Positions 1-64,000 of a stretch of DNA of 64,000 nt are shown piece by piece. Below the pieces are notes generated by a model. That model was not told the origin of the DNA and did not search any database. It worked only from the letters and a program-made list of their open reading frames with translations. Where the stretch lies: contig CM065880.1 of NCBI GenBank assembly GCA_033439255.1, forward strand, positions 2,294,001-2,358,000, read 5' to 3'. Source of the DNA: Hericium rajendrae. Lineage: Eukaryota > Basidiomycota > Agaricomycetes > Russulales > Hericiaceae. Within the stretch, counting starts at the first letter, position 1. Each line of letters opens with the position of its first letter. The position numbers were made by a program, and so were the translations under genes.

Positions 1-1090
1 AGCCACGGGCGCAGACATGATCAGCGTCTGTCTGCCCGCGCTTCGCGTGTGACACGAGCGTTTGGAATACTCACAGCGGAATGGAGACGGGCGTCAGAGG
101 ATAGCCATGGGTGGAAGAAAAGAGCAGGAGAGGCTCCGATGGACATCCTCGTTGCTTCTCGGCAACGGCTTTGTCTCGATTCGTTCTCTTCTTTATTATT
201 GAGGGACGTTCGCTTAGCAGGCATCACCCCCTTTCGGTATTTTTCATTATGCCCCCACCTCAATCGGGATTTCACAAGGCACCTCAGGCTATACCAGGCA
301 GGATTTAACCGAACCCACCGAGTGCAGCCCGAGCGATCATTATCATAGGCACTCCCGCACTCAGCTTTTACAGCCCACCGGCGCGTAAGATGCGTTCAGG
401 CAATGCTCACTGCATCAGCATCATATCTGCTCTAGTAGTACAGCTTGAAGCTGTTTCACGACAAAGATCCCGCTGCACCGGACTTGCAACAAGCTGACAG
501 CCCCATCGAACGTCACGTCATCCTGCCGACAAGCGTCTGGCCCACCGAGTTCAGAGTCGGCGTAAATCAGCCACAATTCCCCCGCTTGTATGGACGTGGG
601 TGACGAAGCTAAAAAAAAATCTGCGGCATTCACCCAGCAGAATGTTGACTGCGTGTGCATAATTACAGAGGACCTGTCACAACCCTGCCGGTTGTCATGA
701 TCATCACCCATCTCAGAAGCCCAGCAACAGGCTTCGAAATCGAGTGGTCTGCCCCTTGAGGTCTGTGTCAAAATTAATCATCAGAGCATCTTCACTGAAG
801 AGCCAGTCATCATCAGAAGTCCTCTCAGCATCAGTTGCAGAAGTGAAATCCTTATAATAACAGCAAATTATAATGTACAACGACCATATGGTCTAGAATA
901 TCAATTACATGCGGTGCGACAGACCTCAAGGTCGCGATGCTCGTGAAGACGAATATAGACAATAGTCCACGCCTGTCAAACCAGCAGCCAAGTGTCATCA
1001 ACACCTGTTTAACAAACGATCGCCAGGGTCATCAGCGTTGACTTCCGCAACCTATACATACCACGATGCCACAAACCTGATGAACGCAGC
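1..1090. other. Left edge, no supported gene
   Basis: Only short unconvincing open frames are present. The longest, on the minus strand at 421-771, has no family resemblance that I can recognise. I see no tRNA-like B box. The stretch is probably the 3' flank of the STRIPAK gene plus intergenic DNA, or terminal exons of a gene lying outside the window. Confidence 0.4.
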
Positions 1091-2169
1091 TCAACTGAGC
1101 CCCCGCATTTTTTTATACGTCCCGAACGGACCCACAGTGCCCTTCGGCCCCCCGAGCGTCCGCTGCGTCCTCGAGACCGGCAGTACACTCTGTCTGCCGT
1201 CCTCTCCAGGACCCATACCCGTCCCTGCGGCGGGCCCGATGGGTCGGTCCTCGGGCAAGGTCTGGGTCTCGTCGACTGGCTCGCCCAACAGCCGCCTCAG
1301 GACTTCGTTCTCCTTCTCCAGCCGCGCGAGCTCGCACTCCCGCTCGAGCGCCCAGTCCGCCGCCGCCGCCGTGTCCCACTCGCTCGGGTCGTAGCCGTCC
1401 TCGAGCGCGGATGGCGGCGGCTCTGTCACGTCCTCGCCATTTAACGAGCGCATAGTCAGGCGGAGGTAGTTTGAGAGGCGGGACAGCGATTCTGAGAATG
1501 CGGTGCTTGCCGCGAGTTGCTGCTCTTGCTGCTCGGTTTCGCGCGCGACAAGCTTCGTTTCGTACTCTTTGATGAGGGAGAGCTCCTGTTCTTGGACTTC
1601 ATGCTGTAGACGCGTGAACAAGACGGATAGCAGAAAGACTGGAATCGGCTATACCGCGCGATGTCGAAACTGGTTCATCACGGTCTCCAATGTCGTTTCG
1701 TACTCCTTGATCAGGGCGTTTAGCTGCTTGTTGTCGTACTGCAGGTTTTGGTTCTCGGCAGCCATGGCGGCGTTCGTACGCTCCAATTCTGCGTCATATT
1801 CCTCTGCATCCCTACTATTAGTTACCACTTAGATGCATCATGCCTCAGAGAAGATACATACCCTTCGTCTTGTCCATATTAAACCTGTCAGGACCATAAG
1901 ACAGCCATTCACGCGTCGGAGTCAACTATACACACACCGTCGTAATACAAAACCCGTCTGCGAGTCAAACGCAGATTTCTACATAGCATTGCCCATTCAG
2001 AATGCTGCTAAGTCCAGACGAGCGCGCGAGCACGCACCTTGACACCACCCGCCTGTGCATGTAGGTTCGCAGTGTACGACTTGTGCTGGTTCGTCTGCTC
2101 CGCGAGCTCCGTGAGCATCTGCCAGAAGCGCGTCATATCTTGCTCGCCCGCATTGTCCATGATCGCCAT
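1091..2169 (-). CDS. SIKE/FGFR1OP2-family coiled-coil protein, fungal STRIPAK subunit (SCI1-like)
   Basis: Five exons read in frame: 2169-2038, 1978-1938, 1884-1862, 1803-1655 and 1603-1091, giving 285 residues. The N-terminal part (DMTRFWQMLTELAEQTNQHK), then QTGFVLRRFNMDKTK and ELERTNAAMAAENQNL, follow the conserved SIKE/FGFR1OP2 order. The rest is heptad-rich coiled coil with two IKEYE motifs and a low-complexity acidic tail. Family members bind striatin and PP2A in STRIPAK, which in filamentous fungi controls cell fusion and fruiting. Exons 2 and 3 are only 41 and 23 nt, so automatic models may miss them. An internal ATG at 2160 could also serve as start. The family call is confident; the orthology to Sordaria SCI1 is inference. 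Confidence 0.85.
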
Positions 2170-2327
2170 CTTCGTGTCGCCTCAGCAAAGGAGGGACGCT
2201 GCAGCAGCGCGCGGGGTCGTGAACGGGAGGGGAGAAGGGTATCGGCGTCTGCCGAGCGCGCCAAGGCCAGGTCTAGTCGCGCTGAACGACCGTGACACGG
2301 CGATGAGCGCGTCGCGGGCGCGTAGGG

Positions 2328-3760
2328 ATGCCCGATCCCCAATGCGTGCGCTGCAGCAGGCAGGACACCAGCCCCGCAAACTTCCTGCTAACGTGCTCGG
2401 AATGCGCGAAGAAATGGCACCACCGTACGTGCTCTGCTTGCATATGGGCCGTTTCGAGCTCACGGCAGCTGCTCGCAGGATGCCACATTCCGCCATTGCA
2501 GGAGCCGGAGCTGATGGCACGCGTTGAGGCGTCCCTCAAGAATGACATCGATAACGGTCTCGAGGGATGGATATGCAAGCGGTGCTTGAAGAAGCAGAAT
2601 GCGAAGCAAGGAGGGCCTGGGATTGTTGTACCCCGACCACAGGTACGTCCCATCCCATACGCCGTTGAGAACGAAACCACTCATATTTTCGTGTCAAGCT
2701 TGTCGTGCCTACACAAAAAGGGCTGCAGGTCATGCAGGTCCCTGTTGATCCCGAAATTATCGAGGTCGTTGAAGAGCCGCATACAGAAAAGTTGCCCTCG
2801 CAGCCTGCGCCGAGTCTTCCGAATGTGTTCCAGCCTTATGCTCGACCGCTGCATATGCAGGAGGCGTCATCTTCGGTGTCTAATCCCAAAGCTCACGCTT
2901 CGCAAGACTCCCGCGCGACAGGCCAGGATCACAGACCTCAAACGCACCCGCTGCCTCCGCGCCCTGCCGCCCCTCAAGGTGTTAGGCGTCCCTCTGACCC
3001 TCGGCAGGGTATCTCAGAGAAATCCGGTGCAAAGTCTAATTCTGCATCCTCGACGCGGCATGCTGCTCCAGGCCCATCTTCGCACCGAGACAATCCCTCT
3101 TTGATTGTGCCGAGCACACCAGATCGACCAAGACACAGTGGCGATACCAGGCTTCTTACCCTTAAACCTCCCCACGCAGTCCCAGACACTCGCCCGGCTA
3201 ATGATCCCCCAGACCCCCAAGTAGAACCGCAGCCTCCCGTGCCTGACGTACCCCGAGACAGCTCCGGCATGCCCAACTTCCGCGCTATCATCTCGACCCT
3301 GCGCGCCTCCAGAAAACTCGACCTCCCGCGCGACCTCACACGCGCGTCGCCGTCACCTGGGCCCGCGGCCCCAACGCCCCCGGCCGACGAGGACTACGAC
3401 ATGGAAGACCTGTACTGGCCGCCGCGCCCGCGCCCGCCCGCGACGCCGGCCACCCAGCGCGCACGGCTGCCGGAAGCGTCGCTGCCGACCCCCGAGTCGA
3501 GGTTCACGTCCGTGCGCCGCTCGCCGACGCCGGAGCCGCTAGGGGATGGGGCGAAGAATAAGGCGATGCTGCCCATCCAGTGGATGCAGGCGACCCGTGG
3601 AGAGGACTCGTTGATGATCCAGGCCATCCGAGCGTGCAAGCGGCTGACGCTCGGGCCTGAGGATGCATCGCGTCGGCCGAGGAAGCGGGAAGCGCGGAAG
3701 CTGTCGAAGAAGGAGAAGAGGAAGAAGGCGATGGAGTTTTGTATTGCGTCTGACCAGTAG
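2328..3760 (+). CDS. PHD-finger protein with long disordered tail
   Basis: Three exons (2328-2424, 2479-2642, 2729-3760) encode 430 residues. Residues about 6-80 hold a Cys4-His-Cys3 arrangement: CVRC, then CSECAKKWHHRTC and a distal CKRC, which is a PHD-type zinc finger able to read histone tails. The remainder is proline- and serine-rich, predicted disordered, and ends in a lysine/arginine-rich stretch (KLSKKEKRKK) that could act as a nuclear localisation signal. The first intron splits the zinc finger at the HHR codon. Its start lies 158 bp from the divergent STRIPAK gene, so the two may share a promoter. Chromatin function is inferred from the domain alone; no orthologue is recognised. 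Confidence 0.75.
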
Positions 3761-4214
3761 GTGCGCTGGAAGTCTGTACATTGTATTGTTCGTGTCTCAT
3801 CTCTGGACTGTCTTTTCATTGTGCGGGCTAATGGTGTTCCTCCCATTAGCTGCATACCCTAATGCGACCCAATCTGCTGTATCGCCATAGTCGTCTCTGG
3901 CTGTCCTTACTTGCTGACCGATCTGTTCGAATATCTGTAATATTCATATGCTCTCAATCAGGCTTCATGCCCATGTGCTGCAGCCGAGTCAAAATTCTGT
4001 GCTGCTTCCACTTTAGCTTCTGGCCGTCGTTTTCGATTTTCCGAGGGATATATGCGCGAGTCGTCGCGATCACGTGTCCTTGAGGAAGTTCAAACGCGTC
4101 CTCGAAGTCGACCCCAACTTGTCTCTTGCCTCTCAACCTCTCCGCTACAGCCATCTTCACTGGAATATTTCATTTTCACCGTGTTGGGCCGTATCACCTA
4201 GTCTTCAATACGGC
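3761..4214 (+). other. Intergenic, PHD gene 3' flank and SAP gene 5' flank
   Basis: No gene is supported here. The open frame of the next gene runs upstream to about 4074, but its first ATG is at 4215, so this is probably 5' untranslated sequence. A CACGTG E-box-like hexamer lies near 4071. Confidence 0.4.
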
Positions 4215-6626
4215 ATGTCTACCACGGCTGGCTCGGGAAGCCTAGCCCAGGCGCAGAATCTCTCGAAGCTGACGGTCCCTCAGTTAAAAGCCTTATGCAA
4301 AGATCGAAAACTCACTGGCTATTCGAAACTAGGGAAGGCTTCTCTGCTGGAGAAACTGGGAGGTGGAAGTGGTACTACTCCAGCCCCTGCAGCTAGAAGC
4401 CCGTCTCAGCCTTCGCAAACAGCAGACCCTATCGCATCGGCGCCAACGACTTCTGATATCCATGTGGACTCTAACAATATTCTCTCTAGTCCTACGGATG
4501 CTGCATCCTTAGGGCCTTGTCGCCCCGCTGGTATTGGACCTTCTTCGCCCAATTCCATCCCGTTGATTGGCGAGGAAGACAGTCCAAGGGCATCTGCTGC
4601 CAGTGCTGAAACTAGTGCAGGCCACGTCTCGTCCGGACCCATGAACATCCAAGAGCATGTCACCTCTCCTGAGACAATGCATGCTTTTGCTGCAGTCGCG
4701 CAGGCCTCGTCTACGTCTCAGAAACAACCCTCGTCGCAGGTCTCCTCTGCGGTTCCAAAAAAGCGGCCATCTGCCCCGAGCAACTCGAAGCCATCCGCAG
4801 AACGAGCGCAGAAAAAAGCGAAGACAACTGCTTCCAACCCTCCGAAGTCGGTTCCGCGCATGCAGTCGACCAGCGAAGCACCGTCCCAGAAATCAGTGGT
4901 CCCTGCTGTTTTCAAAGTCCCTGCCGTACCCCAGAGAAAGGTGCCTGCTTCTGCTCCGCTCTCGTTGCAACCCAGCCAGTCTCCACAAGGAAGGTTACCG
5001 GGTCTTGGCCAGGCCAGCAAACAGTCGCAGTCGCTTGCAGCTCCTGGGAAGCGGTTTAAACCTCTCATGATCAACAAACCGAACAATACTGCCAGACCTT
5101 GTGCCTCTACAGCTCCTGCGATAATCAAGGAGCAGGTCTCAGCTCCGGCGGTTCCATGTTATCTAGAATTTTCCTCGCCCCCGTTCTCGGTGCCTCTGCA
5201 ACCTCTGAACATGCCTCCCTCTTTGTCACAGAGAAAGCATGTCCTGCGTTGGGCTGTGATACTCAGCGGTATCGCACCTGCTGATCGGAAGGCTTGCGCC
5301 CTTGTTTCAAAGACGTTCCGTTATGCAGGTGAGTCCCGGCTCTTCGTATATCGCTGCCCCGGATTTCTTCATGGTCCGACAGTCTATCTCTCTGCTGGAG
5401 AACGACTCTCTCAGGACTTCAGCGGGCGGCGATCGGCCCTGATGCGGATGCAATATTCTTCTGTCCAAGTGAACATGTGGCCGTATCTCTACTACAGGGA
5501 GCAAGAAAGAGAACAGTGGAAGCATTTCTTCGAAGCCACCTTCCTGGGCCAGTTTTACAGAGGCTTCGCTCCGATAGCTTCCCGCCTTTGGTCTAGTCCT
5601 GACCACGAGAGACAACTGACCGTCGCATTGAGGTAAGATCTGATCATATAGGACGCGCATAACTTATCTGATTCGATACTTTTAGATTTGTCTTGACGCG
5701 CTTATGGTTCACGATCTGCATCGGCACATCGAAGCCCGGCTGGCTTTGGGACACCGTCGTTGATGCACAGGAGATCATACCCGGCGAAATATGGACTATC
5801 ACCGTCTGCCCGGACTCGAGGAAACTGAACACCGAGTCTTTCTATGTCCTTGAGGAGACTTGCGAAGTCATTGGACGACCAGAGGTAGCAGACTCGGAAG
5901 GCGTTCGCCCATTCTCGAATGATCTACCTGTTCGTGCCGACTGGTCGCAGTACATCGACAAACGCATCGTCCCAGATGGGCAGCGCGTGACGCCTCTGGC
6001 GTCGCTCCTCGCGCATTTGAAATGGGCTAGCCAAGGAGAGTACGAGCGTGGTATCAGTCGACACTGGCTGGGTCGGATGGCCGGGAAAGGTGCTGAGGGA
6101 AAAGCATTGCGTATTGTTCGAGAGATATGTGTTGGCATGTGTGATTGGAAATAGGTGATGCGATCTCCGTCTACACACGACAAATGTCGCTCAAGTTGTT
6201 GCAGCGTGAGCGGCACCTGGTTGTCTGCCTCGCAGATGGCGCAAGATTTTGCTGGTCTATGCGAACGAACAGTCGGCGGCAAGATAAGGCAGCCACAACT
6301 CAGCATGTTCCTGCCAGCGTACGTCCATCTTCATCATCTTTCCAGAGGGAGCGATGATGACACACGACTACAGTCACCACCACGTCGAGAGCATACACTT
6401 CTCGAGTGCGGATGGACGGCCTTTACACCCTGCAGTTGCAGTCGTGCAGACTCTGGGAAGAGAGTACTTCGTCCTCAAAGACAACGGGATGCAGATCGGC
6501 TGCGAAGAGGACGGCGTTTCTGATGTTTGGCGAGGAATCCTTGGGTGCGACTATTCGGGAAAGGAAGTGGGCATGGGAACCTTGCGTCTTGCGCAGTTGG
6601 TAGATCGTATTCGCAAGTCACCATAA
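4215..6626 (+). CDS. SAP-domain protein of unknown function
   Basis: Four exons (4215-5632, 5686-6138, 6205-6318, 6374-6626) give 745 residues in one frame. Residues about 15-50 (LTVPQLKALCKDRKLTGYSK) match the SAP helix-turn-helix found in DNA/RNA-binding and nuclear-matrix proteins. A long Ser/Pro/Ala-rich linker follows, with a basic patch. From about residue 390 there is a well-ordered, highly aromatic C-terminal domain ending in a His-rich motif (AHHHVESIHFSSADG) and GMQIGCEEDGV, which I recognise only as a conserved basidiomycete protein. The donor of intron 2 (6139) is the least certain junction. Substrate and role are unknown. Confidence 0.65.
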
Positions 6627-6805
6627 GCCTGAAAAGACTACTGTCATACCTATCTTGGCGACTTTTAGGCAGAGGACGTCGACAGAAGGCGACATATGAT
6701 CTGTGCGGGGAAAAAGTTCTCGAAAGGGATATTACAACAAATGTTACTTCGCATGTCCTACTGCTCTGAAAGCGTCCATCTCTAGAGAGTACCTGCATCT
6801 CGCTC

Positions 6806-8041
6806 TCACGACCCACCAAAGACGCCTTTGTTGCTCGCAGACAGCTCCTGACCGAGCTTGTATCCGAGCACCTTGTCCCAGTCCAGCTTCTGTCGGGTGA
6901 GTGGCAATGCCCGACGCAGGCCCTTGAACGTCTTCTCGCTCATCTCGGAGTAGGCCCCAGTCAATGCAGTCTGATATTTGCCCTCCTCGTCTTCTATCAG
7001 CGCAACGATCTTGGATGCGGACGGGGCTGGGGACGAGGCAGAAATTGTGGGCGGAAGAGTGATAGCTGCGGCGTGGTTTGTTTCTAATTGGACCTGAAAG
7101 GAGGTCAGATCGAGCACGATTTACAATGAGGAGAAGTTCACACATTTCCCTGCTCGTAGTAGTGGACGTTGATTAGGATGCGCCCAGCGATTGTCTTCTC
7201 GTCGAGGTCAATAACGTATTCCGAGCGCCATCGTCCGGACCTACACCGTATGAGAATCAAACGGGACCAAAGGTCGATTGACATACCAATAGTTGGCAGG
7301 ATTGTATTTGTTCGCGACGATTTGCAGGAGGAATCGCGCTGAGTTCCCTGGCGTTGCGAACACGGAAAGTACTCCGTCGTGGTAATGCGCGGCCAGATAA
7401 CTGATCACGGAAGACTCTAACGCAGCTCTGGAGGCGGAATACAGTCGATCGATATCTATTTCCTTGCGGTTGGAGAAATCAATATGACGCACCTGAAAGG
7501 CTCAGCCTCCTCATCCACTTCAACTGGTTGCGGGTCAGAAGTTTCCTACAGAACGTGAATGGAATAGAAAGCAGATGCGTCAGCAAGCCGTTAACTGAGT
7601 TCAAGTCTAAGGCCTCACAAGCGATAGATGGTCAAACAGAAACGTCGTCTTTGATCTGGGATCCAAGAATCGATCCTCCTCCCCTTCAACTTTAGCGCCG
7701 TCGCTGATGATGGACTAAACAAGCCAAGAGCTGGAGAGTCAGTCTGAACCACGCAATGTACATTTATCGCACAAAACATACTTGATGGCCAACCCCAGGG
7801 ACTTCCGCAACTATGAACTGCGCAATGTTGTACTCTCGCAATGCAGGCTGCACACCTGCTTGCAGGCTCTCATCGTCAGAGATGATGTTCCGAACATCTG
7901 TTTGCACCAGGAAGTGAGGTGAGAATGGTGGATCGTCATATAAATGCATATCGACGAACCGTTTATCACATCGTTAATCTCTCCTGGAGGCGACTGGAGG
8001 AGAAACCTGGAGACTGCTTGGATACGTTCCTCGGTGTCCAT
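6806..8041 (-). CDS. CAP1: F-actin-capping protein subunit alpha
   Basis: Seven exons (8041-7960, 7897-7782, 7714-7619, 7545-7493, 7427-7287, 7240-7144, 7093-6806) splice to exactly 290 residues, the usual length of the family. Diagnostic segments are RFLLQSPPGEINDVI at the N-terminus, VANKYNPANYWSGRWRSEY in the middle and the C-terminal tentacle MSEKTFKGLRRALPLTR. Capping protein alpha pairs with beta to cap barbed ends of actin filaments and limits filament growth at cortical patches. All introns use GT-AG. Nothing is broken. It is convergent with the SAP gene, 180 bp away. Confidence 0.93.
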
Positions 8042-8440
8042 CGTCGCGTTCGCTGCTGAAGGGTGCTGTCGGCGTCTGCCGAGCGACCTCAAGAAGTCCC
8101 AATTTGGTAATCAACGCTTTCTGCCCGCCGGTTGCGATTCAGCGCCTGGCAACATTGCTACGTCTTCGCTCGGCGATCTTCGCTATCGCGACTCGTGGAA
8201 AGCTGAATGTAAACGGAGGCGATCAAGTAAGTATCTTTTCAGACTAGCAGGATTCAGTCTAATTCGGTATCAGCTGTATCGTCGGCACCCTCCAAGACAG
8301 GCAAGTCCATGCATGCGCAGTTGCATGAGACCATGACTATTGAATTTAGTTGGCTGACATTTTGCGTCCTGCAGAGAAGTATCCTGGTCAAGTGGAGATC
8401 AAAGATTTGTGTAGAGTGGGGACTGCTCACCGACACAATT

Positions 8441-10116
8441 ATGCACCGATGTCTCTGAATACCCGAAATCGTCAACCACATCGTTGATTTTCTAGGTCTT
8501 GCAAAAGTCCCTCAGGATCTGAATTTGATTGGTCTCATGGAGAGTCAGAAGAGGATGGATGCCTTGGCCATGGCATTAACTTGCAAACAGTTCTTGGAAC
8601 CTGGTCTGGATGCTCTATGGCACAGCATGCGGTCTTTGGTGCCGTTGCTGAATTTCTCTGTACCTGTTGATACTTCGATTGACTTCCTGCAAAAATCAAA
8701 GTTCAATAAAAACACGGCGCCGCAAGTTTCATCTCGGTGAGGAACACAGCACTCTTCCTTGCGCGCGCTTGAACTGACTTTGGCTTTTGACCGTGGGACC
8801 TAGCTGATCACAAGATGTCTGAGCAGCACAGGCATGAGCAGATTTTTCTATTATTCGTGTCGTATCAAGTATCTGCAAGTATTATCCTGTGACGGCTTTC
8901 CTCCGATACTTTTCTATGCCATCCGACAGTCTTTTCACACTATCATCCTCACCCCATCTCTTCGAGGTCTCGTTTGGCAGCACCCCAGCATCGACATGTT
9001 TCAGTGCATCGATCTCTTTGCAGGTCCATTGTTGCAGAGACTCTATCTTTACATCTATCCATGGCACGAGGACGATGCGGAACTTCTACATCTGACCATG
9101 TCATCCATTCGATGCTCATGCCTACAGCTTGAACATGCCACCATCGTTAATGAGTCTGACTATATTGAGTCTGAAGGTCACTTTAATCCAGAAGGGGGAC
9201 CCGACACCTTCAACTCTGCCATCATCACTCTACCCTCCGTCTCGCGTCTCGCTGTTTGGGGTGACATCAGTGTCGACACGCTGGCCGGTCTGTCGAAGAT
9301 GCCGAACCTGCAGAGTCTTGAAGGAATTCGTTTTGTAGACTCTTCGCCCTGGGTATTCGTCATACCACCTGGTCCAAACTTCGTTGCTCTGCAGAGACTC
9401 GATCTAAGCAGCTCGTCACTCACAGAATACACAAACCTCATCAGATCTCTCTCCTCCTCGACAAACTTGACGTAGCTACGATTTGCGTGCAACCCATTTG
9501 CAGGGCCAACCAGCATCGAGAGCTTCTTCCGGACCGTGGGTGAATGTTGTTCGCCTCGGACATTGATGCATATCAAGCTCAACGCATTTTGTCACTATGC
9601 ATCCGATGAAGATGAAGATGAAGATGACTACTCTCACGGAGGTTCGCTGCGATCAGCGGTCTTTACGCCTTTACTGTCATTCCGGGCCATAAAATATTTC
9701 AGATTCTCTGCCGGCTATCTTAGGATCTGGATGATGACCTTCTGCAACGGCTGGCTATGGCTTGGCCTGAGCTACAGGCTCTTTCATTCCATCTGCCGGC
9801 TTCTCCGATGCGATTCAAGTTAGACAGCTTGTTTGATCTGGCCAAGAACTGCCCTCATCTTGGAAGGGTCAGTGTTCCGCTGCGGCGAGTGACTGATTCC
9901 ACGGGCTTCCCGAAGCGTGACTGGGATCGCGAAAGGCTAGGACCCCCACCATGGGTGAAGGTGGTGCTTAGAGATCGACCATTTGAACTGACCGAGGATG
10001 TGGTGGCATACTTGAAGGATATATTCCCGAACGTCGTCATCATCCCAGGTGAGCTCTCTGATCTACCTTTCTTCAAGCCTGTTCAATTTACCAGCTTCCT
10101 AGACACGCCTCTCTAG
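8441..10116 (+). pseudogene. Decayed F-box/LRR-like gene
   Basis: The reading starts MHRCL, a TGA at 8456-8458, then IPEIVNHIVDFLGLAK, a typical Agaricomycete F-box entry. An intron from 8737 to 8814 would remove two stops, and the frame then runs through leucine-rich segments (LPSVSRLAVWGDIS, NLQSLEGIRF). A TAG at 9473-9475 interrupts NLT and LRFACNPFAGP. At about 9721 one base appears missing between FSAGYL and LDDDLLQRLAMAWPEL. The C-terminus (FKPVQFTSFLDTPL) ends at 10116. Two stops plus a frameshift point to a pseudogene of a large F-box family, although base-calling errors could account for the frameshift. Functional F-box proteins recruit substrates to SCF ubiquitin ligases. Confidence 0.7.
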
Positions 10117-10810
10117 TGCGCGCAAGAGGACGAAAGGAGTCGCTGGCGCAGCCTGGCACCAGAAGGGTATCAATTCACTTTCTATTTTTTCGCCGATCAT
10201 CTCAACTCTCTGCCCATTCTTCCCATATCTACCTTTCAGTCTACGAAATATCGTGCAATTTTACAATCTTGCTCAGTTTTCGAGGCTGTGCAAAGGATTC
10301 TAAGTCATTGGACGACTTTCCGTGGCCTTAAATCTATGGTATGATATTCCTGAGGCCATTTCAAATGCCTCGCTAACGTCCAAAATGACCTCCTCGGCCA
10401 ATCAGGTCGTGCAAATCAGCGGACTCTGAATCTGAATGACCTCGAAAACATATCATATCATAGAAATAAGGCCGCGGAAAGTCGTCCATTATCCTTATAT
10501 CCGAGCACTGCAAAGCTCGTAATTGCTTACCTGCACTATTGCCAATCCAAAGCGCGGATCGGTTTTCAACCATCTCGTTGCGATGATTGGACAAAAGTGA
10601 ACCCTCCCCTCATTCTGACTTTGCTCTAATTGTCGTCCCCGACGGCGCCCACACCGAAGAATCGTTATATGTGTTCGAGCTCTACTCGAGAATTGGAAAT
10701 ATTGGAAATCCGCACGACTAGAAATGCGAGCTTCGCGACAGTAATAATACACTGATACCGTGCAGCTACGTAGACTCCATGATATGTGATCAGCCAGCGC
10801 ACAGCTGGAC
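10117..10810. other. Intergenic between F-box pseudogene and isocitrate lyase
   Basis: AT-richer DNA with no coding continuity, lying 3' of both flanking genes. I see nothing in it beyond presumed 3' untranslated and terminator sequence. Confidence 0.4.
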
Positions 10811-12694
10811 TTACATCTTGCTCTTGGCGAACTGTGCCTCCGTGACGCCCTTGCCCATTGCTGCCGTCGACGAGACACCGCCCGTCACCGTCTTGAGCAA
10901 ATTGTCGACATACTCCGCACCACTCCACTGTACGCAGATGAGCGAGTGATATTCGTTGCATAGCTTGATTGAGACATACCTTCTGATGGGTCAACACGTC
11001 GGTTCCAAGGTCCCGCTCGCGTCGCTGGACGATCTCGACATAAGCCTTCATCCCCTCTTTTGCAAAGTTCCGCGCGAACAAGTCGCTGATGTATCCGTTC
11101 GAGTGAAGGCCGCCCAGCTAAGCGAGAAGGGACGTCAGTTACACGATAAACTTGATCTACGAACCACTTACTGTGATGAACTGCCATACGAAACCGAGCT
11201 TCGCAAGCTGCCAAACATAGTCCTTCATGTCCCTCTCGCTCAGGCCTGCCGCATCCCAGTTGAAGCTCGGACTCAGGTTGTAAGCGAGCCACTGCTGGGG
11301 GTACACTTTATGCACGCCCTCCGCGAACTCGATTGCCTGCACGAGGATAGGGCTCTTCGTCTCCATCCACAGTAAGTCCGCGTAGGGCGCGAATGCCACG
11401 GCGCGGTTGATAGCGCACTGTGTCCCGCCCTGGTAGCGGTAGTACCCCTCCATCGTCCTCGGCGCATCCCAGTCCCAGAACGGAACGGTCTTCAACCCGA
11501 ACTCACGTTGTGCGACGGAGACGGCATCCGCGTACGAGGCATGCGCAATCCGCTGGTTGAACTGCGCGAGGGACGCGGAAGATATGCCCTGCGCTTTCAG
11601 CGCATTGCTCAGTGTCACGGAGAACAGTTGCAGACCGGCCGCCTCGACCCATTTGTCCTCGACGGCCTGCAACGCGTCGCCGGTCAGGCCGCTTGCGGCC
11701 GCTTCGTTCATAACCCTCACGAGCGGCTGCAGCGATGCGTTCGTCGACCCGAGGATGAAGGCATGGTCCCGCTCGTCGACGTTCGTCGTGATCAGCGTCG
11801 CGGCCTCCGAGTCCGTGCGCGCGATGACGAGGTTCTCGACGCCCATGATATCGAACTGCAGACGGATGGCAACGAGGCGATTGATGTGCTCCTGGATTGG
11901 CACGAGCACCTTGCCGGCCATGTGTCCGCATTTTTTGGTGCCGGGAGCCTGGTCCTCGATGTGGACGCCCGCAGCGCCTTTCTCGACAAAGAGTTTGGCG
12001 AGCTTCATGGTCGCAGTCAGCCCACCATGTCCGGTGTCTGCATCGGCAATGATCGGACGCAGGTAGTCGATGTATGGTGTCGATGCGAGCTGCGCCTCGG
12101 GCAGGTTCGAACGGGCTCCCGCTGCTTGCGATCGTGGAATAGCTGCGCTGTGAAGAGATGTTCCACCTTGTTCGGAACCGTATTGTACGGGTAATCTACA
12201 GCGCGGATTAGCCTCAGCGTGTATACAAAGTTCTGGCAGAGACTGACCGGCGAGATCGGGGCCAGGCTCATTCGTGCTCGATGCGGTGCTTGACGATTGC
12301 CACCCCGAGACGTACACAGTCTCTAAATATTTCGCCATCTGCGTGACCTGCACCGGGTCAAGCCTACGATATACTTATTATAACGCAGATGATTCTACCA
12401 GACTGATGAGACTTACGCGCCGTAGGTATGCGACGGCGTGCCCCGTGCAAAGTGTTCGCTGAAGAGGCGCCAGACTTTCTTCGCAAGTACATCGGACGGG
12501 TAATTGATGGGTAGCGTTCCCCGTTTGGAGACCACCTGTGCGGCGGTGTATGGACGCTTCACTTTCGCAAAGCGAGGGTTCTGGCGGTTTCAATGAGTAT
12601 AGGAGACATAAGGAGTTGAGACATGTTCACGTACCTTCCACCACTGCTCAACATTGGCGACCTCGGCCTGAAACGCTGCTCTCTCAGACGACAT
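10811..12694 (-). CDS. ICL1: Isocitrate lyase, with an apparent one-base deletion
   Basis: Six exons (12694-12635, 12580-12417, 12363-12248, 12195-11172, 11117-10980, 10927-10811) encode the glyoxylate-cycle enzyme that splits isocitrate into succinate and glyoxylate. Active-site segment [15 protein letters not shown] contains the catalytic Cys of [16 protein letters not shown] and [11 protein letters not shown] bind Mg and substrate. The exons sum to 1,619 nt, one short of a whole number of codons. The break sits near 12114-12120, where the frame after HDRKQRE must shift to continue as [10 protein letters not shown]. Inserting a single base there restores a 539-residue protein of normal length. 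The gene ends in AKSKM, resembling a peroxisomal PTS1 only loosely. Expression is normally induced on acetate or fatty acids and repressed by glucose. Confidence 0.92.
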
Positions 12695-13353
12695 GGTGTG
12701 GGTTTACAATAGACGGCAGAAGAGGGTTAGAGAGTACAAACACAAATGGGAGCGTTGCGGTATTATTTAACGGTCGTCGTGGCCCGGAGTCGTTAGGACC
12801 TGGAGCATGAATCTGGAGCAGATGCCGACCCGCATGTGATTTACCCCGCAACCCCGCACTGTGCCGCACGATGCCGAGCACCAATGGCCGCATGCCCGAC
12901 GCTTCAACTCACCCCCGCACTCCACTTCTGGGCATGCTGCGTCGGTTCAAAAGCCGCATGTTCACTGCGCGCTCTATCGCCGTCTCGGGATGTCTTCCGG
13001 CTTGCGCCTTCGGGCACCAGTTACCGTAGTCGCATGACTTCTCAAAGGATGCAATCCATCGTGAGCAAGTCACTTTCTGTCACTTTCTGCGGTGCAATAC
13101 TTGGCGGGTGATCTCACAACATCCAAGGCATCTCCATTCGTGAGCAAAAGACGCCATCGCCATCTAAACTTACACTTATACGTCGCATCAACGTAACCCT
13201 TCGGTGCCTTGGCGCGCGCGCCCGTCTTCTTCCGATCACGCCACCAGCTCTAGAGCGGGAACCCGCACATCGTCGACGGGGTTCCGTATCGTCTTCTACG
13301 GCGACACGTCCCGCACCAGGGCTCGGACATGAAGAACCAGCGTGCCCGGTAAC
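12695..13353 (-). promoter_or_regulatory. Isocitrate lyase upstream region
   Basis: About 660 bp separate the ICL start from the ALG7 stop. A TATTTAA/TTAAATAA box near 12764-12772, about 70-80 bp upstream of the ATG on the minus strand, is a plausible TATA element. I see no open frame with coding character. The region must hold the ICL promoter and the ALG7 3' end. Confidence 0.4.
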
Positions 13354-15117
13354 CTAGCGCCTGTCGCCGTCATAGACGAGATTGGACAATCCATACCTCA
13401 CGACAAAGGCGAGAATGCTCCCCGCAACCTATAAAGGCTCCGTCAGACACGCCAAGCACGCCTGTGACGTGCAGTACTCGCCTGGACGCAGATGAGCACT
13501 TGCACTAGCTTCTTCTCTCCCATGGGGCCCAATCGCAGGAGCAGGAAGTTCAGGATCGTGAGATTCGTCGATTCCAGGATGTTGCCTGTAGTCGGATGTA
13601 TGGTAAGCTCTGATAGGCCTAGAGCTGAGAATGTCCGAAGGACAATGACAGTAAGGCTGGAAGGAGGCTTGATGAAGAGCGTCTTAGACGGATAGAGGAG
13701 GCCCGTGCCGGGATCGAACCTATGTGTCCTTCATCAGACGAGATACTCAGGAAAGATGAAATCGACTTACCGAGGCACTCTGTGGCGAGGGCATGGTACG
13801 AGTCCGAACAGTTGGGGACAGGAAAGGATGAAATTGAATATCTGGGGCAGGAAGAACAGCAACAAGGTCTTCGAGAAATGTGCTTGAATGCCGACGACGG
13901 CGAAGGCCATACCCGTCACGTAGCAGAGCGTATCACCTGGAAATGCTCGCGCGGGGTACCTGCAGAAAATTAGCCCTTCTTCATCTCACACACCGGAGTG
14001 GATGTACCAATTATGATAGAGGAATCCTAAGCAGACACCTATGAGGGGCAGCATGAAGTACAGACTGAATAGGTGCCTTTCGACTAGTTCCTTGCTGCCA
14101 TATGCCATTCCTGCACTCCATACCCCGCCGACCTCTACCTCCGCTGGATTCCCCATGAGATGGAGAGGAATGCGGAAGTCCACTGGCCATGGTAGGTACA
14201 ATAAGTCATTGAGAGCAACAGAAATGGCTATGACCAGAGCTTGCGAGACCTCGGCGCCATTGATTCCGGCAAGAATGTTAATACTGTTCGTGGAAAACGT
14301 TGAAAGAAGGGACATATAAAGGTAGTACAAGGGGCCTATTCAAGCGATGTCATTATTTGCAATAGGAACAGAGAAGGAGAAACGTACCTAGATCCAGCAA
14401 TGTGCCAAAGATCGGACGAAGTGGAAGGGGCACCACGACGTGCGTATTTCCGCGCTCCGCGTAATACACCATCAACAGCGGGATAGAAGCAATAATCGGG
14501 ATTGGCAGCTTGTGTCGCCACCGGATGTCAAAGACGTCATCCAGAAAGCCAAGCATGGTGGCCATGAGGAGCGAGAGGAGCGAGGATAGATACACCGACA
14601 GCTTCGCCCGATTCAGCTGTCAGAATTCTAACAATTACGCAGACGACGACAGGATCACACCTGATAGTGCGGGAATGCATTGATAATTATGCCCTCGTGG
14701 ACAGTATACTGATTATGGGAGTCGCCGAGGGAGATGGTCGAGAATGCGAACGGGATGAAGATTATGAGCAGCAGAATGTATATTGATGCGCAGACTAGAC
14801 CAAGGCTTTCTGGGCTACCCAAAGATATGTATCATGAGAAAGAGCCAATTTCAGGGTGGATTGACGTACATAGGATTGCTGTAGGTCTTGAGCAGATCTC
14901 TGCCTTTGAGATTAGCTTGGATAAATGTCGATCCAAGGGCAGGGACGAGGTAGAGAGTCGCCACGAGAGCAGCTATGGAGAGTCCAACTGAGATATGAAG
15001 AACAGGGAGCTGTGGCACTGGCTCCACCAGAGGACGAACTATGAACCATGCTGCGACAGGGATGAGTGACAGCAGCAGGACAGATGGCAGCGGCCTCGGG
15101 GCTATGGGATTTGGCAT
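13354..15117 (-). CDS. ALG7: UDP-GlcNAc:dolichyl-phosphate GlcNAc-1-phosphotransferase
   Basis: Seven exons (15117-14870, 14814-14661, 14616-14388, 14335-14008, 13959-13771, 13719-13482, 13428-13354) give 486 residues. The enzyme makes GlcNAc-PP-dolichol, the first step of N-glycan assembly at the ER membrane, and is the tunicamycin target. Signatures are [20 protein letters not shown] with the metal-binding Asp pair, [16 protein letters not shown], and a series of hydrophobic membrane helices. The intron between exons 6 and 7 begins GCGAGT and ends AG, a GC-AG intron; without it the conserved C-terminus ([10 protein letters not shown]) would be lost. An open frame extends upstream to 15522 but carries no family signal, so the Met at 15117 is preferred. 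Confidence 0.92.
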
Positions 15118-15337
15118 CCTGGAGGCTTCGTGAAATCCGTCTTGCTGTAGAATACGTGCAGTGGCTAGACCTCCTGTCTTGAACGGATGACCTAAGATGT
15201 CGGATGCATACAGCAGAGATAGGATGAAAGGAACCAAGGGTGCAGCATGCACGCGCGCCTGCACGATGTCGACGTGTAAAGCTGTGAGACGCGTCGAGAA
15301 CCACGACACGCCAATCAACGCGTCCGTGACCGTGGCT
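15118..15337. promoter_or_regulatory. Bidirectional promoter between ALG7 and SET-TAD3
   Basis: Only 220 bp separate the two start codons, which point away from each other, so both genes must be driven from this interval. No canonical TATA box is evident. Confidence 0.5.
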
Positions 15338-17165
15338 ATGTCCGCCTCCTCCTCCAATCCGCCTTCGGCTGCAGAACCATCGACGGCACACCGCGCACCT
15401 GAACATCTGAACAACACCGGATGCGAGATCAGATATGCTGAGGGGAAAGGACGAGGTATCTTTGGTATGTTAGACTGATATCTATAATTCCCAAGAATCG
15501 ACAAATTGATCTTCGTTTGCACCCTTCAGCAACGCGGAGTATACCAGCCCAAACATTGGTAGAAATAAGCCCCGTCCTACTTTTCTCAGCTGAGGAGTAT
15601 GAACGTCATGGAAAGTATACTGTCTTAGATCACTACACCTTCAAGTGGAGGGATGGCCGTATGGCATTGGCGTTAGGTCTCGGTATGCACCCGCTCTCCT
15701 AATGATTTCAGGATATCATATGTGAACATCGCACAGGATCCCTGTTCAACCATTCTGAACACCCCAACGTCTCTTACACAATCGACTCTACCACTGACTC
15801 CATCCGTTATACAACTGCGCGGCGGATCGAGCCAGACGAGGAGCTCTGCATATTCTACGGTCATAAGCTGTGGTTTGATGCTGTCGATGGCATACCAAAT
15901 TTCAGCACGGCTTTTGAAGAACTGGATGATGGCTGGGGAGGATTGACTTCCGTAACCGGCCTCGAGGGAGAACCTCGCCACATTGGAAATCCATTCGAGG
16001 ATGGGGACCCTACCGATATCATTCCCGAAGAAGAGCTTCCCTTCATCCGAATCAAGACCATTCCAGAAGATATCGAGGAGGGGACGATGGTTGAAGTGCG
16101 GACTCGTAAGCAAACTCTACCTTGATCCGAGTAGTGGTCTGACGCTTGTATACAGTGCAGGCATGGGCCGTCGATATCCCTGATCCGCGGCATACGACTG
16201 TAATGTTGAAGTCAGACGGACTCCTCTCATCCGCGCGCATCTCCACTGACCACCACCCAGATGGCTCCGCCAGTCCGGCTTCGACACGCCCACTCTTTCC
16301 CACCTGAAGCGCGTCCGCAAGTCTGTGAAATCATCCACTCTTCTCATCGGGCCCTCGGAGGCCGCTCCTGTCCTCCCAGACGACCGTGACCTCAGGCTGT
16401 CCGAGCCGTACCTGATCTCCATCCCGATGACTGCTGCGCTTACTCAAACGTCGTTGCAACTAAAGAACACGCTCTGGCCCACCGTCTTTGCCCCGCGACG
16501 CAAGGGCGAGCCCGAGCCCTGGATCCGCGCTAAAGTCCTCTGGGCGCAGCGCGCAATGCAGACAATCGTGTGCGAGGCCCAGCGCATGCACAGTTCAGGC
16601 GAGGTACATCCACTGCTCATCTGCATGCGCCATTTCTGACAGCCCTCCGAATCAGCTCCCGATCGTCTCCTACGTCCCGCCGCCATACGACAGCCCCGAC
16701 GACTTCACACCGTTTATGAGCCACGACACGCGCATGACCGCCTGCCACCCCCTCCGCCACTCAGTCCTCAATGTGATCCGCCAAATCGCAGACCACCGCA
16801 GCACCACTTCTTCGCGCCCCTCTCGCGCTGTCTCTCCCTCCGTCGATGTGCCGACTCTGCCCATCTCGTTTTCTGGGACGGACACACCGCGGGCAGAGAC
16901 GCAGCGGAACGGGCAGGGCTACCTGCTGACAGGGCTGACGCTGTTCACGACACACGAGCCGTGCATCATGTGCTCGATGGCGCTGCTTCATTCGCGCGTG
17001 AAGGAGGTCGTCTACCTCGTCCCCATGGACAAGACGGGCGGGTGCGGCGGCGTGGCGTGTGTGCCTCGGCTGGAGGGTGTGAATCATAGGTTCAGCATAG
17101 GGCGTTGGACGGGGACGCTGGAGGGTGTCGATGATATTCGGATAGACGACGATGTGGACGCTTGA
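15338..17165 (+). CDS. TAD3: SET-domain / TAD3 (tRNA adenosine deaminase subunit) fusion
   Basis: Six exons (15338-15464, 15530-15682, 15737-16105, 16156-16210, 16261-16603, 16656-17165) give one 518-residue frame. Residues about 27-140 are a small SET domain: EGKGRGIFATRSIP, SLFNHSEHPNVSY and EELCIFYG, the cofactor-binding and catalytic knots of protein methyltransferases. The C-terminal half is the ADAT3/TAD3 subunit: zinc ligands in HSV and PCIMC, then GCGGVACVPRLEGVNHRF. The HSV tripeptide in place of HAE is the inactive-subunit hallmark; TAD3 pairs with TAD2 to convert A34 to inosine in tRNA anticodons. No stop or alternative start separates the parts, so a true fusion is likely, but an unannotated promoter between them cannot be excluded. 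Confidence 0.88.
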
Positions 17166-17491
17166 TCTAACCAAAATGTACCAGTGCATTGCTCTCTTGC
17201 AGCGCTTGATATTTTTGCACAACATAGTCACTTGATTCCTACACCTGCGATCTACTTCAACCTATTCGTACAGGCAACGCCTCGACGCCTCTAAGGTACG
17301 GAACGAGAACTAGCGATCGGAAAAAAATATGCATATAGTTGAGAATGAAGAAAGCGAAGAAACCAGACCTTTTTAAGTTCCTATATGGGTCCTTATAATA
17401 GTTAGAGTGCAAGACGTGTGCGACGGTATGTCAATATGGAGAATAAAAACGGCGTCCAGCTACCCGACCCCCCGTACGCGCAGTCGCCGCC
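17166..17491. other. Convergent 3' intergenic
   Basis: Short AT-rich spacer between the stop codons of the SET-TAD3 gene and malic enzyme. It should contain both polyadenylation regions. No gene is seen. Confidence 0.4.
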
Positions 17492-19850
17492 TTACATGTT
17501 GCTCGTCTCGGCGGCGTGCGGGCGCCACATCTGCTCCTTGATGTAGGCGAGCAGGGTGTTGTCCGTGACGTGGCGTAGCGCAGGGGAGTTGTCCACGTTC
17601 TGCAACACACAGCATCAGCGCTGCGTCCGACCAATCAACGAAAAGCAACGCACCGCATTCTGTGCCGCGCGAATGACGGCCAGCGAAATGCGCGCGCTGA
17701 TGTCCCTGATCCTGTCCAGGCGGGGGTAGACCAGCCCCGCGGCGGTCTCCTCCTTCGTGAGGGAGCTCGCGAGCGCGACGGATGCTTGCTCGATCATCGT
17801 ATCCGTCACGCGGCTCGCCTTGGAGAGCAGGGAGCCGAGCCCGATGCCGGGGAAGACGTACATGTTGTTGCCCTGGCCGGGCTCGAAAGTTTTGGAGTCA
17901 CGGGTGATGGTGCGGTAGGGCGAACCAGATGCGAAGATCACCTTGCCGTTGGTCCTGTGATGAGTTAGGGGTCAGTCTGGAATATAGCATCGGAGAGGCG
18001 GATTTTTCTACCATTCAAAGGCGTCCTCGTAGTCGATCTCGCTCAAAGAGACAGGATTGGAGAGAGGGAAGACAATCGGACGTTCATTATGGGCCATCAT
18101 CGCGTCAATGACCTCCTTGCTGAACGCATTCTAGGGAATCCACGGAGTGAGAATCGACAGCTCGATGGATAACACGGGATAACTCACGCGCATAGTGCTC
18201 AATCCAAGGAGAGCAGTAGGCTTGACATAGTTGATGATGTCGACCAGGTTCGTGAGCGGAGGACCCTCGTAGTCGGTGCGCGCAAAGACTGTGCATACAC
18301 AGGGTCAAAATCGACCACGCAAGCCAAAATTAATCACCTACACTTCTTATGCTCCTGAAGGCCCTTTCTATCAGCCGTAATCAAGCCCTTCGAATCGACG
18401 GTCTGCAAATTAATCAATATAGTATTCTGATGATTGCAGAGGATCTGCATCACATACCCAAATTTGCTTCGTCGCATCAGCCTCGCTCATGCTGAGGAAC
18501 TTGAAGAACGAGAGAAGCTGCTTCGCAACGCCGATCCCTGCGGAGCCGGCGCCAAAGAACAAGATCCTCTGCTCTGACAATGGCCGGCCAGACGCCTGGG
18601 CCGAGAGGCGCGCAGCATTGAGGAATCCGGACAATACAACAGCGCCAGTGCCTTGAACCTACGCCGTGGTCGTTGATTACCAAATCTCGGGGGCGTGGGG
18701 GGAAATAACTCACGTCGTCGTTGAAGCACTTGTACTGGCTACGGAATTTGGCCAGGTACCTGAATGCGTTGTCCGTGGAGAAATCCTCGAACTGAACGAG
18801 CAGGTTGGGGAAGACCTCCGTCATGGCTTCCATGAATTCCTCCATGAACTCATCCATCTGTTTGACATTGACATGAAGGAATGGAACGGCACAAGGGGAC
18901 GATTACATACCTCCTCCGTGCTCGGGCGGGGACGACGGACCCCGATGTAGAGGGGATCATCGAGGTATTTTTGGGTGTTGGTGCCCAAGTCGAGGCAGAT
19001 GGGGACCTATGGTGCGATGATATATGATTTAGCAGGGCATCAGACGCTGAGGTCATGAGATACATACCGTCGACAAAGGGCGAATGCCGGCACCAGCGAT
19101 ATACAGATCCCTGCAAGATTGATTAGCAACAGCTCGGAGAACCTATGAGCATCCATACAATTTGCCGATGCTGATTGGAAGACCGTTTGCGCCGAGGTCT
19201 CCAAGTCCGAGGATGCGCGAACCTATCACACTGCACGTCAGGCCGAAATTCAAAAGCCCGAAAGGGATGTGGTTCGACTGACCATCGGTGACGACGGCGA
19301 TCCTGGCATCACGGAGATTTGGCCAGGTAGACAGGACTTCGCGAATGCGGCCCTTGTTGCCAATAGAAACGTACAGCCCCTCAGGCCGGCGCCAGATGTG
19401 CGAGTAACTCTGGCAGGCGTCACCGACCTATCAAAAGCAGTACCTAGTGAGTTACGTAAATGAAAATGTCTTCGGAGTCATCTCACTGTGGGGGTATACA
19501 GAATTGGGACCATTTCCTGAGGGAACGGGTGGCGAGTCAGCAACGCAAAAAACGCGATAGGAAGGCACTAAGAACAGGAGACATACTGGCATGTTTTCGT
19601 ACAACAGGCTGTAGAACAGACCTTGGTCGCGTTCTTTCAAGCCGTTGAGGTAGATGTACTTCTCGAGACCATTGTTTTTGGAGCGCAGCTGGTTCAGGGT
19701 GCGTGCACGATGTATGGTCTGGCTGAAGTGAGGGGGAGACACCCTAGAAAAAATCCTAGGGGCAGCCTTGGTAGCGACGTTCAGCTGAGCCTGCATGTCA
19801 GAGAAGTCGTGAATGGGAACAGCGAGGGCGGCGGAGGCGACAGCAGTCAT
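17492..19850 (-). CDS. MAE1: Malic enzyme (NAD(P)-dependent)
   Basis: Thirteen exons, including a 30-nt exon at 19516-19487, sum to 1,677 nt and 558 residues. The enzyme oxidatively decarboxylates malate to pyruvate. Visible motifs are LIYTPT-like [30 protein letters not shown] (site I), [15 protein letters not shown], the Rossmann loop [17 protein letters not shown], and [10 protein letters not shown]. The last exons read [14 protein letters not shown] and end in SNM. The N-terminus lacks a strong mitochondrial presequence, so cytosolic location is a guess. Malic enzyme supplies NADPH or pyruvate and is metabolically linked to isocitrate lyase on two-carbon sources. All junctions are GT-AG and the frame is intact. 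Confidence 0.93.
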
Positions 19851-20685
19851 GGCAAAATATATACGGTAGGCGAAGCGAAAGAAGCGCTGTGAATGATGGG
19901 ATGCTTGAGACTCGGAGAAAGGAAATGGGGCGGTTCAAGGAACCTGGGGTAAGTAAACGGAGAGTATATATACAAATCGTGCGACATGTTCTCATTCCGG
20001 TGACTGAAATAAGCACGGAAAGTGCAGAGCATTCTCACCGGACACGATCGTACGTTCTGGAGCCGATCTTTGTTGCTGAAAGTCCGTATGATCACATAAA
20101 TGGATGAGTCCCCAACGCTTTCCCCACAATCGAACAGCTTCCTTCAGCCACTTCGCTCCATATCCGGCAATGCAAGATCGTGCACCGTACCTCGGCGAGA
20201 CCCGGAGCGCCTAATTTGCGTTGACAAGCCTAACAAGACTGTGCATGCCCACCGCGAAGTCGATTAAGGAGGTCCGCAAAGGAGCGTACGCGCAGAAACG
20301 GCTCACGCGACGGACCATGTGAGTCCCGAAATCCGGTCGTGTGCTCAAATCTGAACTGGGACGCTTCAATTGCGCCGTCTTACGGAAGACCGCGGAACGT
20401 ATGGGCTCGTCGCCTGGTCATGATGATGAAACGGACGCACTGCCGACCTGAAGAGGGACGAAGCCTGCGGATATGCCAAAGCATGACCTATCACGGAGGA
20501 ACTGATGGGGCAGCAGTTAATGGTTGAAGCATAGTAGAATAGCAAGAGATAACCGAGCGTCAGACTTGCGCTCACGCCGGAGGTAAACATAGTCCCCCGC
20601 AGGTGAATCCATCCTGTTGGTACTCAGAACGCTCTCCGCATTACCCCACCCTCCCAAACCCGTCTGCAACTCCAGATGCCCCGCC
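19851..20685. other. Intergenic upstream of malic enzyme
   Basis: About 830 bp between the malic enzyme start and the stop of the mL58 gene. It contains the malic enzyme promoter; a TATATAC tract lies near 19965 on the plus strand, about 115 bp upstream of its ATG. No coding region is supported. Confidence 0.4.
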
Positions 20686-21229
20686 CTACCAGAATTCCTT
20701 CCGCTTCTTGCAAATCTCCCGCACAATCAGCTTCTTCTCGCCCCACTGAGCACGGGCGCGCTCGTGCTCTTGGTCACGTCGGTCCAGAGCTACACGCTTC
20801 TGCTGGCGCGAAAGTGGCGTCACCAGTCCAACGAAGCCTCGGAGCAGTTGAACTTCTCTGCAAGCTTTTTGCGCGTGTAAAGCATGGGGTTTGAAGCCCG
20901 CAGGCGCCGCATCTCATCCAACTGCCCCTCTGACAGACGTGGCTTCTGCGCGGCGGCGGGGCGCAGAGGCGGGGGAAGGGGGGCGTCTACTGGCTTGGAG
21001 GACGAAGAGCGGAGGAGCGGCGATGTGGGGTTGGTGGTATATGAGAAGGGCGTGGGTGCAGAGGACGGTGGTCGGTGGATGAACGTCAGATCGTCAGACA
21101 GCGTCGTCATCGACGCCTTTGGGTCATTGACCAGGGGGTCTGGATGACGCATTCGTGGCTTTTCGGGAAGCCGTGTCGAATAATAATCTATTAACATGAT
21201 GAGAGCCTGAAAGGGAGACGTGCCTTCAT
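20686..21229 (-). CDS. MRPL20: Mitochondrial large-subunit ribosomal protein mL58 (MRPL20 family), two apparent 1-nt deletions
   Basis: A single exon starting MKARLPFRLSS, a plausible mitochondrial presequence, leads into YYSTRLPEKPRMRHPDPLVN, then the family core KPRLSEGQLDEMRRLRASNP and RKKLAEKFNCSE, and ends EKKLIVREICKKRKEFW. The frame breaks twice: near 21191 (after LSSC) and near 20833-20838 (after FNCSEA, where FVGLVTPL should follow). The span is 544 nt, exactly two bases short of 182 codons, and each site would be repaired by one extra T or neighbour base. An alternative start at 21197 avoids the first break but loses the presequence. The gene product belongs to the mitoribosome large subunit in fungi. 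Confidence 0.78.
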
Positions 21230-21545
21230 GGTCGTCGGTCAATATGAGGGTTTGCTTTGACGCATTCGTCGCTGTTGAAGGGCGTCTCGGCAAGTTGCGC
21301 CTCGGGCATTCTCAGTTGGCCTCTTTCCGCCCCATGCGAAATTGCCGAATAAGGAAATTTCTGGCGCGCCCCGTCCGGTGCCCGAAATCGAGGCCGGTCT
21401 CCGTTGCGACCCACACAGAAGATAGTCGTTCTGTGTTAAGGCATTCGACCAGACATTCGTCCCAATTCGTCCGTAAGGCAGCTCCCTACTGCGCCACTCC
21501 GAGTCCTACCAACCTAGATGAAGCCTTTGATGTGATCGTCTCATA
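21230..21545. other. Intergenic, no supported gene
   Basis: Short spacer between the mL58 start and the GH115-like fragment. No coding or RNA signal recognised. Confidence 0.35.
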
Positions 21546-22174
21546 ATGACCTTCAGGATCACGGAGCTCATTAAACGCGCTCAGACCTCTCTCCTCGAAG
21601 TGGGCGTGCATAGCGTGCTCGTTCTAACTCACTGCGAGGATACCTCGCAAGTATACTAGTGCGTCACACCATCCTGCTGCGTGGCTTTGTTTCAAACGTA
21701 ATTTTGACACAGCTCCCAGAATACGAGGACCTTTGATCTCGAAGACTAACTATTTGATGCCTCAAGAGATGTCGCCCGCTTTCACAGTGGGTACAATTTC
21801 TACATGTTCAACTCAATTGGGCGGGTGGAGAACGTGTCGGTCACTCCATACACCTCGCCATCGCTGGGTGCGTTCGAGAACAACCGCCCACTCGCGCTCG
21901 GCGTGCAGGACGACGACGATGCGCCGCAGATGACGTACTTCATCCCCATGTTGCAGCTGGGCGTGGAGCCACCCGAATGGGAGGGCGCAGACGGGTTCCC
22001 CGCGAACAGCATCGAGTCTGTGAGGGGGGCTTTCTTGGCGCAGCCCGGGGCGCATATGCTGAGGGTGCGTCGGCGATTCGGGTGCGCTGGACCGGCACTG
22101 ACGCCTCTGTTTCTGCACAGCTGTGGATGATCGAGCCGGCGGCGGTCGTGCAGAAAATTATCATCGGTGAGTAA
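21546..22174 (+). pseudogene. GH115-like C-terminal domain fragment
   Basis: Exons 21546-21658, 21713-22064 and 22121-22174 join to 519 nt in one frame, with canonical GTGCGT donors. The read includes GYNFYMFNSIGRVENVSV, RPLALGVQDDDDAPQMTYFI, then PGAHMLRLWMIEPAAVVQKI, which resembles the C-terminal beta-sandwich of GH115 xylan alpha-glucuronidases (the RPL..., PGAH...L..EP..V.QK pattern). A TAA at 21747-21749 interrupts FDLED and LFDASRDV. The catalytic N-terminal 800 or so residues are not present upstream, where the mL58 gene lies. It is therefore either a truncated pseudogene or a stand-alone C-domain gene. The family assignment rests on memory of the C-terminal pattern and should be tested. 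Confidence 0.45.
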
Positions 22175-23380
22175 TGTTGCTCTGCGTAGTGGCCGTGAGG
22201 CTGACGGCGGCTGGTGCGTTGCACATACGGGTGGGCTATTGCCGAGCTATTTAGGCCTCCGGAAAGCGTGCGGTTGGCTTGAAATCTTTTTATGTGTGAC
22301 ATTTACCATCGCAATGTACTACATTGACGGTCGAAGGCAATATTTTCTCTCTAATAGTTAATACGGAAACAATATGTCGGACAACTAAGCACTGGCACCG
22401 AGCATGTCTTTGCCAAAACAAACAGTGCCAATATGCATGATTGAGGATCCTCGCCAGTAACGGCGGGACATTTAGACATACCAGGGTCTTCCCAACAAAA
22501 TTTCGACACTGGTACACAAGTTGCACAGGCCAAAGTTACACTATTTATGGCATGGCCCTCGGTGCGTTCAAACTGGAGGGCAAGCGAGGGCAGGATACGA
22601 TGGGCGCAGAAATGCAGAGACGCCATCAGCATAAGCTGCGGGGCAATAGAAGGATAGTACGTTGCGTATATTGGCTAGTCGTCGTTCGAGAGTGCTTCAC
22701 CATTGCCACCTTTTAATGTGCCAGTCTGGGGTGATCTCGAGCTCGTAAACTGGATCCTCGTATGCGCAGGCCTTGAACCTTGCGCTTGACCTTGCTCTAA
22801 TCCATGCTACAAGAGGATGAAGTGAAGATTACGAAGGCTGGACCCTCCACACTGACGGAGATGGGAAGGCCGACTATTAAAGCTGGCAGGGGGACAAGTG
22901 ATATTTATATGATCTGGGGCAGTAGTCATACTGATAGCAAAGTGTTGAGGGTTCGCTCGGAGGTTCAACACTCAGAATCCAATCAACAAACACGTCGCAT
23001 GTATGAAGTCATTGTGTGAAGCCGGTAAATCATCACACTCCAAAGTTCCTCTTTCATGATTATTATTATTTAAATAAATAGATAAGATTTCCAAAATCCT
23101 CCGGAACCTCTGGTACAAGACTTGCGTCTATCTAGGGATCATACGGGGTTACTTAGTCTGTCTAGATCTGTCGTGACTGGAACATACTTGGATTACTTGG
23201 ACGCGCATTAATGTATGCGAGTTGCCAAAATTTCAAGGGCTGTCTGCCCGAGTCCGGCGAAAAATCACGCGGTGTCTTCGACGGCCTTGATCTTGTATTC
23301 AAGGAGCTGCTGACTTCTGCTAAGTTAATTACGCGGAATAGATGTCATCCATTTGTGTCTATCTACGGGGCAAGACGACT
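22175..23380. other. Gene-free stretch
   Basis: About 1.2 kb with no coding signal that I can support on either strand. An AT-rich patch with an ATT/AAT run lies near 23060-23090. Confidence 0.4.
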
Positions 23381-23401
23381 CATCAATTGGCCAACACCAA
23401 A

Positions 23402-23560
23402 CGGTTTCCTCTTCACGTACCATGGCCCAGACATGGGGACCGCTGACACGCCGGTGCAATGGTTGCCTAGCTCACTATGGCTGTCTTCAAAAATCTCCAC
23501 ATACGATCTCATACGTTGCCTTAAAGTAAGTTATCTCGCTTGTTGGCATGATCTTCTCGC
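23402..23560 (+). pseudogene. Truncated tandem duplicate of the downstream F-box 5' end
   Basis: This stretch repeats the start of the next gene: ADTPVQWLPS matches ADTPVQWLPT there, and LIRCLK matches LIRCHK, followed in both by an intron donor and similar intron sequence. A small indel after the shared CTCACTA shifts the frame, and nothing of the gene body follows. It is a partial duplication about 350 bp upstream of its parent. Confidence 0.6.
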
Positions 23561-23772
23561 CCTCGTAGATAAAGTTCAGTTACAACAATCGCAAATCTTC
23601 TCGCAAATCAAAGCAACAATTGGCAAACTTGGACCGAGCTCAAGCTAATTATAGGCTCCTGACGATATATCGGAATCTCCATACATGGAATATATTCTTG
23701 TCAGCCCACAAGGCAAGACGACCTATCATCTGGCCAACAGAAAACAGCTCCCTCTTCACGTCTTTACCCACT

Positions 23773-25544
23773 ATGGCCTCCAACGCGGAGATCGCTGACA
23801 CGCCGGTGCAATGGCTACCTACAGAACTCACTACGGCTGTTTTCAAAAATCTTGATATGCGATCTCTCATACGTTGCCATAAAGCAAGTCGTCTCGCTCC
23901 CATCGTTCTCTTTATCCTTGGCTCATCACCTCCTATCCACAGGTCTGCGTCGAATGGCATAAGATTGTGCGTGACTCCATGGAGCTGCAGTACCGGATAG
24001 AGCTTGGAGTTCACCAGTTGGAGGAGAACTTCCCATGTAATACGAGCATCAGGGATCGCTTACAAGTCCTCCGGTCTTCGCAGTGTGCATGGCGCCCGCT
24101 CAATCTTGGTGCGCCCATCCCGCTGTCAACGTTGCCGGAAGACTATACCTTTCGGACTCACCGCCACGCCAACGCCGTCATCGGAAATACGGTATACTGG
24201 GCCATCGAGAGCAGCATTGACACCATCAATCTCACGAGCTCCGACCTTCAGTCTTCGTCTCGTCTGGATGTAGCCTGGACTATGCCCCGCCGTCCAGGTG
24301 TGCTCAGCGAGTCGCTGTTTTGCGCTGTAGACTGTCAGCAAGACCTGGTCGCGATTGTGACCTTCTTGGACGGGTACGCTATCCTCCATTCCAGTCAAAT
24401 CTCGTTATGTGCTCAGTACTCCAGCAGCCCCCCCCTCCGTGGCTGCGTATACCTGCGCTCTTTGGAGACGGGAGTAGCCCACATATCCGCAGGCGATGCG
24501 ATATTGCTGTTCGAGGGTCCCGAAATCCCATGCCCTGGACGAACGGTGGTGGAAATTGTTGGGAGCACACTTCTGCGCGTGAGCGTCGTATGTGGGACTG
24601 CGCCCGTCGGCCTCCCCATTACCGATTTTAAGATGCGTACATTTATATGGGACTGGAAGACAAGTATACTTCAAATGGTGGGTAGCACATGGCCGACGTG
24701 CCTCCCCCTTCCTTGTACGAATCTGACACTGGTGTCAGCACACCTACCATCATACCGGCTCCAGCTTGGCGCTGGCTAAGGAAGGGTTCGGCGTAGTTAG
24801 CAACCCCCGCATACCCACGGATCACGCGTTTGCACTGGGATTTACTGCCTTTGACCCTAGAAATCAGCCAGTTCCACCCCGGCTCCGGGGACGGCCCTGT
24901 CAGACGTGGTATCTACATGCACGTTCCTGTTGCCAAAAAAGCTGCCAAGTTGGGTGACCTCTCCGGACTTCATTGACATCAGCATAAGGCGGGCGATCTA
25001 TCACCCCTCGTCGCTGTTTCTCCCGCACTGCGATGCCGACGGGCTCCTGGACGTGTGCTCCTTCAAAGCGGGCTGTGCTGCCTTCAGATGGCTGATTTCG
25101 CTTTCTAAATTGGCAGTGCTGATTAAAAGATATGCACAGCAGGACACGGGGTGCATCATGCCCTGGGCCGAGTGGAGCGAGTGCGCCGTCTGGGTCGGCC
25201 TCGCGAACGACTATTATACGTCCTACCGCAGCGCATTGGGCATGCGGTTTGCGAGCGCCGATGTAACCCGCCAGCCATCATCTGTTCTCCGGGTGCTGGA
25301 AGTGAACCCCGCCCGTGCATACCGCGCCCTCACTGAGGGCCTATCCCCTGGTGAATCGGCACATCGTTCGTCCGAAATGCCTGTCGGGCACTTTGACGAG
25401 CGCGTGGTCGCACAGCATCCATTTTTGATGCAGGAGGTGCCGATGGTAAGCCTAGTCCGCCACGGGTGGGAGTGGCCGAAGGAGGTGATTATGACACCGG
25501 TTGGGTTGCTCCTCATATACCGGGTGCGCCCTGAGGTTGGGTGA
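23773..25544 (+). pseudogene. F-box-domain gene with disrupted 3' half
   Basis: Exon 1 (23773-23886) encodes ADTPVQWLPTELTTAVFKNL, an F-box-like start. The intron that keeps the frame begins GCAAGT and ends CCACAG at about 23945, a GC-AG intron of 59 nt. Exon 2 continues VCVEWHKIVRDSMELQYRIE, the usual helix after an Agaricomycete F-box, and runs to a TAA at 24777-24779. After that the likely coding signal hops frames (ALAKEGFGVVSNPRIPTDHA in one, PSWVTSPDFIDISIRRAIY from about 24906 in another) before ending at 25544. One or two unseen introns could explain this, but none with good signals was found, so decay is more likely. The presumed role is an SCF substrate adaptor. Confidence 0.55.
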
Positions 25545-26412
25545 GGAGGATACATGCTGATAGCTAGCCTGTACAGAATGGGGATATCGCTGTCAGTGCC
25601 TTTCACAATACATGAGCAAATCCCGAGTCTATCCATCCATCAAAAGGAGCGCAGAAGTCCAGTTGTTGGCTTTGAAGCAGATCATTAAGTTGTTTGGATA
25701 TAGAATTACATCCAGTCTCAAAATGCTGTTTGTTAGCTGGCTGGAGGATGGGGTGTTCTTAGTAGTATGTTTACAGAAAATAGTTCAGCTAAGTACTGTA
25801 GGTCAGGTATATTGGTTGAGCATTGTGGTGAAAGATCTCATATACAAAATACCCTTGTACATTCATCTGAGAAAAGGACCAGTGTTACTGTACCATTTGA
25901 AACGGTTCGTCACCTACTTGTGACTGTGACGGGCCCGACGAAATATTGGATTCGTCAGGTGGGTATGGTGACCGTGACATAAGCGAAATTTCATCGGTGA
26001 AGACCTTTCGTCGGGAGTATGCTGGATGTGCATTCGGGCTGCAAGAGCTGTATTCATCAGTGTGTGCACTTAAGATGAGAAAATGGTCTCTCTGGGAGCA
26101 GAAAGTAGATGATCCCAGCTACTTTCAAAGCCAAATTCATCTGAAAAATGTGAAATCTACATAGCCTGGTGTCAGATTATGCAGTCTATTATATGGCTAT
26201 GTGGTCTACATAGTTCCCTCCTCAGATATATAGAGCTACAATAGCCATCATAGTTTCCATAGTAGTAGGTACAAGAGATATAGCACTATGTAGACCTGAG
26301 GGATAGCTATGATTGCTATATAACTTCCTAAGCATGCTATGGGAGCTATGTGCCCTATGACTAGACAGATAGACACCCCAAGACATCAAGCTCAATTTTA
26401 TTATATAGCAGA
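25545..26412. repeat. AT-rich spacer with CTATAGC-type satellite and transposon-end-like motif
   Basis: No gene. The motif CTGTACCATTTGAAACGG at about 25889 recurs in reverse complement near 33255-33270, followed by related CGTCAC/GTGACG blocks, and looks like the end of a dispersed element. From about 26175 to 26340 the DNA is made of short CATAG/CTATAG blocks like those at 33-34 kb. Confidence 0.45.
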
Positions 26413-27215
26413 TCAGAGCACAAGCTGAGTTTTCAAGGTGAATTTATTGATAGTCCCAATGTAGCTACAGTAGTCACTAGCTATGGTAATCATAATGTCG
26501 GCAAGACAATGTGTGCGGAGAGAGCTGGGGCCATGTGCGAGGGGCGCGGGACGTGCGCTGAGAGCGCCGCGATGTGCGCGAGAGGGTGCCACGACGTGCG
26601 CGAGGCCGCAACGTACGTGAGAGGATGCCGACTTACCGAGAGGATGGCGACGTGTGCAAGAAGGCGGCGGCATGCGCGAGGAGGTGGCAGCCCTGCGGTG
26701 ACGGCGGTGCACGAGATGGCAGAGACGTGCGCGAGGCGGCGGAGGGTGCACGAGGGGTGCGAGGGATGGACGAGGGGTGCGAGACGTGCGAGAGGGCAGT
26801 GACGTGCGCGAGGGAGCGGCAGCATGCACGAGGCAGCGGCAGCCCTGCGGCGGCGGCGTGCACGAGGTGGCGGAGACGTGAGTGAGGGGGCGGCGAGACG
26901 CGCGCGATGGCTGGGAGATGCACGCGATGGCTGGGAGACACGCGCGATGGCTGGCAGATGCGCGCGATGGCTGGCAGACACGAGCGAGATGCATGAGAGA
27001 CGCACAAGATGGGCGTGATGGCTGCGAGATGGGCACGATGGCTGCGAGACAGGCGCAAGATGGGCGAGACGGGCACGAGACGGGAGAGATGGGCGAGAGA
27101 CGGGCGAGACACGCGTGAGATGGGTGAGACACGTGCGAGATGGGCAAGATGGGCAAGATGGGCGTGAGTCGTGTGCAAGGGGAGCAGGTCGCACAGGGCT
27201 GCTTGGCTTGTGCAC
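26413..27215. repeat. GC-rich minisatellite flank of the first element
   Basis: Strongly purine-biased GC-rich DNA with long open frames on both strands that translate into low-complexity, Ala/Arg- or Pro/Ser-rich peptides, so coding is unlikely. A 21-bp unit (core GCGATGGCTGGGAGA) repeats about four times at 26899-26985, and looser GATGGGCGAGA repeats follow to about 27160. The sequence continues on the other side of the inserted element at 31276, so it is probably an older repeat into which the element jumped. Confidence 0.55.
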
Positions 27216-27223
27216 GAGCTGCG
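27216..27223. repeat. 8-bp target-site duplication GAGCTGCG (left copy)
   Basis: GAGCTGCG abuts the element end AGGCATCC here and is repeated exactly at 31268-31275 directly after the other end (GGTCTGGTG). Confidence 0.85.
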
Positions 27224-30200
27224 AGGCATCCTTGTAACCCATTATAAACCTGTACCAGTAATAACAGGAGGGAAGGTTGCAAACTGTACCAATAATAAGG
27301 GAGGGTTCAGGACCCAATCTGAACCATTCAAATTGCTCATTATAAATCCAAAAAAAAATCATTATAAATATAATACAGTCTGGGCCGTACACTACTCGCT
27401 ACGCGCGCTTAGCGCGCCTACTCAAGCGGCTCCGCTCAGCACCATCCACCGCCCTGCGCGCTTCTCGCCTCAGCTACGCGCATGCCGCCGCCCGTCCCGC
27501 CCGACCTCGGCTACGCGCATGCTGCCGCCCGTCCCGCCCAACCTCGGTTACGCACGCGCTGCTGCCCGCCTCGCCCGACCTCGTCAACGCGCGCTGCCCG
27601 ACCTCGGCTACCACGCTCGCTCACATGCGCTTGCACCTGCCGCACGCCGCATGCCTCTCTTCCCCACCGCATACCGCTCGCTCTCCGCCGCACATGCTCG
27701 TTCCTCGCCGCACGCCGCTCGTTCCCGCCGCACGCCGCTCGTTCCCCGCCACCGTCGCTCACTCCCCACACTGTTGCCGCGACGCGTGTCGTCAGCGCCG
27801 TTGGCGCTGCCGACGACGCCGCTGCTCATCGCGAGGGTGCATCGCGGACGTTGGGGGGCTGAGTGAGGGGGCCCGCGCGCCGTTGTTGTTGCGCGTAGGC
27901 AATGGGTATGCGACGCGGGGTGCTGGGCATGCGGTGCGGGTGCTGGGAGCCCGGCGCCATTGCTGGGGACGCGGGTCGTTGCTGGGGTGTGCGGGTTGCG
28001 GCTCGTGGGCCATGGGCCGTGGCTGGGCCGTCGCGGGTCTGTGCTACGTGTCGAGCGGACTGGCCACGCTGGGCCGTGCACGTCCTCCGCGTGCCCGTGC
28101 GCATTCTTCCCGTGCTCGCACGCGTCCTAACACTCTGCGTACCGGTGCCGGAGTGCTGTGCGTTGCGCGCAGGGGTGTTGAGAGCCGCGCGGACGTGACA
28201 TGCGGCATGTAGGGGTGCCGAGGACGCGATACGCGATGCGTAGGGGCCGGGCGGCTGCGCGCGGTGTGTTGTCGTGGCTGTGAGTGCCTGCGCTGCGTGT
28301 GTACGACCGCGGGTATCGGGCGCGCGTCTGTGTCGTTGCATGCATGTTCGTGCTGGTCCTGATCGACTTGCACGCGCTTCTATGCGTGTCCGAGGCACGT
28401 GGAAGAGGGCGGACAGCTGCTGGAAGCCGTGGAGGGCGTGGAGAGGCGTCCGGGAGGGCGGTGAATGGGTGGAAGCACGGGGAGCAGAGCGGAGCGGATA
28501 CCGAGAGGTGCGAGGGGCGCGAAGAGCGCGGAGATGCGCGTGAGTGTGAGGGTGAGAGAGTGAGGAGAATGAGCGCGAGGGCTAGGGAGTGAGGCGAGCC
28601 GCATACGTGCTGTGATGCGTGCTGTGACGCGGCTCGGAAACTGCCGAGAATCGGCGACTGAGACCGAGGTGCCCGACGCTGGAGGAGGGGTGTTACCCCG
28701 CACGACTTCTGGAATGTCTTCCCCATGATTGGAGAGATTATTATGTACCTATAGTATAACACATTGTATATACAAATTTTCGAATGATTTAGAGAATAAT
28801 TCGAGCCACATTGAACGACTTATTGTAACCCTATAGTAACCCTAACTCGAATTCATGTAGCAGAGGCTTCACTTCGGAAACTCTTACCTATCTAGCTGTG
28901 CGGAATCGTTTTTGATGCCCTCAATAATGTGTGTACGAGATTTGGAATTTTTTAGACTTGATCCCAGAGCTTGAGGCCCGAGATACGCACAAAATACAGC
29001 TCATGGAACCGAAAGTTCACGTATATCGCCAGATCCTAAACATCTATGCCACTTAAAATTACAATAAAGTCTAAGTACATTCGTTATATATATTTTAGTG
29101 CACTGTAATAAACCGATGCAGCATGGGAGCACGTTGCGCTGCACAATTGCAGCTCGAATCTTGTGCCCGGCGTGCCCGAGGCATCGATTCGAGCTTGACG
29201 CGTTTAGTCTTTACGCACATTTTAGACTTTCTTATCAATGGCTTGGGATTTTCTTTCCTCCATTGCATTCTTTCCTTACCAAACTTTGTATTTCATTGTA
29301 TTCATACTATCTACACACTAGTTATTATTTCTACAGTTTAAGTAAATTTAGTTGTTCTTAAAATCCCTCTTCAACGACTCGGGACGAGGTACGTCGCCTA
29401 ATTCGGCAACTTCCGAACCGTGCCACAATCTCGTTGGCCGAGGCTATCTCTGTTCCCTCCCTCCCTCAAGCGGGGCGCAGTAGTACGAGGCTCAATAGCC
29501 TCATACCTCGTAAGTTCTTCTTTTCTTTTCTCCCATGTATATCTTTACTAACGAAGTTCGATTCCTTCAGCCTTGTACCGCGATGACGTGGCACGCTGCA
29601 CGCACCACGACGCCTCTGCTGCTCATCTACCCACTTCCATCGCACTTCCAAACGCACGTGCGACGACTCCCCACGCCATGAAGGTGCAGTCGCCGGTGCA
29701 CAAGACCCCGCGTTCGCAATCGCGCGCCGTCAAACTCACCCGAAGGCACGCGTGTACCAGCCCCCTGCCAGCCCCGTGCCCTGCGTCCCAACCCCGAGTC
29801 CCCGCGTGCCTCTCAGCCCCGCGCGCCATCCCACCACCATGACCGTATGCCCCAGCATCGTGCCCACACCTCCAGCCCTGCACCTCCCAGCCCCACACCT
29901 CCCAGCTCAGCACGTCCCAGCCCCACACCTCCCAGCCCCGCGCCCGTGCACCCCAGCGCTGCGACCCTGCATCCAAGCCCCCCGCATCCCAGCCCAGAGT
30001 CCCCGCGTCCATCTCTAGTCCCCGCGCGCCGTCCCTGAGATCCCGCGCGCATCTCCGAGCCCCCGCGCGCTGTCCCCGAGATCTCGCGCACGTCTCCGAG
30101 CCCCCGCGCGCCATCCCCGAGCCCCCGTGCGCCATCCCTGAGCCCCCGTGCGCCGTCTCCAGCCTCCACACGCCTGTCTCCAGCCACCCCATACCGTCTC

Positions 30201-31267
30201 CAGTCCCCCACGCCGTCTCCAGCTCCCCCGCGCCGTCTCCAGCTCCCCCGCGCCTGAATTCAGCCCCCTCGCGCCGTCTCCAGCCCCCGCGCGCCGTCTC
30301 CGCCCCGCGCGCGCTGTGCCCATTCCCGCACGCGCCGTCCCAGTGCCGTGCCCGCGCGTGTCCCAGCTCCACGCGTCTCAGCCCCCAGCCCCGTCTGCGC
30401 CATCCCAGCACCGCGGCCGCGCGCTGCAGCGCCATGCCCGCGCTCTCCACCCCGCGTCCAGCCCGGTTCCCGCGCCCGCGATCCCAGCGCCGGGCCCACG
30501 CGCTCCAATGCCGAGCCCGCACCCACGCACCAGCCCAAAGCCCGCGCTTCAGCACCGTCCCCGTGCGTCCCAGCCCTGAGCCCGCTCCACCCCGGCACCC
30601 GTGCGTGAATTCCGCCCGCGCACTCCACGCACGGGAGCCATCGGCGGTGCACGGCGGACGTGCGGCGAGCGTAGGGGATGGTGCGTGTGCGTGTACCAAC
30701 CGCAGCGTGCATGCTCTGCAGCGGGCATGCGGCGAACAGCGCGTGCAACCTGCGTGCAGCGCATGCGTAACCGTGCGGCGAGAGTGGGAACGGTACGTGG
30801 TAGGCGCCGGGGAGCGAGAGGGAAAGCGCGCGTGAAAGCACCGGCGAGCGCGCGTGCAGCGCCAGCGAGCACGCGTGCAGCGCTGGCGAGCGCGAGGGAA
30901 AGCGCCGGCGAACGCGGGAGGAAGCACCGGCGAGCGCAGGAGGAAGCACCGGCGAGCGCGAGGGGAAGCGCCGGCGAGCGCGAGGAAACACAAAGACAAG
31001 CGCCGGTGAGCGCGTGTGGAAGCGCCGGCAAGCCATAGGTAGTAATAGTAGCCGAGATCCTTAAGATCTCGGCCAATATGTTTTTTTAAGAATATAATAT
31101 GTTTTTTTGATATGTTGTACTATGAAAAACATATTCTATGCAAAACATATAAAGTTCCAAACATTGCATTTAGCCCGAAAATACTCTTTATAGTGTTACT
31201 GGTACAGTTGGAACCCTCCCTCCTATTATTACTGGTATAGGTTGCAACTGATCTACAGGGTCTGGTG
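27224..31267 (-). mobile_element. GC-rich non-autonomous TIR element, copy 1 (4,044 bp, reverse orientation)
   Basis: Ends are defined by the 8-bp duplication GAGCTGCG. The terminal region of each end carries related sequence: ACCTGTACCAGTAATAACAG followed by GGAGGGAAGGTT and CTGTACCA, in inverted orientation at the two ends. An 8-bp duplication and imperfect TIRs fit hAT-type insertion, but no transposase is encoded. The inside is two GC-rich, low-complexity arms around an AT-richer core (about 28720-29560) that is shared with the other copies. Long frames inside translate to repetitive Ala/Arg/Pro peptides and are judged noncoding. This copy is visibly more diverged than the two forward copies. 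Confidence 0.8.
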
Positions 31268-31275
31268 GAGCTGCG
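31268..31275. repeat. 8-bp target-site duplication GAGCTGCG (right copy)
   Basis: Exact repeat of 27216-27223, immediately outside the element terminus. Confidence 0.85.
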
Positions 31276-31529
31276 GCCGTGCGTGATCCGTTGAGTGCGA
31301 ACAGGGCGGAGTGGACTCTGCGCAACGTGCGCGTCGTGTCCGCGCGCTGGCACTGCCATGCGAGGATGTGTGCGGGGACTTGGGCAATGTTGACGGGGCC
31401 TGTGCGCATGGGTTCGTGTGCTGGCGCAGGCATGCATGGCCGTGTGCTGGTGCTGTCATGGGGGACTGTGCTCGCGGGCAGATGGGTGTGTGGCTGGCGG
31501 CGCAGTATGGGGTGCACGATGCATTGTCG

Positions 31530-31555
31530 AGTCTCGTTGCCATGGCAACGAGACT
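31530..31555. repeat. 26-bp perfect palindrome
   Basis: AGTCTCGTTGCCA and its complement meet at a central CATG with no spacer, from AGTCTCG at the left to CGAGACT at the right. Confidence 0.9.
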
Positions 31556-31825
31556 GCTTTGCTGGGTGGGCAGGCTCTTGAGGCCACGTCCATGGGTGCT
31601 GGGAGTGCCTGCGTGTGGTCGGTACCGTGCGCGAGCCGGTGGAAGCCCCCGCGTGTTGTCGCAGCTGTGTGCGTGGGACGGGGGTGGCGTGTGTCGGCGG
31701 CGGCACGGGCGTGAGTTGTCAACGGGGCGGGGAGTGGGGAAACAGGTGCACGGAGTGCGCGAGAGATGAGGCGGGGTGTCGAAGGGCATGGAAGGTGGCG
31801 TAGAGTGTCGAAGAACAAGTGAAAA

Positions 31826-31856
31826 CGAGTCTCGCTCGATAACCAAGCGAGACTCG
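31826..31856. repeat. 11-bp stem, 9-nt loop hairpin
   Basis: CGAGTCTCGCT, loop CGATAACCA, then AGCGAGACTCG: a perfect stem. The stem shares GAGTCTCG with the palindrome 300 bp upstream. Confidence 0.85.
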
Positions 31857-32040
31857 AGATTAGTAGATACAATGAAAATAAAAGCGTTTTATACGTATCT
31901 TGGGCCCCTCTGACTCCCATCATACCCTTCCAGCTTCGAAAACAGAGCAAACGAGGACGTTGAAACAGAAAGGAGATAAGGAGCCATGAGGAGATACGAA
32001 TGGGAGGATGACGAGTGAAAGCAACAAGTCGAGCGACGCG

Positions 32041-34985
32041 CCTTCGGTGCTTCAGCCACCGAACGAGTGAAGCTACATTCCTCGAGCCACAACAAATCAA
32101 GAAAAATCGCTTTAATTTAGAAAAAAACAGTATAGCTACAAATTGTATATATGATTCGAACTAATGAGCATCAGAAGTATCTATTATGCATGAAGCTCAC
32201 AGGGAGCCAAGTCCATTTAGTGAAGTCTGGCACCCAGTCTTGACGCGGCGCTTGGCAAGCGCCCCGGCAACCACGAATCCCGGATCCACCCGGGATTCAT
32301 ATATAAGGCTCGTGCGACGCACGTTGCCTCTTGCTCTTTAACCTCAACTATCTTTTGCCACGTCGACACCTTCGTCGACATCGTTTGCTCACTCATCATT
32401 ATCTCTTGCTCGCTCGTCATCATTTCTTGCTTGTTCGTCATCATTTCTTGCTTGTTCGTCGCCATTTTCATTTATCTGCTCGTTGTTGCTATCTTTAAGC
32501 TAACCATTAATTGTTAGTCTCTTATTGCTCATACTCATAGTAATGTTTTCAAGTTAGTTTCTTTAGATTTCACTTTTTCTTACTTTGGGTAAGTTTTTAT
32601 ATGTTATCTTTATCTTCTAAGACTAATGTTTTCTTATCTTATCTTATCTTATCTAAGTTATATCTTCTTACTTATATTTTTACTTTGTAGTTAGTAGTAG
32701 TGTTTATAATATCAATATAATCTTGATGCATCGGAAGAGTTTACATTTGTGTGATCATATATTCTTGAGTCTGATATGATTTTAGAAAACATGTATAGTT
32801 CTAATAAATTATGTTGCTTCAAAATATATATTAGGCCTACATATTGAATATAAGATATGTAAGATATATATTGAGTGTAGGATATATGAGACATATAAGC
32901 CTTATAGCTTTGATAGACACTTATAGCTTTCATAGCTAATCATACTATCATAGTTGCATAGTCAGCTCCCATAGCTATGATAGCACTCCATAGCATCACC
33001 CTTGAGCTCCATAGCACTATATAGCATCTCCCTTTAGCTATGTGGGCTACAGAGAAAAGGGCAGTGCTATGGAACTATGAAATCTATGTAGACTTTATAG
33101 AGCTATGTACCACTTGTAAGTTTTTCAGATGTTGGCTTGGCCAATTTTTCTGATTTTGGTCACACGAAAAACCGTTTCGTCAGGCCAGGCTGTGACCTGT
33201 GACACAGGTCAGATTTCGTTCCATCGGAGGGGTCTTGTGACCGTGACCGACGAACCGTTTTAAATGGTACAGTATATGGCACTATATACTGTACCATTTC
33301 AGTCATAGGCTTGCCAATGTTGACCATGACCAAATTTTTAAAATTCAATAAATCAAAAGAAAATTATTGGAACCTTAGGCTCACAGGCCTTTGTGACCTG
33401 TGATATGAGCTTACAACTGAAATGGTACAGTAGTCTATATAGCTCTGATAGGACTATAGAAGTCTCCTTTTTTACATAGCTACTCCATAGCAGTGAGGTG
33501 ATTTATATAGAGCTATAATAGCTATTATAGCTATCATAGTATAGAGTATAAGCTATTATAGCTATCATAGCTATGTCAGCTATGTGATATATCTCTGTTA
33601 TCATATCATATCTAGCTAGTAAGGCTGCTATCTACTCTATATCACCTCTGCCTTATATGCTGCTTAAGAGTGCTAAAAGTTTATAAAATAAAATAAAAAA
33701 AAAATTATAAATTTCAACCTTATTGCATTTAAAACATTTAAAACATCGAAAATTCAAAAGCATTATAACTACAACACATTTAGTACAAAGCTACAAGCAT
33801 CACTACACATCTATGATACATCTGAGAAATTTACTACTGGTATATAACACTATGTAGGCTATATAGCTTTCCTAGGTCCATAGCTGTCCTCTTTTCTATA
33901 TAGCAGTCTCATAGTAGTCAAGTAATCTATGCATAGCTATCATAGCTGATCATAGCTACCATAGCATAGGGTATAAGCTATCATAGCTACCATAGCTATT
34001 ATAGCATAGGGTATAAGATATCATAGCTGTTATAGTCATTGTAGTATATGAGAGCTATAAAAGCTATATTAAGTATATATCATATCTTTATTGTTATATT
34101 ATATCTAGTTGGTGAGACTTCTATCTACTCTATGTTATCTTTATCAAATATGTTGTTCTAGCATGCAATATAAAATATTATAGGCTCAATAATTTTACAT
34201 ATCAAAGTCACAAATATTGAGAATTTAAAACATTATATTTTTTATACACTTTTATTATAAACATGACTAAAGCTACAAAAACTACTAGATGACCACAAAA
34301 GATAACAAACTTACAATAACTATAAAAAGCGAAAATATAAATGAATTAAAAGATATTAGTATCAAAAGATCACAAAGATAAGACATAAAAACTTACCAAA
34401 CTAACAAAAAAGCGAAAACCTATTAAAACAATTTGAATACATTAATGTAAAGCATAACAAGGCTTACCAAGTAAGACTTAAGTAGTACTATAGTAAGTAT
34501 AAAGACATTAGTATAAGTTATAAGATATTAAAAATAAAGGCTTACCTTAAAGGAGACAACGACGATAACAGAAGCAACAACGACGAGCAGACAAATGACA
34601 ATGATAAGTGAGCAAATGATGACGACGAGCAAGCAAACAATAATGGCAAAGGCACCAATGTGGCAGGAGATGGTGGGGGTTAAAGAGCAAGAGGCAACGC
34701 GCATTGCATGAGCCTTATATATGAATCCCAGGTGGAGCTGAGATTTATGGTTGCCAGGCACTTGCCGAGCGTCGCATCAGAGACTGGGCCTTAGACTTTA
34801 CTATGTCGATGCTGCTATTCAGCAATTCACGGTGCAGTAGATACATATAATTCTCATGCATTCTGATTGAGTGTATGTTCTATTAATATACTCTTTTTTT
34901 CTGAATTTGTACGATTTTATATGATTTGTTGAGGCTCGAGCAACGTAACTTCACTCGTTCGGTGGCTGAAGCACCGAACACATGT
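32041..34985. mobile_element. Long inverted-repeat (foldback-like) element
   Basis: The block at 32041-32480 reappears in reverse complement at about 34560-34985. Matching pieces include TTCACTCGTTCGGTGGCTGA, GGGATTCATATATAAGGCTC and CGTTGCCTCTTGCTCTTTAA, in the same order and spacing. Each arm reads from a terminal GAGGCTCGAG-like segment through a TATATAAGGCT box (TATA-like) into a run of TCGTCATCATTTGCT repeats. The middle is AT-rich satellite. No transposase frame is visible. Such arms could fold into a hairpin several hundred bases long. Confidence 0.7.
33430..34190. repeat. AT-rich CTATAGC satellite, two direct units
   Basis: A unit of roughly 270-350 bp at 33430-33690 is repeated at about 33835-34190 (shared landmarks: CATAGCTATCATAGC runs, AGGGTATAAGCTAT-like blocks, then CATATCTAG and CTATCTACTCTAT). 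Inside each unit the TATAGCTA and CATAGCTA words recur many times. It forms the loop of the inverted-repeat element. Confidence 0.6.
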
Positions 34986-37260
34986 TGAAGTTCATCTTGT
35001 CCCTACCAGTACCACCACCACTTCCTCATCCCTCCCTCATCTCTCCTCTTGCTCCTGTCAGATCGAACACTGAAAGAGGTTACTTAGATGCCGAGGGGTC
35101 GCAAAGGTGAGTAAAAAAACTGCTGATTCATTTATTCGAGCTAACATAGAGAGTATCGCTCATTCGAGCAATACTCTCGACTTTCTTCCCCCTTGTGCGC
35201 CTCTCTCTCTCCTCGCCTCTCACTGCTGTTTCTTCCGCATGAACCATCTCTCCAACATCGCTGCCCTGCCCATAGGGCTTGGCGTGCTGTCTCTAACGAC
35301 TATGACTACGACCCAGGACCACGACCACGATCCACGGCCACGACCACGACCAGTATGCTGGTGCACGCACACCGCCGAACAATGAGTATGCGGGCCCGCT
35401 GCTTCGCTCACAGGCTTGCCCCTCCTGCATGGCCCCACCATTCCACCTACAGCACTGCTGCCCATGGCCTCCCCATCTTGTGCATGGGCCCATGCATTGC
35501 GCATGGCCCTGCCAATGCACAATGCCAGTGCAGCATGAGCACAGGATGGGCACGCATGCGGGCAAGTTGCATGTGGTCGTGCGCAGGGTGCCGAGCCTGA
35601 AGCCTCACACGCAGGCCCCGCGCTGGCCCCACACTGGCCTCCCGCATGTGGCCACTGCGTCTCACTCACAGGCCTGCCACGTCATGCACAGGCTCGTGGT
35701 GGTGCGACAATGTCCACTGCAGGCCTCGTGCTTCCGGCGCGCAGGCCCCTCCGTGTTATGCATGGGCCTGCTGCGTTGCATATGCCCCTGGGCCTCGTGC
35801 ATGGAACCCGCCGCAGCCTGACACTTCATGCACACCTGAGCCTCGTGCACCCACCGCATGCCTTGTGCCGCACCGCGAGTCTCTTCTGGGTCGCACATGG
35901 CCTGCCAATGTCTTGTGCATGCCCGCTGCACATTGCATGTTCCCACCACGATCACACGTTCCCAGCACCTCCTGCCTTCAGTGCATGGGCCTGCTGTGTC
36001 ATACACAGGCCGTGCTACGTCACGCTTGCCCTGCCCGTCGCTGTGCCTTGCACCCATCAGGAAAAACTGTATGTACTATCACGAACTACTGCTGGCTACA
36101 GTAGCTATAGTAGCCAGAGTAGTTGCGGTAGTGTCTGTAGGACTCTTCTTATTTTCTGTAGCTACTGTAGATAGATATTGTCTACTGTAGTTCACTGTAG
36201 TACAGATTTGCTACTGTAGACAAGTCAAGTTTCCACAATGTGCAATCTTCTACAGATGCTATAATGTGCTACCACAACTACAGTAGTCCATCCATGCTAC
36301 AATAGATTTATTGCACATATGCAGCCTGTTATATTTGCAGGTCTTCAAATTTGACTAACTCAATATAACATCTAAGTCAACAAAAAATTCTTATGCAGTT
36401 CATAAGGGTTCAAACAAACAACAATCAAATTTATTTACTAGCAAATACAAATACATGGTACTATATGAGACTACACTATAAGAGGATTCAAAAGCATAGA
36501 CTGTAAAAAAGAACAAACATTACAAACATCACAAAAAAAGCAATATTATATCTAACAAGTACTAGTAAAAGCTAGTTAGTGAGGTATCAAAGGCTATAAG
36601 CAAAGACTTACCAAAAAATTAAAAAAAAAAGAAACGAAAATGTACATACCCATAGTAAGGTAAGAACAGACATAAGCATAAAGATTACTAATAAGAAAAA
36701 GGAAGACACACCATGCACAAAGCTCGAGTCAATGACAGAAGAAATGATGGGGGTTGGAAAGAAAGAGAGGTTGCACATCGTGCATGCCTTATATAGACGT
36801 GGTGAGCGGAGTCCAAAATGCAGCTGCCGTGACTCGGCCCAGACGCTGCCGGATGCTGTGTCAGAGACTAAGGCAACAGACTTCACTAAGTTCGTGTTGC
36901 TGTCCAGTAGCTTATAGTACAGTAGCTATATAGTTCTGTGATTCAAATGAATTGAATCAATGAAATATAGCTACTGGTGTTTTTTCAGATTTATCCTGAT
37001 TTTATTTGATTTACTACATTAGAAACATTCCAACTTGCACATGTTTGGTGGTGAATGACTTGACACACATCAAAGTTCATCAATAACATTTATCTTGCAG
37101 CTGCTACCCTCAACTCCCCTCCTTCTCTCCTCTCCTCCTCCCTCCCTCCCCCTTTCATGTGGAATCAAATGCTGGCAGATGGTTATAGCATGATGAGGAC
37201 CCGGCAGGTGAGTAAAAAAAAATCTTTTCATTTATTCATGCTAACACTGAGAGTATCACA
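34986..37260. repeat. Two related repeat units headed GTGAGTAAAAAAA
   Basis: Similar blocks start at about 35104 and 37207: GTGAGTAAAAAAA, then TTCATTTATTC, GCTAACA and GAGAGTATC. A pyrimidine-rich CTCCTCT tract precedes each. Between them lie CATGGGCCTGC-type low-complexity sequence (35400-36050), CTACTGTAG runs (36080-36300), and at 36650-36900 a diverged copy of the TATATAAG-containing arm of the 32-35 kb element. This suggests tandem or nested copies of one element family. No gene is supported. Confidence 0.5.
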
Positions 37261-37640
37261 CATCCGCTGCACTATGCCATGCCTGCACACCTGTCCACTG
37301 CGCCACACCTCACCCATGCGCACGTCACTGCACCATGCATGTGTGCACATCCACTGTGTGTACCACCTTGCACCCACTCCCGCACCCGTACCCCATGCAT
37401 CCAACGCATGCATGCACCTGCCCGCTGTGCCATGCCTCACCTGCATGCATGTCCACCATGCTGTACCACACCTCACCTGCATGCCTGTCCACCATGCTGT
37501 GCCTCACCTGCATGCCCATCTACTGCGCCATACCTGTAGCCACATCCACACCACACTGCACCTCGCTCATGCACTGCGCCGCATGCCCCCCTAGTGTGCC
37601 CCCTCTCCACCTGCACTGCACTGCACCTCACCCGCACTGT
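37260..37640. repeat. Pyrimidine-rich minisatellite (about 30-bp unit)
   Basis: The core CACCTGCATGC and GTCCACCATGCTG recur, most regularly at about 37438-37520. The open frames here translate to Cys/His/Pro-rich repeats and have no start context or splice signals, so they are treated as noncoding. Confidence 0.6.
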
Positions 37641-37656
37641 GCCCTGCCACCCTGGG

Positions 37657-37700
37657 AGGATGAAGAATCATGCCCAAATTTGGGCATGATTCTTCGTCCT
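37657..37700. repeat. 44-bp near-perfect palindrome
   Basis: GAAGAATCATGCCCAAA (37662-37678) is followed with no spacer by its exact complement (37679-37695). The flanking AGGAT and GTCCT extend the match with one mismatch. Confidence 0.9.
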
Positions 37701-37944
37701 GCTCTGTGCCGCTCTGCCGAGGGTGTGGGAACATCCCAGGTGACACCTAAGAAATCAGAGGTATCAATATTGCAGTACCACATGTCCAGTACTTACCTGA
37801 TTAATATAATAACATGAAAGCCCTGCATTGTGTGAGCAAAATAAGCCTAAGATCATAGAAAATGATGGAGATCTGAGAAAGTGAAAAAAACTCGCCTAGG
37901 AGGAGGGATGATAGGACAAGTTTGTCCCTTGCAGTCAATGGTGT

Positions 37945-38175
37945 GACTTTCGCCGCAACCTACGGGCCAGACAAAAGTGGCCTAAGGCCGTAAGTTACGG
38001 GCTGGTCAAAGCCAGCTGGAATCACTGTTTTTGGTCCGTAAGCCACGAACCAGCTGGATTTGGGAATAGACCGTAGGTTACGGGTTGGCTTGCATAGATA
38101 TGTACTGCAGTCTACGGTGCAGCTCGGTCACCCATATTTAATGCCTCGCAAACTACGGCCCAGCTCAACTAGCCT
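37945..38175. repeat. Cluster of CCGTAAGTTACGG-like motifs
   Basis: Six variants of TACGG followed by CCAGCT or CTGGTT lie within about 220 bp: CCTACGGGCCAG, CCGTAAGTTACGGGCTGG, CCGTAAGCCACGAACCAGC, CCGTAGGTTACGGGTTGG, CTACGGTGCAGCT and CTACGGCCCAGCT. CCGTAAGTTACGG is itself nearly palindromic. The arrangement is like sub-terminal transposase-binding repeats. Confidence 0.55.
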
Positions 38176-38221
38176 CGTCCCTGTCCGGATTCACCAGCCC
38201 GGTCTCGGACCACTGCATGCA

Positions 38222-38275
38222 CATTCGGACTCGGACTCGGACTCGGATTCGGACTTGTATTATTCGGACTCGGAT
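38222..38275. repeat. GGACTC hexanucleotide microsatellite
   Basis: GGACTC/GGATTC units occur in tandem and then continue as scattered CCGGA-containing words to about 38350. Confidence 0.8.
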
Positions 38276-38520
38276 TCTCACTTTACCGGACTCTTAGTTC
38301 ACCGGATGACTGGATTACCGGTAATCTGGACTACCGGACTACCAGAGGGCTGAAACATCGGATTATTGGAGTACCAGATTCAAATTCCAATGCTTCAGCT
38401 CTTGACAAATTTCCGGACTGGGAATGAAAAAATAGATTCGGACTGGTACAGAAATTTGGAATACAGCAGATTCGGACTCATGGACAGACACAAAAAGAAT
38501 GCACAGATCAATGATATGAA

Positions 38521-40262
38521 CTACTTATCTCCAACATTGCTATCAGAGGATTCTCCCAATTCTGAGTCCGTCGAAAACTCGTCAGTAGGAAGGGGCATAT
38601 GAGTGTTGACCCAGCTGAATTGGTCTGCGACTGTGTCAAACCGATGTTGGACCTCTTCAGACAGGTCATCATGGTCCTGCCGAAGAGTCGAGAGAGTGTC
38701 GGACAAACCAGGGACTTCACACTCTAAGTCGGCAACCTGTCGAGAGACATCGTCGAGCTTGTCCTCCAAATCCTTCATACCCTCCTTCAGCTCCTGTCTC
38801 ATCACCGTCACACTCTGCTCCAGAGAAGCTATGCGATTGAGGATGACGTTGCCCTGCTCTGCAGCTAGGGAATACCGCTGAAGGCCTTTCTCCAATTGCA
38901 TGGACACATGATCAACATTCTTATGCAGCCCTTTGATGTGCTGGTCAATGTCATGCAGCATATTCATGTTAACCAAGCCGGTTTGGCCATAAGAAGCTGC
39001 GATGTTGCCTCTTTCGTACCGGCTGAGCTCCGGAGTGGTCGTCCCTACGCTAGATGGACCAGGTGCTGACTGGCACTCCTGAGAAGCTCGGCTACCCGCA
39101 CCAGTTCGGTCTTTGTCAGTCCGCATCTGAAGTTGTACTAAAGATTGGGCCTTGGCCTGGATCCACACCATAGGTACATCTGAAACCGATGAGATCATGC
39201 AACGGAAATGATGCATGAACTAACCTTTTCCCGGGGCGGTCTTCGGATCAATGTTGTCGTGCGGCAGAGAGCTCGGACTGCTAGCCCGGAGATAACGACT
39301 CTGGACGATTGGCCCGTGGAATGCTCTGCCAGTGATCGCACTGGGCGGCGGCGGTCGTTGGAGTGCAGGTTCACAATTCTGCCTCTTTGCCGGTACTATA
39401 GGCATCGTCGGCATTAACACGTCTCCACTCCCGATGACCTGCGGACTTCCTACACAACAGCTGTTAATGTGCAATACAAGATTACTATGAGACAACACAC
39501 CTTTGCGAGTTGATCCATTATCCTCATTGCCCAGCTTATCCTCCACTGCAATTAGGCCCTCCTTATCCCCATGCTGACGCTTGTCTGGAGCTGCAGGGCC
39601 TAAATCTGAAATCAGTGCAGAACAAGGAACATACAACAAAGTCATTACCTTGTCCTCCCTCCAACATTGTCGTCGGTCTGATCCCTCCCCTCGACATCCG
39701 GAACCTCTCCACTGCCCGTAGGAGTGACTCTACAATGGTTCCATCAGGTGCCAGCATCACCCCACTGCCTCCACCATAACAAGTCTTGTACCACTCCACA
39801 ACCTTGATGAGCAAAGGGGGGAAACTCTCCAAGATGCATTTCCCACCTGAGGGACGGTCAATCCGAGTGCTAGCTTCGAGGTGCTTGACTTCTGCAATCG
39901 CCTTTTCGATGACGACCTGCGATGCGCGTCAGGGTGTACGTAGCTGGAAGATAGCATAGACACTTACTGCGTCACTGCAAATGCGAGCGAGGCACCACGG
40001 CCTGTCTACCATCCCCGCATCTGCCACGTCGTCAAGATCTCTTCCAATCCGATATTCCATACTCTCAACAGTGGCCCGGAGAGTCGTCCAGTTGAACGTT
40101 ACGCTTGTGGAAGAGCGAGAAGCAGTAGTGTGGCAGGGCATTGGACAAGGACATTCCGCACGATGGGCCTCCCTAACACTCACAGATGACAGACCATGCA
40201 TCGCAAAGTCATTCCATCTCCGACCGGGAGTTGCCGCATGCCACGGAATGCCTGCCCTTTGA
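38521..40262 (-). CDS. Unknown coiled-coil protein
   Basis: Several exons can be followed on the minus strand: a first exon around 40262-39975 (containing WTTLRATVESMEYRIGRDLD), one near 39913-39650 (ESFPPLLIKVVEWYKTCYGG), one near 39600-39505, one at about 39449-39225, and a last exon 39177-38521. The last exon encodes a convincing coiled coil (GLHKNVDHVSMQLEKGLQRY, SLEQSVTVMRQELKEG) ending in an acidic Ser/Glu tail. The 39225 donor and the acceptor near 39178 are in phase. The start is uncertain; an ATG near 40241 opens a Cys-containing segment. I recognise no family. It is divergent from the plus-strand gene at 40555, and the pair resembles the arrangement beside the KDZ transposase near 52 kb. 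Confidence 0.5.
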
Positions 40263-40554
40263 TTCGGGTTTGAGACAAAGTCAGTTTTGAGTCAGGTTAA
40301 GGTTAGATGACATAAGATCCAGGTAACCGGGCTGGTCCGGCCGGACCGACTTGACTAGGACCGGACGGTCAGAACCAGATTACATCAGCACGATGTGACA
40401 TCATTTTTGTGACGATGAAACACGCAACATGTGACAAACAAAGCAGCATCAAAGTCCGCGCTCGGTCTCCTTCCCTCCCCCCACATCATTGCCTTCCTCA
40501 GTCACTATTAACCTGCGGTCTCTGTTTTCAATCATCGCTCATCCTAGCTTTATC

Positions 40555-41593
40555 ATGTCTTCCATTGCGGACCTCAATGCAGCGTACTCCACTGCTTGTG
40601 ACTCGGTCGGTCTTGGTCTTGTTGCTGCAAGGGCAACATCCCCGTTGATGCCTCCGGGCATGCGTGTCGCCTGGGTGCATGGCTTCATCCAGTGTTTGGT
40701 GTGTCACCCTCGGCTACCATCTCCGCTTCTATTCAGTGCTTTGTAGGAGCATGCCGACGCCATTCGAGCAAGCACGGCCAACGTGTCCGAGGAGACCGCA
40801 CTAGTCCCCGTCCCCTCGTTCATGCGCAACACCATGCGAGTCCTCTCGTCCATGCGGCCTGAGAACGTCGATCTCCACGTGCTCTCTGATTATGCGTATA
40901 TCGATGGTCTCAGTCCGTCATACTGGATGGCAAGGTCGGAGCAGTTCTGTGGTCATCGCTGGTGGGAGGATGGTGCGTTCCTGATTGTCATGAACAAATG
41001 CGTCAGCTGATGTCCATCACAGTACAGATCTCTGACGCATCTTTCCCCATCTTTCACCTTCCACAAGACCTGGTCTATCCAATATATGATCCCACCCCCT
41101 CCGCCTATACCCTCCCTCCTCCGGAGCTCACGCTCGCAGGCCCCATCAATGCTGACGCCTGGCGCGGGTTGTTTGCAGAGTCGCCGGAGTCTCTGCAATA
41201 TGAAGGGCATCGCGCTACCAGTAGTACGTATCCCTCCTCAACTCTTCTGTCATTGCTTTTATACTGACATCGCACCGCTCAGACCAGCCGGACCAGCCTG
41301 CTGTGGGTCGCACGCCTCCGGATGTCGACATGGGACATCAATCTCATGCCTCCGCGTGGCGGCAGCGACCCGCAATGATGAGTTCCGGAGGGCGGCTGCC
41401 CCAGCCTTTGCGCATTGTTCCGGCACCACGCGGAGTCTCCGCGCGCACGCCGGACAACACGCCGGTCAACCGCTCATTGGTCCGAGAGGGTCTTCGACCG
41501 CTTGCTGCACTGCGGAGGCCAGCCCCGCCCCCCATGTTCGGTATACCGAAGCGGCCGATGCGCAAAGCTGCCGGTCGCTCCAGGGTTGATTAA
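40555..41593 (+). CDS. Unknown protein, family shared with 52.7 kb gene (WWE motif)
   Basis: Four exons (40555-40698, 40747-40972, 41023-41223, 41283-41593) sum to 882 nt and 293 residues with good splice signals. It begins MSSIADLNAAY, has a helical first half, a strongly conserved CGHRWWED at the end of exon 2, then SFPIFHLPQDLVYPIYDPTP and a basic Pro/Arg-rich tail. The gene at 52725 has the same exon layout: a first exon of exactly 144 nt, an intron directly after WWEN, and a basic tail. No known domain is recognised. Location next to KDZ material makes a transposon passenger role plausible but unproven. Confidence 0.6.
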
Positions 41594-43784
41594 TTTCTTG
41601 CATGTAATAGTAGCTAGGCATTTATCATAATTCACCCATATCCTGCACCCCGCACGACCTATCCCGCGTCCAAAACCTCTCCCCCGACCCAATGACTCGT
41701 GCACATTATGCTGTCATGCAACATATCCCATCGCCGTGGAGAACGAGTCACAGAGCGGCCTTGGGCCACGTACGGAGGTGAGCACACCGCGAGCAACATG
41801 CAGGGAGGACACGTACCTCAGGTAAGCACCCCACCCCTCTTGCATCGCATACGCATGCCGAGACATTGAACAACATGCCCGCCCTGCTCCGCCCCATCAC
41901 ACGCCCATATATGCCCGCCAACGAGCCCGGGGACCACCGTGGAGTCCGTGCAGATGACATGACCAGTGCTAATCAGCACCACGCCCCCAGTCCCATCCCT
42001 TCGCAAGTCCCCGCAACTCTACCCACCAGTCTGGTGGTCCGGTGAAGACCGGCGCATTTTGGACCCCCGCAAACGCATCGTGTGCCCACGAAGACAGCGC
42101 TCGCCAGTCTCCCCCCTCCAGTCTGCTTTGAACCGCGAGAGCGAGCGCACACAAACGACCCCCGAACACGTCCAACACCCGTGTGGGAAAGGACGTGATG
42201 CCCGGCGGTTGCATGGCAAGCAAGGCGCGGCCTCTCGAACTTGACGATGATGCCCTTGGCATGCCATGGAGCTGTGCGCGAGACTGGCAGACGGCGCTCG
42301 AGGACGCGGGCACAGGGGCAGAGTCGGTGGATGAGCGAGATCGGCAGGCTATGTGCACGAGAAATGGTAAGCAAGATCCCATTCCGCGAAGCAAAGTACA
42401 ACTCACTCATGGTGTCGAATCCAGCCGAACTCCAAACCGGCTCATCCGGGAAAGGCGTCAGCGCATGGGAGATCGAAAAGCGCGACGAAAGCAGCCAGAA
42501 ACTGAATGCCAGATGAGATCCGCGCATCTAACTTGACGATGACGCCTTCGGTTTGGAACTGGCGGATGGCACTCCAGACTGGTCCTGCGGAAGGGTATGC
42601 GATCAGGCGCAGAGTCTGTAGGCGAGCGAGATCAGCAGGGTACGCAAAGGGGAAATGGTAAACAAGACCGCCTTCTCAGAATGAAGCACGCGGCACTCAC
42701 CACATTCTCCAGTCCGATTCGAACACATGCACACCATGAGCAGCGTCATCGAGAGGATAGAACGTGATGTCGAAGGATTCAAGAATGCGAGAGTATGCAG
42801 GGCATGCAATGGACGCTGGGAAACCACATCGCACTCGATGTCCAGCTGGAGCGCGTGACGCCCGAATCGCAGACATGACCCGTACTCAGCACGCCCGGGC
42901 ATCGCAGAGCGCCCACAATGGTGCCATTCTGGTGCACGTGCTAACAGCGGAGAGCGGGCGCCATGAGCGAAGACGCGTCCCGCCTCCACATACTTGACGA
43001 TGACGCCCTCGAGATGTCTAGCTCAAGGTGCTCAGGCAGACAGCAATGCGACGGCACAGCAGATGTATGGATTTCGAAAGTGCCGCGCAAGAGGGGACTG
43101 GCAGAGCGGGAATACGAGGTGAGTACCACATTATCCCCATGCGCAAAGGCCTCCTCCCCCCAATCTTTACTTCTAACTCCATGACGTGCCCTGCGAGCGC
43201 GTGCGAACATACGCCCAGTGTCGCCACCGCTCACCACGATGATGAGCACTTCATCTTCAGAGTGTGACTGCTGCTCGCCGTGGGGCCTGAAAGCCACATG
43301 TCCGGGCAACGAAAATTTGTTTTTCGAGCTCCTGGTCTGTCCACCTTCCCCTCGGTTCATTTCGATGAAAGAGACTGACCGCGTCACATAGCGAGTCAGT
43401 GCACGCGCTGGGCTACGCCCAGCGCTCGGATCAGTGTGAACGGAAGTCCATTCGCATTGCCAACGAATATCTTCCGTCTACCACGTCCAACTGCCGCAAG
43501 CCTTGGGAGCCTGGACCTCAAAACTCCGAGGCGACAAATGCCTTCCACGAAGACATCAAGTCAATAACTGAAACGTCGTCAAAACCGCGCGCTTGGAACA
43601 CTCACCAGCATCAAGCATGCGCGGGGCTGCACCCCATGCCCGCACCGTTGCTGACAGTGCGTGAACTTTTGCGGAATACAAACATTTGCTCTAATGATAG
43701 CGGTCTCCGCTCGCCGCGGGGCCTCTGGGCCCGATTTTGAAACCAAAATAACTGTTATTGGCGACCTCAAGGTGAGCTCCAATT
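41594..43784. repeat. Decayed tandem units (TTGACGATGA repeats)
   Basis: Three related blocks are centred at about 42240, 42535 and 42990, each with TTGACGATGAYGCC. The first two are followed 60-120 bp on by GGCAGAC/GGCGGAT, a GAGCGAGATC motif and a GAAATGGTAA segment. On the minus strand each block reads GIIVKFE, GVIVKLD or GVIVKYV, so they may be remnants of a multi-exon minus-strand gene with duplicated exons. No continuous model could be built. Confidence 0.4.
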
Positions 43785-46700
43785 CACCAGACCCTGTAGA
43801 TCAGTTGCAACCTATACCAGTAGTAACAGGAGGGAGGGTTCCAACTGTACCAGTAACACTATAAGCAGTATTTTCGGGCTAAATGCTATGTTTGGAACTT
43901 CACATGTTTTGCATAAAATATGTTTTGTATAGTATAACATATCAAAAAACATGTTATATTCTTAAAAAAACATATCGGCCGAGATCTTAAGGATCTTGGC
44001 CACTATGACTACCTACGCTTGCCGGCGCTTCTACATCCGCTCGCCGGCGCTTGTTTTGGTGCTTCCTCGTGCTCGTCGGCGCTTTCCCCCGCGCTCGCCG
44101 GCGCTTTCCCTCGCGCCCGCCGGCGCTTCACGCGCGCCCGCCGGCGCTTCCGCGCGTGCTTTCCCTCCCGCTCACGGTGCCTACCACCTACTGTTCCCAC
44201 TCTCGCCCCGCGGCTATGCACGCGCTGCACGCAAGTTGCGTGCGCCGTTCGCCGCACGCCCGCTGCAGAGCACGCACGCCGCGGTCAGCACGCGCCATCC
44301 CCTATGCTTGCCGCACGTCCGCCGATGGCTCCCGCGCGTGGAGTGCGCCGGCGGAATTCATGCGCGGATGCCGGGGTGGAGCGGGCTCGCGGCTGGGACG
44401 CGCGGGGACGGCGCTGAAGCGCGGGCTTGGGGCTGGTGCGTGGGCGCGGGCTCGGCATTGAAGCGCACCCAGCGCTGGGACCGCCGGCGCGGGAACGGGG
44501 CTGAACGCGGGGTGGAGAGCACGAGCATGGCGCTCCAGCGCGCGGCCGCGGTGCTGGGATGGCGCAGGCGGGGCTGGGGACTGGGATGCGTGGAGGTGGG
44601 ATGCGCACGGGCACGGTGCTAGGACGGCGCGTGCGGGGATGGAGACGGCGCGCGGGGGACTAGAGACGGCGCGGGGGACTGGAAATGGGCGCGCGGGGAG
44701 ATGGCGCGGGGCTGGAAATGGGCGGGTGGGGCTGGAGACGGCGCGCGGAGGCTGGAAATGGTGCGGGAGGCTGGAGACGGCGCGCGAGGGCTGAAGACGG
44801 CGCGCGGGGGCTCAGGGACGGCGCGCGGGGGCTCAAGGACGGCGCGCGGGGGCTGCGGGGGACTAGAGACGGCGCGCATGGGGCTGAGACGGCGCGCGCG
44901 GGGCTGAGACGGCGCGCGCGGGGCTGAGACGGCGCGCACAGGACTGGAGACGGTGCGTGGAGGCTCGGGGATGGCGCGCGGGGGCTCAGCGCTGGGATGT
45001 GTGGCTTGGACGCGACGCCGCGGCGCTGGGGCACACGGGCGCGGGACTGGGAGGTGTGGGGCTGGGACGCGCGGAGCTGGGAGGTGCGGGACTGGGTGGT
45101 GCAGAGTTGGAGATGTGGGTGCGACGCTGGGGCGCGTGGCCACGGTGTTGGGATGGCACGCAGGGCTGGGAGGCGCGCGGGGACTCGGGGCTGGGACGCA
45201 GGGCACGGAGCTGGCAGGGGCTGGGACACGCGCGCCTCCGGTGAGTTTGACGGCGCGCAACTGCGAGCACGGGGTCTTGTGCACCGGCGAATGCCCTTTC
45301 ATGGCGCGAGGAAGCGTCGCACGCACATTTGGAAGCACGATGGAGGTGGGCAGATGAGCGGCGGCGGCGTTACGGTGCATGCAGCGTGCCACGTCATCGC
45401 GGTTTTAGGCTATAAAAAAATGTAATCTCGTTAGCAAACGCATGAATAGTAAAAGAGAAGAGAAATACTTACGAATTATGGAGGCTATTGAGCCTCGTAT
45501 TTGTGCCCCGCTTGAGGGAGGGAGAGAAGAAAGATAGCCCCAGGTATGAGCTTGCGACACGGTTCGGCGATTGCCGAATTAGGCTACATGCCTCGTCCCG
45601 AGTCGTCGAGGAGCTCTTTCAAGGCCAAATAAATTTGAGTAAACTCTACAAATAATATGATAGACGTAGCTAGTCTGAATACAATTGGATCAAAAGTTTG
45701 GTAGTAATTGAGTGCAATAGAGAAGAGAAACATCCGAGCCATTGATAAGAAAGTCTAAATCGAGCGAAAGACTAAACACGTCAAGCTCGATTCGAGGCCT
45801 CGGGCACGCCGGGCACAAGGTTCGAGCTGCAATTGTGCATCATGTCTTACTCCCATCTTGTATCGGCTTAGTGAACTGCGTTTTTAAGTGCTTGAAGAGC
45901 TCGTACAGCTTGTATTATAATTTTAAGTAGTCTCGATCTTTAGGATCTGGCGAAATACATGAATTTTCAGTTCCATGAGCTATATTTTGTGTGTATCTCG
46001 GGCCTCAAGCTCTGGAATCGAGTCCAAAAAATTTCAAACTTCGTGTGCACATTATTGATAGTATCAGAAACGATTTCGCACAGCTAGATAGGTAAGAGCT
46101 TCCAAAGTGAAGCCTCTGCTACATGAAATTCGAGTTAGGGTTACTGTAGGGTTACAATAAGTCACTCATTGTGGCTCGAATTACTCTCTAAATCGTTCGA
46201 AAATTTGTATGTACAATGTACTATATTATAGGTACATAAAACTCGCTCCAATCAGGGAGAATACACTCCAGAAGTCGTGCGGGGTAACACCCCTGCTCCA
46301 GCATCGGGCACCTCGGTCTCAGCCGCCGATTCTCGGCAGTTTCCGAGCCGCGTCACAGCACGCATCACAGCACGTACGCGGCCCGCGACTCTCGCGCCGC
46401 TCGTGCTTCCACCCATTCTCCGCCCTCCCGGACGCCTCTCCACACCCTCCACGGCTTCCAGCAGCCGTCCGCCCTCTTCATGCGCCTCGGACACGCATAG
46501 AAGCGTGTACAAGTCGATCAGGATGCGCACGAACACGCGTGCAATGACACAGATGCGCGCCCGACACCCGCGGTCTCACACATGCAGCGCAGGCACTCAC
46601 GGCCACGACAACACACCGCGCGCAGCCACGCAGCCCCTACACATCGCACATCGCATCCTCGGTGCCCCTGCATGCCCCGCGTCGCATCCCCGCGGCTCTC

Positions 46701-47628
46701 AACACCCCTGCACGCGACGCGCAGCATCCCGGCACCGGTACACAGAGCGCTAGGACGCGGACGAGCACGCGGAGGACGCGCATGGCATGCGGAGGACGTG
46801 CACAGCATGCAGAGGATGCGCATGGCATGCAGAGAACGCGCACGGCACGTGGAGGACACGCATGGCCCATGGCCGACGAGCCACAACCCGCACACCCCAG
46901 CAACGACCCGCGTCCCCAGCGATCGCGCCGGGCTCCCAGCACCTGCACCGCACGCCCAGCACCCACACCGCACGCCCAGCACCTGCACCGCACGCCCAGC
47001 ACCCGCGCCGCACACCCAGCACCTGCACCGCATGCCCAGCACCCGCACCGCACGCCCATTGCCTACGCGCAACAACAACGGCGCGCGGGCCCCATCGCTC
47101 AGCCCACCCAACGCCCACGATACACCCTCGCGATGCAGCAGCGGCGTTGTCAGCAGCGCCAATGGCGCTGATGACACGCGTCGCGGCAGCAGTGCGGGGA
47201 GCGAGCGACGGCGGCGGGGAACGAGCGGCGTGCGGCGGGGAATGAGCGGCGAGCATGGTAGCCGAGGTCGGGTGGGGCGGGCGGCGGCACGTGTTGACGA
47301 GGTCGGGCAAGGCGGGCAGCGGCGGGCGCGTAGCCGAGGTCAGGCGGGGCGGGTGGCGGCACGTGCGTAGCCGAAGCGGGAAGCGCGCAGGGTGGTGGAC
47401 GGTGCCGAAGGGAGCCGTTCGAGTAGGCGCGCTAAGCGCATAGCGAGTAGTGTACGGCCCAGATAGTGCCCAGACTGTATTATATTTATAATGATTTTTT
47501 TCGGATTTATAATGAGCAATTTGAATGGTTCAGATTGGGTCCTGAACCCTCCCTTTTTATTGGTACAGTTTGCAACCCTCCCTCCTGTTATTACTGGTAC
47601 AGGTTTAAAATGGGTTACAAGGACGCCT
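43785..47628 (+). mobile_element. GC-rich non-autonomous TIR element, copy 2 (forward)
   Basis: The left end CACCAGACCCTGTAGATC and right end GGTTACAAGGACGCCT match those defined by target duplications in the other copies. Nearly all of it is almost identical to the copy at 59790-63586. The flanks (CTCCAATT on the left, CAGTGAGC on the right) do not match, so the right side was altered after insertion. G-rich repeats fill about 44640-45240 and C-rich repeats (CACGCCCAGCACC) about 46900-47060. No transposase is present. Confidence 0.75.
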
Positions 47629-48168
47629 CAGTGAGCGACGGTGGCGGGGAACGAGCGGCGTGCGGCGGGAATGAGCGGCGTGCGGCGAGGAACGAGCATG
47701 TGCGGCGGAGAGCGAGCGGTATGCGGCGGGGAAGAGAGGCATGCGGCGTGCGGCAGGTGCAAGCGCATGCGAGCGAGCGTGGTAGCCGAGGTCGGGCGGC
47801 GTGCGTTGACGAGGTCGGGCGAGGCGGGCAGCAGCACGTGCGTAACCGAGGTTGGGCGGGACGGGCGGCGGCATGCGCGTAGCCGAGGTTGGGCGGGACG
47901 GGCGGCGGCATGCGTGTAGCCGAGGCGGGAAGCGCGCAGGGCGGTGGATGGTGCCGAGCGGAGCCGCTTGAGTAGGCGCGCTAAGCGCGCGTAGCGAGTA
48001 GTGTACGGCCCAGACTGTATTATATTTATAATGATTTTTTTTGGATTTATAATGAGCAATTTGAATGGTTCAGATTGGGTCCTGAACCCTCCCTTATTAT
48101 TGGTACAGTTTGCAACCTTCCCTCCTGTTATTACTGGTACAGGTTTATAATGGGTTACAAGGACGCCT
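47629..48168 (+). mobile_element. Right-end fragment of another element copy
   Basis: The sequence starts inside the element (GTGAGCGACGGTGGCGGG) and runs to a second complete right end, GGTTACAAGGACGCCT. It repeats the last 400-500 bp of the preceding copy but is closer to the reverse copy at 27224-27850. It abuts copy 2 directly. Confidence 0.7.
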
Positions 48169-48918
48169 CGTGCCCACGCACCAGCCCGAAGCCCGCGCTT
48201 CAGCACCGTCCCCGTGCGTCCCAGCCCTGAGCCCGCTCCACCCCGGCACCCGTGCGTGAATTCCACCCATGCACTCCACGTGCGGGAGCCATCGGCAGTG
48301 CGCGGCGGACGTGCGGTGAGCGTAGGGGATGGTGCGTGTGCGTGTACCAACCGCAGCGTGCATGCTCTGCAGCGGGCGTGCGGCGAACAGCGCGTGCAAC
48401 CTGCGTGCAGCGCATGCGTAACCGTGCGGCGAGAGTGGGAACGGTACGTGGTAGGCGCCGGGGAGCGAGAGGGAAAGCGCGCGTGAAAGCACCGGCGAGC
48501 GCGCGTGCAGCGCCAGCGAGCACGCGTGCAGCGCTGGCGAGCGCAAGGGAAAGCGCCGGTGAACGCGGGAGGAAGCACCGGCGAGCGCGGGAGGAAGCAC
48601 CGGCGAGCGCGAGGGGAAGCGCCGGCGAGCGCGAGGAAACACAAAGACAAGCGCCGGTGAGCGCGTGTGGAAGCGCCGGCAAGCCATAGGTAGTAATAGT
48701 AGCCGAGATCCTTAAGATCTCGGCCAATATGTTTTTTTAAGAATATAATATGTTTTTTTGATATGTTGTACTATGAAAAACATATTCTATGCAAAACATA
48801 TAAAGTTCCAAACATTGCATTTAGCCCGAAAATACTCTTTATAGTGTTACTGGTACAGTTGGAACCCTCCCTCCTATTATTACTGGTATAGGTTGCAACT
48901 GATCTACAGGGTCTGGTG
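48169..48918 (-). mobile_element. Left-end fragment of an element copy, reverse orientation
   Basis: Nearly identical to about 30520-31267 of copy 1, running from GC-rich interior (CACGCACCAGCCC) to the complete left terminus, which ends in GATCTACAGGGTCTGGTG at 48918. The first 3 kb of the element are missing. Confidence 0.75.
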
Positions 48919-50313
48919 TTGGGACATGATTGAGGTCCTCTATCATGGGGCACCTCTCTGGAGGTCTCTCATCGTCATACCCATTGGTATTGGCGTACAC
49001 GACAACCGAGATGTTCGGGAGATCTGGGTCAAAGGTGGGATGGCCGGTGTGATCGGAGAAGGGAGGATATCCTGATAAGTAGATGTCCCAGGCTAGGTTA
49101 TAAGAGATAAAACCGATGCGCATGCTCAGGGGATGGGGTGAGATGTGGCTATCAATGAATGTTGTGAGTGGGGCAAATTCGCCGGCCTGAGGGTGATCGC
49201 CGAGGATGAGGATATTGCAAGAGGGAGGTACAGTGATGTGCTTGATGACATGCGCCATGTGCAGGAATGATTTGTCCTGACATGTGAATTTTTGTAGAGA
49301 ACCGAATGTGACCACAGGCACGACGGGAGGAGGGGAGGGGAGAGGAGGGAAGCAGTGGGAGAGAAACAGCATTTGAAGGTTGGACATCTGACCGAGAGCT
49401 TCGAGCATCTCTCTAAAAGCGTTGACGCTGGGTGGAGCAACAGGAGGTGCCTCTTCAGATGCTACATAGTCCGATGGATGGTCAAAAATAATCTTGTGGT
49501 CAGGATCAATATTTAGCAGATCTGATCGGGTGGATTTATTATTAATGTGGAGATTGCTGAGACCACGTAGAATACTCCCGGACCACACCGGGACGACGCA
49601 ACGAAGCGTCATCTTACGTAGCAATGGAGCATGATTGTCGAAGAGGTCAGCGAGGAGCATATCGATACCTTGATAGGAGGACCATCTAGGGAGCGCATAA
49701 ATCACCGATTCAATCATCGGGGCTGGATGGGCCATGGATGGCCAGAGGTTTTGCATGCTGCTGACAAAAAAGTTTTGGAGGGAAAGGTCGCAGATGCGAT
49801 GGATTGTTCTGGAGAGCAGCTCGACAGTATCCAAGGTAGGGGGGTTTCATCTGGTGTAGGTGATAGAATAAGAGAGGGGCAGAGACCGGGACCGGATGAC
49901 CATTGCGTTTCGCAATGGCGTACGGAGTCCGTCGCTGATGGTAGTCCAGAGGCTTGGATCCTCGAGTGCCCTGGATCTCAAAGTGCGGCAGACATGGGTG
50001 ACATTGACCCACCCTAGGTCTTTGGGACCCGGCCGCTGGTTGGCAGCGAGAAAATGGACTATGCGCGTGCACACTTCGGTGGGGATGCAGATCAGGGGTG
50101 ATAATCTGTTTCACCGGGCACGAGCATCGAGGGTGAGGAGGAGTAGCTGGTTTAGCTCCTCATCAATGGCAGCTCGCTGCTGTTCTATATCAACTGGGTC
50201 AGGGTGTACAGGAATCCTGAAAGGGGATGCGAGTAGTCAGTAATCCAAACATTGATGGATGAAAGATCCCGCCGGACTTGCCTCAAGATCTGGAAACTTG
50301 ATCCGGTTGACAT
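48919..50313 (-). pseudogene. F-box gene truncated by the element cluster
   Basis: Starts MSTGSSFQILR at 50313; an intron beginning GCAAGT (GC-AG) ends at about 50220. The frame then runs without a shift to the element boundary at 48918: DPVDIEQQRAAIDEELNQLL, the F-box entry ICIPTEVCTRIVHFLAANQR, HVCRTLRSRALEDPSLWTTI, then LRR-like segments. Two in-frame TGA codons interrupt it, at 50111-50113 and 49847-49849. The 3' end is missing: the last host codons (LNHVPT) run directly into element sequence. The remaining 3' part is not recognisable beyond the cluster at 43.78 kb. A decayed member of the expanded basidiomycete F-box family. Confidence 0.7.
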
Positions 50314-51590
50314 GATGTATTTTCGGGTGACGGATACAGCAACAATAAGTAAGGGTAGTCATCGAGGCAGAGAAAAACTAACAAACGTGGACTATGGATG
50401 AGCAGTTTATAAACAGCTGGCCAGGGTGACAGGTGTGTGGCGTTATGACTACATTTGACCGGATTGACAGTTGCATGATGCGGCGGTGCATGAGAAGACC
50501 CCGTATAATTGGTATGGACTGGTATACAACCGGGGTCAATTTTTTTAAAGCCCGTGTCCGGACAGCCCAGTTGGAAGGCCCCGAATCCGTGCTGATGAAG
50601 CTTTGGTTCCAGCCTGATGTTGTACAATTTCGTCGGGATTGTGTACCTGATCCGCTGAAATTCAGATTTTCTCCCAATTTTTTCTCCTTGGCGGGAACCC
50701 TGCAGGCCCCCATGTCCGGACAGTAACCCAGCTTCCGGCAAGCTTGGGCCAATTTGTCTTCACTCTAACCTAGCTGATGTGGAGCACGTGCGGCTATAGC
50801 TTAACCTTACAAGACATCGACAGTGTTGGGGGTCTCTGGCAAATCCGCTGCATCGTCGTGGGCTCGGTTAGAAAGGATGTCGCACTGGATATCTAGACAG
50901 AGCCAATGCGAAGGTCCCATGGTGGGCATCATCATGTACCCGCTGAGAGATATCGAGATGGTGGTTCTTTCCGCACGCCTTTTCAGTTTCATTCTCTCTA
51001 AATTGCAAGGTTAGGGTCGTGTATGGACCAGGTGCGCTCTGTGGAAGTGGACATGATACACTCGCATATACATGGGAATACCTGGGTATCATAATCTGAG
51101 AAGACAGCACTATATCGAGGGAATGAGGCCGGAGTATGAACACGGTTTTACTCAGTACCCCCGCCAACCCATTGTGTCCCATTGACCTACCGCGAACCTA
51201 ACTTTGTCTCACCTTCGTGTCCCCATTGGAAATTTCTTACAATTTCCTAGTTCCTATTCTAAGATCCATACTTCCATACTGATATTCAATCGTTGGCGCT
51301 TAGCTGAACTCAGCACCAAAGCTATCATACATTTGACGAGCCTTCGCTTGCGTTTCTCTCACCCTGGGCATCCGGAGGGATGGTATATGAGGCACTCAAT
51401 AACTCTAATTGAGCTGTCCGAGATTCCAAGTCCCGCAACTCCCGGAGCAGGGACTCTCTCCGATCCGTTATCCACCTGATATGAGCTAGATAGCAAATGA
51501 ATATGGTTCCGAAAAAAAGTGAGAAAGAACCATACCACGAAGTGCACCTTTGATCCAGATAATCCGGGATTTCTCATCGACCGGTGCTCT
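50314..51590. other. Intergenic, TCCGGA-rich
   Basis: No gene is supported. Short CCGG-centred palindromes recur (TGTCCGGACA near 50560 and 50712). Similar CCGGAC-rich sequence lies at 40320-40375, next to the other divergent gene pair, which suggests shared transposon-end material. Confidence 0.35.
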
Positions 51591-52300
51591 CGGAGGTGGG
51601 GGTAGGAATTCGCTATTGGGAAGATCCTACGAAGAACATCAGCGAGATGTCTCTCAAATCTTCACCTGGCTCAACTCACCTGGCTGAGGGCCGCCAACAC
51701 CGATGCAGAATGTGGAACCGGGGTGCGTAAGCCATCCTCCATTTCAACATCCTGAGACGTCGGAACCTGCTCTTGAGAGGGCGGCACATCTCCGACATTG
51801 GACTCTGCATTGGCCAGGTCGGCAAGGGGGTGTCCGTCAGTATGCCCTGGCATTCCCCTGTCAGTTAACTCGGTGCGGACTGGAGGTAATGAATCGATGG
51901 TGCCATCTGTTTTACTACAATATGGTCAAACATCAAATGTCACACCGAAAACCTGATCTACATACGGTAAATTGTCCTGGCTCCCCTCCACTTCGGAGAA
52001 CTGATCACCCAACTCCATCATCAGGTTCTGAAGATTGTCAGTTGCCTCTCGCTGATGTCCAATGTGATCCCACGTACCATGCCTTCCTTCAACTGCCAGT
52101 CCGACTCCTGACTAAGCGGTGGCACACTGCTCAGCGCTGCATCCTGGCCACTCATGTCTCCGGCCACATTCTTCTCACCAACAAGCTCTGTGTCATGCGC
52201 CAAAGCTTGAAATCCTCGATGTGTGTTGATAGGCATCACCGCAAGGATTGTACGATTTATTCAACAATCGTCAGAAAGACACAAAGACCTATGTAATATG
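51591..52300 (-). CDS. Possible unknown gene, divergent from 52.7 kb gene
   Basis: Pieces with coding character read LPNSEFLPPPPRAPVDEKSR (about 51630-51560), then upstream GHTDGHPLADLANAESNVGD with a following EDGLRTPVPHSASVLAALSQ (51853-51671), and a 52.2-52.0 kb segment with LSQESDWQLKEGMVRGI. Stops separate them and the intron positions are not certain. It occupies the place held by the coiled-coil gene in the 38-41 kb pair, but no sequence match between the two is evident. Confidence 0.3.
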
Positions 52301-52724
52301 CGGCATACCCATATTACTTCCGGAGCTCACGACCAGAGTTGAGCAAAGGACGGTAGGCTGCAGGACGTGAGGACGAGGGGCGGAAGGGGAGATGGAAGCT
52401 GTGATAATGCGGAACCTCTCTTAACACCGCGTGTAACGGGCATGCACAAGGTAGGTCCGATCGGATTAGGGGTGTGGGGTTCCGGTCCGAAAATGACAAC
52501 ACAAACACGAATGATCCAGACCCACCGGACTATGCAACATCAGTCATCTGATCAATGGTGGCTTGAAACAAAATTTCAAACCTCTTGCGGTCCACACCTG
52601 CGATGACGTAACACATGACAATCACTGCATGGGTGACATGTTGGCAGTCCAATTGTGCATCTTGATCCCCTTCTGCATCACTCTCTCTCTCTCAGACTTT
52701 CATTCTTTCTTACCTCTGGCTGCT

Positions 52725-53730
52725 ATGGACAGTGTCAACGTTCTGAATGCCAGCTACTTGATCTTGTCGGTGCGTGTTGGGCTCGCACTTCATGCTGCTA
52801 GCAGAGCACCTGTTCGGTTGTCAGAGCATGCACGGCGTGCCTGGCAGACAGAATTCACAAAAGAAATGGTATGCTCTTTTCAATTCACTGGTCTCCACGT
52901 TGCTAAACTATGTTCAGGTCTCAGCAAAGAGGATCAGGGAGTCAGCCATGGAGGCAGGTGTCAGGGAAATGATGATGCTGACCCCCGGGTATATGCGCCA
53001 CACAGCCCGCTGCCTCAACTTCTTGCAGAGCCAGACGGACCCGGAGGGCTTATTCGATCTACGCCAGCTCGCAAGCTTTCTTGATCCTCAGGATCGCAAT
53101 TTGAACGTCAAGGCGTAAAATATGGATTTGGGCCTGCACTGGTGGGAGAACCGTAAGCTCGCTATTGTAATCTGCAAGGATGTAGCCTGACATTGTCCCT
53201 GATAGCAGAATTACTTGTCCCTGCACAGGATGCCGTCCGCTATTCGACTCCGGACTCCCTCGTTGATTGGTTTGTCAATTTGTGGTGCAGCAATGGGGAT
53301 GAGACAAATCAGGGAATGACTCCCCCCACCAGACCAGCCTGTGACGCTCCAGCAATGCAGTCATTGTCCGACCTGGGTATGCTCTCTGCCCGCATGTATC
53401 CCTTACAGTTTCCCCATATAATCAGTCTACTGACGATGTGCTTGTTCAGGCGAAGAGAGCGAGGAAACCGAGGAAAGCCAGTCAGGCCTCCCCCCCGGTG
53501 CCAAGATTGGCCCTCCTCGGTCACGCATGGTTCACAAGCTGCCCTATCATTCATTGGCCAGTTCCACGGAAAGTCAGGTTCTGCATCCCGATGTTGTTCT
53601 TGCATCACAATCTGCATCGACATTCGCATCTAGGGCGGTCGCGGTGGGTCATTCAATGCAGCGGTCTGGTCTTCGGCACACGCGAAGTACTCCGAAAACC
53701 GTCTCCGCCGCCCAAATTTGGCCTGTATAA
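52725..53730 (+). pseudogene. Second copy of the WWE-motif gene, with an in-frame stop
   Basis: Exons 52725-52868 (144 nt), 52918-53152, about 53209-53376 and 53450-53730 mirror the gene at 40555. It begins MDSVNVLNASY, keeps LHWWEN right before the third exon and ends in a Ser/Arg-rich tail (STFASRAVAVGHSMQRSGLR). A TAA at 53116-53118, just before the WWEN motif, breaks exon 2. All splice signals are otherwise normal. It lies about 0.8 kb from the end of the KDZ transposase gene and is convergent with it. Function unknown; passenger gene of the KDZ element is the leading idea. Confidence 0.55.
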
Positions 53731-54549
53731 TTGGCGGCACCAGCCCAGTAAGAAATCTTGGTACAACCCATACCTAACCGAGATTCCTTTTGTGGGTGGA
53801 TCTCCTTGTCCGATGATCCCCCCCTCCTGACAGTTGAGTTCTGGATAGCCATTTCGATGCAATGGCTGCGTGAAACACGGTGACCGCTGTGCTACCCAAG
53901 AGGGCCATCCAAATATCTGTATCGGTTGTGACATCCGTCGGGAGTGTTGCAGCCACAACACACCTCAGAATCGTAGGGCCCGGAATGCAGCACAACACCG
54001 GGGGAGGCATTCAGGATCCATATCCAAATCACAGCATCTGGCTGCCTCCCGCTCCTCGAGCGTTGCCGGCCCATCCCATCCCAGGAAGCCTGTGGCTAAC
54101 AAGGTCATTGTCAGTATGTGTGTACATATCATTCCCCTTCCTTCTAACATTGCTTGTAGAGATCCTGAAAGAACCCACACAAGGGCGCATTCAGGCCGCC
54201 AAACCCCCGTCAGAGGTTGATCTGCAAGCACTACTTGCGGAGATGTCTCGGGCGAGTTCAGCAGACCTGGAATTTGTGTGACGGTTTGTAGAGGGGGAGG
54301 CGCACCAGCAACTGCAGTGAGATGTACCCAAGGACAGCAAAAAAGGGAAGTCATGCTGCAACTAAATGTACACACAGTAGGACCGGGACTGGCTTGAGAT
54401 ACTGTGTTGTTCCTGATTCAATCCGACCTTCCGTGAGGCGTGCTCCATTTTTGGTCCAGCCATCTGCCTGAGAATAATATTACTTGTACAGTCATTCTTT
54501 TGTGATGTTTTTAATGCACATTCTTCGTCTCCAGGTTTGATACCACAAA
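53731..54549. other. Spacer between WWE-motif gene and KDZ transposase
   Basis: Short plus-strand frames (for example 53880-54281) lack start context and splice support. No gene is claimed. Confidence 0.35.
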
Positions 54550-57500
54550 TCAAAAAGGCATGAACATTGTTGAAGTACTATTGTGCCAATGCCTCTGCAA
54601 ATGCACTCTCTGCCTGATTGGCCATGCTAATCCAGAGTCCATCTGTCTGGAGGCATAGCTTTGGTGCCCTGGATCTGTGTTGTTGGCCTTCCATTTTCCC
54701 CACCGTTCTGCCCTCTTGGTGAAGTAATTGATCGTTCGTGCCATCTCCCTTGGAAGGGCTTCCCGCTCCGCACGCCATTGCTTCATCTGGGCCCGAGACC
54801 GTAGCCAGTGAACATGATAAACTACAATTCTCCATCAGTGACAGGGATCATGTTGAATGCAGCAGACCGGACCCACATTCCATTGTCCATTTACTGTCAT
54901 TCTCACCTTTCCGTCCCAGTCTCCAGAACCATGAAAGAGGTTCATTACGAGATCCCCGCATGCTTGAGTCAATGACAAATGTCTGCGCCCGTAAGTCCGA
55001 CCGGTGCAAGACCTTATAAGTCTTCAATGTGTCAGAATCTGCAAGCCCAAGGCTGTTTAGAGCACATCGTGCTCGGTTGTAGACACGGCACTGCTGTTGG
55101 ACAACCTTGTCCGTAGTCTCAATATCTGCCCAAGCCCTTGTCTGCTTTCGTTGTGATCTGCGGGCTGCCCACACCTTCATCCGGAACTGGAATGCCTTCT
55201 CGCTGAGAGCTATACGGAGCTGACTAAGTGCATCATTCATTTGCCCGATCCGAAGGTCAATTTCCTGTTCCAACATGCCGTGAAGTCCATGAGTAGTGGC
55301 CAGTGCCTTTCCCACAGTGGAGGGCAATGGAAGGGCAACGCGCTCTGGCGGAATTGCTGCATCGTCGTCGATGAGAGGTCTCGAATATTCAGTGCAGACG
55401 TCCTCCCATAGTTCATCGTATTCGGCGCCGTCATCGATCATCCATCCGATAGTGAATCCGGGGATCCAATCCTCGCCTTCGGACATGTAAGGCAGACTCC
55501 GCCATTCAAACTGATCAATTTGGGTCTGCAGCCGTCGTCGTCATTCTGCGATGGTGTTCTGCTGGTTTAATGTAGCAGTTTTACCAACGCTTCGGACGTA
55601 TGCTGCCAGCTGTAGCCTAGCATGACCATTGGCTCCGTCAGAATAAAGGAATGGTAAATCGGACAACGCACTGAGCCTCTTCTATCTTGAGTCCTGAGTG
55701 AATCCATGCAGCGCAACCACGAAGCCTGTCAGACTCCACTGCAGCCACAAGTCGGTTTTCCATTTCCGCTTTTCCTGGTACTGTCTATGACATTAGCAAT
55801 TGTTCTCCAGGCTGAGGATGGCTGGGAGCATATGTCCATCGATCTGCAGATCATATACATCCATTGCTTTTATATCCCATAAGCGGTTCTTCTGTGCAGT
55901 CTCTTCTATCTTCTTCCATCCATCATGGACGTCATCAGGCACTGTGTGATCAAAATCTGCGAATGCTGTCTCAGCAATCTCGAGACCTGTTGCTGACTTC
56001 TTCCACTTCTTGCACAATGACTTCACTGCTCCCGACTTTCAGTACTGGTCAGGGAGCTCATACAATGATCGAAACATGCATACCGCTGTGTACAAGCTTC
56101 TTCCAATTTGAGTCATTCATGTGATCATCCAAAATCTCCCTCCTGTGAGAGATAGACATCCCTCTCGTACTTCGTGAGATCTCGTTCAAAGGAGCCCACA
56201 ATGTCTCCAATATCTCCCCATCCACCTGGCGTGCGCCCGGAATGAACGTTGGTGAAAACCGAGCGAGGCATTCTTGCCGGTGACCGTGGATGTGGAAAAG
56301 ACCAATACCGGATATAATTTCCATGTCCGGAGGTAGTTCCAAAAATTCGCTCCGGTCCACACGTGAGTAGAAATTGACAAACCACTGGCAAGCGATGTCA
56401 TACAAGAGTCTCGCTGTAGTCAGACCTTGCGACTTGTACCCCAACCCTTGGCAGACGGAGTAATCCATATTGACTTGACTGCAGACTATCTGTCAGCACA
56501 ACATTATCTTTGTGGACTGACAGAGAGATACACCTACCGTTCACCCTTTTGAAAGTCCACTGTCGTGTGTGGTATAAATGCCCCATGCATGCAGGCAGCG
56601 GACCCCAAACCGGATGAGTATAAATTACTCTTCCGGGCATTGGCTTGATTCACCGCGCGGTGGTCATTGCATGTGGATCGCTGTTGCAGGCAAAACGGTT
56701 ACCGACCACATAATGCAATATGCTACTTAGTTGCACCTCTTGCCTGACCTCCCGATTGCTGCGGAGATGTTGATGGTATCTTTTGCTCTCGACCATGAAC
56801 CTGGTGCCATCGCTCAAAGCAAAATCGTTGTCCGGTCTTCTCATCTTCTCCAGCTGGGCAGTAAAGTTGCCATCCTGCATTTGTATACGTGCATCGAGGT
56901 CACTGAAAACCAGCAGTCAACGAAGAGAACTGGATGGGAAATAATGGACTCACAGTCGGTCTTCAAGCAGCATGTTTTCTCCTGGTTGAGGACATGTGGG
57001 ACAGAATAATGCCAAGTCTCCATTTCCTGGCATGTCAGTGCGATGACCGAAACCATGCCATCGCATATACTGCAGGTGCCTCCATACCCGCAGAGACCGC
57101 ATAAGTTCCCGATAACGGTCCTATGAGAATGTGTTAGTGCCAATGAGAGAACTGTTAAGGCATGCAATGCAACAGGAACCGAATCTGGAAAGGCAGGGTT
57201 GGTTAGTCGACGGAGCTTTCCGAAGAACTGGAAAAATGAGGTTTTGCATTCAAGATTGTCCAAACGACAGTCTTCTAACACCTGGAATGTGAACGCAGTC
57301 TGGGGCCGACAAAATGATGCTGGAAATAGATTGCTCCGAAGGAGTTGACGGTGCAGTGGTTCATCAGTAGAGCAATAGCAGTTCACCACTCCTAATTCGT
57401 GCACTCCGGACCGATCAACAATGGTCAGGATATGATCCGGTGTATCTTCGCTAGCATGGAGCCTCTGACTCCGGGCCTGACGTTCAGCCTCCGCCAAGGT

Positions 57501-59089
57501 ATCTTCCTCGTTGACATGCTCCCAATCGGTGTCTCCATCATCCTCATGGACATAATCATCGTCATCAAGGAGGCTCGCAGCTAGCGTACATGGCCGGTCC
57601 TTCTGGAAGACACCACATTCTATGGCTTCCTGTTCAGTCTTCGCCATGTAGGCAGAAGCACGTTGGAACTCGTCAAAGTGGATGGTAGGCACCGGACTTG
57701 GTGTCCTACAATTGGGCCCTGGTCCTCGGTGGTCATCGTTGGACTGAGCTCCATTATGTGAGCGTGTAGTCATCCTTCGGGTTGATGATAAGGGTGTGGG
57801 TGGTGATGGGGATGGTTGTCGGCTGTGATGAGGTCGTGTGATGAGGCGGCCGCGCATGGATTTGGAGGCAGCTGGTAGTGACTCAGCCTCAGATTCTGAA
57901 AGTACATCGGACACCAGCCCGGCTGATCGTCCAATATCCCCTGTGTCTCCATGAGTACTAGTGATGCGACAATTGGGGAGTAAATGCATGGATGTGGCTG
58001 GAGTATCAGTGTCAGAGTCATCAATGTGGGGTTCCTGGGAAGTCACAGTAGAAATGGTCCCTTCTTTCTCCTTCTGATGGCCTCTACCAACATGGACGGT
58101 CTCTAAGACTGACCGGATATGTGACCTGCTGGTGTTGCTGGTGGTAGTCGATTCACTTGGAGACGGCGGACAAGTCGTAGCAGCCCGTGACACAACTTCT
58201 GAATTACCGATCTCTGAGTACCCATCCTCTGAACCTGATAGGATGTCATTTGTGGCAGGGGGTGAAGGGCCTCAGGAGGAAGAACTTGATGGTGAACGGA
58301 ATGCTGTGAATGAATGGTTCGGGTCTTGAATAGAATGGCTGGATGGTCGAGGAGTCATCCCGGAAGAAACAGTCGTCCTGGATTCTGCACTATCTGAATC
58401 ATGGCCATTCCCAGCAATAGACGGACAGCGTGAGCCAGCATGTCCCAGATATATGAGAACGCTGAGTTCACTGAGCCAAGCCGGCTCATAATGCGTACCG
58501 GTCCATTTTTGAACACGGTGGAATGGCAAATGACTGTGGCACCTTTTACAACACTTTGCGCAGAATTGCGGACTGGAGAAGCAGTCCTTGCACCGCCATT
58601 CGGGTTTCCGTTTGCATTGCACTGTGGCGCATGTGTCCTCTCGGGCCTCACCCTGGAGAATCGTGTGAATGTAGTCATCTTCGGTGTCTGTCCATTCGGT
58701 CAGCCATGTTCGGTCTGTCTACATGAATGATATTAGGACAGAAATGAATTCCAAAGCTGGAGACGTACACGGGGTTTCCGTGGTTTAAGTGACTGGGCAT
58801 GATACAGCTCCCAGTCTTGCTCGGTCATGACCGGAGCTTCTGGGGAGACGTGTGCAGCTCCATCGGCCTTGGCTGTAGATCCTTGGCGGGTAGTCCGTGA
58901 CGAATCACCCTTTCTGTCAGCACGGGCACACTTTCCGCTTCCATTCCGGTCTGATGAGGCATCATCGGCCTCCTTGGTTTGCTTGGGTTGAGCCGCTGGC
59001 TGACTGACTTTCCGTGTTCCACGCCCAGTCTCAAGTTCTTCTTGTACGATGATCCGTATGCCACGGCCTTTCTTCACTCTGGGTGGCAT
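54550..59089 (-). CDS. KDZ-family transposase with N-terminal CxC2-type cysteine cluster
   Basis: A multi-exon minus-strand gene starting MPPRVKKGRG at 59089. Exon 1 is basic and disordered. Exon 2 (from about 58730) has the cysteine cluster CKDCFSSPQFCAKCCKRCH followed by HRVQKWTGTHYEPAWL, as in CxC2 domains fused to Kyakuja-Dileera-Zisupton transposases. An acidic Ser-rich linker leads to CYCSTDEPLHRQLLRSNLFP, then the catalytic region: NMDYSVCQGL, YDIACQWFVNFYSR, HIHGHRQECLARFS and DGEILETLWAPLNEIS. The C-terminus has VYNRARCALNSLG, SWFWRLGRKGE and MARTINYFTKRAERWGKW. The transposase would cut and paste the element. A TGA at 58272-58274 interrupts the linker, and more stops lie near 55500-55790, so this copy may be inactive or have unresolved introns. 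Confidence 0.8.
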
Positions 59090-59245
59090 CTATTAAAGCG
59101 GTAAAGAGGATATTGAGAAGAGGGAGCAAAGTCAGGCCAGCAACTGAAGAAAATGGTACTGAAGAACTGCAGACAGAGGAACAGCAGAGGAAGGGGATTG
59201 TGGGGACACAAGGAATCTCACAGCATTGGGGATAAGAATATGCTA

Positions 59246-59787
59246 TTACAATGAAAAAGGTAATGATGCGTGAGTCTGCGATGACTCGTCCGTTACGTCG
59301 GGTTCGGATGGGATGTTGAACTGACTGTCATTGCACCAGTCCGGTGCTTTGACGATCATGCGCTCGTGCACTGCATCTCTCATCCAAAATACATAACACA
59401 CCCTGTCCGGTTCACATTCTGGGACTGCATGGATTACCATTTTTGAGCAGACCACAGCTAGTGTCCCGGACCTGTATGCAAACCTCAGGTTGAGATTCTG
59501 GAGGTGCAGTTCTGCATCAGGATATGTGCCGATCGTCGCCAGGAGATCTGGCCATTCGGCGCGACCTCCCATATCTCTATGCAGCATGGTGGCCCGGTTA
59601 GAGATGATCAAGACACCACTAAATGCAGATGTCCAGTGGCACATCACTTCACGAAACTCCGGCATATCTCTGAGCCGTTCCAACGTGCATATGCCAGCCT
59701 CGTGTAATTCTGGGTATATGACCCCAAGAATTGCACTCATGATCGCGCCTGATTCCTGGAATGCTAGCAGCCATTCTTTTGCCCGCT
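59246..59787 (-). pseudogene. TET/JBP-like 2OG-Fe(II) dioxygenase, catalytic part, split by an insertion
   Basis: This is the 3' portion of the gene; its 5' portion is at 63587-64000. It reads QRAKEWLLAFQESGAIMSAI, then SAFSGVLIISNRATMLHRDM with the HxD iron ligands, EWPDLLATIGTY, then MVIHAVPECEPDRVCYVFWM with the distal His and the 2-oxoglutarate-binding Arg. This matches the TET/JBP dioxygenases that accompany KDZ transposons in Agaricomycetes and oxidise 5-methylcytosine or thymine. The KDZ gene starts 157 bp downstream in the same direction. The catalytic residues are intact; the break lies in an upstream position, at the first codons of an exon. Confidence 0.75.
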
Positions 59788-59789
59788 GG
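59782..59789. repeat. 8-bp target-site duplication CCCGCTGG (left copy)
   Basis: CCCGCTGG precedes the element start CACCAGATCC and is repeated exactly at 63587-63594 after the right end GACGCCT. Confidence 0.9.
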
Positions 59790-62700
59790 CACCAGATCCT
59801 GTAGACCATTCATAACCTATACCAGTAGTAATAGGAGGGAGGGTTCCAACTGTACCAATACCACATAAGCAGCATTTTTGGGCTAAAGGGAATGTTTGGA
59901 ATCTCAAATGTTTTGCATAGTATATGTTTTGCATAGAATAACATATCAAAAAAAAACATATTTTATTCTCAAAAAACATATTGGCCGAGATCTTAAGGAT
60001 CTCGGCCACCGTCGCTACCGTACATGCTCGCCGGCGCTTCCACGCGTGCTCAGCGCTCGCCGGCGCTTCCACGCGCGCTTGCCGGCGCTTTCCCTCGCGC
60101 CCGCCGGCGCTTTCCCTCGCGCCCGCCGGCGCTTTCCCTCGCGCCCGCCGGCGCTTCACGTGCGCCCGCCGGCGCTTCCGCGCGTGCTTTCCCTCCCGCT
60201 CACGGCACCTACCACCTACTGTTCCCACTCTCGCCCCGCGGCTATGCACGCGCTGCACGCAAGTTGCGCGCGCCGTTCGCCGCACGCCCGCTGCAGAGCA
60301 TGCACGCCGCGGTCGGCACGCGCGCACGCGCCATCCCCTATGCTTGCCGCACGTCCGCCGATGGCTCCCGCGCGTGGAGTGCACCGGCGGAATTCACGCG
60401 CGGATGCCGGGGTGGAGCGGGCTCGCGGCTGGGACACGCGGGGACGGCGCTGAAGCGCGGGCTTGGGGCTGGTGCGTGGGCGCGGGCTCGGCATTGAAGC
60501 GCGCCCGGTGCTGGGACCGCGGGCGTGGGAACGGGGCTGAACGCGGGGTGGAGAGCGCGAGCATGGTGCTGCAGCGCGCGGCCACGGTGCTGGGATGGCG
60601 CAGGCGGGGCTGGGGACTGGGACGCGTGGAGGTGGGACGCGCCTGGGCACGGTGCTGGGACGGTGCGTGCGGGGATGGAGACGGCGCGCGGGGGACTAAA
60701 GACGGCGCGGGGGACTGGAAATGGGCGCGCGGGGAGACGGCGCGGGACTGGAAATGGGCGGGTGGGGCTGGAGATGGCGCGCGGAGGCTGGAAACGGCGC
60801 GCGGAGGCTGGAGACGGTGCGCGGGGGCTGAAGACGGCGCACGGGGCTCAGGGACGGCGCGCGGGGACTGCGGGGGGCTAGAGATGGCGCGCACGGGGCT
60901 GAGACGGCGCGCACGGGGCTGAGACGGCGCGCACGAGGCTGGAGACGGTGCGTGGAGGCTCGGGGACAGCGTGCGGCGGCTCGGCGCTGGGGTGCGTGGC
61001 TTGAACGCGACGCCGCGGCGCTGGGGCACACGGGCGCGGGACTGGGAGGTGTGGGGCTGGGACGCGTGGAGCTGGGAGGTGCGGGACTGGGTGGTGCAGA
61101 GTTGGAAATGTGGGTGCGATGCTGGGGCGCGCGGCCACGGTGTTGGGACGGCACGCAGGGCTGGGAGGCGCGCGGGGACTCGGGGCTGGGACGCAGGGCG
61201 CGGAGCTGGCAGGGGCTGGGACACGCGCGCCTCCGGTGAGTTTGACGGCGTGCAACTGCGAGCACGGGGTCTTGCGCACCGGCGAATGCCCTTTCATGGC
61301 GCGAGGAAGCGTCGCACGCACATTTGGAAGCACGATGGAGGTGGGCAGATGAGCGGCAGCGGCGTTACGGTGCATGCAGCGTGCCACGTCATCGCGGTTT
61401 TAGGCTATAAAAAAATGTAATCTCGTTAGCAAACGCATGAATAGTAAAAGAGAAGAGAAATACTTACAAATTATGGAGGCTATTGAGCCTCGTATTTGTG
61501 CCCCGCTTGAGGGAGGGAGAGAAGAAAGATAGCCCCAGGTACGAGCTTGCGACACGGTTCGGCGATTGCCGAATTAGGCTACATGCCTCGTCCCGAGTCG
61601 TCGAGGAGCTCTTTCAAGGCCAAATAAATTTGAGTAAACTCTACAAATAATATGATAGACGTAGCTAGTCTGAATACAATTGGATCAAAAGTTTGGTAGT
61701 AATTGAGTGCAATAGAGAAGAGAAACATCCGAGCCATTGATAAGAAAGTCTAAATCGAGCGAAAGACTAAACACGTCAAGCTCGATTCGAGGCCTCGGGC
61801 ACGCCGGGCACAAGGTTCGAGCTGCAATTGTGCATCATGTCTTACTCCCATCTTGTATCGGCTTAGTGAACTGCGTTTTTAAGTGCTTGAAGAGCTCGTA
61901 CAGCTTGTATTATAATTTTAAGTAGTCTCGATCTTTAGGATCTGGCGAAATACATGAATTTTCAGTTCCATGAGCTATATTTTGTGTGTATCTCGGGCCT
62001 CAAGCTCTGGAATCGAGTCCAAAAAATTTCAAACTTCGTGTGCACATTATTGATAGTATCAGAAACGATTTCGCACAGCTAGATAGGTAAGAGCTTCCAA
62101 AGTGAAGCCTCTGCTACATGAAATTCGAGTTAGGGTTACTGTAGGGTTACAATAAGTCACTCATTGTGGCTCGAATTACTCTCTAAATCGTTCGAAAATT
62201 TGTATGTACAATGTACTATATTATAGGTACATAAAACTCGCTCCAATCAGGGAGAATACACTCCAGAAGTCGTGCGGGGTAACACCCCTGCTCCAGCATC
62301 GGGCACCTCGGTCTCAGCCGCCGATTCTCGGCAGTTTCCGAGCCGCGTCACAGCACGCGTCACAGCACGTACACGGCCCGCGCCTCTCGCGCCGCTCGGT
62401 TTGCGCTCGGTACCCTCTCCGCTCTGCTCCCCGTGCTTCCACCCATTCCCCGCCCTCCCGGACGCCTCTCCACACCCTTCACGGCTTCCAGCAGCCGTCC
62501 GCCCTCTTCACGCGCCTCGGACACGCATAGAAGCGCGTACAAGTCGATCAGGACGCGCACGAACACGCGTGCAACGACACAGACATGCGCCCGACACCCG
62601 CTGTCTCACACACGCAGCGCAGGCACTCACGGCCACGACGACACACCGCGCGCAGCCGCGCAGCCCCTACACATCACACATTGCGTCCTCGGTGCCCCTG

Positions 62701-63586
62701 CATGCCGCGCGTCGCGTCCCCGCGGCTCTCAATACCCCTGCACGCGACGCGCAGCACCCCGGCACCGGTACGCAGAGCGCTAGGACGCGGACGAGCACGC
62801 GGAGGACGCGCATGGCACGTGGAGGACGCCCACGGCACGCAGAGGATGCGCATGGCATGCAGAGAACGCGCACGGCACGTGGAGGACACGCACGGCCCAT
62901 GGCCGACGAGCCACAACCCGCACACCCCAGCAACGACCCGCGTCCCCAGCGATCGCGCCGGGCTCCCAGCACCCGCACCGCACGCTCAGCACCCGCGCCG
63001 CACGCCCAGCACCCGCGCCGCACGCCCATCACCTGCACCGCATGCCCAGCACCCGCACTGCACGCCCAGCACCCCGCGCCGCACACCCATTGCCTACGTG
63101 CAACAACAACGGCGCGCGGGCCCCATCGCTCAGCCCACCCAACGCCCGCGATGCACCCTCGCGATGCAGCAGCGGCGTCGTCGGCAGCGCCAACGGCGCT
63201 GACGACACGCGTCGCGGCAGCAGTGCGGGGAGCGAGCGACGGCGGCGGGGAACGAGCGGCGTGCGACGGGGAACAAGTGGCGAGCATGGTAGCCGAGGTC
63301 GGGCGGGGCGGGCGGCGGCACGTGCGTAGCCGAAGCGGGAAGCGCGCAGGGCGGTGGACGGTGCCGAAGGGAGCCGTTCGAGTAGGTGCGCTAAGCGCAT
63401 AGGGAGTAGTGTACGGCCCAGACAGTGCCCAGACTGTATTATATTTATAATGATTTTTTCGGATTTATAATGAGCAATTTGAATGGTTCAGATTGGGTCC
63501 TGAACCCTCCCTTTTTATTGGTACAGTTTGCAACCCTCCCTCCTGTTATTACTGGTACAGGTTTAAAATGGGTTACAAGGACGCCT
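59790..63586 (+). mobile_element. GC-rich non-autonomous TIR element, copy 3 (3,797 bp) inserted in the TET/JBP gene
   Basis: Exact boundaries follow from the CCCGCTGG duplication. Left terminus CACCAGATCCTGTAGACC; right terminus GGTTACAAGGACGCCT. The TIRs align imperfectly over about 70 bp (shared AACCTATACCAGTA-type and GGAGGGAGGGTT blocks). It is almost the same as copy 2 at 43785 throughout, including the AT-rich core (about 61400-62270), showing recent amplification. Left part G-rich (60650-61240), right part C-rich (62930-63080). No transposase is encoded, so it must be mobilised in trans. Confidence 0.85.
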
Positions 63587-64000
63587 CCCGCTGGGTCTTG
63601 AGGGAGACAGACGTGTAGAGGGGAAAGTGAGTGTCCTACAGCGAAATCCAGGTACACACTGAATTCTACATCGACGATAGAAGGAAGGGTCTCATACCTC
63701 ATGGCCGAGTGCAAACCATGCTGGGGACAAATCTTCAAAGCCAGGATGCAAGGTGCAGACTACCGGATTATGATAAAGGTTTTGAGCATGACGAGTCAGA
63801 GACTTCATGGCTTCGGACCTCGTTCCCTTGGACCTCGAGCCTGCTGCTTGCTTCGCGGACTTGACAATGCCCGATCCTGCTGGTCCTGGATTCGTCGGCC
63901 CATTCTTTCTGTAAATTTCAGTCCAGCTCCTTTGGAAGAGGGGCTCGAGGATCTTTGCAGCATTGAACATGATGGCCTGCACAAGCAATTGATCAACACA
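63587..64000 (-). pseudogene. TET/JBP-like gene, 5' part
   Basis: Minus-strand exon from the window edge to about 63701 reads RSWTEIYRKNGPTNPGPAGS, a Lys/Arg/Ser-rich linker, then SLTRHAQNLYHNPVVCTLHP and SPAWFALGHE. A GT-AG intron (about 63700-63601) follows, and the next exon begins TQR at the insertion point. Removing the element and one target copy joins TQR to AKEWLLAF in frame. The gene start is outside the window. Confidence 0.65.

Follow-up and report, generated by a model that had tools for sequence, protein, structure and literature searches.

A GC-rich, gene-less transposon family with 7-bp target-site duplications, very probably non-autonomous members of the KDZ superfamily

TET+ Kyakuja elements of Laccaria are described as having 7-bp target-site duplications and CA..TG termini and as being without inverted repeats, and the same source gives 8-bp duplications for Zisupton and 7-bp duplications for the rust hAT7 elements (Kojima 2025, PMC12730594, sections available). 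In Cryptococcus neoformans, duplications of 8 bp were reported for KDZ1 and of 4-8 bp for KDZ2 and KDZ3, and the sections of that study available to us state that no evidence of moving non-autonomous copies was obtained (PMC12810828). Non-autonomous DNA elements of Marasmius oreades were assigned to autonomous families by their ends together with the duplication length (PMC8290104, available part).

The window analysed here is a stretch of 64,000 nucleotides (G000:C3:2294001-2358000) from the Hericium rajendrae genome of 46.8 Mb in 19 contigs. It contains a complete copy of a GC-rich repeat of ~4 kb, element A, with the following features:

27216..27222, no strand: left copy of the 7-bp target-site duplication GAGCTGC of element A; the G at 27223 is part of the element
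27223..31267, plus strand: element A, a complete non-autonomous copy with left end GAGGCATCCTTGTAACC and right end TACAGGGTCTGGTG
31268..31274, no strand: right copy of the 7-bp target-site duplication GAGCTGC

The three frames of element A that were searched matched 0 Pfam families each, in agreement with the earlier note, which had seen no transposase, and an Rfam search with the element gave 0 matches. Whole-genome searches, the counts of which are lower bounds, gave at least 20 matches with the left end and 40 with the right end (the best 40 of 96 candidates scored); the latter consisted of 22 long family right ends, three right ends of a related family (family 2) and 15 pieces of 55 bases. 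This 55-base piece lies just inside the family right end and is found at other places too; in the window it occupies 31051-31105, contains the near-palindrome CCGAGATCCTTAAGATCTCGG and recurs at 88-95% outside the family. Six of the 19 exact left ends fall within 101 kb of contig C3, which suggests short-range hopping. The window itself holds four left and four right ends, contributed by copies A, C and D together with a chimeric pair at 47630-48918. When copies were compared and their ends aligned, the earlier description of several copies in the window, sharing their termini and forming a non-autonomous, locally clustered family with unlike ends, was borne out. Besides A and D, the copies in the window are as follows:

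43785..47629, minus strand: copy C, which aligns to A in three pieces at 73-84% identity and is without target-site duplication
47630..48169, minus strand: left-end fragment of an A-like copy (97%), which stops exactly at copy C
48173..48918, plus strand: fragment with the right end of an A-like copy (98%), facing the left-end fragment head-on

The region 43785-48918 is thus a chimeric cluster, in which copy C abuts the left-end fragment and this in turn meets the right-end fragment head-on, and it looks like the product of aberrant transposition or of rearrangement between copies. Elsewhere, L013 (C17:154300-162300) and L014 (C17:62200-70200) have common flanks in inverted orientation and are a segmental inverted duplication on contig C17. 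Nested in L016, at its positions 848-6600, is an insert of 5.75 kb that is bounded by CATCTGAGAAA and TTTCTCAGATG and has a duplication of 2-3 bp; we take it to be possibly a Plavaka- or CACTA-like non-autonomous element.

The length of the duplication was determined by comparing the flanks of 18 copies having both ends. L014, whose flanks are those of L013, the chimeric pair at 47630-48918 and the right-end-only places C1:280105 and C17:410395 were left out. The base beside the left end, before AGGC, is G in 17 of the 18 copies and therefore belongs to the element, which begins GAGGC. Counted from AGGC, 8 bp are exactly repeated in only four copies; eight more fail by one base, and in seven of these eight (the exception is L015) the failing base adjoins the left end. 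With 7 bp, 11 of the 18 copies match at 7/7 and two more at 6/7, while none of 306 control pairings, of a left flank with the right flank of another copy, reached 6/7. The next target base is also G in five of the 13 duplicated copies, A and D among them. The 7-bp duplication is absent from five copies (C, L019, L020, L023 and L026). The target-site duplication of the family is 7 bp, not 8. The earlier note had given 8-bp duplications for A and D and had proposed looking for them in the flanks of further copies; the duplications are real, and their length has to be corrected.

The two ends of the family are unlike each other, beginning GAGGCRTCCYTGTA... and CACCAGAYCCTGTA..., and each then contains TACCART at about 31 and 65. 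In element A these repeats are located as follows:

27253..27293, plus strand: the two subterminal repeats of the left end, TACCAGT (from element position 31) and TACCAAT (from element position 65)
31198..31237, minus strand: right-end subterminal repeats TACCAGT, 31 and 64 from the right end

Ten of the 18 copies were scanned for TACCART. At the left end, eight of them have it at both 31 and 65 (L025 is without the first site and L027 without the second), and at the right end all ten have it at both 31 and 64; only three further sites were found in these copies (two in L013, one in L027); outside elements, the window has 12 in 50.6 kb. A GGAGGGTT word is also visible in the end alignments. 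Positions 24-72 of element A form inverted repeats of 88% with positions 3973-4020, and the outermost 24 bases are without clear ones. The earlier note had pointed to repeated words at the ends as possible transposase sites; the TACCART core does recur at fixed positions. A spacing that stays constant although the outermost bases of the ends differ would be expected of transposase sites, and the TACCART repeats are probably of this kind.

Coding elements with related ends were found in the genome. Two KDZ elements of 15-16 kb, at C17:4402-20450 and C8:2476213-2491176, have the ends CACCAGACCTTGTA and GAGGCGTCCATGTA and are flanked by the duplications GTCGGTG (C17) and CGAGGCC (C8), where the eighth base matches too. 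The C17 element encodes CxC2 (E 3.1e-44) and KDZ (PF18758, E 1.7e-38) and also carries a gene X and a TET-like frame. This last frame (L069) matched PF12851 with an E of 0.0057, below the cut-off, and gave 0 matches in a PDB search; we presume it to be TET-like partly on the basis of sequence motifs. Gene X (L032, L053 and L069) is a third gene, present in family 2 and in C17-type elements, that reads away from the TET-like gene; its first-exon stretch is 35-38% identical, and the first-exon frame in L069 had no Pfam match. All six comparisons of end 80-mers among the family, family 2 and KDZ elements scored above each of their 500 mononucleotide shuffles (z 8.8 to 22). The spacing of the subterminal words is kept to different degrees: in three family-2 right ends TACCAGT at 31 is followed by TACCAAC or TACCAAT at 65, nearly the spacing of the family, and in the C17 element TACTGAC or TACCGAC stands at 31 with no similar word at 65.

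Further places were screened in the same genome, in which KDZ stretches number at least 172. A third KDZ element has its right end at C8:2450522, and its left end did not lie within the stretch read. Sequences resembling the left end (3 mismatches) lie at C12:1341415 and C16:67551, each beyond the 3' end of a KDZ gene and in the expected orientation; at the C12 end a C takes the place of the G beside AGGC. With one mismatch allowed, three matches of CACCAGACCTTGTA border gene X and KDZ and are correctly oriented. Three others, at C6:1234468, C17:328577 and C17:388043, were not taken as ends; they lie 3.86-3.88 kb outside a KDZ gene and look internal. AGGTTTCCTTGTAACCAATT, present at 4 loci, was set aside and is near no listed KDZ gene in the right orientation.

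The closest coding relative is a much-interrupted element of 44,082 bases at C14:1146628-1190709, which has both family ends and a KDZ gene and of which about 20.3 kb were read (L067, L071, L062 and L053). Its left end was found at C14:1146629 by a pattern search with 2 mismatches, with the KDZ gene 2 kb inside. This end (L067) is 78-82% identical over 73-77 bases to family copies (A and nine others) and has TACCAAT at 31 and 65, the same spacing as in the family. A right end at 1160.9-1164.4 kb had been considered and was not there; it was found at 1190709 (L053, family 2), 77% identical to the family right end over 167 bases. The KDZ gene, a fragment resembling a TET upstream exon and gene X are arranged as in the C17 element, with both order and orientation preserved. 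Compared pairwise, the fragment matches the C17 exon that precedes the TET-like domain (E 3e-12); 0 Pfam families were found for either. Outside the ends CTTCATC is repeated exactly on both sides, and the eighth base is G on one side and T on the other. The KDZ stretch contains one stop codon (TGA), and a further KDZ and TET/JBP pair lies within the span, at 1165-1168 kb. We take C14:1146628-1190709 as one interrupted element, its unity being suggested by the order, the orientation and the 7-bp match. A 7-bp duplication is thus present in all three coding elements with both flanks read, among which only C14 distinguishes 7 from 8. The earlier proposal to look for a coding relative was answered in part: KDZ elements with homologous ends exist, and no intact one with exactly the family's ends was found in the genome.

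Within the window, copy D lies in a KDZ-TET element:

56106..56540, minus strand: KDZ transposase domain (PF18758; G000:C3:2350106-2350540) of the KDZ-TET element hit by copy D
56841..58271, minus strand: open frame with a CxC2 cysteine cluster (PF18803, E 7.6e-21), same KDZ-TET element
59378..59764, minus strand: TET/JBP domain (PF12851, 63.5 bits; G000:C3:2353378-2353764), cut from the upstream part by copy D
59790..63587, minus strand: copy D, with the 7-bp duplication CCGCTGG at 59783-59789 and 63588-63594

About a dozen other places score nearly as high as the PF18758 match of the window, one of them 98.5% identical over 3.97 kb. Beyond copy D the upstream part of the KDZ-TET element resumes and continues to the end of the window (98.8% over 411 bases against L064). 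Since parts of the element stand on both sides, copy D separates the TET/JBP domain from the part preceding it. A related empty site for copy D, at C8:692146-692152 (L068), gives a gap-free alignment of 246 bases, 99.2% identical, with the flanks once the element is removed and one duplication kept; 7 and 8 bp are indistinguishable at this site. Copy D lies 7-13 bases upstream of the start of the TET/JBP match as placed in the intact C8 relative, and our guess is that it disrupts a splice site. The arrangement at 59378-63594 is that of a passenger inside a larger transposon of what is very probably the same superfamily. As a direct partner of the family, this KDZ-TET element was rejected, because no family-like end was found at it: its 3' side is 98.5% identical to L063 down to window position 52134, the end of the stretch read, with no such end, and a search near the element within the window with up to 2 mismatches found none.

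Compared with the TET+ Kyakuja elements of Agaricomycetes, as far as they are described in the sections available (PMC12730594), the present family is alike in its 7-bp duplications, in having CA at one end (18 of 18 copies) and in lacking long perfect terminal inverted repeats; its coding relatives encode a KDZ transposase and the C17 relative has a TET-like gene. It differs in being non-coding and ~4 kb long, in its imperfect subterminal inverted repeats and in its other end, which is TC and not TG, so that the termini read from the right end are CA..TC. Because CA..TG is not found, the Kyakuja label was withheld and the family was assigned to the KDZ superfamily, with which it is joined by coding relatives that have homologous ends, encode a KDZ transposase (PF18758) and share the duplication length. 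The 8-bp duplication of Zisupton was not observed. The length speaks equally against a hAT element, and the hAT gene found between family ends, in L017, has its own repeats. KDZ1-KDZ3 of Cryptococcus (PMC12810828, available sections) likewise have a KDZ transposase with a CxC cysteine cluster, but their inverted repeats are 139-241 bp long. In Marasmius oreades, judging from the available part of the source (PMC8290104), the relation between coding and non-coding elements is the same and the genome has KDZ and Plavaka elements, whereas most of the elements are <1 kb and this family is not described. No paper plainly on a non-autonomous KDZ-superfamily family of this sort appeared in the literature listings. 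We regard the GC-rich, gene-less repeat as a new non-autonomous family of a known superfamily, otherwise ordinary, its newness being judged from the literature only.

Taken together, the family very probably consists of non-autonomous DNA transposons of the KDZ (Kyakuja-Dileera-Zisupton) superfamily. As its ends and 7-bp footprint are common to large KDZ transposons, we infer that it is most likely mobilised by the KDZ transposase of larger elements. This transposase would bind the paired subterminal sites at both ends, excise the element and join it to a target site opened by a staggered cut of 7 bases, the repair of which would produce the duplication, and the GC-rich interior would travel as passive cargo. 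The motif letters of the C17 and C8 elements differ (TACYGAC), so their transposase may not be the mover of this family. Against the KDZ assignment stand the facts that the cognate coding element is a single broken-up copy (C14) with a stop codon in its KDZ stretch, that the termini are CA..TC where published Kyakuja ends are CA..TG, that the C12 end lacks the G beside AGGC, and that five of 18 copies are without a duplication.

The earlier note had raised hAT-type transposition as fitting 8-bp duplications, while finding the ends unlike classic hAT ends. Eight matching flank bases at A and D, and a gene with a Dimer_Tnp_hAT domain lying between the family ends inside copy L017, would lend some weight to this reading. 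The scarcity of exact 8-bp matches among the 18 copies speaks against it, and the L017 gene sits between a separate pair of inverted repeats, TAGTGATGGACATGGGTA and TACCCATGTCATTCACTA, outside which visual inspection revealed no duplication; it was dismissed as a partner and regarded as a nested element. Moreover, when at least 33 hAT matches in the genome were set against the listed ends, those at C1:581 kb (L017) and C1:283 kb accompanied a family end, the two differing in their orientation towards it, and the match at C5:1207845 fell outside a bare right-end match of 14 bases, at a distance of 0.6 kb. Given that the larger elements with shared ends carry a KDZ gene, a hAT origin of this kind is now extremely unlikely. 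The chance is slimmer still that a hAT lineage with 7-bp duplications, such as hAT7 of rust fungi in the available description (PMC12730594), moves the family; the duplication length would agree, but the hAT matches of the genome have no consistent tie to the family ends and the elements with homologous ends are KDZ elements. It is also conceivable that the KDZ kinship is only apparent, the small family having inserted beside or into KDZ elements and its true helper being an unseen transposase. Copy D did insert into a KDZ-TET element, and with KDZ matches so common in the genome proximity alone means little. Yet the homology concerns the KDZ elements' own termini, with duplications directly outside them at all three places with both flanks read, and we consider this explanation very unlikely.

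The observed/expected CpG ratio is 1.12-1.20 in seven of the nine copies measured and 0.87 and 0.94 in the other two, compared with 0.91 in the rest of the window, 1.04 in the C17 KDZ stretch read and 0.96 in the nested hAT stretch. The interior at 28690-29560 has at least 45 matching places, of which 18 belong to family copies and 27 (66-75%) are spread over 22 other loci, and family ends were absent from the four such loci that were read (L072-L075). At L072, CACCAGTCCCAG and GAGGTGTCCCAG occur near the ends, apparently swapped relative to the interior, and no duplication of 6-9 bp was found there. L074 has only shifting flank matches of 6-7 bp, without agreed ends. On a speculative reading, which we hold to be unlikely, the GC- and CpG-rich interior would be no accident: gene-less elements may ride on both the KDZ transposase and the TET/JBP dioxygenase of coding elements, and the latter would oxidise methylated cytosine in the passengers and thereby prevent CpG decay. 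As a further part of this reading, the recurrence of the core interior at loci without family ends suggests that passengers may change their ends and, with them, their helpers. If the TET/JBP part were true, the question whether a transposon TET protects DNA in trans could be put to a natural test on the non-coding copies.

In conclusion, the analysis ties a previously unclassified GC-rich repeat to KDZ transposons, which in fungi are often carriers of TET/JBP genes. The anatomy of its ends, with unlike termini, paired subterminal repeats at ~31 and 65 and a 7-bp duplication, could guide searches for further non-autonomous KDZ families and tests of the sequences to which KDZ transposases bind.
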